Source of the DNA: Dysgonamonadaceae bacterium
GTDB taxonomy: Bacteria > Bacteroidota > Bacteroidia > Bacteroidales > Azobacteroidaceae
Assembly: GCA_031272085.1 (NCBI GenBank)
Contig: JAISUN010000129.1
Location: forward strand, 1-45,505
Length of the DNA stretch: 45,505 bases
Direction: 5' to 3'
The notes beneath the pieces are model-generated. The model was not told where the DNA came from. It searched no databases and was given only the letters and a program-made list of their open reading frames with translations. A program made the translations under genes and the position numbers. Position 1 is the stretch's first letter; the number at the start of each line of letters is the position of its first letter. Shown here piece after piece: positions 1 to 45,505 of this stretch.

Positions 1-696
1 CGCGCTATCGGTCATTCAGTTTTGACCTCAAATGCCAATACACGTGATAATGTTCTGCAAATTGAACAGGCAACAACATCATACAAACGCAATGATTTAC
101 AAAAAGTTATCCGCGAAAATTTGAAACCGGTCAATCATCCGTATTACACAAAATACAAACCTTTGCAAGCACTTTGTTTACAGATACTTCGACACGATAA
201 AACAACCTTTGGCGCGGATAAGAACAAAATTCACGGTTTGCTTTTCGATGGCGCTTGGCTGTGGGAAGAGTATCTGAATACGATTCTGAAAAACGATTTT
301 ATTCATCCTGAAAACAAAACAGGAAAATATAAGCACCATCTATTTGAAAATTTTCAGCCAATTTATCCTGACTTTTTAAGTAAAGAAACAAAAAATAGAA
401 TGGTTGGCGATGCAAAATATATTCCTTTGAGAAAACAACAAGAATATGCCGAAAACTCGGAGCGTGCTACAAGTATTTACTACAAAACAATTACTTATAT
501 GTATCGCTTCAATTCCAAAAATGCTTTTTTAATTTATCCTTCAAATAAAGCCGAAAACGAAGAATATAAAATCAAAGACACCAAAGGAGTATTGCTAAAA
601 ATAGGATTTGAAGTTCCTCAAACGACAACTTCTTTTTCTTGTTTTCAGACAGAAATACAAGAATCCGAAAAAGCAATAATCGGAGAATTGCAATAG
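1..696 (+). CDS. McrC-like restriction component, C-terminal part (5' truncated by window)
   Basis: The reading frame is open from the first base, so the true start lies outside the window and about 231 residues of the C-terminal part are seen. The visible region has the shape of the McrC family nuclease end: an LLFDGAWLWEEYL segment, then a PDFL stretch and a GDAKY stretch about 17 residues later, which together form a PD-(D/E)xK-like catalytic core. In McrBC systems McrC is the endonuclease partner of the GTP-driven motor McrB and acts on modified DNA. An upstream mcrB gene is expected but not visible. A DUF2357-type or LlaJI-type relative is the main alternative. Family assignment is from motif recognition; function is inferred. 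Confidence 0.72.
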   Translation, partial: RAIGHSVLTSNANTRDNVLQIEQATTSYKRNDLQKVIRENLKPVNHPYYTKYKPLQALCLQILRHDKTTFGADKNKIHGLLFDGAWLWEEYLNTILKNDFIHPENKTGKYKHHLFENFQPIYPDFLSKETKNRMVGDAKYIPLRKQQEYAENSERATSIYYKTITYMYRFNSKNAFLIYPSNKAENEEYKIKDTKGVLLKIGFEVPQTTTSFSCFQTEIQESEKAIIGELQ

Positions 697-741
697 TTTT
701 CATTTTTTATCCAACGACACCTTTTGTCGCTCTATCGTTGT

Positions 742-983
742 GCCTTTATAGAAAAAAATAATCCTTGTATATGCCTCCTCCTTTCCGACACCCACTTTCG
801 CCACCGCGGCTTAACGCATTTGCCCCAAGCCGACGTCATCATCTATTCGGGCATATTCACGATAATTACGGAATACAAAAATTGCGACATACCACTTTTG
901 TCAATGCCGCTATTTTGGACGAAAACGATGTGATAAAAAATGAGCCTGTTAGGGTAGTTGTCGGAATAAAGACAATCACGTAA
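742..983 (+). pseudogene. Metallophosphoesterase remnant with internal deletion and frameshift
   Basis: Two overlapping frames each carry one end of a calcineurin-like phosphoesterase. The first frame reads CLLLSDTHFRHRGL and then LPQADVIIYSG, the usual metal-binding DTH start and ADVIIHSG-like strand. The other frame picks up at the same bases with LFGHIHDNYGIQ and then TTFVNAAILDENDV, the usual C-terminal GHxH metal site. The middle of the protein (normally about 100 residues, with the remaining metal ligands) is missing and the two ends are out of frame, so no active enzyme can be made. The switch falls on ttcgggc near 857, bases that can encode part of both SG and LFG. Confidence 0.8.
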
Positions 984-1049
984 ATCAAAAAAAATATCCG
1001 AAAATCACAGTTCAGACATTAAACAACATACTTTGTCGTTATGGCGCCG

Positions 1050-1057
1050 TATCTTTG
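1050..1057 (+). promoter_or_regulatory. Bacteroidetes-type -7 box (TATCTTTG)
   Basis: TATCTTTG matches the TAnnTTTG element used by the Bacteroidetes primary sigma factor. A TTTG at 1032-1035 could serve as the -33 element, although the spacing (14 bases) is shorter than the usual 19-21. It would drive the small ORF that begins at 1120, leaving a leader of about 55 bases. Confidence 0.5.
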
Positions 1058-1119
1058 CATAAAATTTCCGCAATGGAGTTGGTTAATTGATGTGTTAAAC
1101 TATTAAAGGACAAAAGATT

Positions 1120-1269
1120 ATGCAATATTTATTTAAGGTAAAACCGACCAGAAACATCGGCGGGAAATGCGAAATCTTAAAGGACGAAAACGGCAAACAC
1201 AGCGGCGGACAGATAGAAAATATTGCCCGCAAATCCACGAAAAGAACACCGCCAGCGACAACAGAGTAA
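1120..1269 (+). CDS. Small hypothetical ORF, probably truncated (49 aa)
   Basis: ATG at 1120 is preceded by AAAGGA and a promoter-like box, and opens a 49-residue frame starting MQYLFKVKPTRNIGGK. The first about 30 residues look like the start of a small soluble protein; the tail (ARKSTKRTPPATTE) is basic, low in complexity and probably not native. The frame lies antisense over the last about 45 codons of the nucleotidyltransferase-like gene, so the two cannot both be intact originals. I recognise no family. Best reading: the front end of a small gene cut off where the RiPP cluster joins. Confidence 0.35.
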   Translation: MQYLFKVKPTRNIGGKCEILKDENGKHSGGQIENIARKSTKRTPPATTE

Positions 1270-2179
1270 TTACCGGATGTATTGGCAACAAAAGGATTGA
1301 AAAAAAATTATTTGCCGCGTAAATATCTGATATAAGGGAAATTCCGGGGAACAACTGGCGGAGAAAGGCTTTAATTCTTGCCTTGCTGCGGTCGATGAAA
1401 ATAAACTCCCACCACGCAGCAATTATGCGGTTGAAGAAAGTTGCAGAGTATTTTTTATTGGGATTCCGAAACAGACTGTCGAATATAAAATGCTTTCCCT
1501 CAACAAGTTCCGGAATTTTCACAGCATCAGTTCCGTATTTGTGTTTCATCATTCTGATTGCTGCGGTCAGAATCCTGCAAAGGTTGAATTGCCGGGCAAC
1601 TACCTGTATTTCAGCAATATAGGCATCGGAAAAACTGTTTTGCAGCATAAACAAATCACGCAGCCATTTATCGTCGGCAAAAAGATGAAAACAGTAATGT
1701 TGAGCCATATAAAGCCATTCGTCCACAGGGGATAAAAAACTGATTTTCTGCTCTTTATATGGAATTTGCCGTATTCGTGAAAGAGCGAAAGCGGTAAAAT
1801 CGCCGGTTGTAAGGCGGAAAAATTTCTTGTTTATCAGGCTGATATGAACGTCAAGGGCAAAAAAAGCCGGCGAATCGGTCAGCATATCAAACTTTCCTTT
1901 GGTTTTCAGACGATTAAACGCCGAAGGACTTTTTAATTTGTAACCAAGTTCATTTAAAATTTTCAGAAGTTGAGGCAGGCTGCGCTCGTCGGTCAGCAGG
2001 TCAATGTCCGAAACCGGACGGACGCAATCTTCGTCGTAAAGCGCGATGAGCAGCGAAACGCCCTTTAATGGGATGAGCAGGCAATCATTGCCGCACTTTT
2101 CCGCAATCGTCATAAAATTATTGATTAGCAACGAATTGCGGGCAAAAGCCAAATCCGAAGCCTCTATTCTTTCGTGCAT
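1133..2179 (-). CDS. Nucleotidyltransferase family protein (NTP_transf_5-like)
   Basis: Last gene of the peptide operon, 348 residues. The N-terminal part carries the pattern of the family: a KGVSLLIALY helix near residue 40, followed by RPVSDIDLLTDE around residues 55-65, where SDIDLL supplies the metal-binding Asp pair of the nucleotidyltransferase fold. Members of this family often sit in lasso peptide and related RiPP operons, where a tailoring role is suspected. The start overlaps the end of the ABC transporter gene by 16 bases, indicating translational coupling. The C-terminal about 25 residues (rich in Arg and Cys) are antisense to a small plus-strand ORF and may be read-through into foreign DNA, the original stop having been lost. 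Confidence 0.75.
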   Translation of the reverse strand: MHERIEASDLAFARNSLLINNFMTIAEKCGNDCLLIPLKGVSLLIALYDEDCVRPVSDIDLLTDERSLPQLLKILNELGYKLKSPSAFNRLKTKGKFDMLTDSPAFFALDVHISLINKKFFRLTTGDFTAFALSRIRQIPYKEQKISFLSPVDEWLYMAQHYCFHLFADDKWLRDLFMLQNSFSDAYIAEIQVVARQFNLCRILTAAIRMMKHKYGTDAVKIPELVEGKHFIFDSLFRNPNKKYSATFFNRIIAAWWEFIFIDRSKARIKAFLRQLFPGISLISDIYAANNFFSILLLPIHPVITLLSLAVFFSWICGQYFLSVRRCVCRFRPLRFRISRRCFWSVLP

Positions 2180-3849
2180 ACAATTTTACCCCGGATTATC
2201 TCGAAAAGAGAGTCGGATTCGTTAATCAACATTTTGTCGTGAGTTACGCAAACGACTAAACAATCGCGGGAAACCTTTCTTATACAGTCGATTATCGTCC
2301 GAGCATTTTCGGCGTCGAGATTGCCTGTTACTTCGTCGAAAAATATCACTTCGACATTTCGTATTAGTGCGCGGATAAGCGCAAGCCGCTGTTTTTCGCC
2401 TGTCGAGAGTTGGCGGCCGTTTTTGCCGATTTTTAATTCTTTCAGTTGCTGCTCATTTTCAGCGAGATACGAAAGGCCGAAATCGCGAAGCAGGCTCAAA
2501 ACGTGCTGTACGTCCGCTTCTCGGTCGAAAAACAGATTTTCAGCCAGAGTTCCGGCAAAAACAAAAGGTTCCTGCTCTACAAGTCCGATTTTTGCGGTCA
2601 GAGATTCTTCGGATATATCATTGATATTGCGCGAATTATAAAAAATATTGCCGCTTTGGGGCTGCCTTAAACCCATACAGAGATTAATCAGGGTTGTTTT
2701 TCCAGAACCGCTACGCCCGATGACGGTATTTATTCTACCCCGCTTGAACAGGGCGTTTGCACTGTCTAAAACCTTTTTCCCATCCTCGCCGTAAAAGAAT
2801 GAAACTTCGTTTATCGACAGCGTTTCAACCGGCTCCTCGAAGCGCGTTTTGCCGCTTTCCTCGGCGAGCGGATAATTGATTACATCCATTATTCTTCGCG
2901 CAGAACTCTCTGTTGTAGCGAGTTGCATATATCCGTTTATTATGTTCATTATTTCGCTGCGGATAAAAAGAATCGCCGCGGGAAACAGGACAAGTTCCGC
3001 AATATTAAGCCGTTGAGAAGTCAGAATTTCGCGACTTGCCATAAAAACGAAGAAGATTGTAACCGCAACTGTCATTGTTTCAACGATTAAGGTTTGCAGA
3101 GCGTTAAGTTTTGCCGTTTTTTTGCGCAGGTCGGCAAGTTCGGTTGAAACCCCGCCCAGTCGGCGTTCAACGTAGCCCGTAGCGCCGGAAACGGTAAAAA
3201 TCCGGAATCCGCGCAGCCAATCGACAAAATACTGGTGCAAATCGCCAATACGGTCGTAACTTATTTTGTTTAAGTGCTTTATCTTGCTCCTGAAAAGCGT
3301 AATTCCGGCTACAATAGTTGAAATCAGAATAAGTCCGGCAAGGGTAAGCGTGGGCGAAACAAGCATCAGCAGCAGAATAAAGGCTATTACCGTAACCGGA
3401 GCCTTGATAAATGAGCGGTAAACCATCGGCAGCAGGCTGGTAATCATACTCGATTCCATACTTAATGTCATAACTACGCGATTATCAATGCAATCCGAAA
3501 TATACGAGCCGGGCAGTTGCGAAAATTTGCGGATACAGGCAATTTCGATATTTCGCTTGATATTGGGCATTGTATAACCCATTATCAGCGCGGAAAATGT
3601 TTTCAGGAATATTCCAGCCAGCATCAGAGCGAAAAACAGCAGAATATCGCGAAAATTCAGTAAACGATTGATATTCAGCGAATAAATATCCATATAATTT
3701 TTCAGAACCCAGGCTACCGCCGCTGGAAAAATGCCCGCAAAAATATTGAGGACAGTAACCGACACAATTTTACTGTGTTCGCCCTTTGCCATTTTCCAGA
3801 CGAATTTAAGGGCGGCAATTTCGCGTTTAATCTCTTCCGAGTTTTTCAT
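2164..3849 (-). CDS. ABC transporter, fused membrane and ATPase domains
   Basis: A half-transporter of about 561 residues, likely exporter of the mature peptide across the inner membrane. Several hydrophobic membrane segments fill the first about 320 residues; the ATPase domain follows with Walker A GRSGSGKTT, signature LSTGEKQR and Walker B VIFFDEVTGNLD. There is no N-terminal C39 peptidase domain, so leader removal must be done by another protein, most simply the B2-like protein of the operon. The frame is open for 12 codons further upstream (ATG ending at 3885), but the start at MKNSEEIK is preferred because it overlaps the preceding radical SAM gene least (23 bases). Substrate is inferred from context. 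Confidence 0.85.
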   Translation of the reverse strand: MKNSEEIKREIAALKFVWKMAKGEHSKIVSVTVLNIFAGIFPAAVAWVLKNYMDIYSLNINRLLNFRDILLFFALMLAGIFLKTFSALIMGYTMPNIKRNIEIACIRKFSQLPGSYISDCIDNRVVMTLSMESSMITSLLPMVYRSFIKAPVTVIAFILLLMLVSPTLTLAGLILISTIVAGITLFRSKIKHLNKISYDRIGDLHQYFVDWLRGFRIFTVSGATGYVERRLGGVSTELADLRKKTAKLNALQTLIVETMTVAVTIFFVFMASREILTSQRLNIAELVLFPAAILFIRSEIMNIINGYMQLATTESSARRIMDVINYPLAEESGKTRFEEPVETLSINEVSFFYGEDGKKVLDSANALFKRGRINTVIGRSGSGKTTLINLCMGLRQPQSGNIFYNSRNINDISEESLTAKIGLVEQEPFVFAGTLAENLFFDREADVQHVLSLLRDFGLSYLAENEQQLKELKIGKNGRQLSTGEKQRLALIRALIRNVEVIFFDEVTGNLDAENARTIIDCIRKVSRDCLVVCVTHDKMLINESDSLFEIIRGKIVCTKE

Positions 3850-4807
3850 TTTTTGGGCGTTTGAATGTATATGTCCAGTTTGCAAACCGCGATAGCAGAC
3901 ATTCGCGGCAAAGCGGGATGGAATCTGTGCGTTTGAAAAAATGCAAACGGCGTATTTTCCGCGCTTTCGGCGAATTATAAATTTCGCTCAATTTTGCGTC
4001 GAGCAAACTGCCTACGGTCAATTCGCCGTAATAGTCGCAACTGCATAGACTTACATCGCCATTCCAGAAAACAACCAAACGGCTGTCAATATGCCTGCAA
4101 ATTTTGTGCCGCGGCGAAATATTGTTTTCAAGCCGACCGGTATAAAAAAATTTCGGCCATGGAAATTGTTTCCCGAAATTTATCCACCGCAAACGGGAAT
4201 ACCGCTTGAAAAGCCGCATTGCAACCTGCTCGCGCTCACATTCAAGATTGTCGAGCAGCGAAAGTTCGAAGCCGCGGCCACATTCGGCAAAAATACTGTC
4301 AATTTTGGCAAGTTCTTCCTCTGCTCTCGCAAATTTCGCTGGTTTGCGGATTTCTTCGTAACCATTCGGGTCGTGCATATCCATGGAAAATGAAATGCGT
4401 ATCCGCTTGTGAACAAGAATTTTACGCAATAAATTATGGTCAATTCCGTAGCCGTTGGTATAAATGACAGTGCTAACGCCTTTCAGTTGGCCGATTTGCT
4501 CGACCAACTTATCCAAATCGGGATTCAGAAAAGGCTCGCCATGCAGGTAAAGGCAAATTTCGCTTATCGGTAAGTCAATGTTTTTCAGGATTTTAGAAAA
4601 AATTTCCGGCTTCATTATTCCCCGCGGACGGCCTTCTTCGCCGCTTCCCTGCGGACAGCAAGTACAGCGAAGATTGCAAATATTGGTCGGCTCGATAATA
4701 ATATACCGGGGTGCGCTGCGTTGCCGTCCCTGACGTAAAAGTCCGTCTATCAACATTATACGCATTTCGCGAAAAAAATCCCGTATTTTATGCGCCAACT
4801 TTTTCAT
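3827..4807 (-). CDS. Radical SAM/SPASM protein
   Basis: 326 residues. The radical SAM cluster-binding motif CNLRCTCC lies near residues 44-51, followed by a HGEPFLNP strand in place of the usual GGEP. The C-terminal part looks like a SPASM domain: a Cys in the KICRHI segment, DVSLCSCDYYGE, then GSLLDAKLSEIYNS and a closing CREC pair, which would hold an extra iron-sulfur cluster. SPASM enzymes commonly modify ribosomal peptides (thioether, C-C crosslinks, epimerisation). This one is different in sequence from the three other radical SAM proteins of the operon. Its start overlaps the previous gene by 4 bases (ATGA-type coupling). The exact reaction cannot be told from sequence. Confidence 0.82.
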   Translation of the reverse strand: MKKLAHKIRDFFREMRIMLIDGLLRQGRQRSAPRYIIIEPTNICNLRCTCCPQGSGEEGRPRGIMKPEIFSKILKNIDLPISEICLYLHGEPFLNPDLDKLVEQIGQLKGVSTVIYTNGYGIDHNLLRKILVHKRIRISFSMDMHDPNGYEEIRKPAKFARAEEELAKIDSIFAECGRGFELSLLDNLECEREQVAMRLFKRYSRLRWINFGKQFPWPKFFYTGRLENNISPRHKICRHIDSRLVVFWNGDVSLCSCDYYGELTVGSLLDAKLSEIYNSPKARKIRRLHFFKRTDSIPLCRECLLSRFANWTYTFKRPKNEKLGRD

Positions 4808-6153
4808 CGCTCAATTTTATAAGAAAGGCAGGCTCCCTGACAGAGTTTTCTGTCGTAAAGAAAACAATCGGCGCAGCGTTCAAATAATGGCTTGGACAGC
4901 AATGATTTAACCTCGCCAAGGCAAAAGGATTCAACCTCGTTCCAAGATAAATTTTCATTGAATTGCAAACTGTGGGAAGTCAGTCCCAGACATGGATTAA
5001 GGCTCAAATCAGGCTTTACCGACAGATTATTTGTGCAATTATGCTCGTCGAGATTGCAGCGCGGAAAATTTCCCTTGGATAGCAGCGAGTTAGCCGTTTC
5101 CTCGTCAAAAATGCACAGCGGAAGCGGTTTAGCAAAAATAATGCCGATTTTTTGCGATTCGGCCTTAATAATCAGACTTTTAAGCATTGACGCATAATTT
5201 TGGAATGTATCAGGAGCGATAAAGCGGTTTTTCCCCTCGTCCGCCGGAATTGCAAGCGCGACGCTCAATTCTTTTAATCCCGTTTCGGTACAGAGTTTCA
5301 GCCACGAATCGACCTCAGGCGAAGCGTCCGAAACATTTGTACGCAAAATGAGATTGATTTTCTTCTTTTTTGCAAGGGCGATATTTTCGTGCATTATCCG
5401 CATCAATTCGGGCTTTTCGAGAGTTTGAGGCGTAAGATGCACAAAAATCATATCAATAAGTTTTCCGCTGAAATTGCGGAAATGCGAACAATCGCGAGTG
5501 AAATTCGAGGCAAAATAAGTGTTCATCCCGTATTGCCGGCACAAGCCGAGCATATCGTCGAAGCGGCTGTGCATAGTCGGTTCGCCGCCGCAAAAACTGA
5601 CGCGCTCAATCCGATTTTGTTTAGCCCATTTTAGAACTGATTCAAAATCAGACAGTTTCATTTCCATAGCCGGCATTTTGTATGAAAAACAGTATGGACA
5701 CGACAAATTGCAAAATCCGGTTGTAAAAATCATTATTTGGCGGATGGATTCGCAATCACCGCCGGTTGCTGACAAAATGTCAGGCGCAATGCGGAGCAAT
5801 TCCGGTCGGATTCCGTCGAAATACCGGTAAAGATTTTTCAGCAGCCGCTGTCGGTTAATTTCCGTACTACATTCGGCAAGTGCGCTGTCCAAGCGTGAAA
5901 ATAAGAGTTTACAGTCGGCGGCGGACTTCGCAAAATATTTGTATTTTTTTCCGCTGTCGAAGGGCGCAGGTTCGTCGAAACCCCTTGTCAGAAACGGGAA
6001 ACGCCGCCGCGCGTACTTCAAAAGAGGCTCAACATCCCCGTTTTCCTCAAAAAATGAGAAAAAAACTCCGCTCATACTCTCAAAATCGACCAGCGAAAAC
6101 TGAAAAATCAAAGAACTGCTCAAATTTGAAGATATTTTCCTTCTCTTAATCAT
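4804..6153 (-). CDS. Radical SAM protein with N-terminal extension
   Basis: 449 residues. About 140 residues of unassigned N-terminal sequence precede the radical SAM motif CNLSCPYC (near residues 148-155) and the CGGEPTMH strand. The C-terminal end, CADCFLYDRKLCQGACLSY, is a SPASM-like cysteine pattern (CxxC...CxxxC) for an auxiliary cluster. It shares with the two upstream radical SAM proteins the layout LxIPxxxGxNRF in the middle and the same Cys-rich tail, so all three look paralogous. The extension could bind the precursor or a partner, but it does not look like a PqqD domain. The start overlaps the kinase-like gene stop by 4 bases. Likely a maturase of the operon's peptides; reaction unknown. 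Confidence 0.82.
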   Translation of the reverse strand: MIKRRKISSNLSSSLIFQFSLVDFESMSGVFFSFFEENGDVEPLLKYARRRFPFLTRGFDEPAPFDSGKKYKYFAKSAADCKLLFSRLDSALAECSTEINRQRLLKNLYRYFDGIRPELLRIAPDILSATGGDCESIRQIMIFTTGFCNLSCPYCFSYKMPAMEMKLSDFESVLKWAKQNRIERVSFCGGEPTMHSRFDDMLGLCRQYGMNTYFASNFTRDCSHFRNFSGKLIDMIFVHLTPQTLEKPELMRIMHENIALAKKKKINLILRTNVSDASPEVDSWLKLCTETGLKELSVALAIPADEGKNRFIAPDTFQNYASMLKSLIIKAESQKIGIIFAKPLPLCIFDEETANSLLSKGNFPRCNLDEHNCTNNLSVKPDLSLNPCLGLTSHSLQFNENLSWNEVESFCLGEVKSLLSKPLFERCADCFLYDRKLCQGACLSYKIER

Positions 6154-7100
6154 AAATCAAGGGAATTTAGCAGTTCGGGGTCAAAATGTCCCTTATTGCC
6201 GAAAAGCAGCGTATAATGCGGCAAGTATGCGGTTTTTTCGCAAATATCCATCCATTCCTGCACCCTGTACAGTATTTTGCAGTTATTTCCTGCTTCGAGA
6301 AGCCAGATAAATGCTTCCTGCCGGCTCGCTTCGAGCAAATATGAGCGTTCAGAAACAGCGGTTTTTTGAATTTTTACTACCGCTGCAAGTTTATTTCTGT
6401 AAGAAAAATTAAAACCAAATTTATCGATAAAATCAATTTCTTTTTTCACTCTGCTTTTATTGTCATGCAATTTAGCATAACATAATAATGAATCTATAAT
6501 AATCTCTTTTTCAGCATTTTGAGAAATAAAAACAAGGTCGTCGCCCATAAATTCATAACCCGCCTTGCCGAGCATCATACATAACGTAGTTTTCCCTTCG
6601 CCGGAGCGGGCCGGCAAAAGCAAAGCCTTACCATCGCGGGACACGCAGGCGGCATGGATGCAAAATTTCCCGTACATCGCTAAAATGCTGTGCAACAAGA
6701 AGAAACTGTAATTGCTAAATATAGGACGATTTTTTCGAAAATAAAGTCCTTTTGTTTCGACAAGGTAACAATATGTAAGATTTTTAGCCGGTATATGGCG
6801 TATTAGAACTTCATTTCCTATCAAAATAAAATTTTCATCAGCGCCAACAGGATTGTACCAGGAAAGAGGAGTAATTATGTTGGTAAAACCATTCCAGACA
6901 AGCGGAAGTCCTTCCGGCAGAGGAAGTTTTTCTACCGCCTGAATCACAATTTCGTGAGCGTCTGCATAATCAAGTCCTTCGATATATTTACCCGAATGAT
7001 ACCGAAAAATTTGCAAAATGCTCTCTATATCCGCCTTATGATTAAGTCGAAAATCCAGTTTCACACCCGCAATTACCACGCTAACGCGCTGCTGTTCCAT
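6150..7100 (-). CDS. HPr kinase-like (HprK-related) protein
   Basis: 316 residues. A P-loop ARSGEGKTTL lies near residue 165 and a GDDLVF motif about 20 residues later; this pairing is typical of the HPr kinase/phosphorylase C-terminal domain and of the kinases found in some lasso peptide clusters. There the kinase phosphorylates the C-terminal side chain of the precursor (known for the paeninodin group). Here the two precursors end in Tyr runs and carry Ser in one core, so target residue is open. The gene starts 3 bases after the TGA of the downstream-most precursor and is more AT-rich than the radical SAM genes. Function by analogy; ATP-binding fold is well supported. Confidence 0.78.
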   Translation of the reverse strand: MEQQRVSVVIAGVKLDFRLNHKADIESILQIFRYHSGKYIEGLDYADAHEIVIQAVEKLPLPEGLPLVWNGFTNIITPLSWYNPVGADENFILIGNEVLIRHIPAKNLTYCYLVETKGLYFRKNRPIFSNYSFFLLHSILAMYGKFCIHAACVSRDGKALLLPARSGEGKTTLCMMLGKAGYEFMGDDLVFISQNAEKEIIIDSLLCYAKLHDNKSRVKKEIDFIDKFGFNFSYRNKLAAVVKIQKTAVSERSYLLEASRQEAFIWLLEAGNNCKILYRVQEWMDICEKTAYLPHYTLLFGNKGHFDPELLNSLDL

Positions 7101-7103
7101 TTA

Positions 7104-7268
7104 TCAATAATAATAGTACAGCGAAACGTAGTACAGACCGCCCGAATAGAGCGATGAACCGCTGTAATACAGTGCGCTGCCCTGCACCGTATTAACGGCC
7201 TCGTGCTTTTTTGTCATGGGCTTTTCGTATTTACGAACCGCAGCCCCGTTTGCCAAATTTGTTTCCAT
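7104..7268 (-). CDS. RiPP precursor peptide A, tyrosine-rich core
   Basis: 54 residues. The start at METNLANGAA is chosen because the second precursor begins with exactly the same residues; an ATG ten codons upstream lies in duplicated non-coding remnant. The leader (about residues 1-30) contains YEKP at 14-17, matching the YxxP signature bound by lasso-type RRE proteins, and ends in NTVQG. The putative core is SALYYSGSSL, then YSGGLYYVSL, and a closing YYYY: nine or ten Tyr spaced by small Ser/Gly residues. The gene sits between the PqqD-like gene and the kinase gene, as a precursor should. Cleavage after Gly30 is a guess based on where the two precursors stop being alike (SALYY is still shared). 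Confidence 0.85.
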   Translation of the reverse strand: METNLANGAAVRKYEKPMTKKHEAVNTVQGSALYYSGSSLYSGGLYYVSLYYYY

Positions 7269-7341
7269 AAATTTTACTTTTTTAAAATTATACAATTATT
7301 TAAAAATATCGCTTACGTTAGATTTAACTGCCTGAATATCA
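7269..7341 (-). pseudogene. Duplicated 3' fragment of the PqqD-like gene
   Basis: The spacer between the two precursors is a decayed copy of the end of the PqqD-like gene at 7510. Read on the minus strand it gives DIQAVKSNVSDIFK and then a stop, against DIQTVESDVSDIVKYW in the intact gene. Past that point about 12 bases have been lost, but the AAAGTAAAA stretch ahead of the precursor ATG is kept and may serve as ribosome binding region. The fragment has no start and cannot be a gene; it is the scar of a tandem duplication. Confidence 0.85.
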
Positions 7342-7500
7342 GTAATAATAGCAAGGATGATAATAGTATAAATTTTTCGGTTCTTCCTCAATTCTATAAT
7401 ACAGCGCGCTGCCCTGCACTATGTTTGGAGCCTCGTGTTTTTTTGTTGCGGGCTTTTCGTATCCACGATTAGCAGCCCCGTTTGCCAAATTTGTTTCCAT
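7339..7500 (-). CDS. RiPP precursor peptide B, tyrosine-rich core
   Basis: 53 residues, too short to be picked up by most gene callers. Begins METNLANGAANRGYEKP, then TKKHEA and VQGSALYY, so the leader is nearly identical to precursor A including the YEKP (YxxP) motif. After the shared SALYY the core is different: RIEEEPKN, then LYYYHPCYYY. It is charged and has one Cys and one His, unlike A, but again ends in a Tyr triplet. Its TGA stop lies in the TGATA bases that form the duplication junction. An in-frame ATG two codons upstream is also possible. Substrate for the same PqqD-like protein and radical SAM enzymes by leader identity. Confidence 0.85.
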   Translation of the reverse strand: METNLANGAANRGYEKPATKKHEAPNIVQGSALYYRIEEEPKNLYYYHPCYYY

Positions 7501-7509
7501 ATTCATTTT

Positions 7510-7773
7510 TTACTTTGAAATAAGTTTTTCCGACAGCCAGTATTTTACAATATCGCTGACGTCAGATTCAACAGTCTGAATATCAGGAAATTGCTCTTTA
7601 AGAGAAGCGGCGATTTCCGCCTGCGATTTGCCTTGTTCGACCCACTGCCAAATAAGGCTTGCAGTATAATTGAAAGTGTAGTAGGCTCCGCTGTCGAGAT
7701 TAACGGCTACTACTGCGTCTTTCAGCAATTTCCAACTGATGTTGGAGTTGATGGCATAGATTTCCTTTTCCAT
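7510..7773 (-). CDS. PqqD-like peptide-binding protein (RRE, lasso B1-like)
   Basis: 87 residues from the ATG at 7773 (MEKEIYAINSNISWK); that start leaves 2 bases after the preceding radical SAM stop, while the longer frame would overlap it. The sequence has the PqqD/RRE shape: a beta strand with VAVNLDSGAYYTFNYTASLIWQWVE, then a helix, then KEQFPDIQ and a C-terminal helix. Such domains bind leader peptides and present them to modifying enzymes; in lasso systems the equivalent B1 protein grips the YxxP leader motif, which both precursors here have. The 3' end of this gene was copied in the tandem duplication just downstream. Confidence 0.87.
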   Translation of the reverse strand: MEKEIYAINSNISWKLLKDAVVAVNLDSGAYYTFNYTASLIWQWVEQGKSQAEIAASLKEQFPDIQTVESDVSDIVKYWLSEKLISK

Positions 7774-7775
7774 TT

Positions 7776-8726
7776 TTATATGTTTTTTGCGTTTAGTAAA
7801 ATCTTTGCAAGACAGCCTCCATTGCAAAATTTGGGCTGCATCAGGGTACAGCGGAAGCAATTTTCTGTCCTTCCGAGGCGGCGATAGGGATTAAGTTTGT
7901 TTTCAAACCACCGCTTTGCTTCGGGATAGGTTGTAAATTCCGAAAAATGCCGTTTTTCTTTGGTCGCAAGCGGCAAACAGTAAATACAGTCGCCTTCGGG
8001 CGAAATATCAAGGCGCGAACAGCAGCCCGAATTAAGCGGGGAGCCTGTATCCCAGAGGATTCCCAACTGTTCTTCGGTAAAGGCGCAAGTCGGGATTCCA
8101 CATTCATATTCGAGGCGAATATCGTGCTTTTCGGCTTCCTGTGCGAGTTTCACAACTTTCTCGGCCACTACGGAATAATCCTCGTCTTCGAGAAAATAGT
8201 TCGAGCCGGTAAGCGTGGGCAGCACAAAGCCGATTTTGATGCTCCGATTCAGATTATATTCCTCAATCAGGCGGATAGCCCAGTCGCTGTCGTCATCGTC
8301 GGGAATGATATTAAACGTGATTGTCGCGTGATGTTTCAATGCGCGGAGCGAAGCCTCGATATTGCGGCGTTGCTCATCATTCCAACTGCTTGGCGGATTG
8401 ATATTTACAACCCATGAAACGGGCAAATCGGCTAACTTTTCGGAATATACGGGAGCCTGTGCCGTTGCAAGATTTGAAAAGACTGTTATGCTAAAATCGC
8501 GGGCAAGCAAATATTCTGCAATATGCTCGAAATCGGGATGTAAAGTAGGTTCGCCGCCCATCAGATGAATCGATTTGTTTTCCGGCGTCCGCGAAATCCA
8601 CTCCACAATGCTCTCGAATGTTTCGGCGCTCATATTTTTTCCGGCTAATCGCGGAGCCATAAAATCCATTCCGAAACAGTAGGAACAGCGGTAGTTACAG
8701 CGATTTGTCAACATTAAATTTGCCAT
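7776..8726 (-). CDS. Radical SAM protein, RiPP maturase candidate
   Basis: 316 residues starting MANLMLTNRCNYRCSYC; the radical SAM motif sits only ten residues from the N-terminus, so there is no upstream domain. GGEPTLHP follows near residue 60. Cysteines in the middle (GCCSRLDI, DCIYCLPL) and the tail CFRCTLMQPKFCNGGC form a SPASM/twitch-like set for auxiliary clusters. The ATG is chosen over a TTG two codons upstream because the paralogue also begins MANL and because it avoids overlap. It directly precedes the PqqD-like gene, the classic pair of maturase and leader-binding protein. Reaction unknown; crosslinking at Tyr is a reasonable guess from the cores. Confidence 0.84.
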   Translation of the reverse strand: MANLMLTNRCNYRCSYCFGMDFMAPRLAGKNMSAETFESIVEWISRTPENKSIHLMGGEPTLHPDFEHIAEYLLARDFSITVFSNLATAQAPVYSEKLADLPVSWVVNINPPSSWNDEQRRNIEASLRALKHHATITFNIIPDDDDSDWAIRLIEEYNLNRSIKIGFVLPTLTGSNYFLEDEDYSVVAEKVVKLAQEAEKHDIRLEYECGIPTCAFTEEQLGILWDTGSPLNSGCCSRLDISPEGDCIYCLPLATKEKRHFSEFTTYPEAKRWFENKLNPYRRLGRTENCFRCTLMQPKFCNGGCLAKILLNAKNI

Positions 8727-8728
8727 AA

Positions 8729-9676
8729 TCAAACAACATTATAACTTTTACAACCTCCGCGGCAGGCCCGCCTGCGGTAATGCTTGCAATCGGCGCATTG
8801 GGGAAAAATCCCCGCCCGATGGCCAAAATAATCGCCGATATGCTTATCGAAACTGCGGTAAAGTTCGCGCAAATTGTCGGTTCCAAGAGCATTTTCGCGA
8901 TGCAGGCGGAACAATGGGAAACAGTTCCACGCTTCAAGTCCGGGGCCAATATCGACCACAGGACAGCAATCGAAAGCCATATTTACCCCGCTGCGCTGCA
9001 AAACGCCGATTTCGCGGGTAGTGAACATACAGGCGGTAAATCCGCAATCCATACCGAGAGAAACACTGCGCTCGGCGGCAGTTTCCGCCATTCTTACAAA
9101 ATATTTTCCCATTTCTGCAAAGCGGTCGGAACTGATAAAGCGGTTGCCGCCCCGGTAAATCGGCAAGGCTAATCCCACTCTGATAAACCGCATCAGCAGA
9201 TGGTATTCGTCTATCGTATCGAAAAGAAAAGAGAAATCGGCCTCCGTATCGAAAATTGTGTATGAAAGCGAAGTTATCCGGTTGAAACGGCTCATAAAAT
9301 CTGTGAGATTGCGGTATTTCTCGTCGGTATAAGTATCTCTTGTTCCAATATTTACAACAAAATAGACGGGATTTTTGCCAAATTCAATACTGTTCAGCGC
9401 TTCGGGAGCGGGATTTGTCGCGCTGGTAAAAACTTTGGCAGTAATATTGCGGCTCCACAACAATTCTAAAACTTCGCCAAGATGCGGATACAGAAAGGGT
9501 TCGCCGCCCAATATGCCGAGTTCGTGAAACTGGCCGGGATAATGGTCTAACAGTGCGCGGATTTCATCGATGGTCAAAATATCATCCACGTTTCCCCCGC
9601 CCTCTTTCAGAACCTTTCGAGCAAAGCAAAAGGGACATCCTCGGTCGCATCGGTGCGTTAGATAAAGATTAGCCAT
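8729..9676 (-). CDS. Radical SAM protein, RiPP maturase candidate (paralogue)
   Basis: About 315 residues if started at MANLYLTHRCDRGCPFC; an in-frame ATG nine codons upstream would overlap the preceding gene by 16 bases and is the alternative. The CxxxCxxC motif and GGEPFLYP are intact, with DCCPVVDI, an AWNCFPL segment, and the tail CADCKHYRRRACRGGC as auxiliary cluster ligands. It matches the next gene in layout: same N-terminus, the LPxxxGxNxF middle motif, and the Cys-rich tail, so they are products of an old duplication. The gene lies 2 bases from its paralogue. Presumed to act on the same precursors, perhaps at other positions. Confidence 0.84.
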   Translation of the reverse strand: MANLYLTHRCDRGCPFCFARKVLKEGGGNVDDILTIDEIRALLDHYPGQFHELGILGGEPFLYPHLGEVLELLWSRNITAKVFTSATNPAPEALNSIEFGKNPVYFVVNIGTRDTYTDEKYRNLTDFMSRFNRITSLSYTIFDTEADFSFLFDTIDEYHLLMRFIRVGLALPIYRGGNRFISSDRFAEMGKYFVRMAETAAERSVSLGMDCGFTACMFTTREIGVLQRSGVNMAFDCCPVVDIGPGLEAWNCFPLFRLHRENALGTDNLRELYRSFDKHIGDYFGHRAGIFPQCADCKHYRRRACRGGCKSYNVV

Positions 9677-9687
9677 ATCATTAATTT

Positions 9688-9948
9688 TCAAGCATTTATC
9701 CAATATACAAAGCGGGAATTTTCTCCTATTTTTTCGAGTTCAAACGGTAAAACATTCCTGTTTGGACGGATGAAAGTTTTTCCGTTGCGGGTAAGCCAGG
9801 CGTGTCCGCAAGTCCGACCGCCGAGATACATCATAATATTGATTCGATAGAAAGATTTTCTGTCGAAAAAACTGCAAATACCGTACAGCAACAATGAACG
9901 GTAATAACAGCGATGTTCCGAAAACTTTTTTAATTTAAAAAGCGTCAC
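9688..9948 (-). CDS. Lasso B2-like transglutaminase-fold protein (putative leader peptidase)
   Basis: First gene of the operon, 86 residues from a GTG start. It shows HRCYYRSLLLYGIC (catalytic Cys of the family's CLxRSL motif) at about residues 12-25 and CGHAWLTRNGKTF around residues 48-60, where the HAW His is the second catalytic residue. In lasso peptide systems the B2 protein of this fold cuts the leader off. It is shorter at the N-terminus than usual B2 proteins (about 140 residues), with only 13 residues before the Cys. A stop at 9961-9963 in frame and the promoter just beyond leave no room for a longer start. Either a minimal version or one that has lost its first helices. Confidence 0.68.
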   Translation of the reverse strand: MTLFKLKKFSEHRCYYRSLLLYGICSFFDRKSFYRINIMMYLGGRTCGHAWLTRNGKTFIRPNRNVLPFELEKIGENSRFVYWINA

Positions 9949-9968
9949 CTCATTGCAATTTTACTTTG

Positions 9969-9976
9969 CAAAGATA
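9969..9976 (-). promoter_or_regulatory. Promoter -7 box (TATCTTTG) of the RiPP operon
   Basis: On the minus strand TATCTTTGCA is a perfect TAnnTTTG element about 20 bases ahead of the GTG of the B2-like gene. Transcription from here would give a very short leader. No other promoter-like box stands out between the tightly packed genes from 9948 to 1133, so this is likely the main promoter of the whole operon. No clear TTTG -33 element was found. Confidence 0.65.
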
Positions 9977-10039
9977 AGAATACTTTTTTAAATAAAATAG
10001 CCCCCAAAAGAGTGGTTTTTTTGTGAAAATCAAGTGTTT

Positions 10040-11548
10040 TTACTGCATATTTTCAATCATATTCAGCATCCGCATCGTCGCTTTTATGGCGGCAATGGTC
10101 TGGTCAACGTCCAAACCGCGGGTTTTGAAGTCTTTTCCGTTGAAATTCCACGCAATAGTGGTTTGAACAAGGGCGTCGGTGCGGCCTCCGGCCGGGATTG
10201 TAACGTTGTAATCGGTCAGCGCTGGCTTGGGTTTGCCGAGTTTGTTGTATATTTTCCATACCGCTTTCGAGAAAGCGTGAAACTGGCCGTCGCCGGGCAT
10301 TGTTTCTTCGTATTCTTCTTCGCCAATTTTTATCCTGACTGTGGCAGTCGGACGCAATCCGCGGGCAAGCGAAAGCGAGAAATTGACCATTTTTATTGTG
10401 TCGGCCGACTGGGTGTGCATAACGTCGGAAACGATGTACGGGAGGTCGTCCTGGGTAACGATTTCTTTTTTGTCGCCAAGTTCGATAATCCGCTCGGTAA
10501 CTTTCTTCATCGCCTCGTTGTCGAGCGTGATTCCGAGCGCTTCGAGGTTCTTCTTGATGTTCGATTTTCCGGAAGTTTTTCCGAGGGCGTATTCTCGTTC
10601 GCGACCAAAACGTTCGGGCAGCAAGTCGTTGTAATACAGTTTGTTTTTGTTGTCGCCGTCGGCGTGAATGCCGGCGCACTGGGTAAAAACATTGTCGCCG
10701 ATAACCGGCTTGTTGTTCGGGATTCTGATTCCGGAATAGGATTCCACGACGCGGCTTGCGCGGTTCAGTTTTTTCTCGACTATGTTGGTTTTTATTTTCA
10801 ACTGGTCGTGAAGCATCGCTATAACGCTGGTCAGAGGCGCATTTCCGGCGCGTTCGCCAAGTCCGTTTATCGTAGTGTGAAGACATTTCACTCCGGCTAA
10901 AGCCGCTGAATATGAGTTGCCTACCGCCAAATCGTAATCGTTGTGCGCGTGAAAATCGAAATGCAAATCGGGATAACGCTGAATCATCTCGCGGCAAAAG
11001 CGGAGCGTATTTTCAGGATTCAGGATGCCGAGCGTATCGGGCAGCATAAAGCGGCGAATACTCTCATCTTTCAGATTATCAACCATATAGAAGACATATT
11101 CGGGCGAGTGCCGGATACCATTCGACCAGTCTTCGAGGTAAATATTGACGTCGATTCCGCGTTTTTTTGCTTCGGCAAGGACGAATTTTATGTCGGCCAA
11201 ATGCTCTTCGGGCGTTTTCCGCAACTGTTCCGAACAGTGTTTCAGCGAGCCTTTGCAAAGCAGGTTCAGGACGCGGCATCCGGCGCGTGTGAGCCAGTCG
11301 AGCGACACCGTGCCGTCAACAAAACCCAGAATTTCTATCCGGTCGAGCATATTTTTCGAGGCAGCCCATTCGGCCACCTTGCAGACTGTCTCAAACTCGC
11401 CTTCGGAAACCTTTGCGGACGCGAGTTCAACGCGGTCAACACGCAGTTCTTCGAGCAGCAGGCGGGTTATGTGCATCTTCTCGGCATACGAAAAAGACAC
11501 GCCCGAAGTCTGCTCGCCGTCGCGTAAAGTTGTATCGAGGATTTCCAT
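10040..11548 (-). CDS. 2-isopropylmalate/citramalate synthase family protein (LeuA/CimA-type)
   Basis: About 502 residues. The N-terminus ILDTTLRDGEQTSGVSFS is the HMGL-like TIM-barrel signature (metal-binding Asp and catalytic Arg), FDFHAHNDYDLAVGN carries the metal-binding His pair, and GLGERAGNAPL follows. The C-terminal about 130 residues form the allosteric LeuA dimer domain. The enzyme condenses acetyl-CoA with a 2-oxo acid: 2-oxoisovalerate for leucine, or pyruvate for the citramalate route to isoleucine. Without leuB/C/D beside it the substrate is not settled, and the citramalate type is plausible for this stand-alone form. Start at ATG 11548 (MEILDTT) is supported by a promoter box just upstream. 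Confidence 0.85.
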   Translation of the reverse strand: MEILDTTLRDGEQTSGVSFSYAEKMHITRLLLEELRVDRVELASAKVSEGEFETVCKVAEWAASKNMLDRIEILGFVDGTVSLDWLTRAGCRVLNLLCKGSLKHCSEQLRKTPEEHLADIKFVLAEAKKRGIDVNIYLEDWSNGIRHSPEYVFYMVDNLKDESIRRFMLPDTLGILNPENTLRFCREMIQRYPDLHFDFHAHNDYDLAVGNSYSAALAGVKCLHTTINGLGERAGNAPLTSVIAMLHDQLKIKTNIVEKKLNRASRVVESYSGIRIPNNKPVIGDNVFTQCAGIHADGDNKNKLYYNDLLPERFGREREYALGKTSGKSNIKKNLEALGITLDNEAMKKVTERIIELGDKKEIVTQDDLPYIVSDVMHTQSADTIKMVNFSLSLARGLRPTATVRIKIGEEEYEETMPGDGQFHAFSKAVWKIYNKLGKPKPALTDYNVTIPAGGRTDALVQTTIAWNFNGKDFKTRGLDVDQTIAAIKATMRMLNMIENMQ

Positions 11549-11569
11549 ATTTTTCTCTAATTTGCACCG

Positions 11570-11577
11570 CAAAAGTA
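11570..11577 (-). promoter_or_regulatory. Promoter -7 box (TACTTTTG) of the LeuA/CimA-type gene
   Basis: TACTTTTG on the minus strand fits TAnnTTTG and lies about 21 bases before the ATG at 11548. It falls inside the longer reading frame (to 11572), which argues for the shorter start. Confidence 0.55.
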
Positions 11578-11651
11578 GTAATTTTTCTCAACAATCGGCT
11601 CAACAAATCAAGAATTTCCCGCTTTTGCTTTCGATTATTAAGAAATTATAT

Positions 11652-11659
11652 TAATTTTG
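11652..11659 (+). promoter_or_regulatory. Promoter -7 box (TAATTTTG) of the restriction-modification gene
   Basis: TAATTTTG fits TAnnTTTG and lies 19 bases ahead of the ATG at 11679. A TTTG at 11624-11627 could be the -33 element, with spacing (24) somewhat above the usual range. Confidence 0.5.
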
Positions 11660-11678
11660 CATCTGAAAATATTTTCCA

Positions 11679-14153
11679 ATGAAATACGGCAACATCCGCG
11701 AAGAAGAACTGAAAAACCGCGTCGAGAAAGACTTTTTCGACCGCTTCGATTGCGCCGCTATTGTTGGAAATATCGACTTTGCCGTATGCTCGAAAAACCG
11801 GCCTGATTCCGACGCCGAATACCTGCTCTGGGCCGAAGCAAAAGCCGCCTGCACAGACATTCTCGCAATGCTCGCACAACTTGTTTTGACTATCGGAAAA
11901 GCCCGTACTTTCGACAAATTTCTTCCACCGGCATTTCTCGGCTGCTTCGACTGCGAAAAAATCGCTTTCATTCCCTATCACGAAATCCAGGATATTTTTT
12001 ATCAGAACGATTTTAACTGGAAAGTAAATTCCTCTGACATAACTACAAAAGAGTTTCAGCAAATTTACGGTCAGGTAAAAAAAATCATCGAAAACGATAT
12101 TCCTTTTGAAACATATCTTTTTGATTTTGAGAAAGATGAAGCGGAATTGCGGAAATTTATCAGGGAAAATTTCAGGTATTCCATTTCTGACAGAACCGGA
12201 ATATCTAAACTGCAAATCGACAAAAACAATTTCATTACCATTTACCAAAAATGGGCAAAAACCGTTAAACCAACCATCAACATTGAATGGGACAGGGTTA
12301 AGCCGAATGGCATTGTTGACGGCGCATTCTATCTTGCCGACCTGATTTCGGACAAAAACACCACGCTGCTCGAAAAACTGAATGTAGTGCTGAAATCCAC
12401 GCATTACGTCGCCAACCGGCGGATTGATACTTTCGGAATGTTCGCCTCGAACACCATTGATTTTACCGACAAACAGCAGGCGCACACGCAGTTTTGGGCA
12501 AAATACGAGCGTCCGCCGAAAGAAGATTATTGGGATTATATTATCGAACGCCACGATTTGCTTGTGCCGCAGGATGTTCGCGAGCGGAAAGGCAGTTTTT
12601 TTACGCCGACAGAATGGGTAGAACTTTCGCAACAGTACCTTGCCGACGTTTTCGGCGAAGACTGGCAAGATGAATATTACATTTGGGATTGCGCCGCCGG
12701 AACGGGAAATCTGCTCGCCAACCTGACCAACAAATACAATATCTGGGCTTCCACGCTCGACAAACAGGATGTCGATGTTATGCACGAGCGGATAAAACTG
12801 ATGAACGAAAAGTCGATGAACGGACAGGGCGCAAACCTGCTTGACGACCATGTTTTCCAGTTCGATTTCCTGAATGACGGTTTTGACAAGTTGCCCGAAG
12901 GCTTGCAAAGAATCATCAAAGACGAAAAACTGCGCAGGCGGCTGATAATTTATATCAATCCGCCGTATGCGGAAGCCACTAATTATAAAGGAAATACAAA
13001 GGCTGACGTGGCGCGTATAAGCAAGATTTCCGAAAAATATAAAAAGGAATTGGACGGCGCAATGAACGAACTTTACGCTCAATTTTTCATTCGCGTTTTT
13101 AAAGAAATACCATCTGCAACACTGGCTGCATTCAGCAAAATAAAATATATCAGCGCACCGAATTTCAAGAAGTTCAGGCAAGTTTTTACAGGCAAATTTC
13201 TGAAAGGCTTCGTTTGCCCTTCTTCAACATTCGATAACGTAACAGGCAATTTTCCTGTCGGTTTTTCAATTATTAAATTTGATGAAAAATCGGCGCTTAA
13301 ATCTGTTTCGTTTGACGTTTTCGGTGCAAATAACGAATATATCGGTCAAAAACAATTTCATTCGGATGACGATAAAAAGTATATAAATCAATGGATTTCA
13401 ACCTATAAGAAAGATGGTGAGGGGCTGTGTTTCCTGAATTGTGCAAACAATTCCTTTCAAAATCAAAAATATGTTTGGATAAGCGTTAAAGAGCAGAATA
13501 CGCATTGTGCGCATTTGCCGTTAGTCGTTGATTCAATAATTCCTGCGAGCATTTATTTTGCCGTCCGTCATTGCATTTCTGCAACTTGGCTCAACGACCG
13601 CGACCAGTTCCTTTTCCCCAATAAAAAATGGGAAAAAGACATTGATTTTCAGAACGATTGCCTTGCATTTATGCTGTTTCACGGACAAAACCGCATTTCC
13701 TGCAAAGACGGCGTAAATCATTTCATCCCCTTTGAAGAATCCGAGGTAAACGCGCGTACAAAGTACGAAAGCCATATTATAATCAGTTTCCTGAAAGGCA
13801 AAAAAATCCACAATGCCTATACGGATTTGTTCGACCAGCAGGAAAAAACGATGTCGAAACGCGAATTTTCGCCCGAAGCCCAAGCCGTTTTCGATGCGGG
13901 GCGGGAACTTTGGAGGTATTATCACGATAGATATTCCATTTTTTTGAAAAATGGAATATCTGAATACAACGTAAACGCCTCATTATACGACATTCGCGAC
14001 TATTTTCAGGGCAGAAACGAAGCCGGCAAGATGAACAACAGTTCGACCGATGAAAAATACAACGAACTGATTGGCGCCTTGCGCGAAAAACTGAACCTTT
14101 TGGCGAAAAAAATCGAGCCGAAAGTCTATGAATACGAATTTTTAATGCAATAA
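11679..14153 (+). CDS. Single-chain restriction-modification enzyme (type IIG-like)
   Basis: 824 residues. The N-terminus looks like a PD-(D/E)xK nuclease: IDFAV near 32-36 and EYLLWAEAKA at 47-56. The middle holds an adenine methyltransferase: GSFFTPTEWVELS near 305-318, motif I DCAAGTGNLL at about 337-346, and motif IV NPPY at 427-430. The C-terminal about 350 residues, with no family motif that I can name, would hold the target recognition part. Such fused enzymes both methylate and cut DNA without partner subunits, and none is seen here. The gene lies between a metabolic synthase gene and iorB, ending 15 bases before iorB, which suggests insertion into a metabolic operon. Confidence 0.8.
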   Translation: MKYGNIREEELKNRVEKDFFDRFDCAAIVGNIDFAVCSKNRPDSDAEYLLWAEAKAACTDILAMLAQLVLTIGKARTFDKFLPPAFLGCFDCEKIAFIPYHEIQDIFYQNDFNWKVNSSDITTKEFQQIYGQVKKIIENDIPFETYLFDFEKDEAELRKFIRENFRYSISDRTGISKLQIDKNNFITIYQKWAKTVKPTINIEWDRVKPNGIVDGAFYLADLISDKNTTLLEKLNVVLKSTHYVANRRIDTFGMFASNTIDFTDKQQAHTQFWAKYERPPKEDYWDYIIERHDLLVPQDVRERKGSFFTPTEWVELSQQYLADVFGEDWQDEYYIWDCAAGTGNLLANLTNKYNIWASTLDKQDVDVMHERIKLMNEKSMNGQGANLLDDHVFQFDFLNDGFDKLPEGLQRIIKDEKLRRRLIIYINPPYAEATNYKGNTKADVARISKISEKYKKELDGAMNELYAQFFIRVFKEIPSATLAAFSKIKYISAPNFKKFRQVFTGKFLKGFVCPSSTFDNVTGNFPVGFSIIKFDEKSALKSVSFDVFGANNEYIGQKQFHSDDDKKYINQWISTYKKDGEGLCFLNCANNSFQNQKYVWISVKEQNTHCAHLPLVVDSIIPASIYFAVRHCISATWLNDRDQFLFPNKKWEKDIDFQNDCLAFMLFHGQNRISCKDGVNHFIPFEESEVNARTKYESHIIISFLKGKKIHNAYTDLFDQQEKTMSKREFSPEAQAVFDAGRELWRYYHDRYSIFLKNGISEYNVNASLYDIRDYFQGRNEAGKMNNSSTDEKYNELIGALREKLNLLAKKIEPKVYEYEFLMQ
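13929..13961 (+). repeat. Perfect 15-bp inverted repeat inside the restriction-modification gene
   Basis: AGATATTCCATTTTT and its exact reverse complement are separated by only TTG. As RNA this would be a strong hairpin near the 3' end of the coding region. It encodes RYSIFLKNGIS. A related but imperfect pair lies near 12177-12208 and encodes RYSISDRTGIS. Confidence 0.85.
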
Positions 14154-14168
14154 AAACACAATATATTA

Positions 14169-14759
14169 ATGAAAACAGATATAATTTTAGCAGGCGTAGG
14201 CGGGCAGGGAATCCTCTCGATAGCCGCAGTTATCGGGGAAGCCGCCTTACAGGACGGTTTGTATATGAAACAGTCGGAAGTTCACGGAATGAGCCAGCGG
14301 GGCGGCGACGTGCAGTCGAACCTGCGCATCAGCGACCAACCGGTGGCCTCCGACCTCATCCCGACCGGCGCCGCCGACGTCATCATCTCGCTCGAACCGA
14401 TGGAAGCCCTGCGCTATTTGCCATGGCTGAAACGCGAAGGCTGGATTGTAACCAACTCAAACCCGTTTGAAAACATCCCCAACTATCCCGAAATGGACAA
14501 GATTATGGCCGAATACGACAAATTGCCGCACAAGGTAATCATCGACGTAGAGCGGATTGCAAAGGATTTGGGCGTGCCGCGTTCGAGCAACGTTGTCCTG
14601 CTTGGAGCCGCCTCGCCGTTCTTGGGGATAAGTTTCGACAAGTTGCAAAACGGCATCCGCAGCATTTTTGGACGAAAAGGCGAAGAAATCGTCGAGGCAA
14701 ACCTGAAAGCGCTCGAAGCAGGGAAACAATTTACCGACAAAATGGAAATCTTGTCATAA
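14169..14759 (+). CDS. iorB: Indolepyruvate ferredoxin oxidoreductase beta subunit
   Basis: 196 residues, full length for IorB. DIILAGVGGQGILSIAAVIG is the gamma-type domain of 2-oxoacid:ferredoxin oxidoreductases, followed by KQSEVHGMSQRGGDVQSNLR, highly typical of IorB. The enzyme oxidatively decarboxylates aryl pyruvates from aromatic amino acids to aryl-acetyl-CoA, passing electrons to ferredoxin, and needs the thiamine-diphosphate alpha subunit IorA. iorA is normally directly upstream, but here that place is taken by the restriction-modification gene and iorA is not in the window. It is probably co-transcribed with that gene or has a weak promoter of its own. Confidence 0.92.
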   Translation: MKTDIILAGVGGQGILSIAAVIGEAALQDGLYMKQSEVHGMSQRGGDVQSNLRISDQPVASDLIPTGAADVIISLEPMEALRYLPWLKREGWIVTNSNPFENIPNYPEMDKIMAEYDKLPHKVIIDVERIAKDLGVPRSSNVVLLGAASPFLGISFDKLQNGIRSIFGRKGEEIVEANLKALEAGKQFTDKMEILS

Positions 14760-14942
14760 AAATTTTTCAAATTTTGACAAAAATACAAAAATGAGCATAA
14801 AAACATCCGATTTCTGAAAAACACGCTCAAATTGGCAAAGCGCCTTTCAAAACAAAGCGCAAATAACCAAAAAAATCAAACTTATTGAATTGATATGCCA
14901 AAAAAACTTTCAAAGTTACCGCTTTTTGTAAAAAAAATGCCT

Positions 14943-14950
14943 TACCTTTG
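14943..14950 (+). promoter_or_regulatory. Promoter -7 box (TACCTTTG) of the AraC-family gene
   Basis: TACCTTTG fits TAnnTTTG and lies 56 bases before the ATG at 15007. A TTTG at 14925-14928 is nearer than usual. The rest of the 14760-15006 gap is AT-rich with no other feature that I can support. Confidence 0.5.
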
Positions 14951-15006
14951 GAAAGTTTTTAATTCATTGCGTATTTTTTATCCGCAATGTGCAAGACAAC
15001 TAATTT

Positions 15007-15852
15007 ATGAACTGCTGTAACAAGATTAATGAGGTAAAAAAGGGCGGATGTTCTTTTTTAGAGAATCCGGCAAAACCAACTCTTGAAATAGTCGGCGGCG
15101 AGGCGGAACAAAAAATCCCGCGGATTTCCGACTGTATCGTGTTTATCTGTATGTTGAGCGGAAAAGCCGACATAACCTGCCATTCGTTCAGCAAGCCGGT
15201 AAGTATCGAGGAAAACTGCATTATTTCCATTCCGAGGAATGCAAGTTTCGCTATCCGCTTTACCGCTGCCGGACAGGCATTGATATACTACGACCGCGAA
15301 CAGATATGCCTCTGCAAGCGGGTTGTGGAACTTCAAGCGCTCAAAACAGAACAAATCGCAGGTAAACCGCTGAAAATCAACGAACCAATAATAGATATCC
15401 TGCACAGTTTTTCCGATACCGTGGATTTGGGGCTTAAATGCACCAAATATTACAAACTCAAAATGGAAGAGTTGTTCATCCTGCTTTTTATGTACTATAC
15501 CGACGATGAACTTTACTCGCTGTTCCAGCCTGCGTTTTCCGACAATGTCGCCTTCAAGCAGATAATTATTGCCAACCGCAATAAACTGTTCAAAGTCAAT
15601 GACTTTGCTTCGGAAACCCATCTTTCCCGCGACGCTTTCCGCAAGCATTTCAGAGATTGTTTCGGAACCACGCCGCAAGAATGGATACTTTCGGAACGCA
15701 AGCAACTGATTCTCAACGAGTTGAAATCAGCAGACGCTCCTATTCACGAAATATCGGCTAAATGCGGATTTTTAAGCGTTCCGGAGTTTTACAATTTTTG
15801 CCGGAAACATTTCGGGAAAACGCCTTCGGAATTGAGGAAAATCCAATCCTGA
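15007..15852 (+). CDS. AraC-family transcriptional regulator
   Basis: 281 residues. The C-terminal about 85 residues form the two helix-turn-helix units of the AraC family: FKVNDFASETHLSRDAFRKHF, then GTTPQEWILSERK, and HEISAKCGFLSVPEFYNFCRKHFGKTPSELR. The N-terminal part has a cupin-like beta-rich stretch (SGKADITCHSF, then ISIPRNASF), a likely ligand-binding or dimer domain without clear similarity. The gene is a single unit, convergent with ccsA (6 bases apart), so context does not name its targets. Confidence 0.88.
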   Translation: MNCCNKINEVKKGGCSFLENPAKPTLEIVGGEAEQKIPRISDCIVFICMLSGKADITCHSFSKPVSIEENCIISIPRNASFAIRFTAAGQALIYYDREQICLCKRVVELQALKTEQIAGKPLKINEPIIDILHSFSDTVDLGLKCTKYYKLKMEELFILLFMYYTDDELYSLFQPAFSDNVAFKQIIIANRNKLFKVNDFASETHLSRDAFRKHFRDCFGTTPQEWILSERKQLILNELKSADAPIHEISAKCGFLSVPEFYNFCRKHFGKTPSELRKIQS

Positions 15853-15858
15853 CCACGC

Positions 15859-16644
15859 TCAACTGTAAGCGTGGACGCTGATTCCCTTTGCCGATGGCAA
15901 ATAATTGACGCCGTACCAGCACACTTGCAGCAGCACGAACGAAACAAGGATGATGACTAACGCCGTCTTGTACCGCGAATTAGGAAAATTGTCGCGGAAA
16001 TGCACGAAAACAAGGTATCCGAGCCAGGTTGCGGCCGCCCAAGTTTCTTTCGGGTCCCACGACCAGTAATGCCCCCATGCTTCTTTTGCCCAGAGCGCTC
16101 CGAACAACATCCCGACAGTCAGGAAAGCGAGGCCGACGTATATCAGATTGTCGCACAGCGACATAACTCCGCGGTTTATCTTGTCGGGCCTGGCTAACAG
16201 ATACAGCGCAAAAACAGCCGCCGCCCCCATCATCGCGTAAGAAAACATATAAACGATGACGTGAGGCGCAAACCACGGGCTTTGCAAGGCGGGCATCAGC
16301 GTTTTGTTGTGAATTTCGGGCTTGAAAATGTTGATGCAGATAAAAACCAGCGCCAAAATCGAACTGAACGACAAAATCCAGCGATAACGCCAGCGGACGT
16401 ATGTTATCAACCCTGCCAAAGGCAGGAAAAACGAGTACCAGAGCCGCGTTTCGCCCATTGTCCGCAGAGGCGGCCTTTCGAGCGAAATCCACATCCCGAC
16501 AATAAATGAGAAAAAGACGAGCAGACCTGTAACTGTCAGTATTACAGCCTTTTTAACTCCCTTTTCACGCAAGGCGAACCACGCTCCGAGAAACCAGAAA
16601 AGCGCCGCCGCAACCGCAAAAAACTTAAACCAATCCCAAGTCAT
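15859..16644 (-). CDS. ccsA: Cytochrome c biogenesis protein CcsA (heme handling)
   Basis: 261 residues with about eight hydrophobic membrane segments. The tryptophan-rich heme motif WGHYWSWDPKETWA is intact near residue 195, and His residues in the flanking helices (HVIVYMF, and HFRDNF) may be heme ligands. CcsA works with ResB (Ccs1) in System II cytochrome c maturation, carrying heme across the inner membrane and attaching it to apocytochromes. The gene begins 3 bases after resB and is clearly in operon with it. Confidence 0.92.
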   Translation of the reverse strand: MTWDWFKFFAVAAALFWFLGAWFALREKGVKKAVILTVTGLLVFFSFIVGMWISLERPPLRTMGETRLWYSFFLPLAGLITYVRWRYRWILSFSSILALVFICINIFKPEIHNKTLMPALQSPWFAPHVIVYMFSYAMMGAAAVFALYLLARPDKINRGVMSLCDNLIYVGLAFLTVGMLFGALWAKEAWGHYWSWDPKETWAAATWLGYLVFVHFRDNFPNSRYKTALVIILVSFVLLQVCWYGVNYLPSAKGISVHAYS

Positions 16645-16647
16645 AAA

Positions 16648-17889
16648 TTATTCCTCCAATTTTTTAGGTGCAAAAATAAACAGCCACAAGGCTCCGGCCA
16701 ACATCATGAAAATGCCGGCGTAAACATAAGGCAGCCAAGGGTCGCGTACCAACTGGAAAATGCTGATTTCGCTCCACCGCCCCATTGTCTGGTCGTAACT
16801 CGACTGATAGATTTTCCAGCCGCCGGCCGCTAACGGGCGATTGACCTCCACTACGCCCTCAACGGTTTTATCATCTTTTTGATACACAGTAACATCCGAC
16901 GAGTATCGGCGCGGTTCGACAGGCGGCATAATCAGGCTCGCTTTGTCGTTAAGTTGCAAAGCGGCAAAAGGAAACATAAAATTTCCGCAACTGACCCAGC
17001 CCTCGGCTTTCGCTCCGGTTTTCCGGTTTTCGGCCGAGGCATAAACCGCATCCACAGCGCCTTCGGAATGATATTCAAAATATCTGACCGTATCGCCCGT
17101 AACCATCTGTCCGGCATATTGCAAATATTTTGAAACCCGGATATTCCAACCGGCAAGTTCGCCCGTCATCGGACTGCGCTCTACAAGCAGGTTTTCGGGA
17201 TTATTTTCGGGCAAAGCCTTTCCGGTAAGATTGTCGAGAATCATCAGTTTAGGCGGATATTCGTATATCGTAAATTGCTTTAACTCAATGGCTAATGGCA
17301 ACTCTACCGTCTCGCCTTTTTCTGTTTGCGCTTGCCATTGCATTTGTCCTTTTTGAACTGTCATCGACAAACGCTGCAAATCGCCGCTCCCGAAAATCGC
17401 CGAAAACAAGGCGATGAACAGGCCTGAATGATTGAGCATAAAACCTGTGTCCCGCCAACGAAACGCCGTAATCCGTTTCAGGATGACAAGCAAAAGAATT
17501 ATCATAAAAAAGACCATCAATAGCGAGAAAGCCCAGGACGAGGTCATTTGCGAAAACCCGAAAATGCGTTCAAGTACGCCTGAATCAAGCGTTTCGCTCG
17601 ACGGCGCCTGCCGCGTCAAACCCATTATCACGACCAAAACGAGTAGCGAAATTATTGCCGGAATCGCCGATTTAACTGACGACAACCACGCATAAAAAGC
17701 CGATTTCCTGAAAAAAAGGAAAACAGCGAGCGGAACGGCCGCGATAATTCCGCCGGAAATAAGATTGTAGGGAAACGTCAGGAAAGCGCTCCCCGTTTTC
17801 CCGTTAATAAATTGCAGCAGCAAGCCGGTCAGGAACAGGCCTGCGCATACCGCAAATCCTTCGGCATAGCCGTATGGCTTTTTCCACAT
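16648..17889 (-). CDS. resB: Cytochrome c biogenesis protein ResB
   Basis: About 413 residues from the ATG at 17889 (MWKKPYGYAEG); a TTG seven codons upstream is less likely. Four to five membrane segments lie in the N-terminal 180 residues (including a NHSGLFIALFSAIFG helix), then a long outer domain with FTIYEYPPKLMI and GWKIYQSSYDQ, and a last membrane helix near the C-terminus (LPYVYAGIFMMLAGALWLF). This is the ResB/Ccs1 layout. With CcsA it forms the System II cytochrome c synthase. A TATCTTTG box lies 35 bases upstream of the start. Confidence 0.88.
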   Translation of the reverse strand: MWKKPYGYAEGFAVCAGLFLTGLLLQFINGKTGSAFLTFPYNLISGGIIAAVPLAVFLFFRKSAFYAWLSSVKSAIPAIISLLVLVVIMGLTRQAPSSETLDSGVLERIFGFSQMTSSWAFSLLMVFFMIILLLVILKRITAFRWRDTGFMLNHSGLFIALFSAIFGSGDLQRLSMTVQKGQMQWQAQTEKGETVELPLAIELKQFTIYEYPPKLMILDNLTGKALPENNPENLLVERSPMTGELAGWNIRVSKYLQYAGQMVTGDTVRYFEYHSEGAVDAVYASAENRKTGAKAEGWVSCGNFMFPFAALQLNDKASLIMPPVEPRRYSSDVTVYQKDDKTVEGVVEVNRPLAAGGWKIYQSSYDQTMGRWSEISIFQLVRDPWLPYVYAGIFMMLAGALWLFIFAPKKLEE

Positions 17890-17923
17890 ATCAATATGTT
17901 TTAATTTCAAAAAAAAATCGCTG

Positions 17924-17931
17924 CAAAGATA
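17924..17931 (-). promoter_or_regulatory. Promoter -7 box (TATCTTTG) of resB-ccsA
   Basis: TATCTTTGCA on the minus strand, about 35 bases before the resB ATG. It shows that resB does not depend on the separate promoter at 18119-18150, whose transcript should end at the terminator near 18033. Confidence 0.6.
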
Positions 17932-18032
17932 ATGTTTTCGATTAATTTTTACTGTATCTTTTCTTACAATCGCTTATAAAAAACTTATGAAAATGAAAAA
18001 AATTCAGGCAGGAAGCGTTTTTTCCGGCATTT

Positions 18033-18064
18033 AAAATAAGAAAAGGGAATTCTCACGAACTCCC
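18033..18064 (-). terminator. Intrinsic terminator of the small RNA unit
   Basis: On the minus strand GGGAGTTC and GAATTCCC form an 8-bp stem (one G-T pair) closed by a GTGA loop of the GNRA type at 18045-18064, followed by TTTTCTTATTTT. Confidence 0.75.
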
Positions 18065-18112
18065 TAATCCAATCTTTGTTAACCTTAAATCTAATACTAT
18101 TATGAAAAAACC
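18033..18112 (-). ncRNA. Candidate small RNA (about 80 nt) with own promoter and terminator
   Basis: A complete minus-strand transcription unit lies in the gap between ackA and resB. It starts about 7 bases after a TAACTTTG box and ends in a hairpin plus T-run. The transcript body contains CATAATAGTATTAGATTTAA and then GGTTAACAAAGATTGG, with no credible coding frame. I have the impression that this body sequence recurs in Bacteroidales genomes, but I cannot search for it. An attenuated leader for resB-ccsA is the alternative, though resB has its own promoter box. Confidence 0.6.
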
Positions 18113-18118
18113 ACGGTG

Positions 18119-18150
18119 CAAAGTTACAGGCTTTTTTTGACACTGCCAAA
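18119..18150 (-). promoter_or_regulatory. Full Bacteroidetes promoter (TTTG, 20 bases, TAACTTTG)
   Basis: Minus strand: TTTG at 18147-18150 and TAACTTTG at 18119-18126, separated by exactly 20 bases. This is the best consensus promoter in the window. It reads away from ackA and toward resB, into the small RNA unit. Confidence 0.75.
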
Positions 18151-18221
18151 TATTTTTTAAGTAATTTGTGTTAAAAGTTTAAAACTTTTTGTTAATAATT
18201 TAAAAAATATTCTTTATTATG

Positions 18222-19421
18222 TCATTTTTTAAGCAAAAATTCCGTATCCATTGCAATCATCAGTTCTTCATCGGTAGGTATAACTACTACTTTTACAGAG
18301 GATTCGGGCGTACTCAACAGGGTTTCTGTTCCGCGGACGGTTTTATTTTTTTCGCTGTCGAATTTTATCCCGAAAAATTCCATATTTTCGCAGACTGCCG
18401 CACGTGTTTGCCACTGATTTTCGCCTACTCCGCCGGTAAAAACCAGAACATCGCAGCCGCCAAGCGCGGCGCAGTACGAGCCTACGTATTTTTTTATGCG
18501 GTAATTATACATTTCCAAAGCCAGAATTGCTCGCTGGTCGCCGTTTTTGATAGCGTTTTCTATCTCGCGCATATCCGACGACACGCCCGACACGCCCAGC
18601 ACCCCGCTGTATTTGTTCACAATAGTGGAAATGGCCTGCGAGCCGACATTTTCTTTTTCCATGATGTAAGTCAGCACGCCCGCGTCCACGTCGCCCGAAC
18701 GGGTACCCATCAAAAGCCCTTCCACAGGCGTCATTCCCATAGAAGTATCGACCGATTTCCCGTTTTTTATAGCGGTTATCGAGGCTCCGTTTCCGATGTG
18801 GCAAGTGATTATTTTTTGCTTGTCGTAAGGCAGGCCGAGAAACTCGCAGGCACGTTGCGACACGTACCGGTGGCTGGTTCCGTGAAATCCGTACCGGCGA
18901 ATCGCATATTTTTCGTAAAGCGAATAGGGCAATCCGTAAAGATAGGCAAAATCGGGGATTGTTTGATGATAGGCCGTATCGAAAACAGCCGCTTGCGGCA
19001 CGGTCGGCAGCAAGTCTTTTACAGCATATATCCCGCTCAAATTGTGCGGGTTATGCAGAGGCGCAAGGTCGATGCAGTCGGAAATTTTCTGAATCACGTC
19101 GTCGTCGATTATTACGCTGGCGTTGAAGGCTTCGCCTCCGTGGGCTACGCGGTGTCCGACGGCGTCGATTTCGTCGAGCGACTTGATGCAGCCGTATTTT
19201 TTGCTCGTGATAACGCCCAGAATGTACTCCACGCCCGTCCGGTGTTCTAAAATTTCGCCTTCCAAAATCACTTTGTCGCCGTTAGGCATCGTGGCTTTGA
19301 GGAAAGAACCGTTGAGGCCGATTTTTTCTATACCACCCTGTGCTAAAATACTTTTATCGTTCATATCCATCAGTTTGTATTTGATGGACGAACTTCCGCA
19401 GTTTAATACCAGAATTTTCAT
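18222..19421 (-). CDS. ackA: Acetate kinase
   Basis: 399 residues, the standard length. The N-terminal phosphate loop VLNCGSSSIKYK, GHRVAHGGEAF, HIGNGASITAIKNG, and FTGGVGENQWQTR are all intact ASKHA-family motifs of acetate kinase. It transfers phosphate from acetyl phosphate to ADP, making ATP and acetate in fermentation. It is the last gene of a three-gene unit with pta and a hydroxyacyl-CoA dehydrogenase-like gene, 14 bases after the latter. Confidence 0.96.
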   Translation of the reverse strand: MKILVLNCGSSSIKYKLMDMNDKSILAQGGIEKIGLNGSFLKATMPNGDKVILEGEILEHRTGVEYILGVITSKKYGCIKSLDEIDAVGHRVAHGGEAFNASVIIDDDVIQKISDCIDLAPLHNPHNLSGIYAVKDLLPTVPQAAVFDTAYHQTIPDFAYLYGLPYSLYEKYAIRRYGFHGTSHRYVSQRACEFLGLPYDKQKIITCHIGNGASITAIKNGKSVDTSMGMTPVEGLLMGTRSGDVDAGVLTYIMEKENVGSQAISTIVNKYSGVLGVSGVSSDMREIENAIKNGDQRAILALEMYNYRIKKYVGSYCAALGGCDVLVFTGGVGENQWQTRAAVCENMEFFGIKFDSEKNKTVRGTETLLSTPESSVKVVVIPTDEELMIAMDTEFLLKK

Positions 19422-19435
19422 TGTTTTCGATTGAT

Positions 19436-20416
19436 TTACTGATTGTTACTTAAAAATGGATTCGGTCCGATTAGATTTTCGTTTTCGTCGTAGAGGAAAA
19501 ATCCCTTTCCGGTCGGAACGCCGAGTTGCCGTGTGCGGTAAAGCCGCCACAGAACCGGATTCGGCTTGTATTTCATATCGCCGTATTCGTTGAACATATC
19601 TTCCATCAGGCTGACAAGTTTTTCGATTCCGATGACGTCGGCAATCTGGAAAATTCCGGTTCGCATACCGTAACCTACTACCATTAAGCGGTTTATGTCT
19701 TCCAGACGAGCGGTTTTTTCCATCAACATCTGGCAGGCTTCGTTCAGCAAGACCACCGTAAGGCGCATGCTGACAAGGCCGTTGCTTTCGCTGACGTCAA
19801 TCGTATCGCATTTTATCATTTTTGCAAACTGCAAAATTTTCTGGTAAACGGCGTCGGTTGTGTAATAGCCTTTTACTATTTCCATCAGCCGCGCTTCGGG
19901 GTGGGCGACCGGAAAATGCAGGCTCACGCAGCGTTCCTTATGTTTTAATGCAGCGGCTAATTCGCTGATTATCACAGTCGTAGAGTTGGTTGCGATAATT
20001 GCTTCCGGCGAAACTACGCTTTCAATTTTTTTGAAAGCCTGTTGCCGCTGATAGGTATCGCGCTCGCCCGTTACCTTGTCGTAGCGGATACATTCGATGA
20101 CGAAATCGCAGTCTTTCAGGTCGTCGTAGTTGAGCGAGCCTTTTATGCGTCCGAGGATTGATTTTTTCTCGCCCGGAGTAAGCCCCCAGTTCTCAATTCT
20201 GCTGTCAAGTCCTTTACTGATGCGGTCGAGAGCGTATTCGATACGCTCTGTGTTTACTTCGATGAATATTACTTCCAATCCGGCAGTGGAAGCCAGACGG
20301 ATAATATTTCTACCTTCTTTTCCGGCTCCAACAACGCCGATTTTTGAAAACAGCGTTTTTTTCCGGTCTTTCGAAAACAGTCCGAAAGGTTCTATCGGTT
20401 CTCTTATTTCAGCCAT
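19436..20416 (-). CDS. 3-hydroxyacyl-CoA dehydrogenase family protein
   Basis: 326 residues. The Rossmann NAD site IGVVGAGKEGRN lies near 27-38, then DCDFVIECI, and the catalytic region ATNSTTVIISELA with LHFPVAHPEARLMEIV, where the His replaces the HFFNP-type active site. The C-terminal domain has GYGMRTGIFQIADVIG and a GVPTGKGFF close, as in 3-hydroxybutyryl-CoA dehydrogenases. It would interconvert 3-hydroxyacyl-CoA and 3-oxoacyl-CoA with NAD(H). Lying between pta and ackA (14 bases from each side) suggests a role in acyl-CoA disposal in fermentation, but no thiolase or crotonase is nearby. Physiological substrate unknown. Confidence 0.85.
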   Translation of the reverse strand: MAEIREPIEPFGLFSKDRKKTLFSKIGVVGAGKEGRNIIRLASTAGLEVIFIEVNTERIEYALDRISKGLDSRIENWGLTPGEKKSILGRIKGSLNYDDLKDCDFVIECIRYDKVTGERDTYQRQQAFKKIESVVSPEAIIATNSTTVIISELAAALKHKERCVSLHFPVAHPEARLMEIVKGYYTTDAVYQKILQFAKMIKCDTIDVSESNGLVSMRLTVVLLNEACQMLMEKTARLEDINRLMVVGYGMRTGIFQIADVIGIEKLVSLMEDMFNEYGDMKYKPNPVLWRLYRTRQLGVPTGKGFFLYDENENLIGPNPFLSNNQ

Positions 20417-20429
20417 AAGTTATTAATAA

Positions 20430-21431
20430 TTAAAGTCCTATCGCTTGATTGGCGCAGATAGCGACCATTTTATAAATATCGTCAACCGAGCAGCCGCGCG
20501 AAAGGTCGTTTACCGGAGCGGCCATTCCTTGCAAAACGGGGCCTACGGCTTCGGCGTTTCCGAGGCGCTGCACGAGTTTGTAGCAAATGTTTCCACATTC
20601 CAAGTTTGGGAAAACCAGCACGTTAGCGCGTCCTGCGACATTGCTTCCGGGCGCCTTGCTTTTGCCGACCGAAGGCACAATAGCGGCGTCGGCTTGCAGT
20701 TCGCCGTCGATTTGCAGGTCGGGAGCCATTTCGCGGGCAATGCGGGTCGCTTCCGTAACCTTGTCAATCAGTTCGTGTTTTGCGCTGCCTTTGGTCGAGA
20801 AACTCAACATCGCAACTCTTGGCTCAACGCCTACCAGAGCGCGGGTTGTTTTTGCGGTAACTACCGCTATTTCAGCGAGTTCCTTTGCAGTAGGATTCGG
20901 CATTACGGCGCAATCGGCAAACACTAATATTCCGTCTTCGCCGTAAGAATGGTCGTTCACAAACATCAGGAAAGCGCCCGATACCACGCTGATTCCGGGC
21001 AAAGTTTTGATGATTTGCAGAGCCGGCCGCAGCACGTCGCCCGTGGTATTTCTGGCTCCGGCAATTTCGCCGTCGGCGTCGCCGTTTTTGATTATCAGGC
21101 AGCCAAGGTAAAGCGGGTCTTCGGCTAATTTTTCGGCCTGTTCGAGCGTCATTCCCTTCGATTTCCGGAGTTCGTAGAGCAGGTTGGCATATTCGCCTTT
21201 CTTCGGATTGTCGAGCGGGTCGATAATTGTTGCCCCGCCGATGTTGGAAAGTTGGTATTGCTGCGCCAGAGTGTTGATTTCCTGCGGGTTGCCGATAAGA
21301 ATAATATCGGCGACCTTATCCGCCACGAGGCGGTCGGCAGCCCTCAAAGTGCGTTCTTCGTTGCCTTCCGGCAATACGATTCGTTTTCTGTCGGCTTGTG
21401 CGCGGGCTACAATGTCCTGTATCAGATTCAT
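20430..21431 (-). CDS. pta: Phosphate acetyltransferase
   Basis: 333 residues from MNLIQDIVARAQADRKRIVLPEG; a longer frame to 21509 exists but runs over the promoter. Typical PTA_PTB-domain features: GNEERTLRAADRL, NGDADGEIAGARNTTGDVLRPALQI, MLSFSTKGSAKHE, DGELQADAAIVP and NVLVFPNLECGNICYKLVQR. It converts acetyl-CoA and phosphate to acetyl phosphate, the substrate for acetate kinase encoded two genes on. The short single-domain form has no N-terminal regulatory DRTGG domain. Confidence 0.96.
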   Translation of the reverse strand: MNLIQDIVARAQADRKRIVLPEGNEERTLRAADRLVADKVADIILIGNPQEINTLAQQYQLSNIGGATIIDPLDNPKKGEYANLLYELRKSKGMTLEQAEKLAEDPLYLGCLIIKNGDADGEIAGARNTTGDVLRPALQIIKTLPGISVVSGAFLMFVNDHSYGEDGILVFADCAVMPNPTAKELAEIAVVTAKTTRALVGVEPRVAMLSFSTKGSAKHELIDKVTEATRIAREMAPDLQIDGELQADAAIVPSVGKSKAPGSNVAGRANVLVFPNLECGNICYKLVQRLGNAEAVGPVLQGMAAPVNDLSRGCSVDDIYKMVAICANQAIGL

Positions 21432-21466
21432 AATATAAATGTTTAAAATTAATTTATTTTTGGGTA

Positions 21467-21474
21467 CAAAATTA
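21467..21474 (-). promoter_or_regulatory. Promoter -7 box (TAATTTTG) of the pta operon
   Basis: TAATTTTG on the minus strand, about 36 bases before the pta ATG. The region between here and 21545 is very AT-rich and carries the two back-to-back promoters for pta and dtd. Confidence 0.5.
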
Positions 21475-21544
21475 ATCATTTTTGCAATATCCAGATTACA
21501 AAATCGCAAATATTTTTAAAAAATTTTATTTTGACTGATATAAG

Positions 21545-21575
21545 TTGTATTTTACAAAAATAAGGCTTAACTTTG
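21545..21575 (+). promoter_or_regulatory. Promoter of the dtd operon (TTG, 20 bases, TAACTTTG)
   Basis: TTG at 21545-21547 and TAACTTTG at 21568-21575 are separated by 20 bases, a good match to the Bacteroidetes consensus. The dtd ATG follows 26 bases later. Confidence 0.65.
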
Positions 21576-21601
21576 CAGGTCAAAAAAAGGACAATTCGAG
21601 G

Positions 21602-22054
21602 ATGAGAACCGTAATTCAAAGAGTATCAAGGGCTTCCGTAACAATAGACGGCAAATTGAAATCTGCAGTCGGACTTGGTTTGCTGGTTCTGGTAGGCATC
21701 GAAGACGCCGATAATGAGCAGGATATTGATTTTCTTGTGAAAAAAATCGTGAATCTGCGAATCTTCGACGACGAAAACGGGATAATGAACCGCTCAATAA
21801 TCGAAGCGGGAGGCGAAATCCTTTGCGTAAGCCAGTTTACGCTTCACGCATCGACACGGAAAGGCAACCGGCCTTCCTACATCCGCGCCGCGAAGCCGGA
21901 TATTGCTGTTCCGCTCTACGAGGCTTTTTGCGCGGCTCTGGAAAATTCGCTCGGCAAACCGCTAAAAACAGGCGAATTTGGCGCCGATATGAAAGTGGAA
22001 TTGCTGAACGACGGCCCGGTTACGATTATTATTGATTCAAAATTAAAAGAGTAA
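21602..22054 (+). CDS. dtd: D-aminoacyl-tRNA deacylase
   Basis: 150 residues, the standard length. MRTVIQRVSRASVTIDG is the DTD start; the active-site motifs SQFTLHASTRKGNRPSYIRAA (SQFTL) and MKVELLNDGPVTIIID (NxGPVT-like, here NDGPVT) are intact. The enzyme removes D-amino acids (and glycine from tRNA-Ala) wrongly loaded on tRNA. First gene of a tight group with mazG-like and deoC (4 and 2 bases apart), an arrangement I associate with Bacteroidales. Confidence 0.96.
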   Translation: MRTVIQRVSRASVTIDGKLKSAVGLGLLVLVGIEDADNEQDIDFLVKKIVNLRIFDDENGIMNRSIIEAGGEILCVSQFTLHASTRKGNRPSYIRAAKPDIAVPLYEAFCAALENSLGKPLKTGEFGADMKVELLNDGPVTIIIDSKLKE

Positions 22055-22058
22055 AACG

Positions 22059-22385
22059 ATGACGATAAAACAGGCTCAAACGACGGTAGATGAATGGATT
22101 AAGGCTTACGGCATCCGATATTTTTCGGAACTGACCAATTTAGCCGTCCTGACCGAAGAAGTCGGCGAACTTGCGCGGATAATGGCGCGTACCTACGGCG
22201 AGCAGTCGTTCAAAACGGGCGAGGCGAAAAAGGACTTGGCCGACGAAATGGCCGACGTACTCTGGGTTTTGCTCTGCATTGCAAACCAAACCGGAGTTGA
22301 TTTGACCGAGGCTTTCCGGAAAAATTTGCAGAAAAAAACCGAGCGCGACAAAGATAGACATATCAACAATTCAAAATTATATTAA
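22059..22385 (+). CDS. MazG-like nucleotide pyrophosphohydrolase
   Basis: 108 residues. A single MazG/all-alpha NTP pyrophosphatase domain: LTEEVGELARIMAR gives the EExxE metal site and LADEMADVLWVLLCIANQ the ExxD site. It should cleave a (d)NTP to the monophosphate and pyrophosphate, cleaning the nucleotide pool. It lies between dtd and deoC, both housekeeping clean-up genes, with no gap for a separate promoter. Confidence 0.88.
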   Translation: MTIKQAQTTVDEWIKAYGIRYFSELTNLAVLTEEVGELARIMARTYGEQSFKTGEAKKDLADEMADVLWVLLCIANQTGVDLTEAFRKNLQKKTERDKDRHINNSKLY

Positions 22386-22387
22386 CA

Positions 22388-23245
22388 ATGAACGAGAATA
22401 AATACGAAGAAGTTTTGGAAAAATTCGACATACGCTTGAACGACAACGAGATAAGCCGTAAAACGGCTGCAATTTTAGCAAAATGGGAAGAAAACAACAC
22501 TCCCGAAGTTTTGCGGTTTTTGTATTCAACTATCGACCTAACTTCCTTAAACACAGAAGATAGCCGCGAGAGTATCTGGCGTTTTGTCGAGAAAGTAAAC
22601 GATTTTGAAGGCTCGAAATCGGACATTGAAAACGTGGCCGCAATCTGCGTTTATCCGAATTTCGTGCAGACAGTGAAAGAGGCTCTGACAGCGGACGTCC
22701 GCATAGCCTCGGTAGCCGGCGGATTCCCCTCGTCCCAGACTTTTGCCGAGGTGAAAATTGCCGAAGTTTCGCTTGCCGTATCCGAAGGAGCCGACGAAAT
22801 AGACGTCGTGATTAACGCAGGCGCCTTTTTGGACGGCAATTACGAAGAAATGTGCGACGAACTGGAAGAAATCAAAAACGCCTGCCGCGAGGCACATCTG
22901 AAAGTCATTCTCGAAACCGGCCTGCTGAAAACCGCCGAAAAAATCAAAAAAGCGGCTGTCCTTGCAATGTATTCGGGAGCCGATTTCCTGAAAACATCGA
23001 CCGGCAAAGGTTATCCGGGGGCGTCGCCCGAAGCGGTTTACCTGATGTGCGAGGCCGCAAAGGAATACCACAATCTGCACAACAAGCGGGTTGGAATCAA
23101 AGTATCAGGCGGAGTGCGCACTGCCGAAGACGCAGTAAAATATTACACGATAGTTAAGGAAACGCTTGGTAAAGAATGGCTTACGCCGGAACTGTTCAGG
23201 ATTGGAGCCAGCAGTTTGGCGGAAAATTTATTGAAAGCATTATGA
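22388..23245 (+). CDS. deoC: Deoxyribose-phosphate aldolase
   Basis: 285 residues, the longer form found in Bacteroidetes. SVAGGFPSSQTFAEVKIAEV, DEIDVVINAGAFLDG, VILETGLLK, and FLKTSTGKGYPGASPEAV (with the Schiff-base Lys in LKTSTG) followed by GIKVSGGVRTAEDA (second active Lys) make the assignment firm. It splits 2-deoxyribose-5-phosphate into acetaldehyde and glyceraldehyde-3-phosphate. The stop overlaps the next start by 4 bases. Confidence 0.95.
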   Translation: MNENKYEEVLEKFDIRLNDNEISRKTAAILAKWEENNTPEVLRFLYSTIDLTSLNTEDSRESIWRFVEKVNDFEGSKSDIENVAAICVYPNFVQTVKEALTADVRIASVAGGFPSSQTFAEVKIAEVSLAVSEGADEIDVVINAGAFLDGNYEEMCDELEEIKNACREAHLKVILETGLLKTAEKIKKAAVLAMYSGADFLKTSTGKGYPGASPEAVYLMCEAAKEYHNLHNKRVGIKVSGGVRTAEDAVKYYTIVKETLGKEWLTPELFRIGASSLAENLLKAL

Positions 23246-23631
23246 TTCAGTTGATTAAAAAATACTGGTTGAGCATTGTCGTCAATATCGCGGTTCTGAC
23301 GGTCTGTATGATTCAGCCGCCGGCCGATATTGAAGTTCCGATGACCAATTTCGATAAATTAGTGCATTTCATACTGTTTATGGGCATTTCGGGGATTGCG
23401 TTTTTCGATAATTCGCGGTATTTCAGGGAAAAAATCTCGAACATCAGGCTTCTTGCAGGCTCGTTTCTGTTTCCCTGCGCATTCGGCGGGCTGATTGAAA
23501 TCTTGCAGGAACAGTTCACGAGCAGCCGTTCCGGCGACATAATGGACTTCCTTTTCGATTCGATAGGAGCGGCGGCTGGGATTTTAGTTTGTTGGCTGAT
23601 AAACAGCAAATTAAAGAAGGCAATACGATGA
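23242..23631 (+). CDS. VanZ-like membrane protein
   Basis: 129 residues from ATG 23242, overlapping the deoC stop as ATGA. Four hydrophobic segments and the family's FDKLVHFILFMGISG, FGGLIEILQEQFTSSRSGDIMDFLFDSIGAAAG pattern (conserved E-Q and D-x-x-D-x-x-x-D/N residues) identify the VanZ-like family. VanZ gives low-level teicoplanin resistance in Enterococcus; chromosomal relatives such as this have no known reaction. Last gene of the dtd group. Confidence 0.85.
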   Translation: MIQLIKKYWLSIVVNIAVLTVCMIQPPADIEVPMTNFDKLVHFILFMGISGIAFFDNSRYFREKISNIRLLAGSFLFPCAFGGLIEILQEQFTSSRSGDIMDFLFDSIGAAAGILVCWLINSKLKKAIR

Positions 23632-23680
23632 AAAATCAAAAAGTTTTGCTGTTTTTCATCAATCCTGCACAAAAAAGTCC

Positions 23681-23688
23681 TATCTTTG
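23681..23688 (+). promoter_or_regulatory. Promoter -7 box (TATCTTTG) of the rhomboid gene
   Basis: TATCTTTGCA fits TAnnTTTG perfectly and lies 25 bases before the ATG at 23714. No good -33 TTTG at the usual distance. Confidence 0.6.
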
Positions 23689-23713
23689 CACTTTAAAACA
23701 AAAAATAACAACG

Positions 23714-24556
23714 ATGGCATATTATCAAAATAACGGTTTTGGCAGTCAATTTCCGGTTGTAACGCGCAATCTGCTGATTATCAACGTAGCGGTTTGCCTT
23801 GCCTGCTTCCTGTTCCGAAATTTAGTCGATTACCTGGCGCTGTATCACGTTTTTTCGCCGCAATTCCGCATATATCAGTTAGTTACATATATGTTTACCC
23901 ACGTAACATTCGACCATCTGTTTTTCAATATGTTCGCGCTTTTTATGTTCGGCTCGACGCTCGAAAACTACTGGGGGACAAAAAGATACCTCACTTATTA
24001 TATGGTAACGGGCATAGGCGCGGGGCTGATTCAGTTGCTCGTGATGTTGCTTACGCATATCAACGCCCCCACGATTGGCGCATCGGGAGCGGTTTTTGGA
24101 CTGCTGCTCGCTTTCGGGATGCTGTTTCCGAACACTCCGCTGTATTTTATGTTCATTCCCGTGCCGATAAAGGCAAAATGGATGGTGCTGGGCTACGGAT
24201 TGGTCGAACTGTTCTTCGGAGTAGCCGGTTTCAGTATGGACAACGTGGCTCATTTCGCGCATTTGGGCGGGATGTTGTTCGGGATTATCCTGATTCTCTA
24301 CTGGCGCAAAAAAGACGCAAACAGCGGTTGGAGCGGCGGCCAGTCGGAAACATTTTTGGACAAATTGAAGAAAAAATTTGAGCAAAAACCGAAATCCGAC
24401 GCTTATAAACGCCCCGAAACCGACTGGGAATACAACGCCCGACGCGCTTCGGAGCAAAAAGACATTGACCGAATCCTTGATAAAATCAAGTTTTCGGGTT
24501 ACGACAGCCTTTCGGAAGCAGAAAAAAAGCAACTGTTTAACGCCGGCAACAAATAA
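23714..24556 (+). CDS. Rhomboid family intramembrane serine protease
   Basis: 280 residues. Six membrane segments fill residues 15-210. The catalytic Ser is in GASGAVFG (about Ser124) and the catalytic His in NVAHFAHLGG (about His180); HVTFDHLFFNMFALFMFG provides the loop and the Asn-containing helix typical of the family. The soluble C-terminal about 75 residues are charged and include KKKFEQKPKSDAYKR. It would cut membrane proteins inside the bilayer; the substrate is unknown. The stop overlaps the next start (TAATG). Confidence 0.93.
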   Translation: MAYYQNNGFGSQFPVVTRNLLIINVAVCLACFLFRNLVDYLALYHVFSPQFRIYQLVTYMFTHVTFDHLFFNMFALFMFGSTLENYWGTKRYLTYYMVTGIGAGLIQLLVMLLTHINAPTIGASGAVFGLLLAFGMLFPNTPLYFMFIPVPIKAKWMVLGYGLVELFFGVAGFSMDNVAHFAHLGGMLFGIILILYWRKKDANSGWSGGQSETFLDKLKKKFEQKPKSDAYKRPETDWEYNARRASEQKDIDRILDKIKFSGYDSLSEAEKKQLFNAGNK

Positions 24557-25659
24557 TGAAACTGAAATCGTTTTTCGGAGGGATAGTAAGCATAATTAAC
24601 GCCGTTGCGCTCGGAATCCTGCTTTTATCGGCGTTTTCCGACTACGTTTCGCCATTACGTTTTTTGCCTGCGGCCTATCTGGGACTGTTTTTTCCGTTCA
24701 TTTTGCTCGGCAACCTGCTGTTTTTCATATTTTTAATCATCATCAGGAAATGGAAACAGGTTTTGTTGAGCCTTGCCGTATTTCTGATTTGTTCGAGTTC
24801 GATTTTTACCTATTTTCCCATTCATTTTAAGAAGGAAGAACCGCCGAAAACAGCCATTAAACTGCTGACTTACAACGTTATGCACTTTGAATGGATGACT
24901 AAAAACAAAGTTACAAACAAAAACGACCTTTTAGAATATATCAGTAAAAGCGACGCCGACATAATTTGCTTGCAGGAATACGGGGTTTATACGAACAACA
25001 ACGCTACTCATCTCACTGAAAATGAGGTAAAAACCGCTCTGAAAAAACTTCCGTATTACGAATTTATCCAGATATACGGCTTTCCGGGCGGGAAACTTGG
25101 AATGGCTATTTTTTCAAAATATCCCATTCTTTCGGTCGAAAGAATCAATTACACAAGCACTTACAACGGTTCATTTGCCGTGGAAATAAACGTGAGGGGG
25201 AAACGGCTGACTTTGATTAATAACCATTTGGAATCCAACAAATTAACCGGCGAAGACAAGGACGATTACCTGAAAATAACAAAGGACATCGACAGCCAGA
25301 CGCTCGACGTGCTGAAAAAAATCCTCTATTACCGGCTCGGCCCGGCTTACAAAATAAGGGCCAAACAGGCTCAACTGATTTCGGATTACATTGCAAAAAA
25401 CAAAAACAAATATATCGTGGTTTGCGGCGATTTCAACGATACGCCGATTTCTTACTCGCGCCACAAGGTCAAGGGCAAACTGAAAGACGCTTTTGTCGAA
25501 ACCGGAAACGGCGCGGGGATTACTTACAACAAAAACCGCTTCCTGTTCAGGATTGATTATATCCTCCACAGCGACAACATAAAGGCATACAAAGCAGGCG
25601 TGGGAAATCTGCGAAGTTCCGACCACTACCCGCTTTGGTGCTATTTGGATATGCAATAA
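24556..25659 (+). CDS. Membrane-anchored endonuclease/exonuclease/phosphatase (EEP) family protein
   Basis: 367 residues. Three hydrophobic segments in the first 85 residues anchor the protein; the EEP domain follows with [18 protein letters not shown] (metal-binding Glu), [17 protein letters not shown] and SSDHYPLW, all catalytic motifs of the DNase I-like fold. This family cleaves phosphodiester bonds in nucleic acids or lipids; with membrane anchor and outer-facing domain the substrate may be extracellular. It is translationally coupled to the rhomboid gene; a common pairing in Bacteroidales as I remember it. Confidence 0.88.
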
Positions 25660-25673
25660 AAACAGAAAAAAAT

Positions 25674-27194
25674 ATGCTCGAAAAAATTATTATCCTCGAT
25701 TTCGGCTCCCAAACGACGCAACTCATTGCCCGCCGTTTGAGGGAACTGAATGTCTATTGCGAAATAGTTCCTTACAACAAATTTCCGCACAACGACCAGT
25801 CTGTAATTGGCGTAATACTGTCGGGAAGCCCGTTTTCGGTAAACGATACGGAGGCTTTCAAACCTTCGCTTTCCGAGGTCCGCGGCAAATATCCGCTGCT
25901 TGGAATCTGCTACGGAGCGCAATATCTGGCTTACGTTTCCGGAGGAAAAGTCGAAAAAGGCGATTCCCGCGAATACGGCCGCGCCCGCTTGAACAAAATC
26001 GACGGCAAAGACCCTCTGCTGCAAGGAATAAGTGAAAATTCGCAAGTCTGGATGTCGCACGGGGACACGATTACGGCTCTGCCTCAAAATTTTAAGATAA
26101 TTGCAAGCACCGAGGATGTAAATGCCGCCGCCTATCAGGTCGAAGGCGAAAAAACATGGGGCGTGCAGTTCCATCCCGAAGTTTACCACACCGAGCCGGG
26201 GACGCAGATTCTCGACAACTTCCTGAAAATTTGCGGCGCAAAAAAAGACTGGACGCCTCAATCGTTCATCGAAACTACGGTCGAAAAACTGAAATCGCAA
26301 CTTGGCGAAGATAAGGTGATTCTCGCTCTTTCGGGCGGCGTGGATTCCTCTGTCTGCGCGGTTTTGCTGAATCGCGCGATAGGCAAAAACCTGACCTGCA
26401 TCTTCGTCGATAACGGCTTACTCCGCAAAAACGAGTTCGAGCGGGTATTGGAAGACTACAAACATCTGGGGCTTAATGTTTTAGGCATAGATGCAAAAGA
26501 ATATTTTTACCGCGAATTAGCCGGCGTGAAAGAGCCGGAACGCAAGCGCAAAATCATCGGCAAAGGATTTATCGAAGTTTTTGAGCAAGAATCAAAGAAA
26601 ATCGAAGGAGTGCGCTGGCTCGGACAGGGTACGATTTATCCCGACGTGATAGAATCGCTGTCGATAACCGGAATGACGATAAAATCGCACCACAACGTAG
26701 GCGGATTGCCCGAAAAAATGAACCTGAAACTCGTTGAGCCGCTCCGTTTGCTGTTTAAGGATGAAGTGCGCCGCGTAGGCCGCGAACTTGGGATGCCGGA
26801 AAATCTTATCCGCCGCCATCCATTTCCCGGTCCGGGGCTTGGAGTGCGTATTTTAGGCGATATAACCCCCGAAAAAGTCAGGATTTTGCAGGATGCAGAC
26901 GACATTTTCATTCAGGGTTTGCGCGACTGGAAACTTTACGACGATGTTTGGCAAGCCGGAGTTATCTTGCTGCCTGTCAATTCGGTAGGCGTGATGGGCG
27001 ACGAGCGAACTTACGAAAACGCGGTCGCTTTGCGGGCTGTTACCTCGACCGACGCAATGACGGCCGACTGGGCGCGTTTACCCTACGAATTTTTGGCCAA
27101 AATTTCCAACGAAATAATCAACAAAGTGCGGGGCGTAAACCGCGTAGTTTACGACGTGAGTTCAAAACCGCCCTCGACTATTGAGTGGGAATAA
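25674..27194 (+). CDS. guaA: GMP synthase (glutamine-hydrolysing)
   Basis: 506 residues from [20 protein letters not shown]. The glutaminase half has GICYGAQYL with Cys79 and [11 protein letters not shown]; the ATP pyrophosphatase half has [16 protein letters not shown], and the dimer domain ends in [15 protein letters not shown]. It makes GMP from XMP with glutamine and ATP. Start chosen at ATG 25674, 14 bases after the previous gene; the longer frame would run inside that gene. The stop codon is part of the terminator stem. Confidence 0.96.
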
Positions 27195-27230
27195 ACTAAA
27201 AAAGGGGGCGAAGCCCCCTTTTTTAGTTTA
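27192..27230. terminator. Bidirectional terminator, perfect 18-bp stem
   Basis: TAAACT, AAAAAA, GGGGGC is mirrored exactly after a GAA loop by GCCCCC, TTTTTT, AGTTTA. It has A- and T-runs on both sides of the GC core, so it can end guaA transcription from the left and the CotH-like gene from the right. The guaA TAA stop is the first three bases of the stem. Confidence 0.92.
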
Positions 27231-27242
27231 TATCTGCGCGTT

Positions 27243-29246
27243 TTACCTTGTTTTTACAATCTTGAAAGCCTGTTTCCAGTTTTTCCCGTTGATAATTCCG
27301 ATGTAAATTCCTTTGGGAAGTCCGCTGACTTCAACAGTATTGAGGCCGACTTTGCAGTTTGTCGAAAAGGCTTTTATCCCCGACGGACTGTAAAGCGTCA
27401 GCAGCGCCGAACCGCATCCGCTGCCGAGGGTTACGCTGAAACGGTCGCTTATTATCGTTGGAAATATTCGGACTGCCTTTTCCCGTTCTGTATTTTGAAT
27501 TGCTGTACCGTCATCAATGCTTTCATATTTTTCGATAAACCAGTGCTGATTTACTTTTTCCGATAAAAATATGTTGTTGTCGTACTCTATTACCGGCGTT
27601 CCGTTGCTGAAACCGCCTCCGCTGTTGTTTACCGAATAGCCCGACTTCACATTTTCAAGGCCGTACATATTGCCGGTCAAAACCGGAGTAATTTTCCACT
27701 GTTGAGAGTTATCGCTCTCATTTACAGCGATTTGAATCAGATTATTGCCGCGTCCGTTTCCGGCCATTGCCAATCCCGAATTGCGGTTTACTATCTGGAA
27801 GGCGCTGTTGTTCAATGCCCTGATTAACCATTGTTGCGAGGGGTCTTCTTCTATCGGCGCCCACATAACTAAATTGGAAGAAGGTGCAACGGCATTTCCA
27901 TCGACGTCGATAGCATTGTTAGTTCCCTGATTTATAATACGATAGTAAAAATTTTCCGCTACAAATGGCGCAGAAGGTTCCTGTGGTTGAGTTTTTTCAA
28001 AACTTTCGGTCAGAAAATCCACTCTATTGGCGAGGTAGGTTTTCAGATAATCCACGCCCCGCTGGTAGGTTGTGAACAGGAATTGTTCGCGGTAAACCCT
28101 TGTACTCAACACTTTCCATCGATTGTAGTTTAGTTGCTGGGAGGCGTCGATTTCCAAAGCCGTCCGGTCGATGTAAGCAAGCAGGGAGTCTAAAATGCCG
28201 TTGCCGACAAGTTCTTTCCAGCGACGGTTGACGGCGGCTCTAAACCATTCGTCGCTCCACAGGCGCTCAATCCAGGTGCGGGGAGCGAAGGCCTTTTCCC
28301 GCATCAGGGACAGGGTGGCGTCGCCCAGCCGGTTGTCGTTATTAAAGGCGATGTCGAAATCCCAGAGCGGACCGAAGAAAAATTTATCAATCCCGCGCCG
28401 TTTATAGATATAGGTACTCCAAAAACAGTCGGGATTTCCGGTTAATTCGCTGGCTATGTACCAGTTAATCAGCGAGGTAGTATCAACCAAGTTCCGGTAT
28501 CCCAGATTTTCGTCTTTAAAATCGGATGAAAACAGGGCGCTTTCGAAGCGGTTTGTAAACTGTTTAATATAATTAAACTGTTGAGTGTTAATTTCATCGT
28601 CCTTGGGATATTTTACAGTTATTTTCAAGGCCTTGCTGCTTGTGAACCAAACAGGTTCGCCTTCTGCAAAACCGTCTATTTCAAGCAGGTAACCCCCTGT
28701 AAGATTCGGCTCGGAAATATCGTCGGCGCTCATATCTTCAACGTCCACGCGATTGCTGCCCTGCTCCATCTGGTCAGTAAGCATATAATTTCCAAGAAAT
28801 TCGCCATTCAAATACACATCGACAAACCGGGCTGCGGGCGTAAATTCAAATCCGAGCAGTTCGCTAACTTTGAACGCAACGGCGTTTCTAATCAGGGTTT
28901 TATCGGCGTGATTAGCCAGAAGAACCCAGTTTTTGGCTTTTGCCGACAGATTCAAAATTTTTGTTTTAGAATCCAATTTTACCCGGTAAGGCTTCTTGGC
29001 CAAACTCCATGTAGAATTGCCGCGTCCGCGGATAGTCATCGCCATATCAAGGTTTTCCGAAGCATCAGAACTGACGATTTTTATATTTCCGCTAATCCAG
29101 TTTTCCTTGTCGGTAACGGCCTGACTGTTCTGGGTTGTAAGATAAACAGTCGGCAAATTGGTCAGTTGCTGTTGGGCAAAAATGCAGTTCCCCGACAGTA
29201 AAATCAGGGAAACTGCAATAATTATTTGACTAAGAGTTCTTTTCAT
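27243..29246 (-). CDS. Secreted CotH-like kinase-fold protein with ricin-type lectin domain and type IX tail
   Basis: 667 residues. Signal peptide at 1-24 (ends NCIFAQ). CotH domain about 65-400: TIRGRGNSTWSLAKKPYRVK, LLANHADKTLIRNAVAF, FGPLWDFDIAF. CotH of Bacillus is a protein kinase of spore coat proteins; the bacterial surface forms have no settled role. Residues about 430-580 look like a ricin-type carbohydrate-binding fold with repeated QQW signatures (PSQQWLIR, SQQWKIT, NQHWFIE). The last about 75 residues (VRIFPTIISDRFSV, then GLPKGIYIGII and a basic end) form a Por/type IX sorting tail. Thus a cell surface or secreted protein. It follows the beta-galactosidase gene by 20 bases. Confidence 0.85.
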   Translation of the reverse strand: MKRTLSQIIIAVSLILLSGNCIFAQQQLTNLPTVYLTTQNSQAVTDKENWISGNIKIVSSDASENLDMAMTIRGRGNSTWSLAKKPYRVKLDSKTKILNLSAKAKNWVLLANHADKTLIRNAVAFKVSELLGFEFTPAARFVDVYLNGEFLGNYMLTDQMEQGSNRVDVEDMSADDISEPNLTGGYLLEIDGFAEGEPVWFTSSKALKITVKYPKDDEINTQQFNYIKQFTNRFESALFSSDFKDENLGYRNLVDTTSLINWYIASELTGNPDCFWSTYIYKRRGIDKFFFGPLWDFDIAFNNDNRLGDATLSLMREKAFAPRTWIERLWSDEWFRAAVNRRWKELVGNGILDSLLAYIDRTALEIDASQQLNYNRWKVLSTRVYREQFLFTTYQRGVDYLKTYLANRVDFLTESFEKTQPQEPSAPFVAENFYYRIINQGTNNAIDVDGNAVAPSSNLVMWAPIEEDPSQQWLIRALNNSAFQIVNRNSGLAMAGNGRGNNLIQIAVNESDNSQQWKITPVLTGNMYGLENVKSGYSVNNSGGGFSNGTPVIEYDNNIFLSEKVNQHWFIEKYESIDDGTAIQNTEREKAVRIFPTIISDRFSVTLGSGCGSALLTLYSPSGIKAFSTNCKVGLNTVEVSGLPKGIYIGIINGKNWKQAFKIVKTR

Positions 29247-29266
29247 TTTGTGTTTTTCTGATAGGA

Positions 29267-32200
29267 TTAATATTTGTATCCTATTTTTTTATCAACTTCC
29301 TGAACCGTTTTCAGCGGAATCAGCGTAAATCCGAAATCGTAACCGCGGTTGGCGGGGATTCGGTACTGCGGGTCGGCCTTTGCGCCCCAACTGTCGTAAC
29401 CGGCAACTCCCTGCTGGCGGAGGTCGATAGATACTTCCACGAAATTGCGGGGTTTTATGTCGTACTCGTGAGTTTGCTTGCGCATTACGTTTGCGGCGGC
29501 TTCATAATCCTTGTTCGCCTTGTCGCGCGGACTCATATTGCGCCACTGGTAATCGGCCGACGATTCCTGACAGTCCAAATCCTCGATAGAATTGCGCAAA
29601 GCATTGAACTCTATTGTTTTATCAGCCTCAATCAAGAGGCCTTTGCCGGTTTCCTCGTTGAGCGACAGCCAGCGGACGTCGGTGTGGTGGCCGGTTTCCT
29701 GCGGGCGGACGTAAGGATAATACAGCGATTCGGCAGTTGCGCTGTAAAGGCCAATCATCGTGCCTTTGAAGCGGTCGGCGTAGTTTTCTTCGGGGCCGCG
29801 TCCGAAATATTTAACCTTGTCCATTTCGGCAGGCAGGCGGAAGCGAAGCCCGATGCGCGGCAGTTCGGGAGTTTTATCGGCTGCGGCTGCAAAATTGGCC
29901 GAAACATGCAGTATTCCCGAAGGGAAAAGTTTGTAAACAAGCGTGTAGTCGTTTCCGGCTGCAAGCTTGTAAACAACGGTCAGAACGGCGGCTGCGCCTT
30001 CGCTGCCGACAAGAGTTTCCGCCACTTTCAGTTCGCGTCCCGAAGTTTTCCAGATTTGCAGATTTTTGGGATTTCCGTTGCCGTAATCGTTGTCATTTGG
30101 AGCACGCCAGAAGTTGGGGCGAAGGCCGAAACCATCCTTGAAATATTCCGTTCCGTCAACTTTGTAAGATGTAACGATTCCCTGTTTTTTGTCGAAAACA
30201 AATTCTGTTTTTGCTGATTTTGCGGTTATCAAGCCATCTGCTTCGGTAAAGGAAATCGCGGGTTCTTTCGGGGCAGCGTAAGCCGTTTTTTCGGCCTCGA
30301 AAGGCAGGCGCAACTGGTCTTCGGCTATTTTATGTCCGGCAGGAACAAGTCCGTCGGCTGTTTTTGTAAATACTTGTAAATTAAGGAAATAATCCGCTCC
30401 GGGCTTTGCCTTTACCGAGGGCAGCGGAACAGAAATCACGCTCGAATCCTGCGGGGCAAGCGGGCAGGAAAGAACGCCTTTTTTCAGGATTTTCCCGTTT
30501 TCGGTAACGTTATATTCGAGCCTGTATTCCGATAAATTGCTGAAATAGAAGCGGTTCTTAACCTTCACTGCGAAAGTTTTTCCGGCCGCTGTTTTATCGT
30601 CAGCCGCTTCAAAGGCTACATTTTGATAGCAATATTTCACTTCGGCCATCGCCGGATGAGGGTTCTGGTCGGGATTTACTATTCCGTCGGCCACAAAATT
30701 GCCGTCCGAAGGCTGGTCTTTGCCAAAATCGCCGCCGTAAGCCCAAAAATCGCGTCCCTTGCCGTCTTTTATTTTCACTGCGTGGTCAATCCATTCCCAG
30801 ATAAATCCGCCCTGGCAGTTGGGATATTTGTAAATTTCCCGCCACTGGTCGTAAAGACTGCCGTTGGAATTGCCCATTGCGTGCGAATATTCCGAAGGCA
30901 CGTAAGGGCGGTTGTCGGCGTTGTTCACGCTGCGTCCGTTTTCGCCGTAGAAAGTAAACGAGCGAGCCGAGGGATATTGCGGCACAATCATATCGGTATT
31001 CCAGTCTTCCAGAGCGCGTTCGTAGCAGACGGGGCGAGCCATCAGGAAACGGTCGGCTTCTTTCAGCCATGTATAGGTGTTGTAAAAATTGTAGCCGTTG
31101 CCCGCCTCATTGCCCAGCGACCAGATGGTTACGCAGGGATAATTCTTGTTTCGTTCAAACATATTGCGGGTACGCGATATATGGCTTTCTTTAAAATCGG
31201 GATTCTGGCCAAGCGTTCCTTTTCGCATATCCGACTGATATATAGTGTAATACATACCGTGCGATTCGATATTGGCCTCGTCGTAAACATAAATCCCGTA
31301 GTCGGAACACATCTCGTAAAACCGCCTGTCCTGCGGATAATGGCTTAAACGAACGGCATTTATGTTGTTCAGTTTCATCAACTCGAAGTTGCGGCGCATC
31401 TTTTCGGGCGTGATGTAATGTCCGTCCTCGGTTGTTTCGTGGATATTTGCGCCTTTCAGTTTTATCGGCTGCCCGTTTACGTAAAACAGCCGCAGCGGTT
31501 TTTTGTTTACAACAATGTCGGTAGTTTTTATTTCAATTCGACGGAAACCAACGCGGAAAGGAATGATTTCCAGCGTTTTGCCGTTTTCTTCAACATAAAG
31601 CGCCAGACGGTAAAGATTGGGCTTTTCGGCGTTCCATGTTGCGACGTCGGGAATTTGCGCCTCGAAATTGTAAGTTTCGATGCAATGGGGCTTTAAGGTG
31701 ATGATTTTTTCGCCGGAAGCCGCTATTTTTCCCGCTTTGTCCAAAAGGTCGTAGCGGAAAGTGAAATTTTTAATCGTTTTATAAGAATTCTTCAAATCCA
31801 CGCCGAGGCGAAAAACGCCGTTTTTGTAAGTATCGTCTAATGAAGATGTTACCCTGAAATCTCGCACTGCAATTTTGGGTTGCGACCAGATGAAAACGTC
31901 GCGTTCAATGCCGCTCATCCGCAGAAAATCCTGACATTCGAGCCACGAGCCGGTACTCCAACGGAAAATTTTCAGCGCAAGCGTGTTTTTGCCCGGTTTC
32001 AGATATTGGTTAATCAGAAATTCGGCCGGGTCTTTCGAATCCTCGCTGTATCCGGCTTCCTGACCGTTGATATAGACATAAACGCCTGATTTTGCGCCTG
32101 CTAAATGCAGAAAAATGTCGCGGTCGAGCCAATCGGCCGGAATATCAAAATCGCGGCGGTAAACTCCCACCGGATTTTCTTCGGGCAGCGTTGGCGGCTG

Positions 32201-32587
32201 CGGATTCCATGTCGCAAACTCGTAAGGCTGATTCACGTAAAACGCCTCGCCGAAGCCCTGCAATTCCCAGTTTCCGGGAACTTTTATATCTTTCCATCCG
32301 GCAGTCGGAACCGAGGGGTCGGTAATATTTTCCGGCAATTTTTTGTAGGCATCTACAAAGTAGAATTTCCAAATCCCGTTGAGCGGATAGTAAAATTTGC
32401 TGTCTTCATATCTGTAATCCGCTGCCGAAGCAGGGTTGTCATACGACATAAAGGTTGTCCGCGGGGCCTCTTTATTGACCTCCACCACTTTTACATCCTT
32501 CCAGTAAGGCATTGATTCCTGCGCATTTACAGACGCAGGCAAAAAAAACGTCAAACAAGTCATCACTGTTAAAAAAGTAGTTCTCAT
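29267..32587 (-). CDS. Glycoside hydrolase family 2 beta-galactosidase, secreted
   Basis: 1106 residues. Signal peptide 1-22 (SVNAQ). The LacZ layout is complete: sugar-binding jelly roll (PGNWELQGFG, GVYRRDFDIP), a beta-sandwich (SWLECQDFLRMSGIERDV), the TIM barrel with acid/base Glu about 494 (SLGNEAGNG) and nucleophile Glu about 566 (SEYSHAMGNS), the GGFIWEWIDHA strand, and the C-terminal beta-galactosidase small-chain domain. It should release terminal beta-galactose from glycans in the periplasm or outside. Its neighbours are two CotH-like proteins and a membrane regulator rather than a susC/susD pair, so it is not a classical polysaccharide utilisation locus within this window. Confidence 0.93.
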   Translation of the reverse strand: MRTTFLTVMTCLTFFLPASVNAQESMPYWKDVKVVEVNKEAPRTTFMSYDNPASAADYRYEDSKFYYPLNGIWKFYFVDAYKKLPENITDPSVPTAGWKDIKVPGNWELQGFGEAFYVNQPYEFATWNPQPPTLPEENPVGVYRRDFDIPADWLDRDIFLHLAGAKSGVYVYINGQEAGYSEDSKDPAEFLINQYLKPGKNTLALKIFRWSTGSWLECQDFLRMSGIERDVFIWSQPKIAVRDFRVTSSLDDTYKNGVFRLGVDLKNSYKTIKNFTFRYDLLDKAGKIAASGEKIITLKPHCIETYNFEAQIPDVATWNAEKPNLYRLALYVEENGKTLEIIPFRVGFRRIEIKTTDIVVNKKPLRLFYVNGQPIKLKGANIHETTEDGHYITPEKMRRNFELMKLNNINAVRLSHYPQDRRFYEMCSDYGIYVYDEANIESHGMYYTIYQSDMRKGTLGQNPDFKESHISRTRNMFERNKNYPCVTIWSLGNEAGNGYNFYNTYTWLKEADRFLMARPVCYERALEDWNTDMIVPQYPSARSFTFYGENGRSVNNADNRPYVPSEYSHAMGNSNGSLYDQWREIYKYPNCQGGFIWEWIDHAVKIKDGKGRDFWAYGGDFGKDQPSDGNFVADGIVNPDQNPHPAMAEVKYCYQNVAFEAADDKTAAGKTFAVKVKNRFYFSNLSEYRLEYNVTENGKILKKGVLSCPLAPQDSSVISVPLPSVKAKPGADYFLNLQVFTKTADGLVPAGHKIAEDQLRLPFEAEKTAYAAPKEPAISFTEADGLITAKSAKTEFVFDKKQGIVTSYKVDGTEYFKDGFGLRPNFWRAPNDNDYGNGNPKNLQIWKTSGRELKVAETLVGSEGAAAVLTVVYKLAAGNDYTLVYKLFPSGILHVSANFAAAADKTPELPRIGLRFRLPAEMDKVKYFGRGPEENYADRFKGTMIGLYSATAESLYYPYVRPQETGHHTDVRWLSLNEETGKGLLIEADKTIEFNALRNSIEDLDCQESSADYQWRNMSPRDKANKDYEAAANVMRKQTHEYDIKPRNFVEVSIDLRQQGVAGYDSWGAKADPQYRIPANRGYDFGFTLIPLKTVQEVDKKIGYKY

Positions 32588-32610
32588 ATTGCATAAAATT
32601 TAATTTGATA

Positions 32611-32644
32611 CAAAAATACATTATTTTTTTGAATTTTGGGCAAA
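32611..32644 (-). promoter_or_regulatory. Promoter of the beta-galactosidase gene (TTTG, 22 bases, TATTTTTG)
   Basis: Minus strand: TTTG at 32641-32644 and TATTTTTG at 32611-32618, 22 bases between, slightly longer than the usual 19-21. The start codon is about 24 bases downstream. It separates the GH2/CotH unit from the regulator gene. Confidence 0.5.
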
Positions 32645-32685
32645 AATAATGAAAATATATGTAGTTACGTGGTTTTGTATAGCGC

Positions 32686-35208
32686 TCAAAAACTGATACT
32701 ACCCGAATATGCCTCGCCAAGCAAGTTTTTATATTCGCGCTTAAAATTCTCGAACTGGGTTTTTGCAAGCCCTTTTTTGCCCATTTTCACGAGGGCGCGG
32801 CACTTTATCTCGGTCGCTTCTTCGTGGATGGAATCTATTTTCAGCAGGGCGTCGGCTATTTTCAGTTGAATAGCGGGATTGTCGTAAAATTCGCAGGCCT
32901 CGTTGCCGACTACCGACATCAGCGAATCTATTATCAGATTAGAAAAATCGGTCTTGAAATTGTCCGTCCATTCAAACTGGATATTCGGCAGCAGCGGGCC
33001 GTTGTCGAGCAGTTCGAGCAGCCGGAGCAGGTCTTCTTTTTGCACGGTTTCGCCTTTCTGGATTTTCGTTGCGAGGCGAATGCTTTCGCCGTAGTCGCAC
33101 AGCACGTTTTCGGGCAGCCGGATAATCCAGTAACTGTTATCGTTCGAGATGTCGATGTCGCCGAGTTCTTGCAATAAAACCCGCAGTTTGCGCAGGTTTA
33201 CGCTCCTGTTGTTGCGAGCCGCTTCTTCATTTTTGTCGAACCAGAGGATTTCCTGCAACTTGCCGGAGGCGATGCCTTTGCTGTTTTTCAGGGTGTGCAG
33301 GATAATCAGCACGAGCAGATATTTCAGCGTAGGAGTGAAATCGCCGGTAATATTTTTGCCATCGCGGTTGAAAACTTCAAAACCGCCGAGGAAGAGAATC
33401 GAGCATTTTTTCGTGTCGTAGAAATTCGTTTCTGTCGGCAAAGGCTCGTCGTTAGCGGAAAAAGACGCATTTTTCCCTGCAAAAGTTTTATTTTTCCCGC
33501 TTCGCAAAAACCGGATTGCAATAATTATCAAAACTACCAAAAATATTATCAAAAACAACATCAAAACAGGCGTGAAAGGCGGTTTTGCGATTTCGGGCTG
33601 CATAACGTCGGCTTCTTTCAGGGGCGGATAATTAAGTGTATAAACGTTGATTTTCGAGGTTTTGCGGTCTTTCGAGAAGGCCGCTACCGCAATAAGTTTC
33701 TGTAATTCAGGCGAATAATAGAGGTCGCAAAACGAAGTTACATCCTGAAAATAATACTCTATCGAATCGGCCAGAGTTTCGGTTTTTTGAGTGTCGAGAT
33801 TGATATGTTTCAGCGTGATTGGAGCGCGGTAATTGCTGTTGGAATAGGCCAATACGTAAATATCGCGGCCTCCGCTATCGACGACAAGGCTGTTGGAATA
33901 GATATTTTCTTCGGGATTGCCCTCTTTTAAGTCGAATAAGTATTTGATTTTCAGGGTTTTCAAATCAACCTCAAACAAGTCGGTAAAATTGCGGGGCGAA
34001 AGTTCCTGCCGTCCCATTTCCGCTCCGCGTCCGCCGAGAATGTAAAGCCTGTCGCCTGCGCCGTTTCCGCCCATTGCCGCTAAATAGCGGGGCGTTACGG
34101 TATGCGAAAAATCGTAGGCTTCCGAGCGGTTGGTAGCGAGATTGACCTTGAAAAAATCGCTGTGGTATTTATAAAAACCGTATCCGCCGAAAATGTACAG
34201 CGAAGAATCGCGCAGCGAGATATAGCGGTTGTGGTGCGCATGCGAAGGCTCATTGTCGCTCGGTTCGTAGTTTTCCCAAGTTTCGGCAGCCGGATTGTAG
34301 AAATAGAGCGACCGGGTTTCCATCCGGTAAAACATCAGGCGTGAGGCGAGGGGGTCGAACATCAGTTCGTTGTAAAATTTCCCGTGAATCGGCGGTTTTG
34401 TTTGCGTTTTTTCTTGTTTTCCGTCGGCGAGCGAATATCGTATAAGTTCCCCCTGATTAAGGATATACAGATTATTTCCGACAGAATCGAAAGTAAATTG
34501 CGGGAAAGGAACCGACTCAAATTCGGCCGTTTTTTGCCAGAAAAAATGGTCGTCGATAGTCCAGTGCGGACAATCGGCTATTGCGGGGCATTTTTTCAGT
34601 TGGTCGGCAACCAAATTTTTCCCGTGCCTGTCGAGCAGCCAGCGGTGCAAAACCGCATTATCCGCTCCGACTGTTATATTTTTTACGATAATCGGCGCTA
34701 CATCGCTGGTTTGGAAGTTTTTCCAGTTGCATTTCCCGAAATTGACATAAAGCGATTTTACGTTTTTCAGGTCGCAGGGGCAGTCGATGCTGTCGCCGTT
34801 AAATTTCAGGGACACAAGGTTTTGCTTTCGTTTGCAGGTGAAAGTAAAATGCGTCCACTGTCCGGCGAGCCAGTTGTCGGTCAGGATAAAATCCTTTTTT
34901 CCGATAACGAAAAATGCCTGTCGCTCGTTATTTATTATGAAATCGTAATTTGTGCCGTCGTCGGTAATAATCCTGAAAATATAGCCGAATTTGATGCTCG
35001 AATTGCGCAGAAAAACGTCGAAATCCAACGAAAATTCGCTGTTTTTTGCGATGCTGTAAGGCTTTTTATTGTTGAGAATCAGCGAAGTCCGTTCGTCGAT
35101 GCTTTTTTCGTGCGAATAGAACAATAAGCCATAATCCCCGCTATTTGCGGAGACAATGCGGGGTAGCATAAATACAGCCAACAATAAGAGACTTACAGTG
35201 TTTTTCAT
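32686..35208 (-). CDS. Membrane-spanning transcriptional regulator: Kelch-like sensor outside, SARP-like DNA-binding domain inside
   Basis: 840 residues from ATG 35208. A signal/anchor segment (VSLLLLAVFMLPRIVSA) opens it. Residues about 30-210 look like a LamG/concanavalin-type sandwich (GQWTHFTFTCKRKQN); about 230-540 have Kelch or beta-propeller repeats (LYIFGGYGFYKYHSDFF, RLYILGGRGAEMG, YVLAYSNSNYR). A strong membrane helix spans about 545-568. The inner part starts ILFLGGFEVFNRDGKNIT and continues with FTPTLKYLLVL and NNRSVNLRKLRVLLQE, as in the OmpR-like winged helix of SARP-type regulators, followed by a helical BTAD/TPR-like repeat. So a one-protein sensor-regulator. Upstream position makes the GH2 and CotH genes possible targets. 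Confidence 0.78.
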   Translation of the reverse strand: MKNTVSLLLLAVFMLPRIVSANSGDYGLLFYSHEKSIDERTSLILNNKKPYSIAKNSEFSLDFDVFLRNSSIKFGYIFRIITDDGTNYDFIINNERQAFFVIGKKDFILTDNWLAGQWTHFTFTCKRKQNLVSLKFNGDSIDCPCDLKNVKSLYVNFGKCNWKNFQTSDVAPIIVKNITVGADNAVLHRWLLDRHGKNLVADQLKKCPAIADCPHWTIDDHFFWQKTAEFESVPFPQFTFDSVGNNLYILNQGELIRYSLADGKQEKTQTKPPIHGKFYNELMFDPLASRLMFYRMETRSLYFYNPAAETWENYEPSDNEPSHAHHNRYISLRDSSLYIFGGYGFYKYHSDFFKVNLATNRSEAYDFSHTVTPRYLAAMGGNGAGDRLYILGGRGAEMGRQELSPRNFTDLFEVDLKTLKIKYLFDLKEGNPEENIYSNSLVVDSGGRDIYVLAYSNSNYRAPITLKHINLDTQKTETLADSIEYYFQDVTSFCDLYYSPELQKLIAVAAFSKDRKTSKINVYTLNYPPLKEADVMQPEIAKPPFTPVLMLFLIIFLVVLIIIAIRFLRSGKNKTFAGKNASFSANDEPLPTETNFYDTKKCSILFLGGFEVFNRDGKNITGDFTPTLKYLLVLIILHTLKNSKGIASGKLQEILWFDKNEEAARNNRSVNLRKLRVLLQELGDIDISNDNSYWIIRLPENVLCDYGESIRLATKIQKGETVQKEDLLRLLELLDNGPLLPNIQFEWTDNFKTDFSNLIIDSLMSVVGNEACEFYDNPAIQLKIADALLKIDSIHEEATEIKCRALVKMGKKGLAKTQFENFKREYKNLLGEAYSGSISF

Positions 35209-35261
35209 CAAACTTCAATTTTAACTCACAAATGTAAGACAAATTTTTTGTTTGATAAAAT

Positions 35262-37145
35262 TTAATGCCGTTCAACAATAATTTTTCGTGAAATCAGGCC
35301 GTTTTCCGACGATAAATGCAAAATATACACACCTGTTTTCAGCGAAGCGGTCGAAATTTTGATAAAATTATTTCCAATTTTTACAGGCGCCGTTTTGTCG
35401 ATAAGAACGCGGCCGCCAATGTCGATTATCCGGATTTTCGCCGGAAATTCGCGGGCAGAATTGATGTTCAAATTCAAAAAATCGCCGGCAGGATTGTTGT
35501 ATGTCAATGAAAATGAGTTATTTACAACGTCTATGCCGGTATCGGGCGACACTCCGAAATACAGGGTATCCGAAGCGAGGCTCGTATTTCCCTGACTGTC
35601 AACTATTTTAACCCAGTATTTCCCTGTTGCGTCGATTCTTTTCAGATAATTTGAGGAAGTTGTCGAGGCGTCGTTCCATATATAGCGGTAAGAATTGGCG
35701 TCCTTTTCGCTCTGCATAACCTTGACGTAGAATGGTTTAAGTTCATCCATCGCTTCCGGGTCCATTATTCGGATTACGGGTTTTGTCTGTTTCAGGCGGT
35801 CGGCTTTTCCCTGGTCGGATTGCCCAAGAATGACGTAGCACCACGCATCGCGCGACTGAATCCAGTCGCTTAAATAGCGCACGTGAGCGTGGTAATTCAG
35901 GGGTCGCGTCTGGCTTGATTCGCCGGAATATTCTTGCAGGATTTGCGGCCATTTTGCCTTTTCGCGTTCCAGAGCGCCGTCGGCTGCGAGAAATTGATAA
36001 TTGGCTTCGAGGATTTGCGGAATTTTATTGAAAAGTGGCCTCAACTCGTCGAAACGCGCCTGATATTGAGCAAAATAGGCGGGGTCGTCGGCGAGGCGGG
36101 CAAACCAGCGGTGGGTTCTGACCATATTTCCGGCTTCGCTGCGGTCGCTGCCGTTGGCGTAAGAGAGGTCGAAATCCCAGGGCGCATTCATATTCAGTTT
36201 TTTGTTGCGTTCTTTCGACACGAAAGTGCTGGCGTGAAACAGGTTATCAGGGCCTTTCGACTGCTCGTGGAGGATAGTCCAGTCGATAAAACTCTGTGTT
36301 TCAATGTATTTCTGATAGCCTTCCGACGGGTCTTTGAAATTATTGCCCCAGAGGACTCCTTCAAACTCGTTCAGCCAGTTTTTTATCCACTCGCGCTGGG
36401 CTGCGGTAACGTTTTTCGCTTTCGGATATTTAAAGGTAAAGTTAATATCTCTTGAAGTGCGGAACTGGACGGCTTTTTCCTGTTCGTTGAGTTTTTCTTC
36501 GGACGAGCCTTCGAGCAGGTATCCGCCGGAAATGCGGGGTTCAGTCTGGTCTTCGGCCGAATCGGTAAGTTTTTTCAAATCGACGCGGGTATCGCCTCGC
36601 TGAACCTTGTCGGAAAGGCAGTAAAGGCCTCTGTATTCGTCGTTTACCCATAGTTCGACATATTGCAGATGCGGTGTCCATGGAATACCCGTCATTTGGC
36701 GGCCAAGGTACATTGCAAGCGGGATTCGCATAAGGCTGCGGTCGTGCCAGAAGGCGAGCAAGGCCCATTCGTCGGATTCCGGCATATCGAGCAGAGGTTT
36801 CGGATTTTCATCGCCGGCCTCGTCGAGCAGGTCGATGTTGTAAGGCCGTTTCGGCACTCCCCAAGTGGTATTTCCGCGTCCTTCAATCTGGATTTTACCG
36901 CTGTAAAATGCCGATTCATCGTAAGTTGAACGCGCCGAATTGCGGATAATCATTGTGCCGTCGAGTTTTCCGGCATAATCCTTATCGTATTTTTCGTTTT
37001 TAATGTCGCCAATTTGTTTGCCGTTGGCGAGCGTGATACGGACTTCGGCGATTCCTCGCGGCGAGAAAAGCAGTTCGCTGTTCTGCGCATTCAGCAAAAT
37101 TGCGATTGCGCAAAGGATGACAGTTGTCAAGATTTTTTTGTTCAT
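35262..37145 (-). CDS. Secreted CotH-like kinase-fold protein with type IX tail
   Basis: 627 residues. Signal peptide 1-20 (LLNAQ). CotH domain: IQIEGRGNTTWGVPKRPYNIDL, WALLAFWHDRSLMRIPLAMYLG, ELWVNDEYRGLYCLSDKVQRG, and NAPWDFDLSYAN in the region of the catalytic Asp residues. A short fibronectin-like piece (ATGKYWVKIVDSQGNTSLASDT) precedes the sorting tail (SLTYNNPAGDFLNLNI, then LKTGVYILHLSSENG and a basic end). It is a divergent paralogue of the CotH-like protein at 27243 but lacks the ricin-type domain. It is the first gene of the minus-strand block, 51 bases before the regulator gene. Confidence 0.85.
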   Translation of the reverse strand: MNKKILTTVILCAIAILLNAQNSELLFSPRGIAEVRITLANGKQIGDIKNEKYDKDYAGKLDGTMIIRNSARSTYDESAFYSGKIQIEGRGNTTWGVPKRPYNIDLLDEAGDENPKPLLDMPESDEWALLAFWHDRSLMRIPLAMYLGRQMTGIPWTPHLQYVELWVNDEYRGLYCLSDKVQRGDTRVDLKKLTDSAEDQTEPRISGGYLLEGSSEEKLNEQEKAVQFRTSRDINFTFKYPKAKNVTAAQREWIKNWLNEFEGVLWGNNFKDPSEGYQKYIETQSFIDWTILHEQSKGPDNLFHASTFVSKERNKKLNMNAPWDFDLSYANGSDRSEAGNMVRTHRWFARLADDPAYFAQYQARFDELRPLFNKIPQILEANYQFLAADGALEREKAKWPQILQEYSGESSQTRPLNYHAHVRYLSDWIQSRDAWCYVILGQSDQGKADRLKQTKPVIRIMDPEAMDELKPFYVKVMQSEKDANSYRYIWNDASTTSSNYLKRIDATGKYWVKIVDSQGNTSLASDTLYFGVSPDTGIDVVNNSFSLTYNNPAGDFLNLNINSAREFPAKIRIIDIGGRVLIDKTAPVKIGNNFIKISTASLKTGVYILHLSSENGLISRKIIVERH

Positions 37146-37161
37146 AATAGCGTTTTTCCTG

Positions 37162-37169
37162 CAAAAATA
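37162..37169 (-). promoter_or_regulatory. Promoter -7 box (TATTTTTG) of the CotH-like gene
   Basis: TATTTTTG on the minus strand, about 17 bases before the ATG at 37145. It is a plausible start for the block 37145 to 32686. Confidence 0.45.
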
Positions 37170-37231
37170 GTTTTCGGGCTTTAAAATAATCTTAATATTT
37201 GATTAACCGGAGGCGGAGAATCAAGTTTTTA

Positions 37232-37265
37232 TGTAATTTACAACTCATTTATTTGTAATTTACAA
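37232..37265. promoter_or_regulatory. Two tandem palindromic sites (TGTAATTTACA), candidate operators
   Basis: TGTAATTTACAA occurs at 37232-37243 and again at 37254-37265. Each holds a 5-base inverted repeat (TGTAA, one base, TTACA). Starts are 22 bases apart, about two helix turns, so two dimers could bind on the same DNA face. They lie in the 208-base gap between the divergent CotH-like and Rhs-like genes. The rest of that gap is AT-rich without other supported features. Confidence 0.6.
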
Positions 37266-37353
37266 AAATTTATGGTTGAATACGGATTTTATGGCTGGTA
37301 ATTTTGCGGGAAAATTAGATTATGAATAATAACTTTTAATACATATTATATTT

Positions 37354-40300
37354 ATGAAGAACAAATTTATACTCTTGCTCGTTTTATCAATTTGTTTTTG
37401 CAATATGCAATCACAAGAGATAGATAAACTATTGAAACAGAGGGCTGAAATCCCCATTCAAAGTCCAAATGCTGCATCGTTGGCAAAGTTTGTCGAATTT
37501 CCGGTCAGTTTCTTTAACGGACAAACCAGCATCTCATTTCCCATTTACGAAATTAAGTTAAAGAATATAACTGTTCCAATTACTTTGAAATACAACACAG
37601 CAGGTATAAGAGTAAGTGAAGAATCAAGTTGGGTAGGACTTGGCTGGGCATTAGAAGCCGGAGGCCTCATTAGCCATCAAGTAAGAGGATTAAATGATTT
37701 AATATTCGGAAATAAAGAATATTATGGACAATATTTTCCAACTACAAATAAAACTGAAAATGAAACTTATTATGAAGGCATATCCTCCAAAACTGTCAGT
37801 GGAACGAAATACTTGCCTAATGAGAATGGACAATTGGAAGATATTATGGATTTGTTCTATGAACAAGGTACAAGTAATATTGACGGCGAACCTGATATTT
37901 ACCTGTATAATATGGGAAAATATTCAGGAAAATTTATTAAATGGAACTCTCAATTTATAGATTTAAACTGTAATAATATAAAGTTTACTCAATACATAGG
38001 TAATACTCACATAGGCGACAGCATTATTGCAGTTACACCAGACGGATTAGTTTACAAATTCAAAGATATTGAGGCATGTTTTTCTATAACAGGGACATCA
38101 GGTGCAGAACAGGGCCAGCGAATGAACACCTCTGCATACTATTTAAGCGAAATAGTTGCCCCTAATGGCGAAAAAGTTGCATTTCATTATAAGACATTAA
38201 AGCAACTTATTAGTGAAAATGGATGGGAGTCTTATTATCCCCTTTATGCAAACAACAATTCTGCAGAACAAAATGGATACTATCCTTCAACGCCTTCTCT
38301 TTTTGAAGAGGCTTATGTAGCAAAAAGGATAAACTCTACTTTCCGGCAAGATGAAATAACTCCAAAAATAGTCAGACTCCTTGCATGGACACTTACAAGA
38401 AAAATATTTCTTGACAAAATAGATTTTCCAAATGGCGCTGTTGAATTTATCAAAAGTCCAAGGTTAGATACATACGACCTGAAATTAGACAGGATTAAAA
38501 TATTAAACAATCTTGGACAAACTGTAAAAATTTTTAATTTCCAATATGATTATTTTGATGGAGTTATGCCGCCTTATGGTTGCGATATTTCAACTGCCAC
38601 AAACATTTCAGCATCTACAAAATATAATATACCTCAAAGTTTTCTGACCAAGCGTCTTAAATTAGTATCATTTTTCGAATACGGCAATAATGTAACGGAT
38701 TTGATAACTTATAACTTTTCTTATAATGATAATATTCGGATACCGGCAAAAACCTCATTTTCGCAAGACTTTTGGGGATATTATAATGGCTATACAAACC
38801 AAACAATGTTGCCAAGTTACAAACTCTACCCTTCATTGCCGGGAATGATTTCGACATTCGGAGAAGGAAATTTTGGCGCCCGGATAACTGGTAATCGCAG
38901 CGTTAATGAATCATATAATCAAATGGGTATGTTGAAAGAAATAACTCTGCCAACCGGAGGAAAATCTACTTTTGAATTTGAATCTAATCAATGTATAAAC
39001 CAGACCGGCACAATATACAGTTCAAGTTTAGAAACACGATGGATTACAGCAACCGATGTAGGTTCAGGTTTTGGAAGAGCAGAGTTTGCAATTGGCTCAA
39101 AGCAAACAGTTAATATTTCTGCAACTTTGGGTAATGGTGGCAATATTCCAATCAGCAGAGCGGCTTCCGGCCAGATAGGACTTCCTTATGACGACCTGCC
39201 AAACGTATTTTATGCTGTTATAGAAAAATTTAATTCGTCCATGAATCGTTACGAACTGTTTGATACTCGTTATTTTTGGAGTGCATACGACCAGATAAAC
39301 AATCCTGACGGATACGTTTCAACGTATTTGAATCAGGAATTGCAACCCGGTAAATACAGATTAACAGCAAGTTTTCCTGACAATCAAGCAAGCAAAGGAA
39401 GCCTTGGCTCAACATTTGCAAATTTAACTGTTTCTTATGATACGCTTGTTGTATCAACTAATAAAAACTTATCTGCCGGATTGCGAACGAAAAAAATCAC
39501 TCATTTTGACCCTGTTTCAAATAATAGTATAGAAAAAACTTTCCAATATGAAAATGGAATACTGGCTACAATGCCATTTTTCGGATACAGTTATATATAT
39601 CCAAGTATTCAATATACAGAGTATATGCCATTAACTTCAATGGGCATTGTCCATCCCTCTGAACCTGTAAAAAAGAGTATCCTTTCTACAAATCCCATAA
39701 TAAATTATTCATACTCGGCAGATGGCAGTCTGGTTGGTTATAAAAATATAAAGGAAATAATTTCAGACGGGAGTGCAGGAAAAACCGAATATTCGTTTTT
39801 GATGGCCGAAGACAATATCTCTGCTGTTGGCGAAGAAAGTACATTGCCGGGCATACCATCTATTTCAAAGTTAAGCAATGGATTTATGAAAGAAAAGACA
39901 GTATATAACTCCAACAATGTTTTATTACAAAAAACAGTATTGGAAAACAATATCAAGAACTCAAAGGTTTTTTGGGGATTTAAGGTTAGCCCAAACATTG
40001 ATAATGCAGGGGAAACAAATTGTGATTTTAATGGAGGTACTGGGATAATAGTAGTATCAAAAGTACCACAATATGATACATTAACTATTTATATGAAAAC
40101 CTTTTTTTATCCGATAATACAGGGCAAAGTGCTTACAAAGTCTGAATACGAGGAAATATACAGCCCAGGACAACTACCGCCTGTCCAAAGAAGTACCACA
40201 TTTGAATATAACGATTATTGTCAGATGATTTCCAAGAAAATTGACGACAGTTCAACAGGCTATGTTACAGAAACATACAAATATGTGCCGGAAAAAGCGA

Positions 40301-40905
40301 GCGAATCGGGCGGGGTTTACACTCAAATGAAGTCAAAAAATGTAATTGACCCTATTATTGAAACATCTACCAATCATAAAGGCAGCATAATAAGACAAGT
40401 GTCAAATTATTATCAACCTTATTCTAATATATTTGTTCCCTCTAACTTTCAATTACAGTTTAATAATAATTCCACTGAAACAAGGATTACTTACGAAAAT
40501 TATGACCGTTTTGGCAATCCGGTAAGCATAAATAAAGATGGAACAGGCTCTGTCATCTATCTGTGGAGTTATAGCGGGCAATATGTTGTTGCAGAAATTA
40601 TGAATTCAAATTATGCAAATGTAAATTCTGCCTTATCATCAGTAGGACTTGGCTCAATAGACAACCTGACGCAAAACACAAATCCGGATAAGTTAAAACT
40701 TGACGCTCTGCGCAATCAAAGTATATTGTCAGGCGCTATTATTAAAACATACAAGTATTTCCCATTAATAGGAATTGTAGAGGCAACCGCACCAACGGGA
40801 GTAACTACATATTACGGATATGATTACTCCGGACGGTTGCAGTATATGCGGGACAACAATATTAAAACTGTTAAGGAATATGAATATCATTACAAAAAAA
40901 ATTAG
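37354..40905 (+). CDS. Secreted Rhs/YD-related large protein (shell half)
   Basis: 1183 residues. Signal peptide 1-20 (FCNMQSQ). The start of the mature part, FPVSFFNGQTSISFPIYEIKLKN with TLKYNTAGIRVSEESSWVGLGWALEAGG, is the N-terminal beta-rich signature of SpvB/TcB and Rhs-like proteins. Further on are YD-like repeats such as TFEYNDYCQMISKKI and GVTTYYGYDYSGRLQYMRDNNIKTVKEYEY at the very end. It lacks the DPxGRFxSxDP core and a toxin tail; those are in the third gene, so the two may act together as a split Rhs shell. Base composition is clearly more AT-rich than the region before 37145. Confidence 0.8.
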   Translation: MKNKFILLLVLSICFCNMQSQEIDKLLKQRAEIPIQSPNAASLAKFVEFPVSFFNGQTSISFPIYEIKLKNITVPITLKYNTAGIRVSEESSWVGLGWALEAGGLISHQVRGLNDLIFGNKEYYGQYFPTTNKTENETYYEGISSKTVSGTKYLPNENGQLEDIMDLFYEQGTSNIDGEPDIYLYNMGKYSGKFIKWNSQFIDLNCNNIKFTQYIGNTHIGDSIIAVTPDGLVYKFKDIEACFSITGTSGAEQGQRMNTSAYYLSEIVAPNGEKVAFHYKTLKQLISENGWESYYPLYANNNSAEQNGYYPSTPSLFEEAYVAKRINSTFRQDEITPKIVRLLAWTLTRKIFLDKIDFPNGAVEFIKSPRLDTYDLKLDRIKILNNLGQTVKIFNFQYDYFDGVMPPYGCDISTATNISASTKYNIPQSFLTKRLKLVSFFEYGNNVTDLITYNFSYNDNIRIPAKTSFSQDFWGYYNGYTNQTMLPSYKLYPSLPGMISTFGEGNFGARITGNRSVNESYNQMGMLKEITLPTGGKSTFEFESNQCINQTGTIYSSSLETRWITATDVGSGFGRAEFAIGSKQTVNISATLGNGGNIPISRAASGQIGLPYDDLPNVFYAVIEKFNSSMNRYELFDTRYFWSAYDQINNPDGYVSTYLNQELQPGKYRLTASFPDNQASKGSLGSTFANLTVSYDTLVVSTNKNLSAGLRTKKITHFDPVSNNSIEKTFQYENGILATMPFFGYSYIYPSIQYTEYMPLTSMGIVHPSEPVKKSILSTNPIINYSYSADGSLVGYKNIKEIISDGSAGKTEYSFLMAEDNISAVGEESTLPGIPSISKLSNGFMKEKTVYNSNNVLLQKTVLENNIKNSKVFWGFKVSPNIDNAGETNCDFNGGTGIIVVSKVPQYDTLTIYMKTFFYPIIQGKVLTKSEYEEIYSPGQLPPVQRSTTFEYNDYCQMISKKIDDSSTGYVTETYKYVPEKASESGGVYTQMKSKNVIDPIIETSTNHKGSIIRQVSNYYQPYSNIFVPSNFQLQFNNNSTETRITYENYDRFGNPVSINKDGTGSVIYLWSYSGQYVVAEIMNSNYANVNSALSSVGLGSIDNLTQNTNPDKLKLDALRNQSILSGAIIKTYKYFPLIGIVEATAPTGVTTYYGYDYSGRLQYMRDNNIKTVKEYEYHYKKN

Positions 40906-40911
40906 AATATT

Positions 40912-41976
40912 ATGAAGACAAATTTGTTTATAACCGTAATTTTGCTGTTTCATTTTTTATCAGACTCGGCACAGCAAACACTGTCATTTGAGCGAAATTT
41001 ACCACGTTCGGGCGATAAAATCGAAAAACAGCAAGTAGAATATAAAGACCCCGGCCGTGCCGGCGATAACGTAATTTGGAATTTCAGTAATCTGAAATCA
41101 ATAAATGAAAAATACTCGCTTGTTTATTCCGCGCCGGAGCCTATTAATGGCCTGTATATTATGGGATTGGATACTTTTCCCGTCGACTCGGTTGGAAAGA
41201 ATGAATTGTTAATCGGAAACGAACATAGTACAATTTACTATTATCGGTTTCTCCTGAATAGGCTTTGGATATTGGGATATGAAAATTCAACAAGTATTCT
41301 GAAATATTCCAAGCCATTACTCGCAGAGCAATATCCTCTTGCCGTTGGGGAAAATTATTCTGAAAATTATTCATTGGAAGGTCTGTATTCTTCTGTATAT
41401 CCTGTTTCAGGTAAGGGAAGCGTAACAATTTGTTCTGATGCTTATGGAGTAATTATTTTACCGTCAGACGATACGATAAAAGATGTAACGCGCCTTAAAT
41501 CAAACAGGAATATACTGAAAAACGACGAAGAAATTTATGTTGAAAATTATCGCTGGTTTGCACGCGGTTATCGCTACCCAATTTTTGAAACTGTAAAGAT
41601 AACCACCGAAAACAACGAAACATTCAGTTCGGCTTTTTTCTACCCGCCAGAAAAGCATTATTATCTTAACGATGATTCGGATAATACCGGCATAAAATCT
41701 ATCATTGATAGCAGGCAAGGAAAAATTGCATACAATTTTTTCCCCAATCCGGTTTCAGAAATCCTGAATATGGAATTTTACTTTCCTGAAAAGACAAATG
41801 TAAAGATTCAATTAGTTTCTCTTTCCGGCTCTGTTATTCTGAATGAAAATCGCGGTCAATACCCATCAGGTCTTAACCGTTTGCAATTGAATTTTCCTCC
41901 TGTCTCGGCTGGAAACTATATATTAATCATCCATTTAGACGGCTCTATCATTAGTGAAATTATTACTAAAAAATAA
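40912..41976 (+). CDS. Secreted protein with type IX sorting tail
   Basis: 354 residues. Signal peptide 1-20 (FLSDSAQ). The middle (about 25-270) has no family that I recognise; it contains DNVIWNFSNLKSINEKYSL and beta-rich stretches. The last about 80 residues (YNFFPNPVSEILNMEFYF, then LSGSVILNENRGQYPSGL, and AGNYILIIHLDG) form a clear type A Por sorting tail. It lies 6 bases after the Rhs-like gene and 4 bases before the Rhs-core gene. Neither neighbour has such a tail, so this could be the surface anchor or transport helper of the set; that is an inference from position. Confidence 0.8.
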   Translation: MKTNLFITVILLFHFLSDSAQQTLSFERNLPRSGDKIEKQQVEYKDPGRAGDNVIWNFSNLKSINEKYSLVYSAPEPINGLYIMGLDTFPVDSVGKNELLIGNEHSTIYYYRFLLNRLWILGYENSTSILKYSKPLLAEQYPLAVGENYSENYSLEGLYSSVYPVSGKGSVTICSDAYGVIILPSDDTIKDVTRLKSNRNILKNDEEIYVENYRWFARGYRYPIFETVKITTENNETFSSAFFYPPEKHYYLNDDSDNTGIKSIIDSRQGKIAYNFFPNPVSEILNMEFYFPEKTNVKIQLVSLSGSVILNENRGQYPSGLNRLQLNFPPVSAGNYILIIHLDGSIISEIITKK

Positions 41977-41980
41977 AATT

Positions 41981-44900
41981 ATGAAAACACATATTTTTAT
42001 ATTCATCTTATTGATAGCGCTTTATCAAAATACTTTTTCGCAAAGCGCTACGCAAAACTACATTAAAGTAAGAACTGTAACAAACGAACAGGCTACGACA
42101 TATTTGGATGAAATCCAATATTTCGATGGCCTTGGTCGCCAGAATCAAACTGTTCAGGCAGGGATTACTGCAAATCATAACGATTTGGCAACACTCCAAG
42201 AATATGATAACTGTGGTCGCAAAGCAAAAGAATGGTTGCCGGTAATTGTTTTGGGAAGCAACGGCGCATTTGTTCCAAATTTCAGCAGTAAGGCTTCAAC
42301 TACATATAACAACACAACTTACAACTCAAATTCAGATTCTGAACCATGGTCGTATCCTGTTTATGAATCTTCGCCACTTAACCGCATTTTGCAACAGTTC
42401 GGAGCCGGAGTTAACTGGCATTCAGCCGGAAAATCGGTAAAAACTGAATTTCTTGCTTACAATAGCAATAACCCGTGCGCCTATTATTATGTGTCAGGAG
42501 ACAATCTTATGAAAAACGGAAACTATATAAATGGTTCTTTGTTTTTAACAAAAATTACAGATGAAGATGGAAATATATCATTTGAATTTAAAGATAAACT
42601 TGACAAAATAGTTTTGCAAAGGCAAATAAACAATGGCGTAAATAATGATACTTACTATGTCTATGATGATTTTGGCAATTTGCGCTATGTCCTACCGCCT
42701 ATGGCTTCGGACGCGCTTACAGGAAACAGTTATTCGTCGGAAAATACAATAATTAAAAATTACGCTTACTTTTATCAATATAATTCGCGTAATTTGGTCA
42801 AGGCTAAACGATTACCCGGGTGTGAACCTGTATTTTATGTTTATGATTGTGCCGACCGCCTGATATTTTCGCAAGATGGCGAACAGCGCAAGCAGGGAAA
42901 ATGGCTGTTTACGATTCCCGATAAAATCGGAAGAACAATCCTCACAGGGACATGCACTAACTCTCTTAATTACAATTCTATCATAAGTTCGCCTGTCTAT
43001 GCCATTATTTCTACCAATTCGACATATAAAGGTTATACAGTGAATGGAGTAAGTCCAGCAAATCCTGTTATCTTGTCCGTTAACTATTATGACAGTTACA
43101 ATTTTCGCGGATTTATACCACAGACAATGTTTAAACCAGATACAGACGCCGATTTCAACAAATACTATTCTACAAGTGCAAGCAGTTTGCTTACCGGTAC
43201 TTTAAATGCGGTAATTGACGGCGCCTCAAATCCATCGCAATACCTTTGGACAGTTATATTTTACGACTATCGAGGGCAGATAATACAAACCGTTTCAAAT
43301 AATCAGGCGAGTGGAATAAATGAAGAGTACGTCGCATATAATTTTATCGGCCAGCCTGTTAAGAAAAAAATTGCATGCTCCGTTCCTGCAAATTATTATG
43401 AGGCGGAAGAGGAAGAAACCGAAGAAGATGAAGATGGTGAAGTTGAAGATGTAGCATTAATAAGGTCGTATGAAAACTATCGCTACGAGTATGACCATGC
43501 AGGCAGGTTGCTAAAAGTCTGGCACAAACTTAATGGCAAAACAGAAGTTTTGATGTCCGAAAATTCTTATGACGAACTTGGAAGACTGAAAACAAACACT
43601 CCATTCAATCTTCCAAAATTCAAAACGGAATATGCTTATAATGTCCGTTCGTGGACAACAAGCATCAGTAACTCAAAGCCATTCTGGGAATATATCGGCT
43701 ATACTTTTGGCGGAAATATTGAAGCCACTCAATGGAATTACAATGGAATTCAGCGGGCTTATTCTTTCGATTACGACAATCTTTCGAGACTCGTTAATGC
43801 GCATGCTTCAATTCCTGCTGCAAACGATTATTCTGTAAGTTATCAGTATGACAAGCATGGCAATATTACTCATATTACGCGTGGTACGCTGGATAATCTT
43901 ACTCTTAATTACAATGCAGGCAACCAATTGTATAATATCAGCGATGCCGTGGATAATTCACCATTAAATTCGGTATATGAATTTAAGAATTATTCAACAT
44001 CCTCCGGCGCAGAATACACATGGAATACAGTAGGAGCAATGACAAAAGATTTAAACAAAGGCATTTCGGAAATTGCATATAATGTTTTGAATTTACCTTT
44101 GAGGGTAGATATAAAAAATCCAGTTGCCGAAGCGAGAAATGAATACACATATTCGGCCGACGGTCATAAACTGAAAACCGTAACTCGCTGGAACAGCCAT
44201 TACTCCACAAATCCTGTTGTCGGTACGGCAGTTGCTTCCGGTAACTTAAATTCTTCCTCTACAACCGAATATATTGGCAATTATACCTTTGAAAACAAGG
44301 TTTTAAAGCGAATTTCTACCGAAAACGGTTATTATGACGGAAATAATTATTACTTTTACGTCCGTAATCATCTTGGAAGCAACGTTATGGTAGCGGACAA
44401 AAACGGAAATATAGTACAGGCAACTCATTACTTTCCATTTGGGTTGTCAATGAGCGAGAGTACCGGACAAGGCATACAGTCATACAAGTTCACCGGCAAG
44501 GAACTTGACATGGAACACGGGTTGAATCTCTACGATTTTGAGGCCCGCACCTACGACCCTGCTGTCGGGCGGTTTACTTCGGTTGACCCTTTGGCGGAGA
44601 AGTATTATAGCATTAGCCCGTATGCGTATTGTGCGGATAATCCTTTACGTTTTATTGACTTACACGGCGATAGCATAAGCGTAGCCGAAGGACACAGAGA
44701 TCAATTTAACAGTTCTCTCAATTCCGTATTTGGTAATTATTCTCAAAATTTTGGTTACACCTCAACGGGTATGCTGACTTATAACGGCTCAACGAAAGGA
44801 ATGACAGGCGACCAAAAAGCAGCATTAAAAGGAATGACCAAAGTTATGAACGAGAGTACAATTACAAATGTTGTTTATGGGGAAAACACTCAAATTACAG

Positions 44901-45283
44901 ATAATAACGGCAATACAAGCACAATAAATGCGTCGGTTGCAGGTGGGGCTGTAACAGTTTTGGCAAGCGAAAATCCAACTTTAAGCCAAAATACGATTTT
45001 AATAAGTCCGTCAATGCCTGCACAAATGACGGTAATGGAAGTTACTTCTGCTTATTATATGCAGCCAATAAACCCTGCTAATGGTGCGCGTTTCAGAGAA
45101 ACTACCGTTCAAACAAATTTCGCTGACGTTACATTTCACGAACTTGGACACGTTATATATCAGGGGCAATCACAGGATAAAGTAATAGATTTTAATAATC
45201 GAGTGCGAAAAATTCTAAACTTGCCCAAACGACCTTATGACGAAACACACAACAGAACTGTGCGACAAACAAACTATGAGTGA
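41981..45283 (+). CDS. Rhs-core protein with C-terminal putative zinc-metallopeptidase toxin
   Basis: 1100 residues from ATG 41981; signal peptide 1-21 (YQNTFSQ). Many YD-repeats: YDDFGNLRYVLPP, YEYDHAGRLLKVWH, YDELGRLKTNTPF, YQYDKHGNITHITRG. The core marks FTGKELDMEHGLNLYDFEARTYDPAVGRFTSVDPLAE, ending at about residue 888, are the Rhs-associated core after which the toxin domain starts. The last about 200 residues are unlike the rest and hold TFHELGHVIYQG, an HExxH zinc site, with a further His in YDETHNRTV. An acidic insert (EAEEEETEEDEDGEVEDV) lies near residue 490. A polymorphic toxin is the best reading; the protease activity is inferred from HELGH only. Confidence 0.82.
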   Translation: MKTHIFIFILLIALYQNTFSQSATQNYIKVRTVTNEQATTYLDEIQYFDGLGRQNQTVQAGITANHNDLATLQEYDNCGRKAKEWLPVIVLGSNGAFVPNFSSKASTTYNNTTYNSNSDSEPWSYPVYESSPLNRILQQFGAGVNWHSAGKSVKTEFLAYNSNNPCAYYYVSGDNLMKNGNYINGSLFLTKITDEDGNISFEFKDKLDKIVLQRQINNGVNNDTYYVYDDFGNLRYVLPPMASDALTGNSYSSENTIIKNYAYFYQYNSRNLVKAKRLPGCEPVFYVYDCADRLIFSQDGEQRKQGKWLFTIPDKIGRTILTGTCTNSLNYNSIISSPVYAIISTNSTYKGYTVNGVSPANPVILSVNYYDSYNFRGFIPQTMFKPDTDADFNKYYSTSASSLLTGTLNAVIDGASNPSQYLWTVIFYDYRGQIIQTVSNNQASGINEEYVAYNFIGQPVKKKIACSVPANYYEAEEEETEEDEDGEVEDVALIRSYENYRYEYDHAGRLLKVWHKLNGKTEVLMSENSYDELGRLKTNTPFNLPKFKTEYAYNVRSWTTSISNSKPFWEYIGYTFGGNIEATQWNYNGIQRAYSFDYDNLSRLVNAHASIPAANDYSVSYQYDKHGNITHITRGTLDNLTLNYNAGNQLYNISDAVDNSPLNSVYEFKNYSTSSGAEYTWNTVGAMTKDLNKGISEIAYNVLNLPLRVDIKNPVAEARNEYTYSADGHKLKTVTRWNSHYSTNPVVGTAVASGNLNSSSTTEYIGNYTFENKVLKRISTENGYYDGNNYYFYVRNHLGSNVMVADKNGNIVQATHYFPFGLSMSESTGQGIQSYKFTGKELDMEHGLNLYDFEARTYDPAVGRFTSVDPLAEKYYSISPYAYCADNPLRFIDLHGDSISVAEGHRDQFNSSLNSVFGNYSQNFGYTSTGMLTYNGSTKGMTGDQKAALKGMTKVMNESTITNVVYGENTQITDNNGNTSTINASVAGGAVTVLASENPTLSQNTILISPSMPAQMTVMEVTSAYYMQPINPANGARFRETTVQTNFADVTFHELGHVIYQGQSQDKVIDFNNRVRKILNLPKRPYDETHNRTVRQTNYE

Positions 45284-45505
45284 TATGAAACATATATTTT
45301 CCGTAATCTGCATTTTGTTTGCTGTTTCCGTGCAACTAAACGCGCAAACCAATCTGTGTGATAGTTTTTGTGTGCAATTCACTGGAGAAAAGAACAATAA
45401 TTTTGAATTTGATATAATCAATAACACACAAGATACTTTATTTTTGTTTGACAGTTATATATTTGACAGAGATAGGTCATTTTATGATAGCACAGCAATT
45501 CAACA
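45276..45505 (+). CDS. Candidate immunity protein, secreted, partial at window end
   Basis: A frame starting at ATG 45276 (or the in-frame ATG 45285, MKHIFSV) overlaps the end of the toxin gene and is open to the window end. It begins with a good signal peptide (IFSVICILFAVSVQLNAQ) followed by TNLCDSFCVQFTGEKNNNFE. The position directly after a variable Rhs toxin tail is where immunity genes lie, and export to the periplasm would fit a toxin acting there. No family recognised; role inferred from context only. Confidence 0.55.
   Translation, partial: MSDMKHIFSVICILFAVSVQLNAQTNLCDSFCVQFTGEKNNNFEFDIINNTQDTLFLFDSYIFDRDRSFYDSTAIQ

Follow-up and report, generated by a model that had tools for sequence, protein, structure and literature searches.

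The window analyzed here covers positions 1-45,505 of contig JAISUN010000129.1 from a Dysgonamonadaceae bacterium. At 1133-9948 its minus strand carries a single tight operon of 11 genes, listed below from B2 to NTP_transf_5 with a candidate promoter element and a duplication scar.

9969..9976, minus strand: Bacteroidetes-type -7 promoter-like element TATCTTTG (consensus match, weak alone)
9688..9948, minus strand: short (86 aa) B2-like Cys/His peptidase with a GTG start (invariant C14 and G-H-x-W)
8729..9676, minus strand: rSAM1, radical SAM protein with eight auxiliary Cys (Pfam/NCBIfam, family alignment)
7776..8726, minus strand: rSAM2, paralogous to rSAM1 and sharing its eight auxiliary Cys (Pfam/NCBIfam, family alignment)
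7510..7773, minus strand: PqqD-like RRE of the lasso B1 type (Pfam/NCBIfam lasso PqqD models)
7339..7500, minus strand: precursor A1, leader ending in YEKPATKKHEAPNIVQGS, core ALYYRIEEEPKNLYYYHPCYYY (ORF, precursor alignment)
7269..7338, minus strand: duplication scar between A1 and A2, a decayed copy of the 3' end of pqqD (sequence comparison)
7104..7268, minus strand: precursor A2, core ALYYSGSSLYSGGLYYVSLYYYY (ORF, precursor alignment)
6150..7100, minus strand: HprK-like kinase with conserved Walker A and GDD motifs (NCBIfam, alignment)
4804..6153, minus strand: rSAM3, SuiB/anSME-like radical SAM-SPASM fold, model residues 133-449 (Pfam, structure model)
3827..4807, minus strand: rSAM4, radical SAM/SPASM protein, BtrN the best solved-sequence relative (Pfam, sequence search)
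2164..3852, minus strand: ABC exporter, permease-ATPase (ORF, Pfam/NCBIfam)
1133..2179, minus strand: NTP_transf_5 nucleotidyltransferase-like protein, invariant DxD and further Asp (Pfam, alignment)

Every gene named in the original prediction was found at its claimed position and strand. Intergenic gaps from B2 to NTP_transf_5 are 11, 2, 2, 9, 70, 3, -4, -4, -26 and -16 bases, and A2 is a tandem precursor copy preceded by the decayed pqqD piece. Transcription from one promoter had also been proposed; a match to the -7 consensus of Bacteroidetes is present upstream as a candidate promoter, with 69 such matches in the window against 43.6 expected. No -33 element was seen at the usual spacing, the nearest upstream TTTG lying 28 bases from the -7 match (by eye).

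Recurrence of the gene set and its precursors

A genome-neighborhood search for the same gene set, suggested with the original prediction, returned 23 further Bacteroidales loci, so the set is conserved beyond chance. All 23 hold rSAM1, rSAM2, PqqD, a precursor, the kinase, rSAM4 and NTP_transf_5. B2 is present at 22 (at the exception, L026, the contig begins at rSAM1), the ABC protein was detected at 19 and rSAM3 at 18, and all nine enzyme and transport types occur together with a precursor at 14. The genes present retain the window order at 17 loci, with rSAM2 displaced at the other six. The 23 relatives all come from records titled MAG or uncultured, with no cultured host among them; several carriers are from rumen, deer, sheep or buffalo gut samples according to record titles, and others presumably derive from termite guts. 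To our knowledge, few RiPPs have been characterized from such bacteria. A search with NTP_transf_5 across 295 genomes of the order gave matches at E 1e-8 or better in 34, with close relatives only in G000 and G182.

The precursors have a lasso-like leader, YxxPxT...VQGS, in which Y, P, T, H and VQGS are invariant (25/25). Precursor coordinates were set using VQGS; looser criteria had earlier given one such ORF per locus. The peptide extends 14-31 residues past VQGS (counted by eye), and core length and repeat number differ strongly between relatives. Across the 25 precursors the cores consist of 41% Tyr, 17% Leu and 15% Thr, arranged with a five-residue period in LYYTS or LYYTT units, the L042 and L044 precursors having the cleanest LYYTT repeats; identity at lag 5 was 189, versus 98 ± 8 in 2000 shuffles (shuffle maximum 122). 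Successive repeat units use a different codon at 55 of 125 same-residue positions, near-copies counted. Since the period is kept while codons drift synonymously, the precursors are very probably translated and selected, which bears out the earlier reading of the two small ORFs as Tyr-rich precursors. The features expected of a RiPP are thus found in one operon: a conserved leader, a variable core, an RRE, modifying enzymes and a peptidase, with an exporter at 19/23 loci. Cys donors of the sactipeptide or ranthipeptide kind are missing, core Cys occurring in only two of the 25 precursors (A1 and L041).

PQQ and mycofactocin pathways likewise combine a PqqD-type protein with radical SAM enzymes. 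A pathway to a tyrosine-derived redox cofactor resembling these would account for the PqqD-type RRE, the radical SAM enzymes, the Tyr-rich substrate and the peptidase, all of which are present. We nevertheless regard it as very unlikely, as the cores contain many repeated Tyr and not one, an exporter accompanies most loci, cores vary strongly in length and repeat number, and no dehydrogenase partner was recognized within the operon.

As a separate observation, cores end in Lys or Arg at 4/5 loci without rSAM3 and at 0/19 of the other clusters, window included (Fisher p 0.0005, uncorrected). The presence of rSAM3 requires four changes on the tree, three of them forced by supported branches, and only two of three independent pairs agree (sign test p 0.5), so that the association is retained as a lead only.

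Lasso-type accessory proteins and the cyclase

The window's PqqD-like protein matches PqqD at E 6e-13, and the NCBIfam lasso PqqD models match all 24 B1 members, albeit with the window member at 34.6 bits against a cut-off of 70. The proposed B2-like Cys/His peptidase was upheld in its motifs, Cys14 and Gly-His-x-Trp being invariant (23/23), although the protein is short and the window member has no Pfam match. At E ≤ 1, 12/23 members of the B2 family match PF13471 (Transglut_core3), the best of them at 6.5e-6. A profile comparison with six lasso B2 proteins aligned the Cys and His-Ala-Trp but gave only a weak match (probability 6.5, E 0.0056), and the B2 structure model yielded no substantial match to a B2-like protein or a protease. 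The kinase is weakly HprK-like: it matches NCBIfam HprK_rel_A at 3e-11 but with 42.8 of 200 bits, falls under the cut-off for Pfam HPr kinase (0.003) and resembles HprK 1jb1 at E 4e-6. NTP_transf_5 (PF14907) and ABC_tran were matched at E 9e-24 and E 2e-26, respectively.

A separate PqqD-like B1 and B2, an HprK-like kinase, a nucleotidyltransferase and an ABC exporter make up the accessory set described for the paeninodin, pseudomycoidin and Bsf lasso clusters, which also share the YxxP leader motif (PMC9266682, PMC10368454, PMC7533575). According to these reports, PadeK and PsmK phosphorylate lasso peptides, and PsmN is linked to lasso peptide hexosylation, a host glycosyltransferase acting after nucleotidylation not being excluded (PMC9266682); BsfB1 assists both phosphorylation and B2 cleavage, and the YxxPxL motif there spans -17 to -12 (PMC10368454). 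The operon could accordingly be read as an ordinary lasso pathway with its cyclase encoded elsewhere and the radical SAM genes as tailoring functions. Bacteroidales do have such clusters with an Asn-synthetase-like gene: 14 NTP_transf_5 neighborhoods were drawn from the 32 genomes with matches other than G000 and G182, and three (L141, L144, L151) contain Asn-synthetase-, PqqD- and kinase-like genes, the other 11 having only some or none. In the source genome itself, which is 82% complete, two Asn-synthetase-like genes lie outside this contig, on C73 and C80.

The ordinary lasso reading is, however, very unlikely. Consistent with the original prediction, tblastn (E 1e-3) detected no Asn-synthetase-like gene at any of the 23 loci or in window positions 1-20000, whereas three independent control loci were positive at E 2e-7 to 5e-11, as was the query's own locus. 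The C73 gene has polysaccharide-type genes around it (by eye) and no recognizable B1- or B2-like gene adjoining. Unlike lasso cores, with an Asp/Glu acceptor at position 7-9, those found here are Tyr pentads from which Asp is entirely absent and in which Glu occurs in 3/25 (A1, L029, L034). The leader also differs from the lasso YxxPxL with Thr at -2, Thr replacing Leu and the VQGS junction carrying no such Thr (25/25). Four radical SAM enzymes alongside the lasso-type accessory proteins (B1, B2, kinase, nucleotidyltransferase, exporter), with no cyclase detected nearby, form a conserved set and not a chance neighborhood. Of the further proposal that radical SAM chemistry had replaced the cyclase, the lack of a detected cyclase gene at these loci stands; the replacement itself is a hypothesis, similar protein pairings being already known from SynChlorMet and RRE-Finder. 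The latter found about 300 lasso-type RREs beside radical SAM enzymes (PMC7470986).

Radical SAM enzymes and the proposed pathway

All four enzymes match Radical_SAM (Pfam E 3e-14 to 9e-11), with a SPASM Pfam match only in rSAM4. rSAM1 and rSAM2 have eight auxiliary Cys in common and fall into one family together with a sister clade. No NCBIfam cut-off was reached by rSAM1-4, judged on all 25 matches for the rSAM1 ORF (8729-9703) and on the best 25 of 82, 59 and 56 for the others; precursor A1 had no NCBIfam match. Among the matches listed, none to a maturase model of a named cyclophane family (GrrM, XyeB, DynA and FxsB types) came near its cut-off, rSAM2 scoring 28.5 of 450 against DynA.

We consider it probable, from these sequence comparisons, that the operon encodes a RiPP pathway in which lasso-type B1, B2, kinase and nucleotidyltransferase proteins support radical SAM enzymes that modify tyrosine repeats. 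We infer the catalytic steps, their order, the cleavage site, the crosslink type and the role of the product to be as follows. The PqqD-like B1 would bind the YxxPxT leader and present the precursor. rSAM1 and rSAM2, joined at every locus by rSAM4 and at most by rSAM3, would then act on the Leu-Tyr-Tyr-Thr/Ser core repeats, most likely at the tyrosines and most likely by introducing an aromatic crosslink into each pentad. A hydroxyl would be phosphorylated by the HprK-like kinase and elaborated by the NTP_transf_5 protein, as homologues of the two appear to do in paeninodin- and pseudomycoidin-type lasso pathways. B2 would remove the leader near VQG/S, the YxxP spacing predicting a cut between Gly and Ser to within one residue, and the ABC protein would export the product. 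If this pathway is correct, the lasso leader-handling proteins with the kinase and nucleotidyltransferase form a module that can operate in the absence of a lasso cyclase and is able to serve radical SAM chemistry.

The radical SAM enzymes may instead be non-crosslinking, and might epimerize (EpeE-like), oxidize or dehydrogenate (BtrN-like), decarboxylate, or cleave at Tyr, tyramine excision being the chemistry of the spliceases. The nearest solved sequence to rSAM4 is that of BtrN, a dehydrogenase, the best for rSAM2 is TigE (8vpo), which is not known to be an aromatic crosslinker, and EpeE is among the fold matches of rSAM3, at a lower Z (15.1). We judge this alternative to be fairly unlikely. 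The predicted rSAM3 fold best matches SuiB, which forms a C-C crosslink, and anSME, without settling the matter, and a five-residue period appears unlike alternating epimerization. anSME, a non-crosslinker, fits rSAM3 nearly as well as SuiB.

Several known systems resemble the proposed crosslinking pathway in part. Among the radical SAM-SPASM maturases of RiPPs, rSAM3 is nearest in sequence and predicted fold to SuiB, the streptide enzyme; the present system differs from these in the 17-18% identity, in the separate B1 for the leader and in a core without conserved Lys/Trp. The SynChlorMet cassette likewise groups HprK- (ScmC), PqqD- (ScmD) and radical SAM-type (ScmE/ScmF) proteins by NCBIfam, but matches here are far under the cut-offs (ScmC 28.9 of 125, ScmD 14.5 of 100, ScmE 35.5 of 400, ScmF 24-30 of 400), and no paper naming it was found in the open-licence literature. 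Neither the gene set nor the core type was described in the portions consulted of that literature, surveys of Bacteroidales RiPPs and rumen bacteriocins included (PMC10352776, PMC13289728), and the word nucleotidyltransferase does not appear in the consulted portion of the former. With no NCBIfam model above cut-off among the matches listed, our best reading, in line with the original prediction, is a RiPP class outside any family named in the libraries and papers searched.

A sister clade beside Tyr-rich proteins

Relatives of rSAM1 and rSAM2 in the sister clade lie near twin-arginine, Tyr-rich proteins at 6/9 loci. ORFs of 60-2000 aa with at least 18 Tyr per 60 residues were found only at sister-clade loci (5/9) among the window and 157 loci searched (1.88 Mb, overlapping copies included). 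This second Tyr-rich protein system, tied to the same enzyme family and with the same auxiliary Cys, provides an independent pointer to Tyr-rich substrates. It differs in its twin-arginine export (by eye), in the lack of any B1, B2, kinase or NTP_transf_5 match in the neighborhoods shown, and in a second radical SAM protein that is DynA/GrrM-like, below cut-off (L023).

The structural look of the sister-clade proteins raises the idea that the product of the operon is itself a surface or matrix component, a Tyr-rich, crosslinked, polymer-like peptide and not a diffusible antibiotic or signal. We find this unlikely, as the peptides here are short, bear leaders and follow a peptidase-ABC route. 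A broader reading, which we hold tentatively although it is quite possible, is that of a Tyr-repeat radical SAM family in Bacteroidota and relatives with two export settings, whose peptide branch would carry one crosslink per pentad in a ladder-like product, phosphorylated or decorated with nucleotidyl or hexosyl groups. Should the ladder reading hold, the number of rings in this RiPP class would be set by the repeats encoded in the precursor; 24 distinct natural cores are on offer, and ring number may be readable from repeat number. In Chloroflexota, the neighbors of rSAM2 relatives (L047, L158) include PqqD-like proteins and twin-arginine proteins without Tyr enrichment, and Tyr specificity is thus not a trait of the wider family. 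Searches with rSAM2 gave no match in phages and, in plasmids, a single distant Chloroflexota match (28%).

The operon and its precursors

The operon encodes a real, conserved RiPP-type pathway of gut Bacteroidales that is apparently unnamed and whose chemistry and function are predicted from its genes. Its kind, a RiPP with an RRE, radical SAM enzymes, a B2 protein and a kinase, is already known in parts; no name for the gene combination and its Tyr-pentad substrate was found in the family libraries and open-licence literature searched. All genes named in the original prediction were located in a single tight row on the minus strand, running from 9948 to 1133 in the order B2-like, rSAM1, rSAM2, PqqD-like, A1, A2 (the precursors), HprK-like kinase, rSAM3, rSAM4, ABC exporter and NTP_transf_5, with successive intergenic gaps of 11, 2, 2, 9, 70, 3, -4, -4, -26 and -16 bases. 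Among the four radical SAM enzymes (rSAM1 to rSAM4), rSAM1 and rSAM2 are of similar size and share the start MANL.LT.RC, about 135 residues precede the radical SAM part of rSAM3, and rSAM4 alone has a Pfam SPASM match. A promoter had also been proposed:

9969-9976, minus strand, TATCTTTG box just upstream of the gene row

The box fits the Bacteroidetes -7 consensus, but the promoter is a plausible candidate only, because matches of this kind are frequent across the window (69 observed versus 43.6 expected) and no -33 box lies at the usual spacing.

Local alignment revealed that the pqqD 3′ end and the A1 segment are duplicated in tandem; the second pqqD-end copy, before A2, is decayed and the A2 reading frame is intact. 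Precursors were first spotted with loose criteria and later located via VQGS, with one VQGS ORF per locus. Y, P, T, H and VQGS do not vary among the 25 precursors, which carry 24 distinct cores. Bsf-type lasso leaders carry YxxPxL at -17 to -12 (PMC10368454); by this spacing, the leader would be cut at VQG|S, leaving the invariant Ser at the N-terminus. The cores are composed of 41% Tyr, 17% Leu, 15% Thr and 8% Ser. Residue identity at lag 5 was 189 versus 98 ± 8 in 2000 shuffles (maximum 122), and identity was depleted at distances 2, 3 and 7. Between successive repeat units, 55 of 125 same-residue positions use a different codon, so the repeat is maintained at the protein level. This speaks against the reading of the small ORFs as untranslated.

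Distribution of the gene set

In a family sample of 45 genomes including the window's own, an rSAM1 search recovered the set twice, in that genome and in G036 of the same genus. An order draw of 393 genomes gave seven matches, with the set in the window's own genome and G182 and a different system in the other five; a phylum draw of 395 genomes, searched with rSAM2 at E 1e-40, returned the window's own and four distant genomes. The rSAM2 alignment was then scanned against a species genome collection (84,980 species), yielding at least 80 loci. At least 23 of these are Bacteroidales loci at 54-73% identity to rSAM2 (L025 and L031 being those of G036 and G182), and the next best full-length relative among the matches listed was L047 (Anaerolineales, 32%). 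The same gene set recurs in at least 23 further Bacteroidales loci.

The genes for rSAM1, rSAM2, PqqD, precursor, kinase, rSAM4 and NTP_transf_5 each occur in 23/23 loci, B2 in 22 (the L026 contig begins at rSAM1), ABC in 19 and rSAM3 in 18; all ten gene types occur together in 14. The window's order of the genes present is kept in 17 loci, and rSAM2 is nearer NTP_transf_5 in six. Five loci (L035, L041, L043, L046, L048) have two kinases, with the HprK-like copies consecutive. In the gene tree, the window falls inside a supported group of six (98/97) that mixes Dysgonomonadaceae, Odoribacteraceae, Prevotellaceae and Tannerellaceae (families as named in the record titles), and this mixing of families suggests horizontal spread among gut Bacteroidales, judged from the gene tree.

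Where rSAM3 was not detected (L034, L038, L039, L042, L048), four of five cores end in Lys/Arg, unlike other clusters. Three loci hold a DUF6056 polytopic membrane protein, possibly a glycosyltransferase-like partner, between rSAM2 and NTP_transf_5:

L037:6674-8188, Pfam match
L039:10963-12468, Pfam match
L042:9891-11420, called by eye

Comparison with lasso peptide clusters

Asn-synthetase-, PqqD- and kinase-like genes occur together in L141, L144 and L151 among 14 fetched NTP_transf_5 neighbourhoods, and small ORFs bearing a W..P motif occur in L141, L144, L149 and L151, those of L141, L144 and L151 being precursor-like. By gene content, L141, L144 and L151 are Bacteroidales lasso-type clusters with the helper set of the operon, so the likeness to lasso accessory sets was fairly drawn. 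A lasso pathway was nevertheless rejected, because tblastn found no Asn-synthetase-like gene in window 1-20000 or in any of the 23 loci, as the predicted lack of a lasso cyclase at the locus had it, and because the cores lack Asp (Glu occurs in only three). The control loci gave hits: three independent ones (E 2e-7 to 5e-11) and the locus of the query itself.

Among the helpers, lasso PqqD models match 24/24 PqqD members. B2 matches PF13471 at E <= 1 in 12/23 members (best 6.5e-6; the window member is not included), with Cys14 and Gly-His-x-Trp invariant. A B2 profile aligned weakly with six lasso B2 proteins, Cys on Cys and His-Ala-Trp on His-Ala-Trp; a B2 structure model gave no useful structural match. 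The kinase has an invariant Walker A and GDD, with HprK as best PDB relative, and NTP_transf_5 has an invariant DxD plus one further Asp. The homologues PadeK, PsmK and BsfK phosphorylate lasso precursors, whose hexosylation is linked to PsmN, although a host enzyme may have a part in that step (PMC9266682, PMC10368454).

A sister radical SAM clade and Tyr-rich proteins

A quick tree placed eight sequences in a sister clade of rSAM1/rSAM2; rSAM1, rSAM2 and the sister are each set apart by a branch of their own (SH-aLRT 100, 99 and 96). The clade was found in nine fetched loci, six of which encode nearby a protein whose N-terminus is twin-arginine-like as judged by eye and whose tail is rich in Tyr.

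Sister systems (rSAM1-like enzyme, ~290-aa or ~155-aa protein, second radical SAM, twin-arginine protein)
L020:2617-7586, ~290-aa protein, Tyr-rich twin-arginine protein
L023:6415-11943, ~290-aa protein, DynA/GrrM-like radical SAM, Tyr-rich twin-arginine protein
L024:5916-10786, ~290-aa protein, Tyr-rich twin-arginine protein
L154:5788-10057, ~155-aa protein, milder Tyr-rich twin-arginine protein
L155:812-5144, ~155-aa protein, milder Tyr-rich twin-arginine protein
L156:8160-12105, ~155-aa protein, milder Tyr-rich twin-arginine protein

The tails are extremely Tyr-rich or Tyr/Ser-rich, with stretches such as YYNYYDYYSYYYNYY in L020, L023 and L024 and milder richness in L154, L155 and L156. In the 1.88 Mb that the window and 157 loci comprise (overlaps included), ORFs with at least 18 Tyr per 60 residues occur only in L020, L023, L024, L155, L156 and L108 (the same place as L156); L154 is under this bar. 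No such protein lies near the sister enzyme at L021, L022 or L157; the L022 and L157 contigs end close to it, and the L021 contig does not. The only second radical SAM scanned, that of L023, matched dynobactin DynA at 169 bits and GrrM at 106 bits, in each case under the cut-off. The clade is an independent pointer to tyrosine. Two Chloroflexota relatives count against a general Tyr link of the wider family, as their adjoining twin-arginine proteins are not Tyr-rich:

L047:1004-3173, rSAM2-like, adjoins PqqD-like (by eye) and a twin-arginine protein with Cys-rich tail
L158:8712-12542, rSAM2-like, adjoins PqqD-like (by eye) and twin-arginine proteins

L023 also has a GT9-like protein, and L020 and L024 have one as judged by eye. 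Outside the operon, the window holds:

22-696, McrBC-like fragment
11679-14153, plus strand, 824-aa protein without Pfam match, with an NPPY motif of the kind found in adenine methyltransferases
18034-18114, minus strand, FopS sRNA family match (RF04319, 59.5 bits versus a cut-off of 56)
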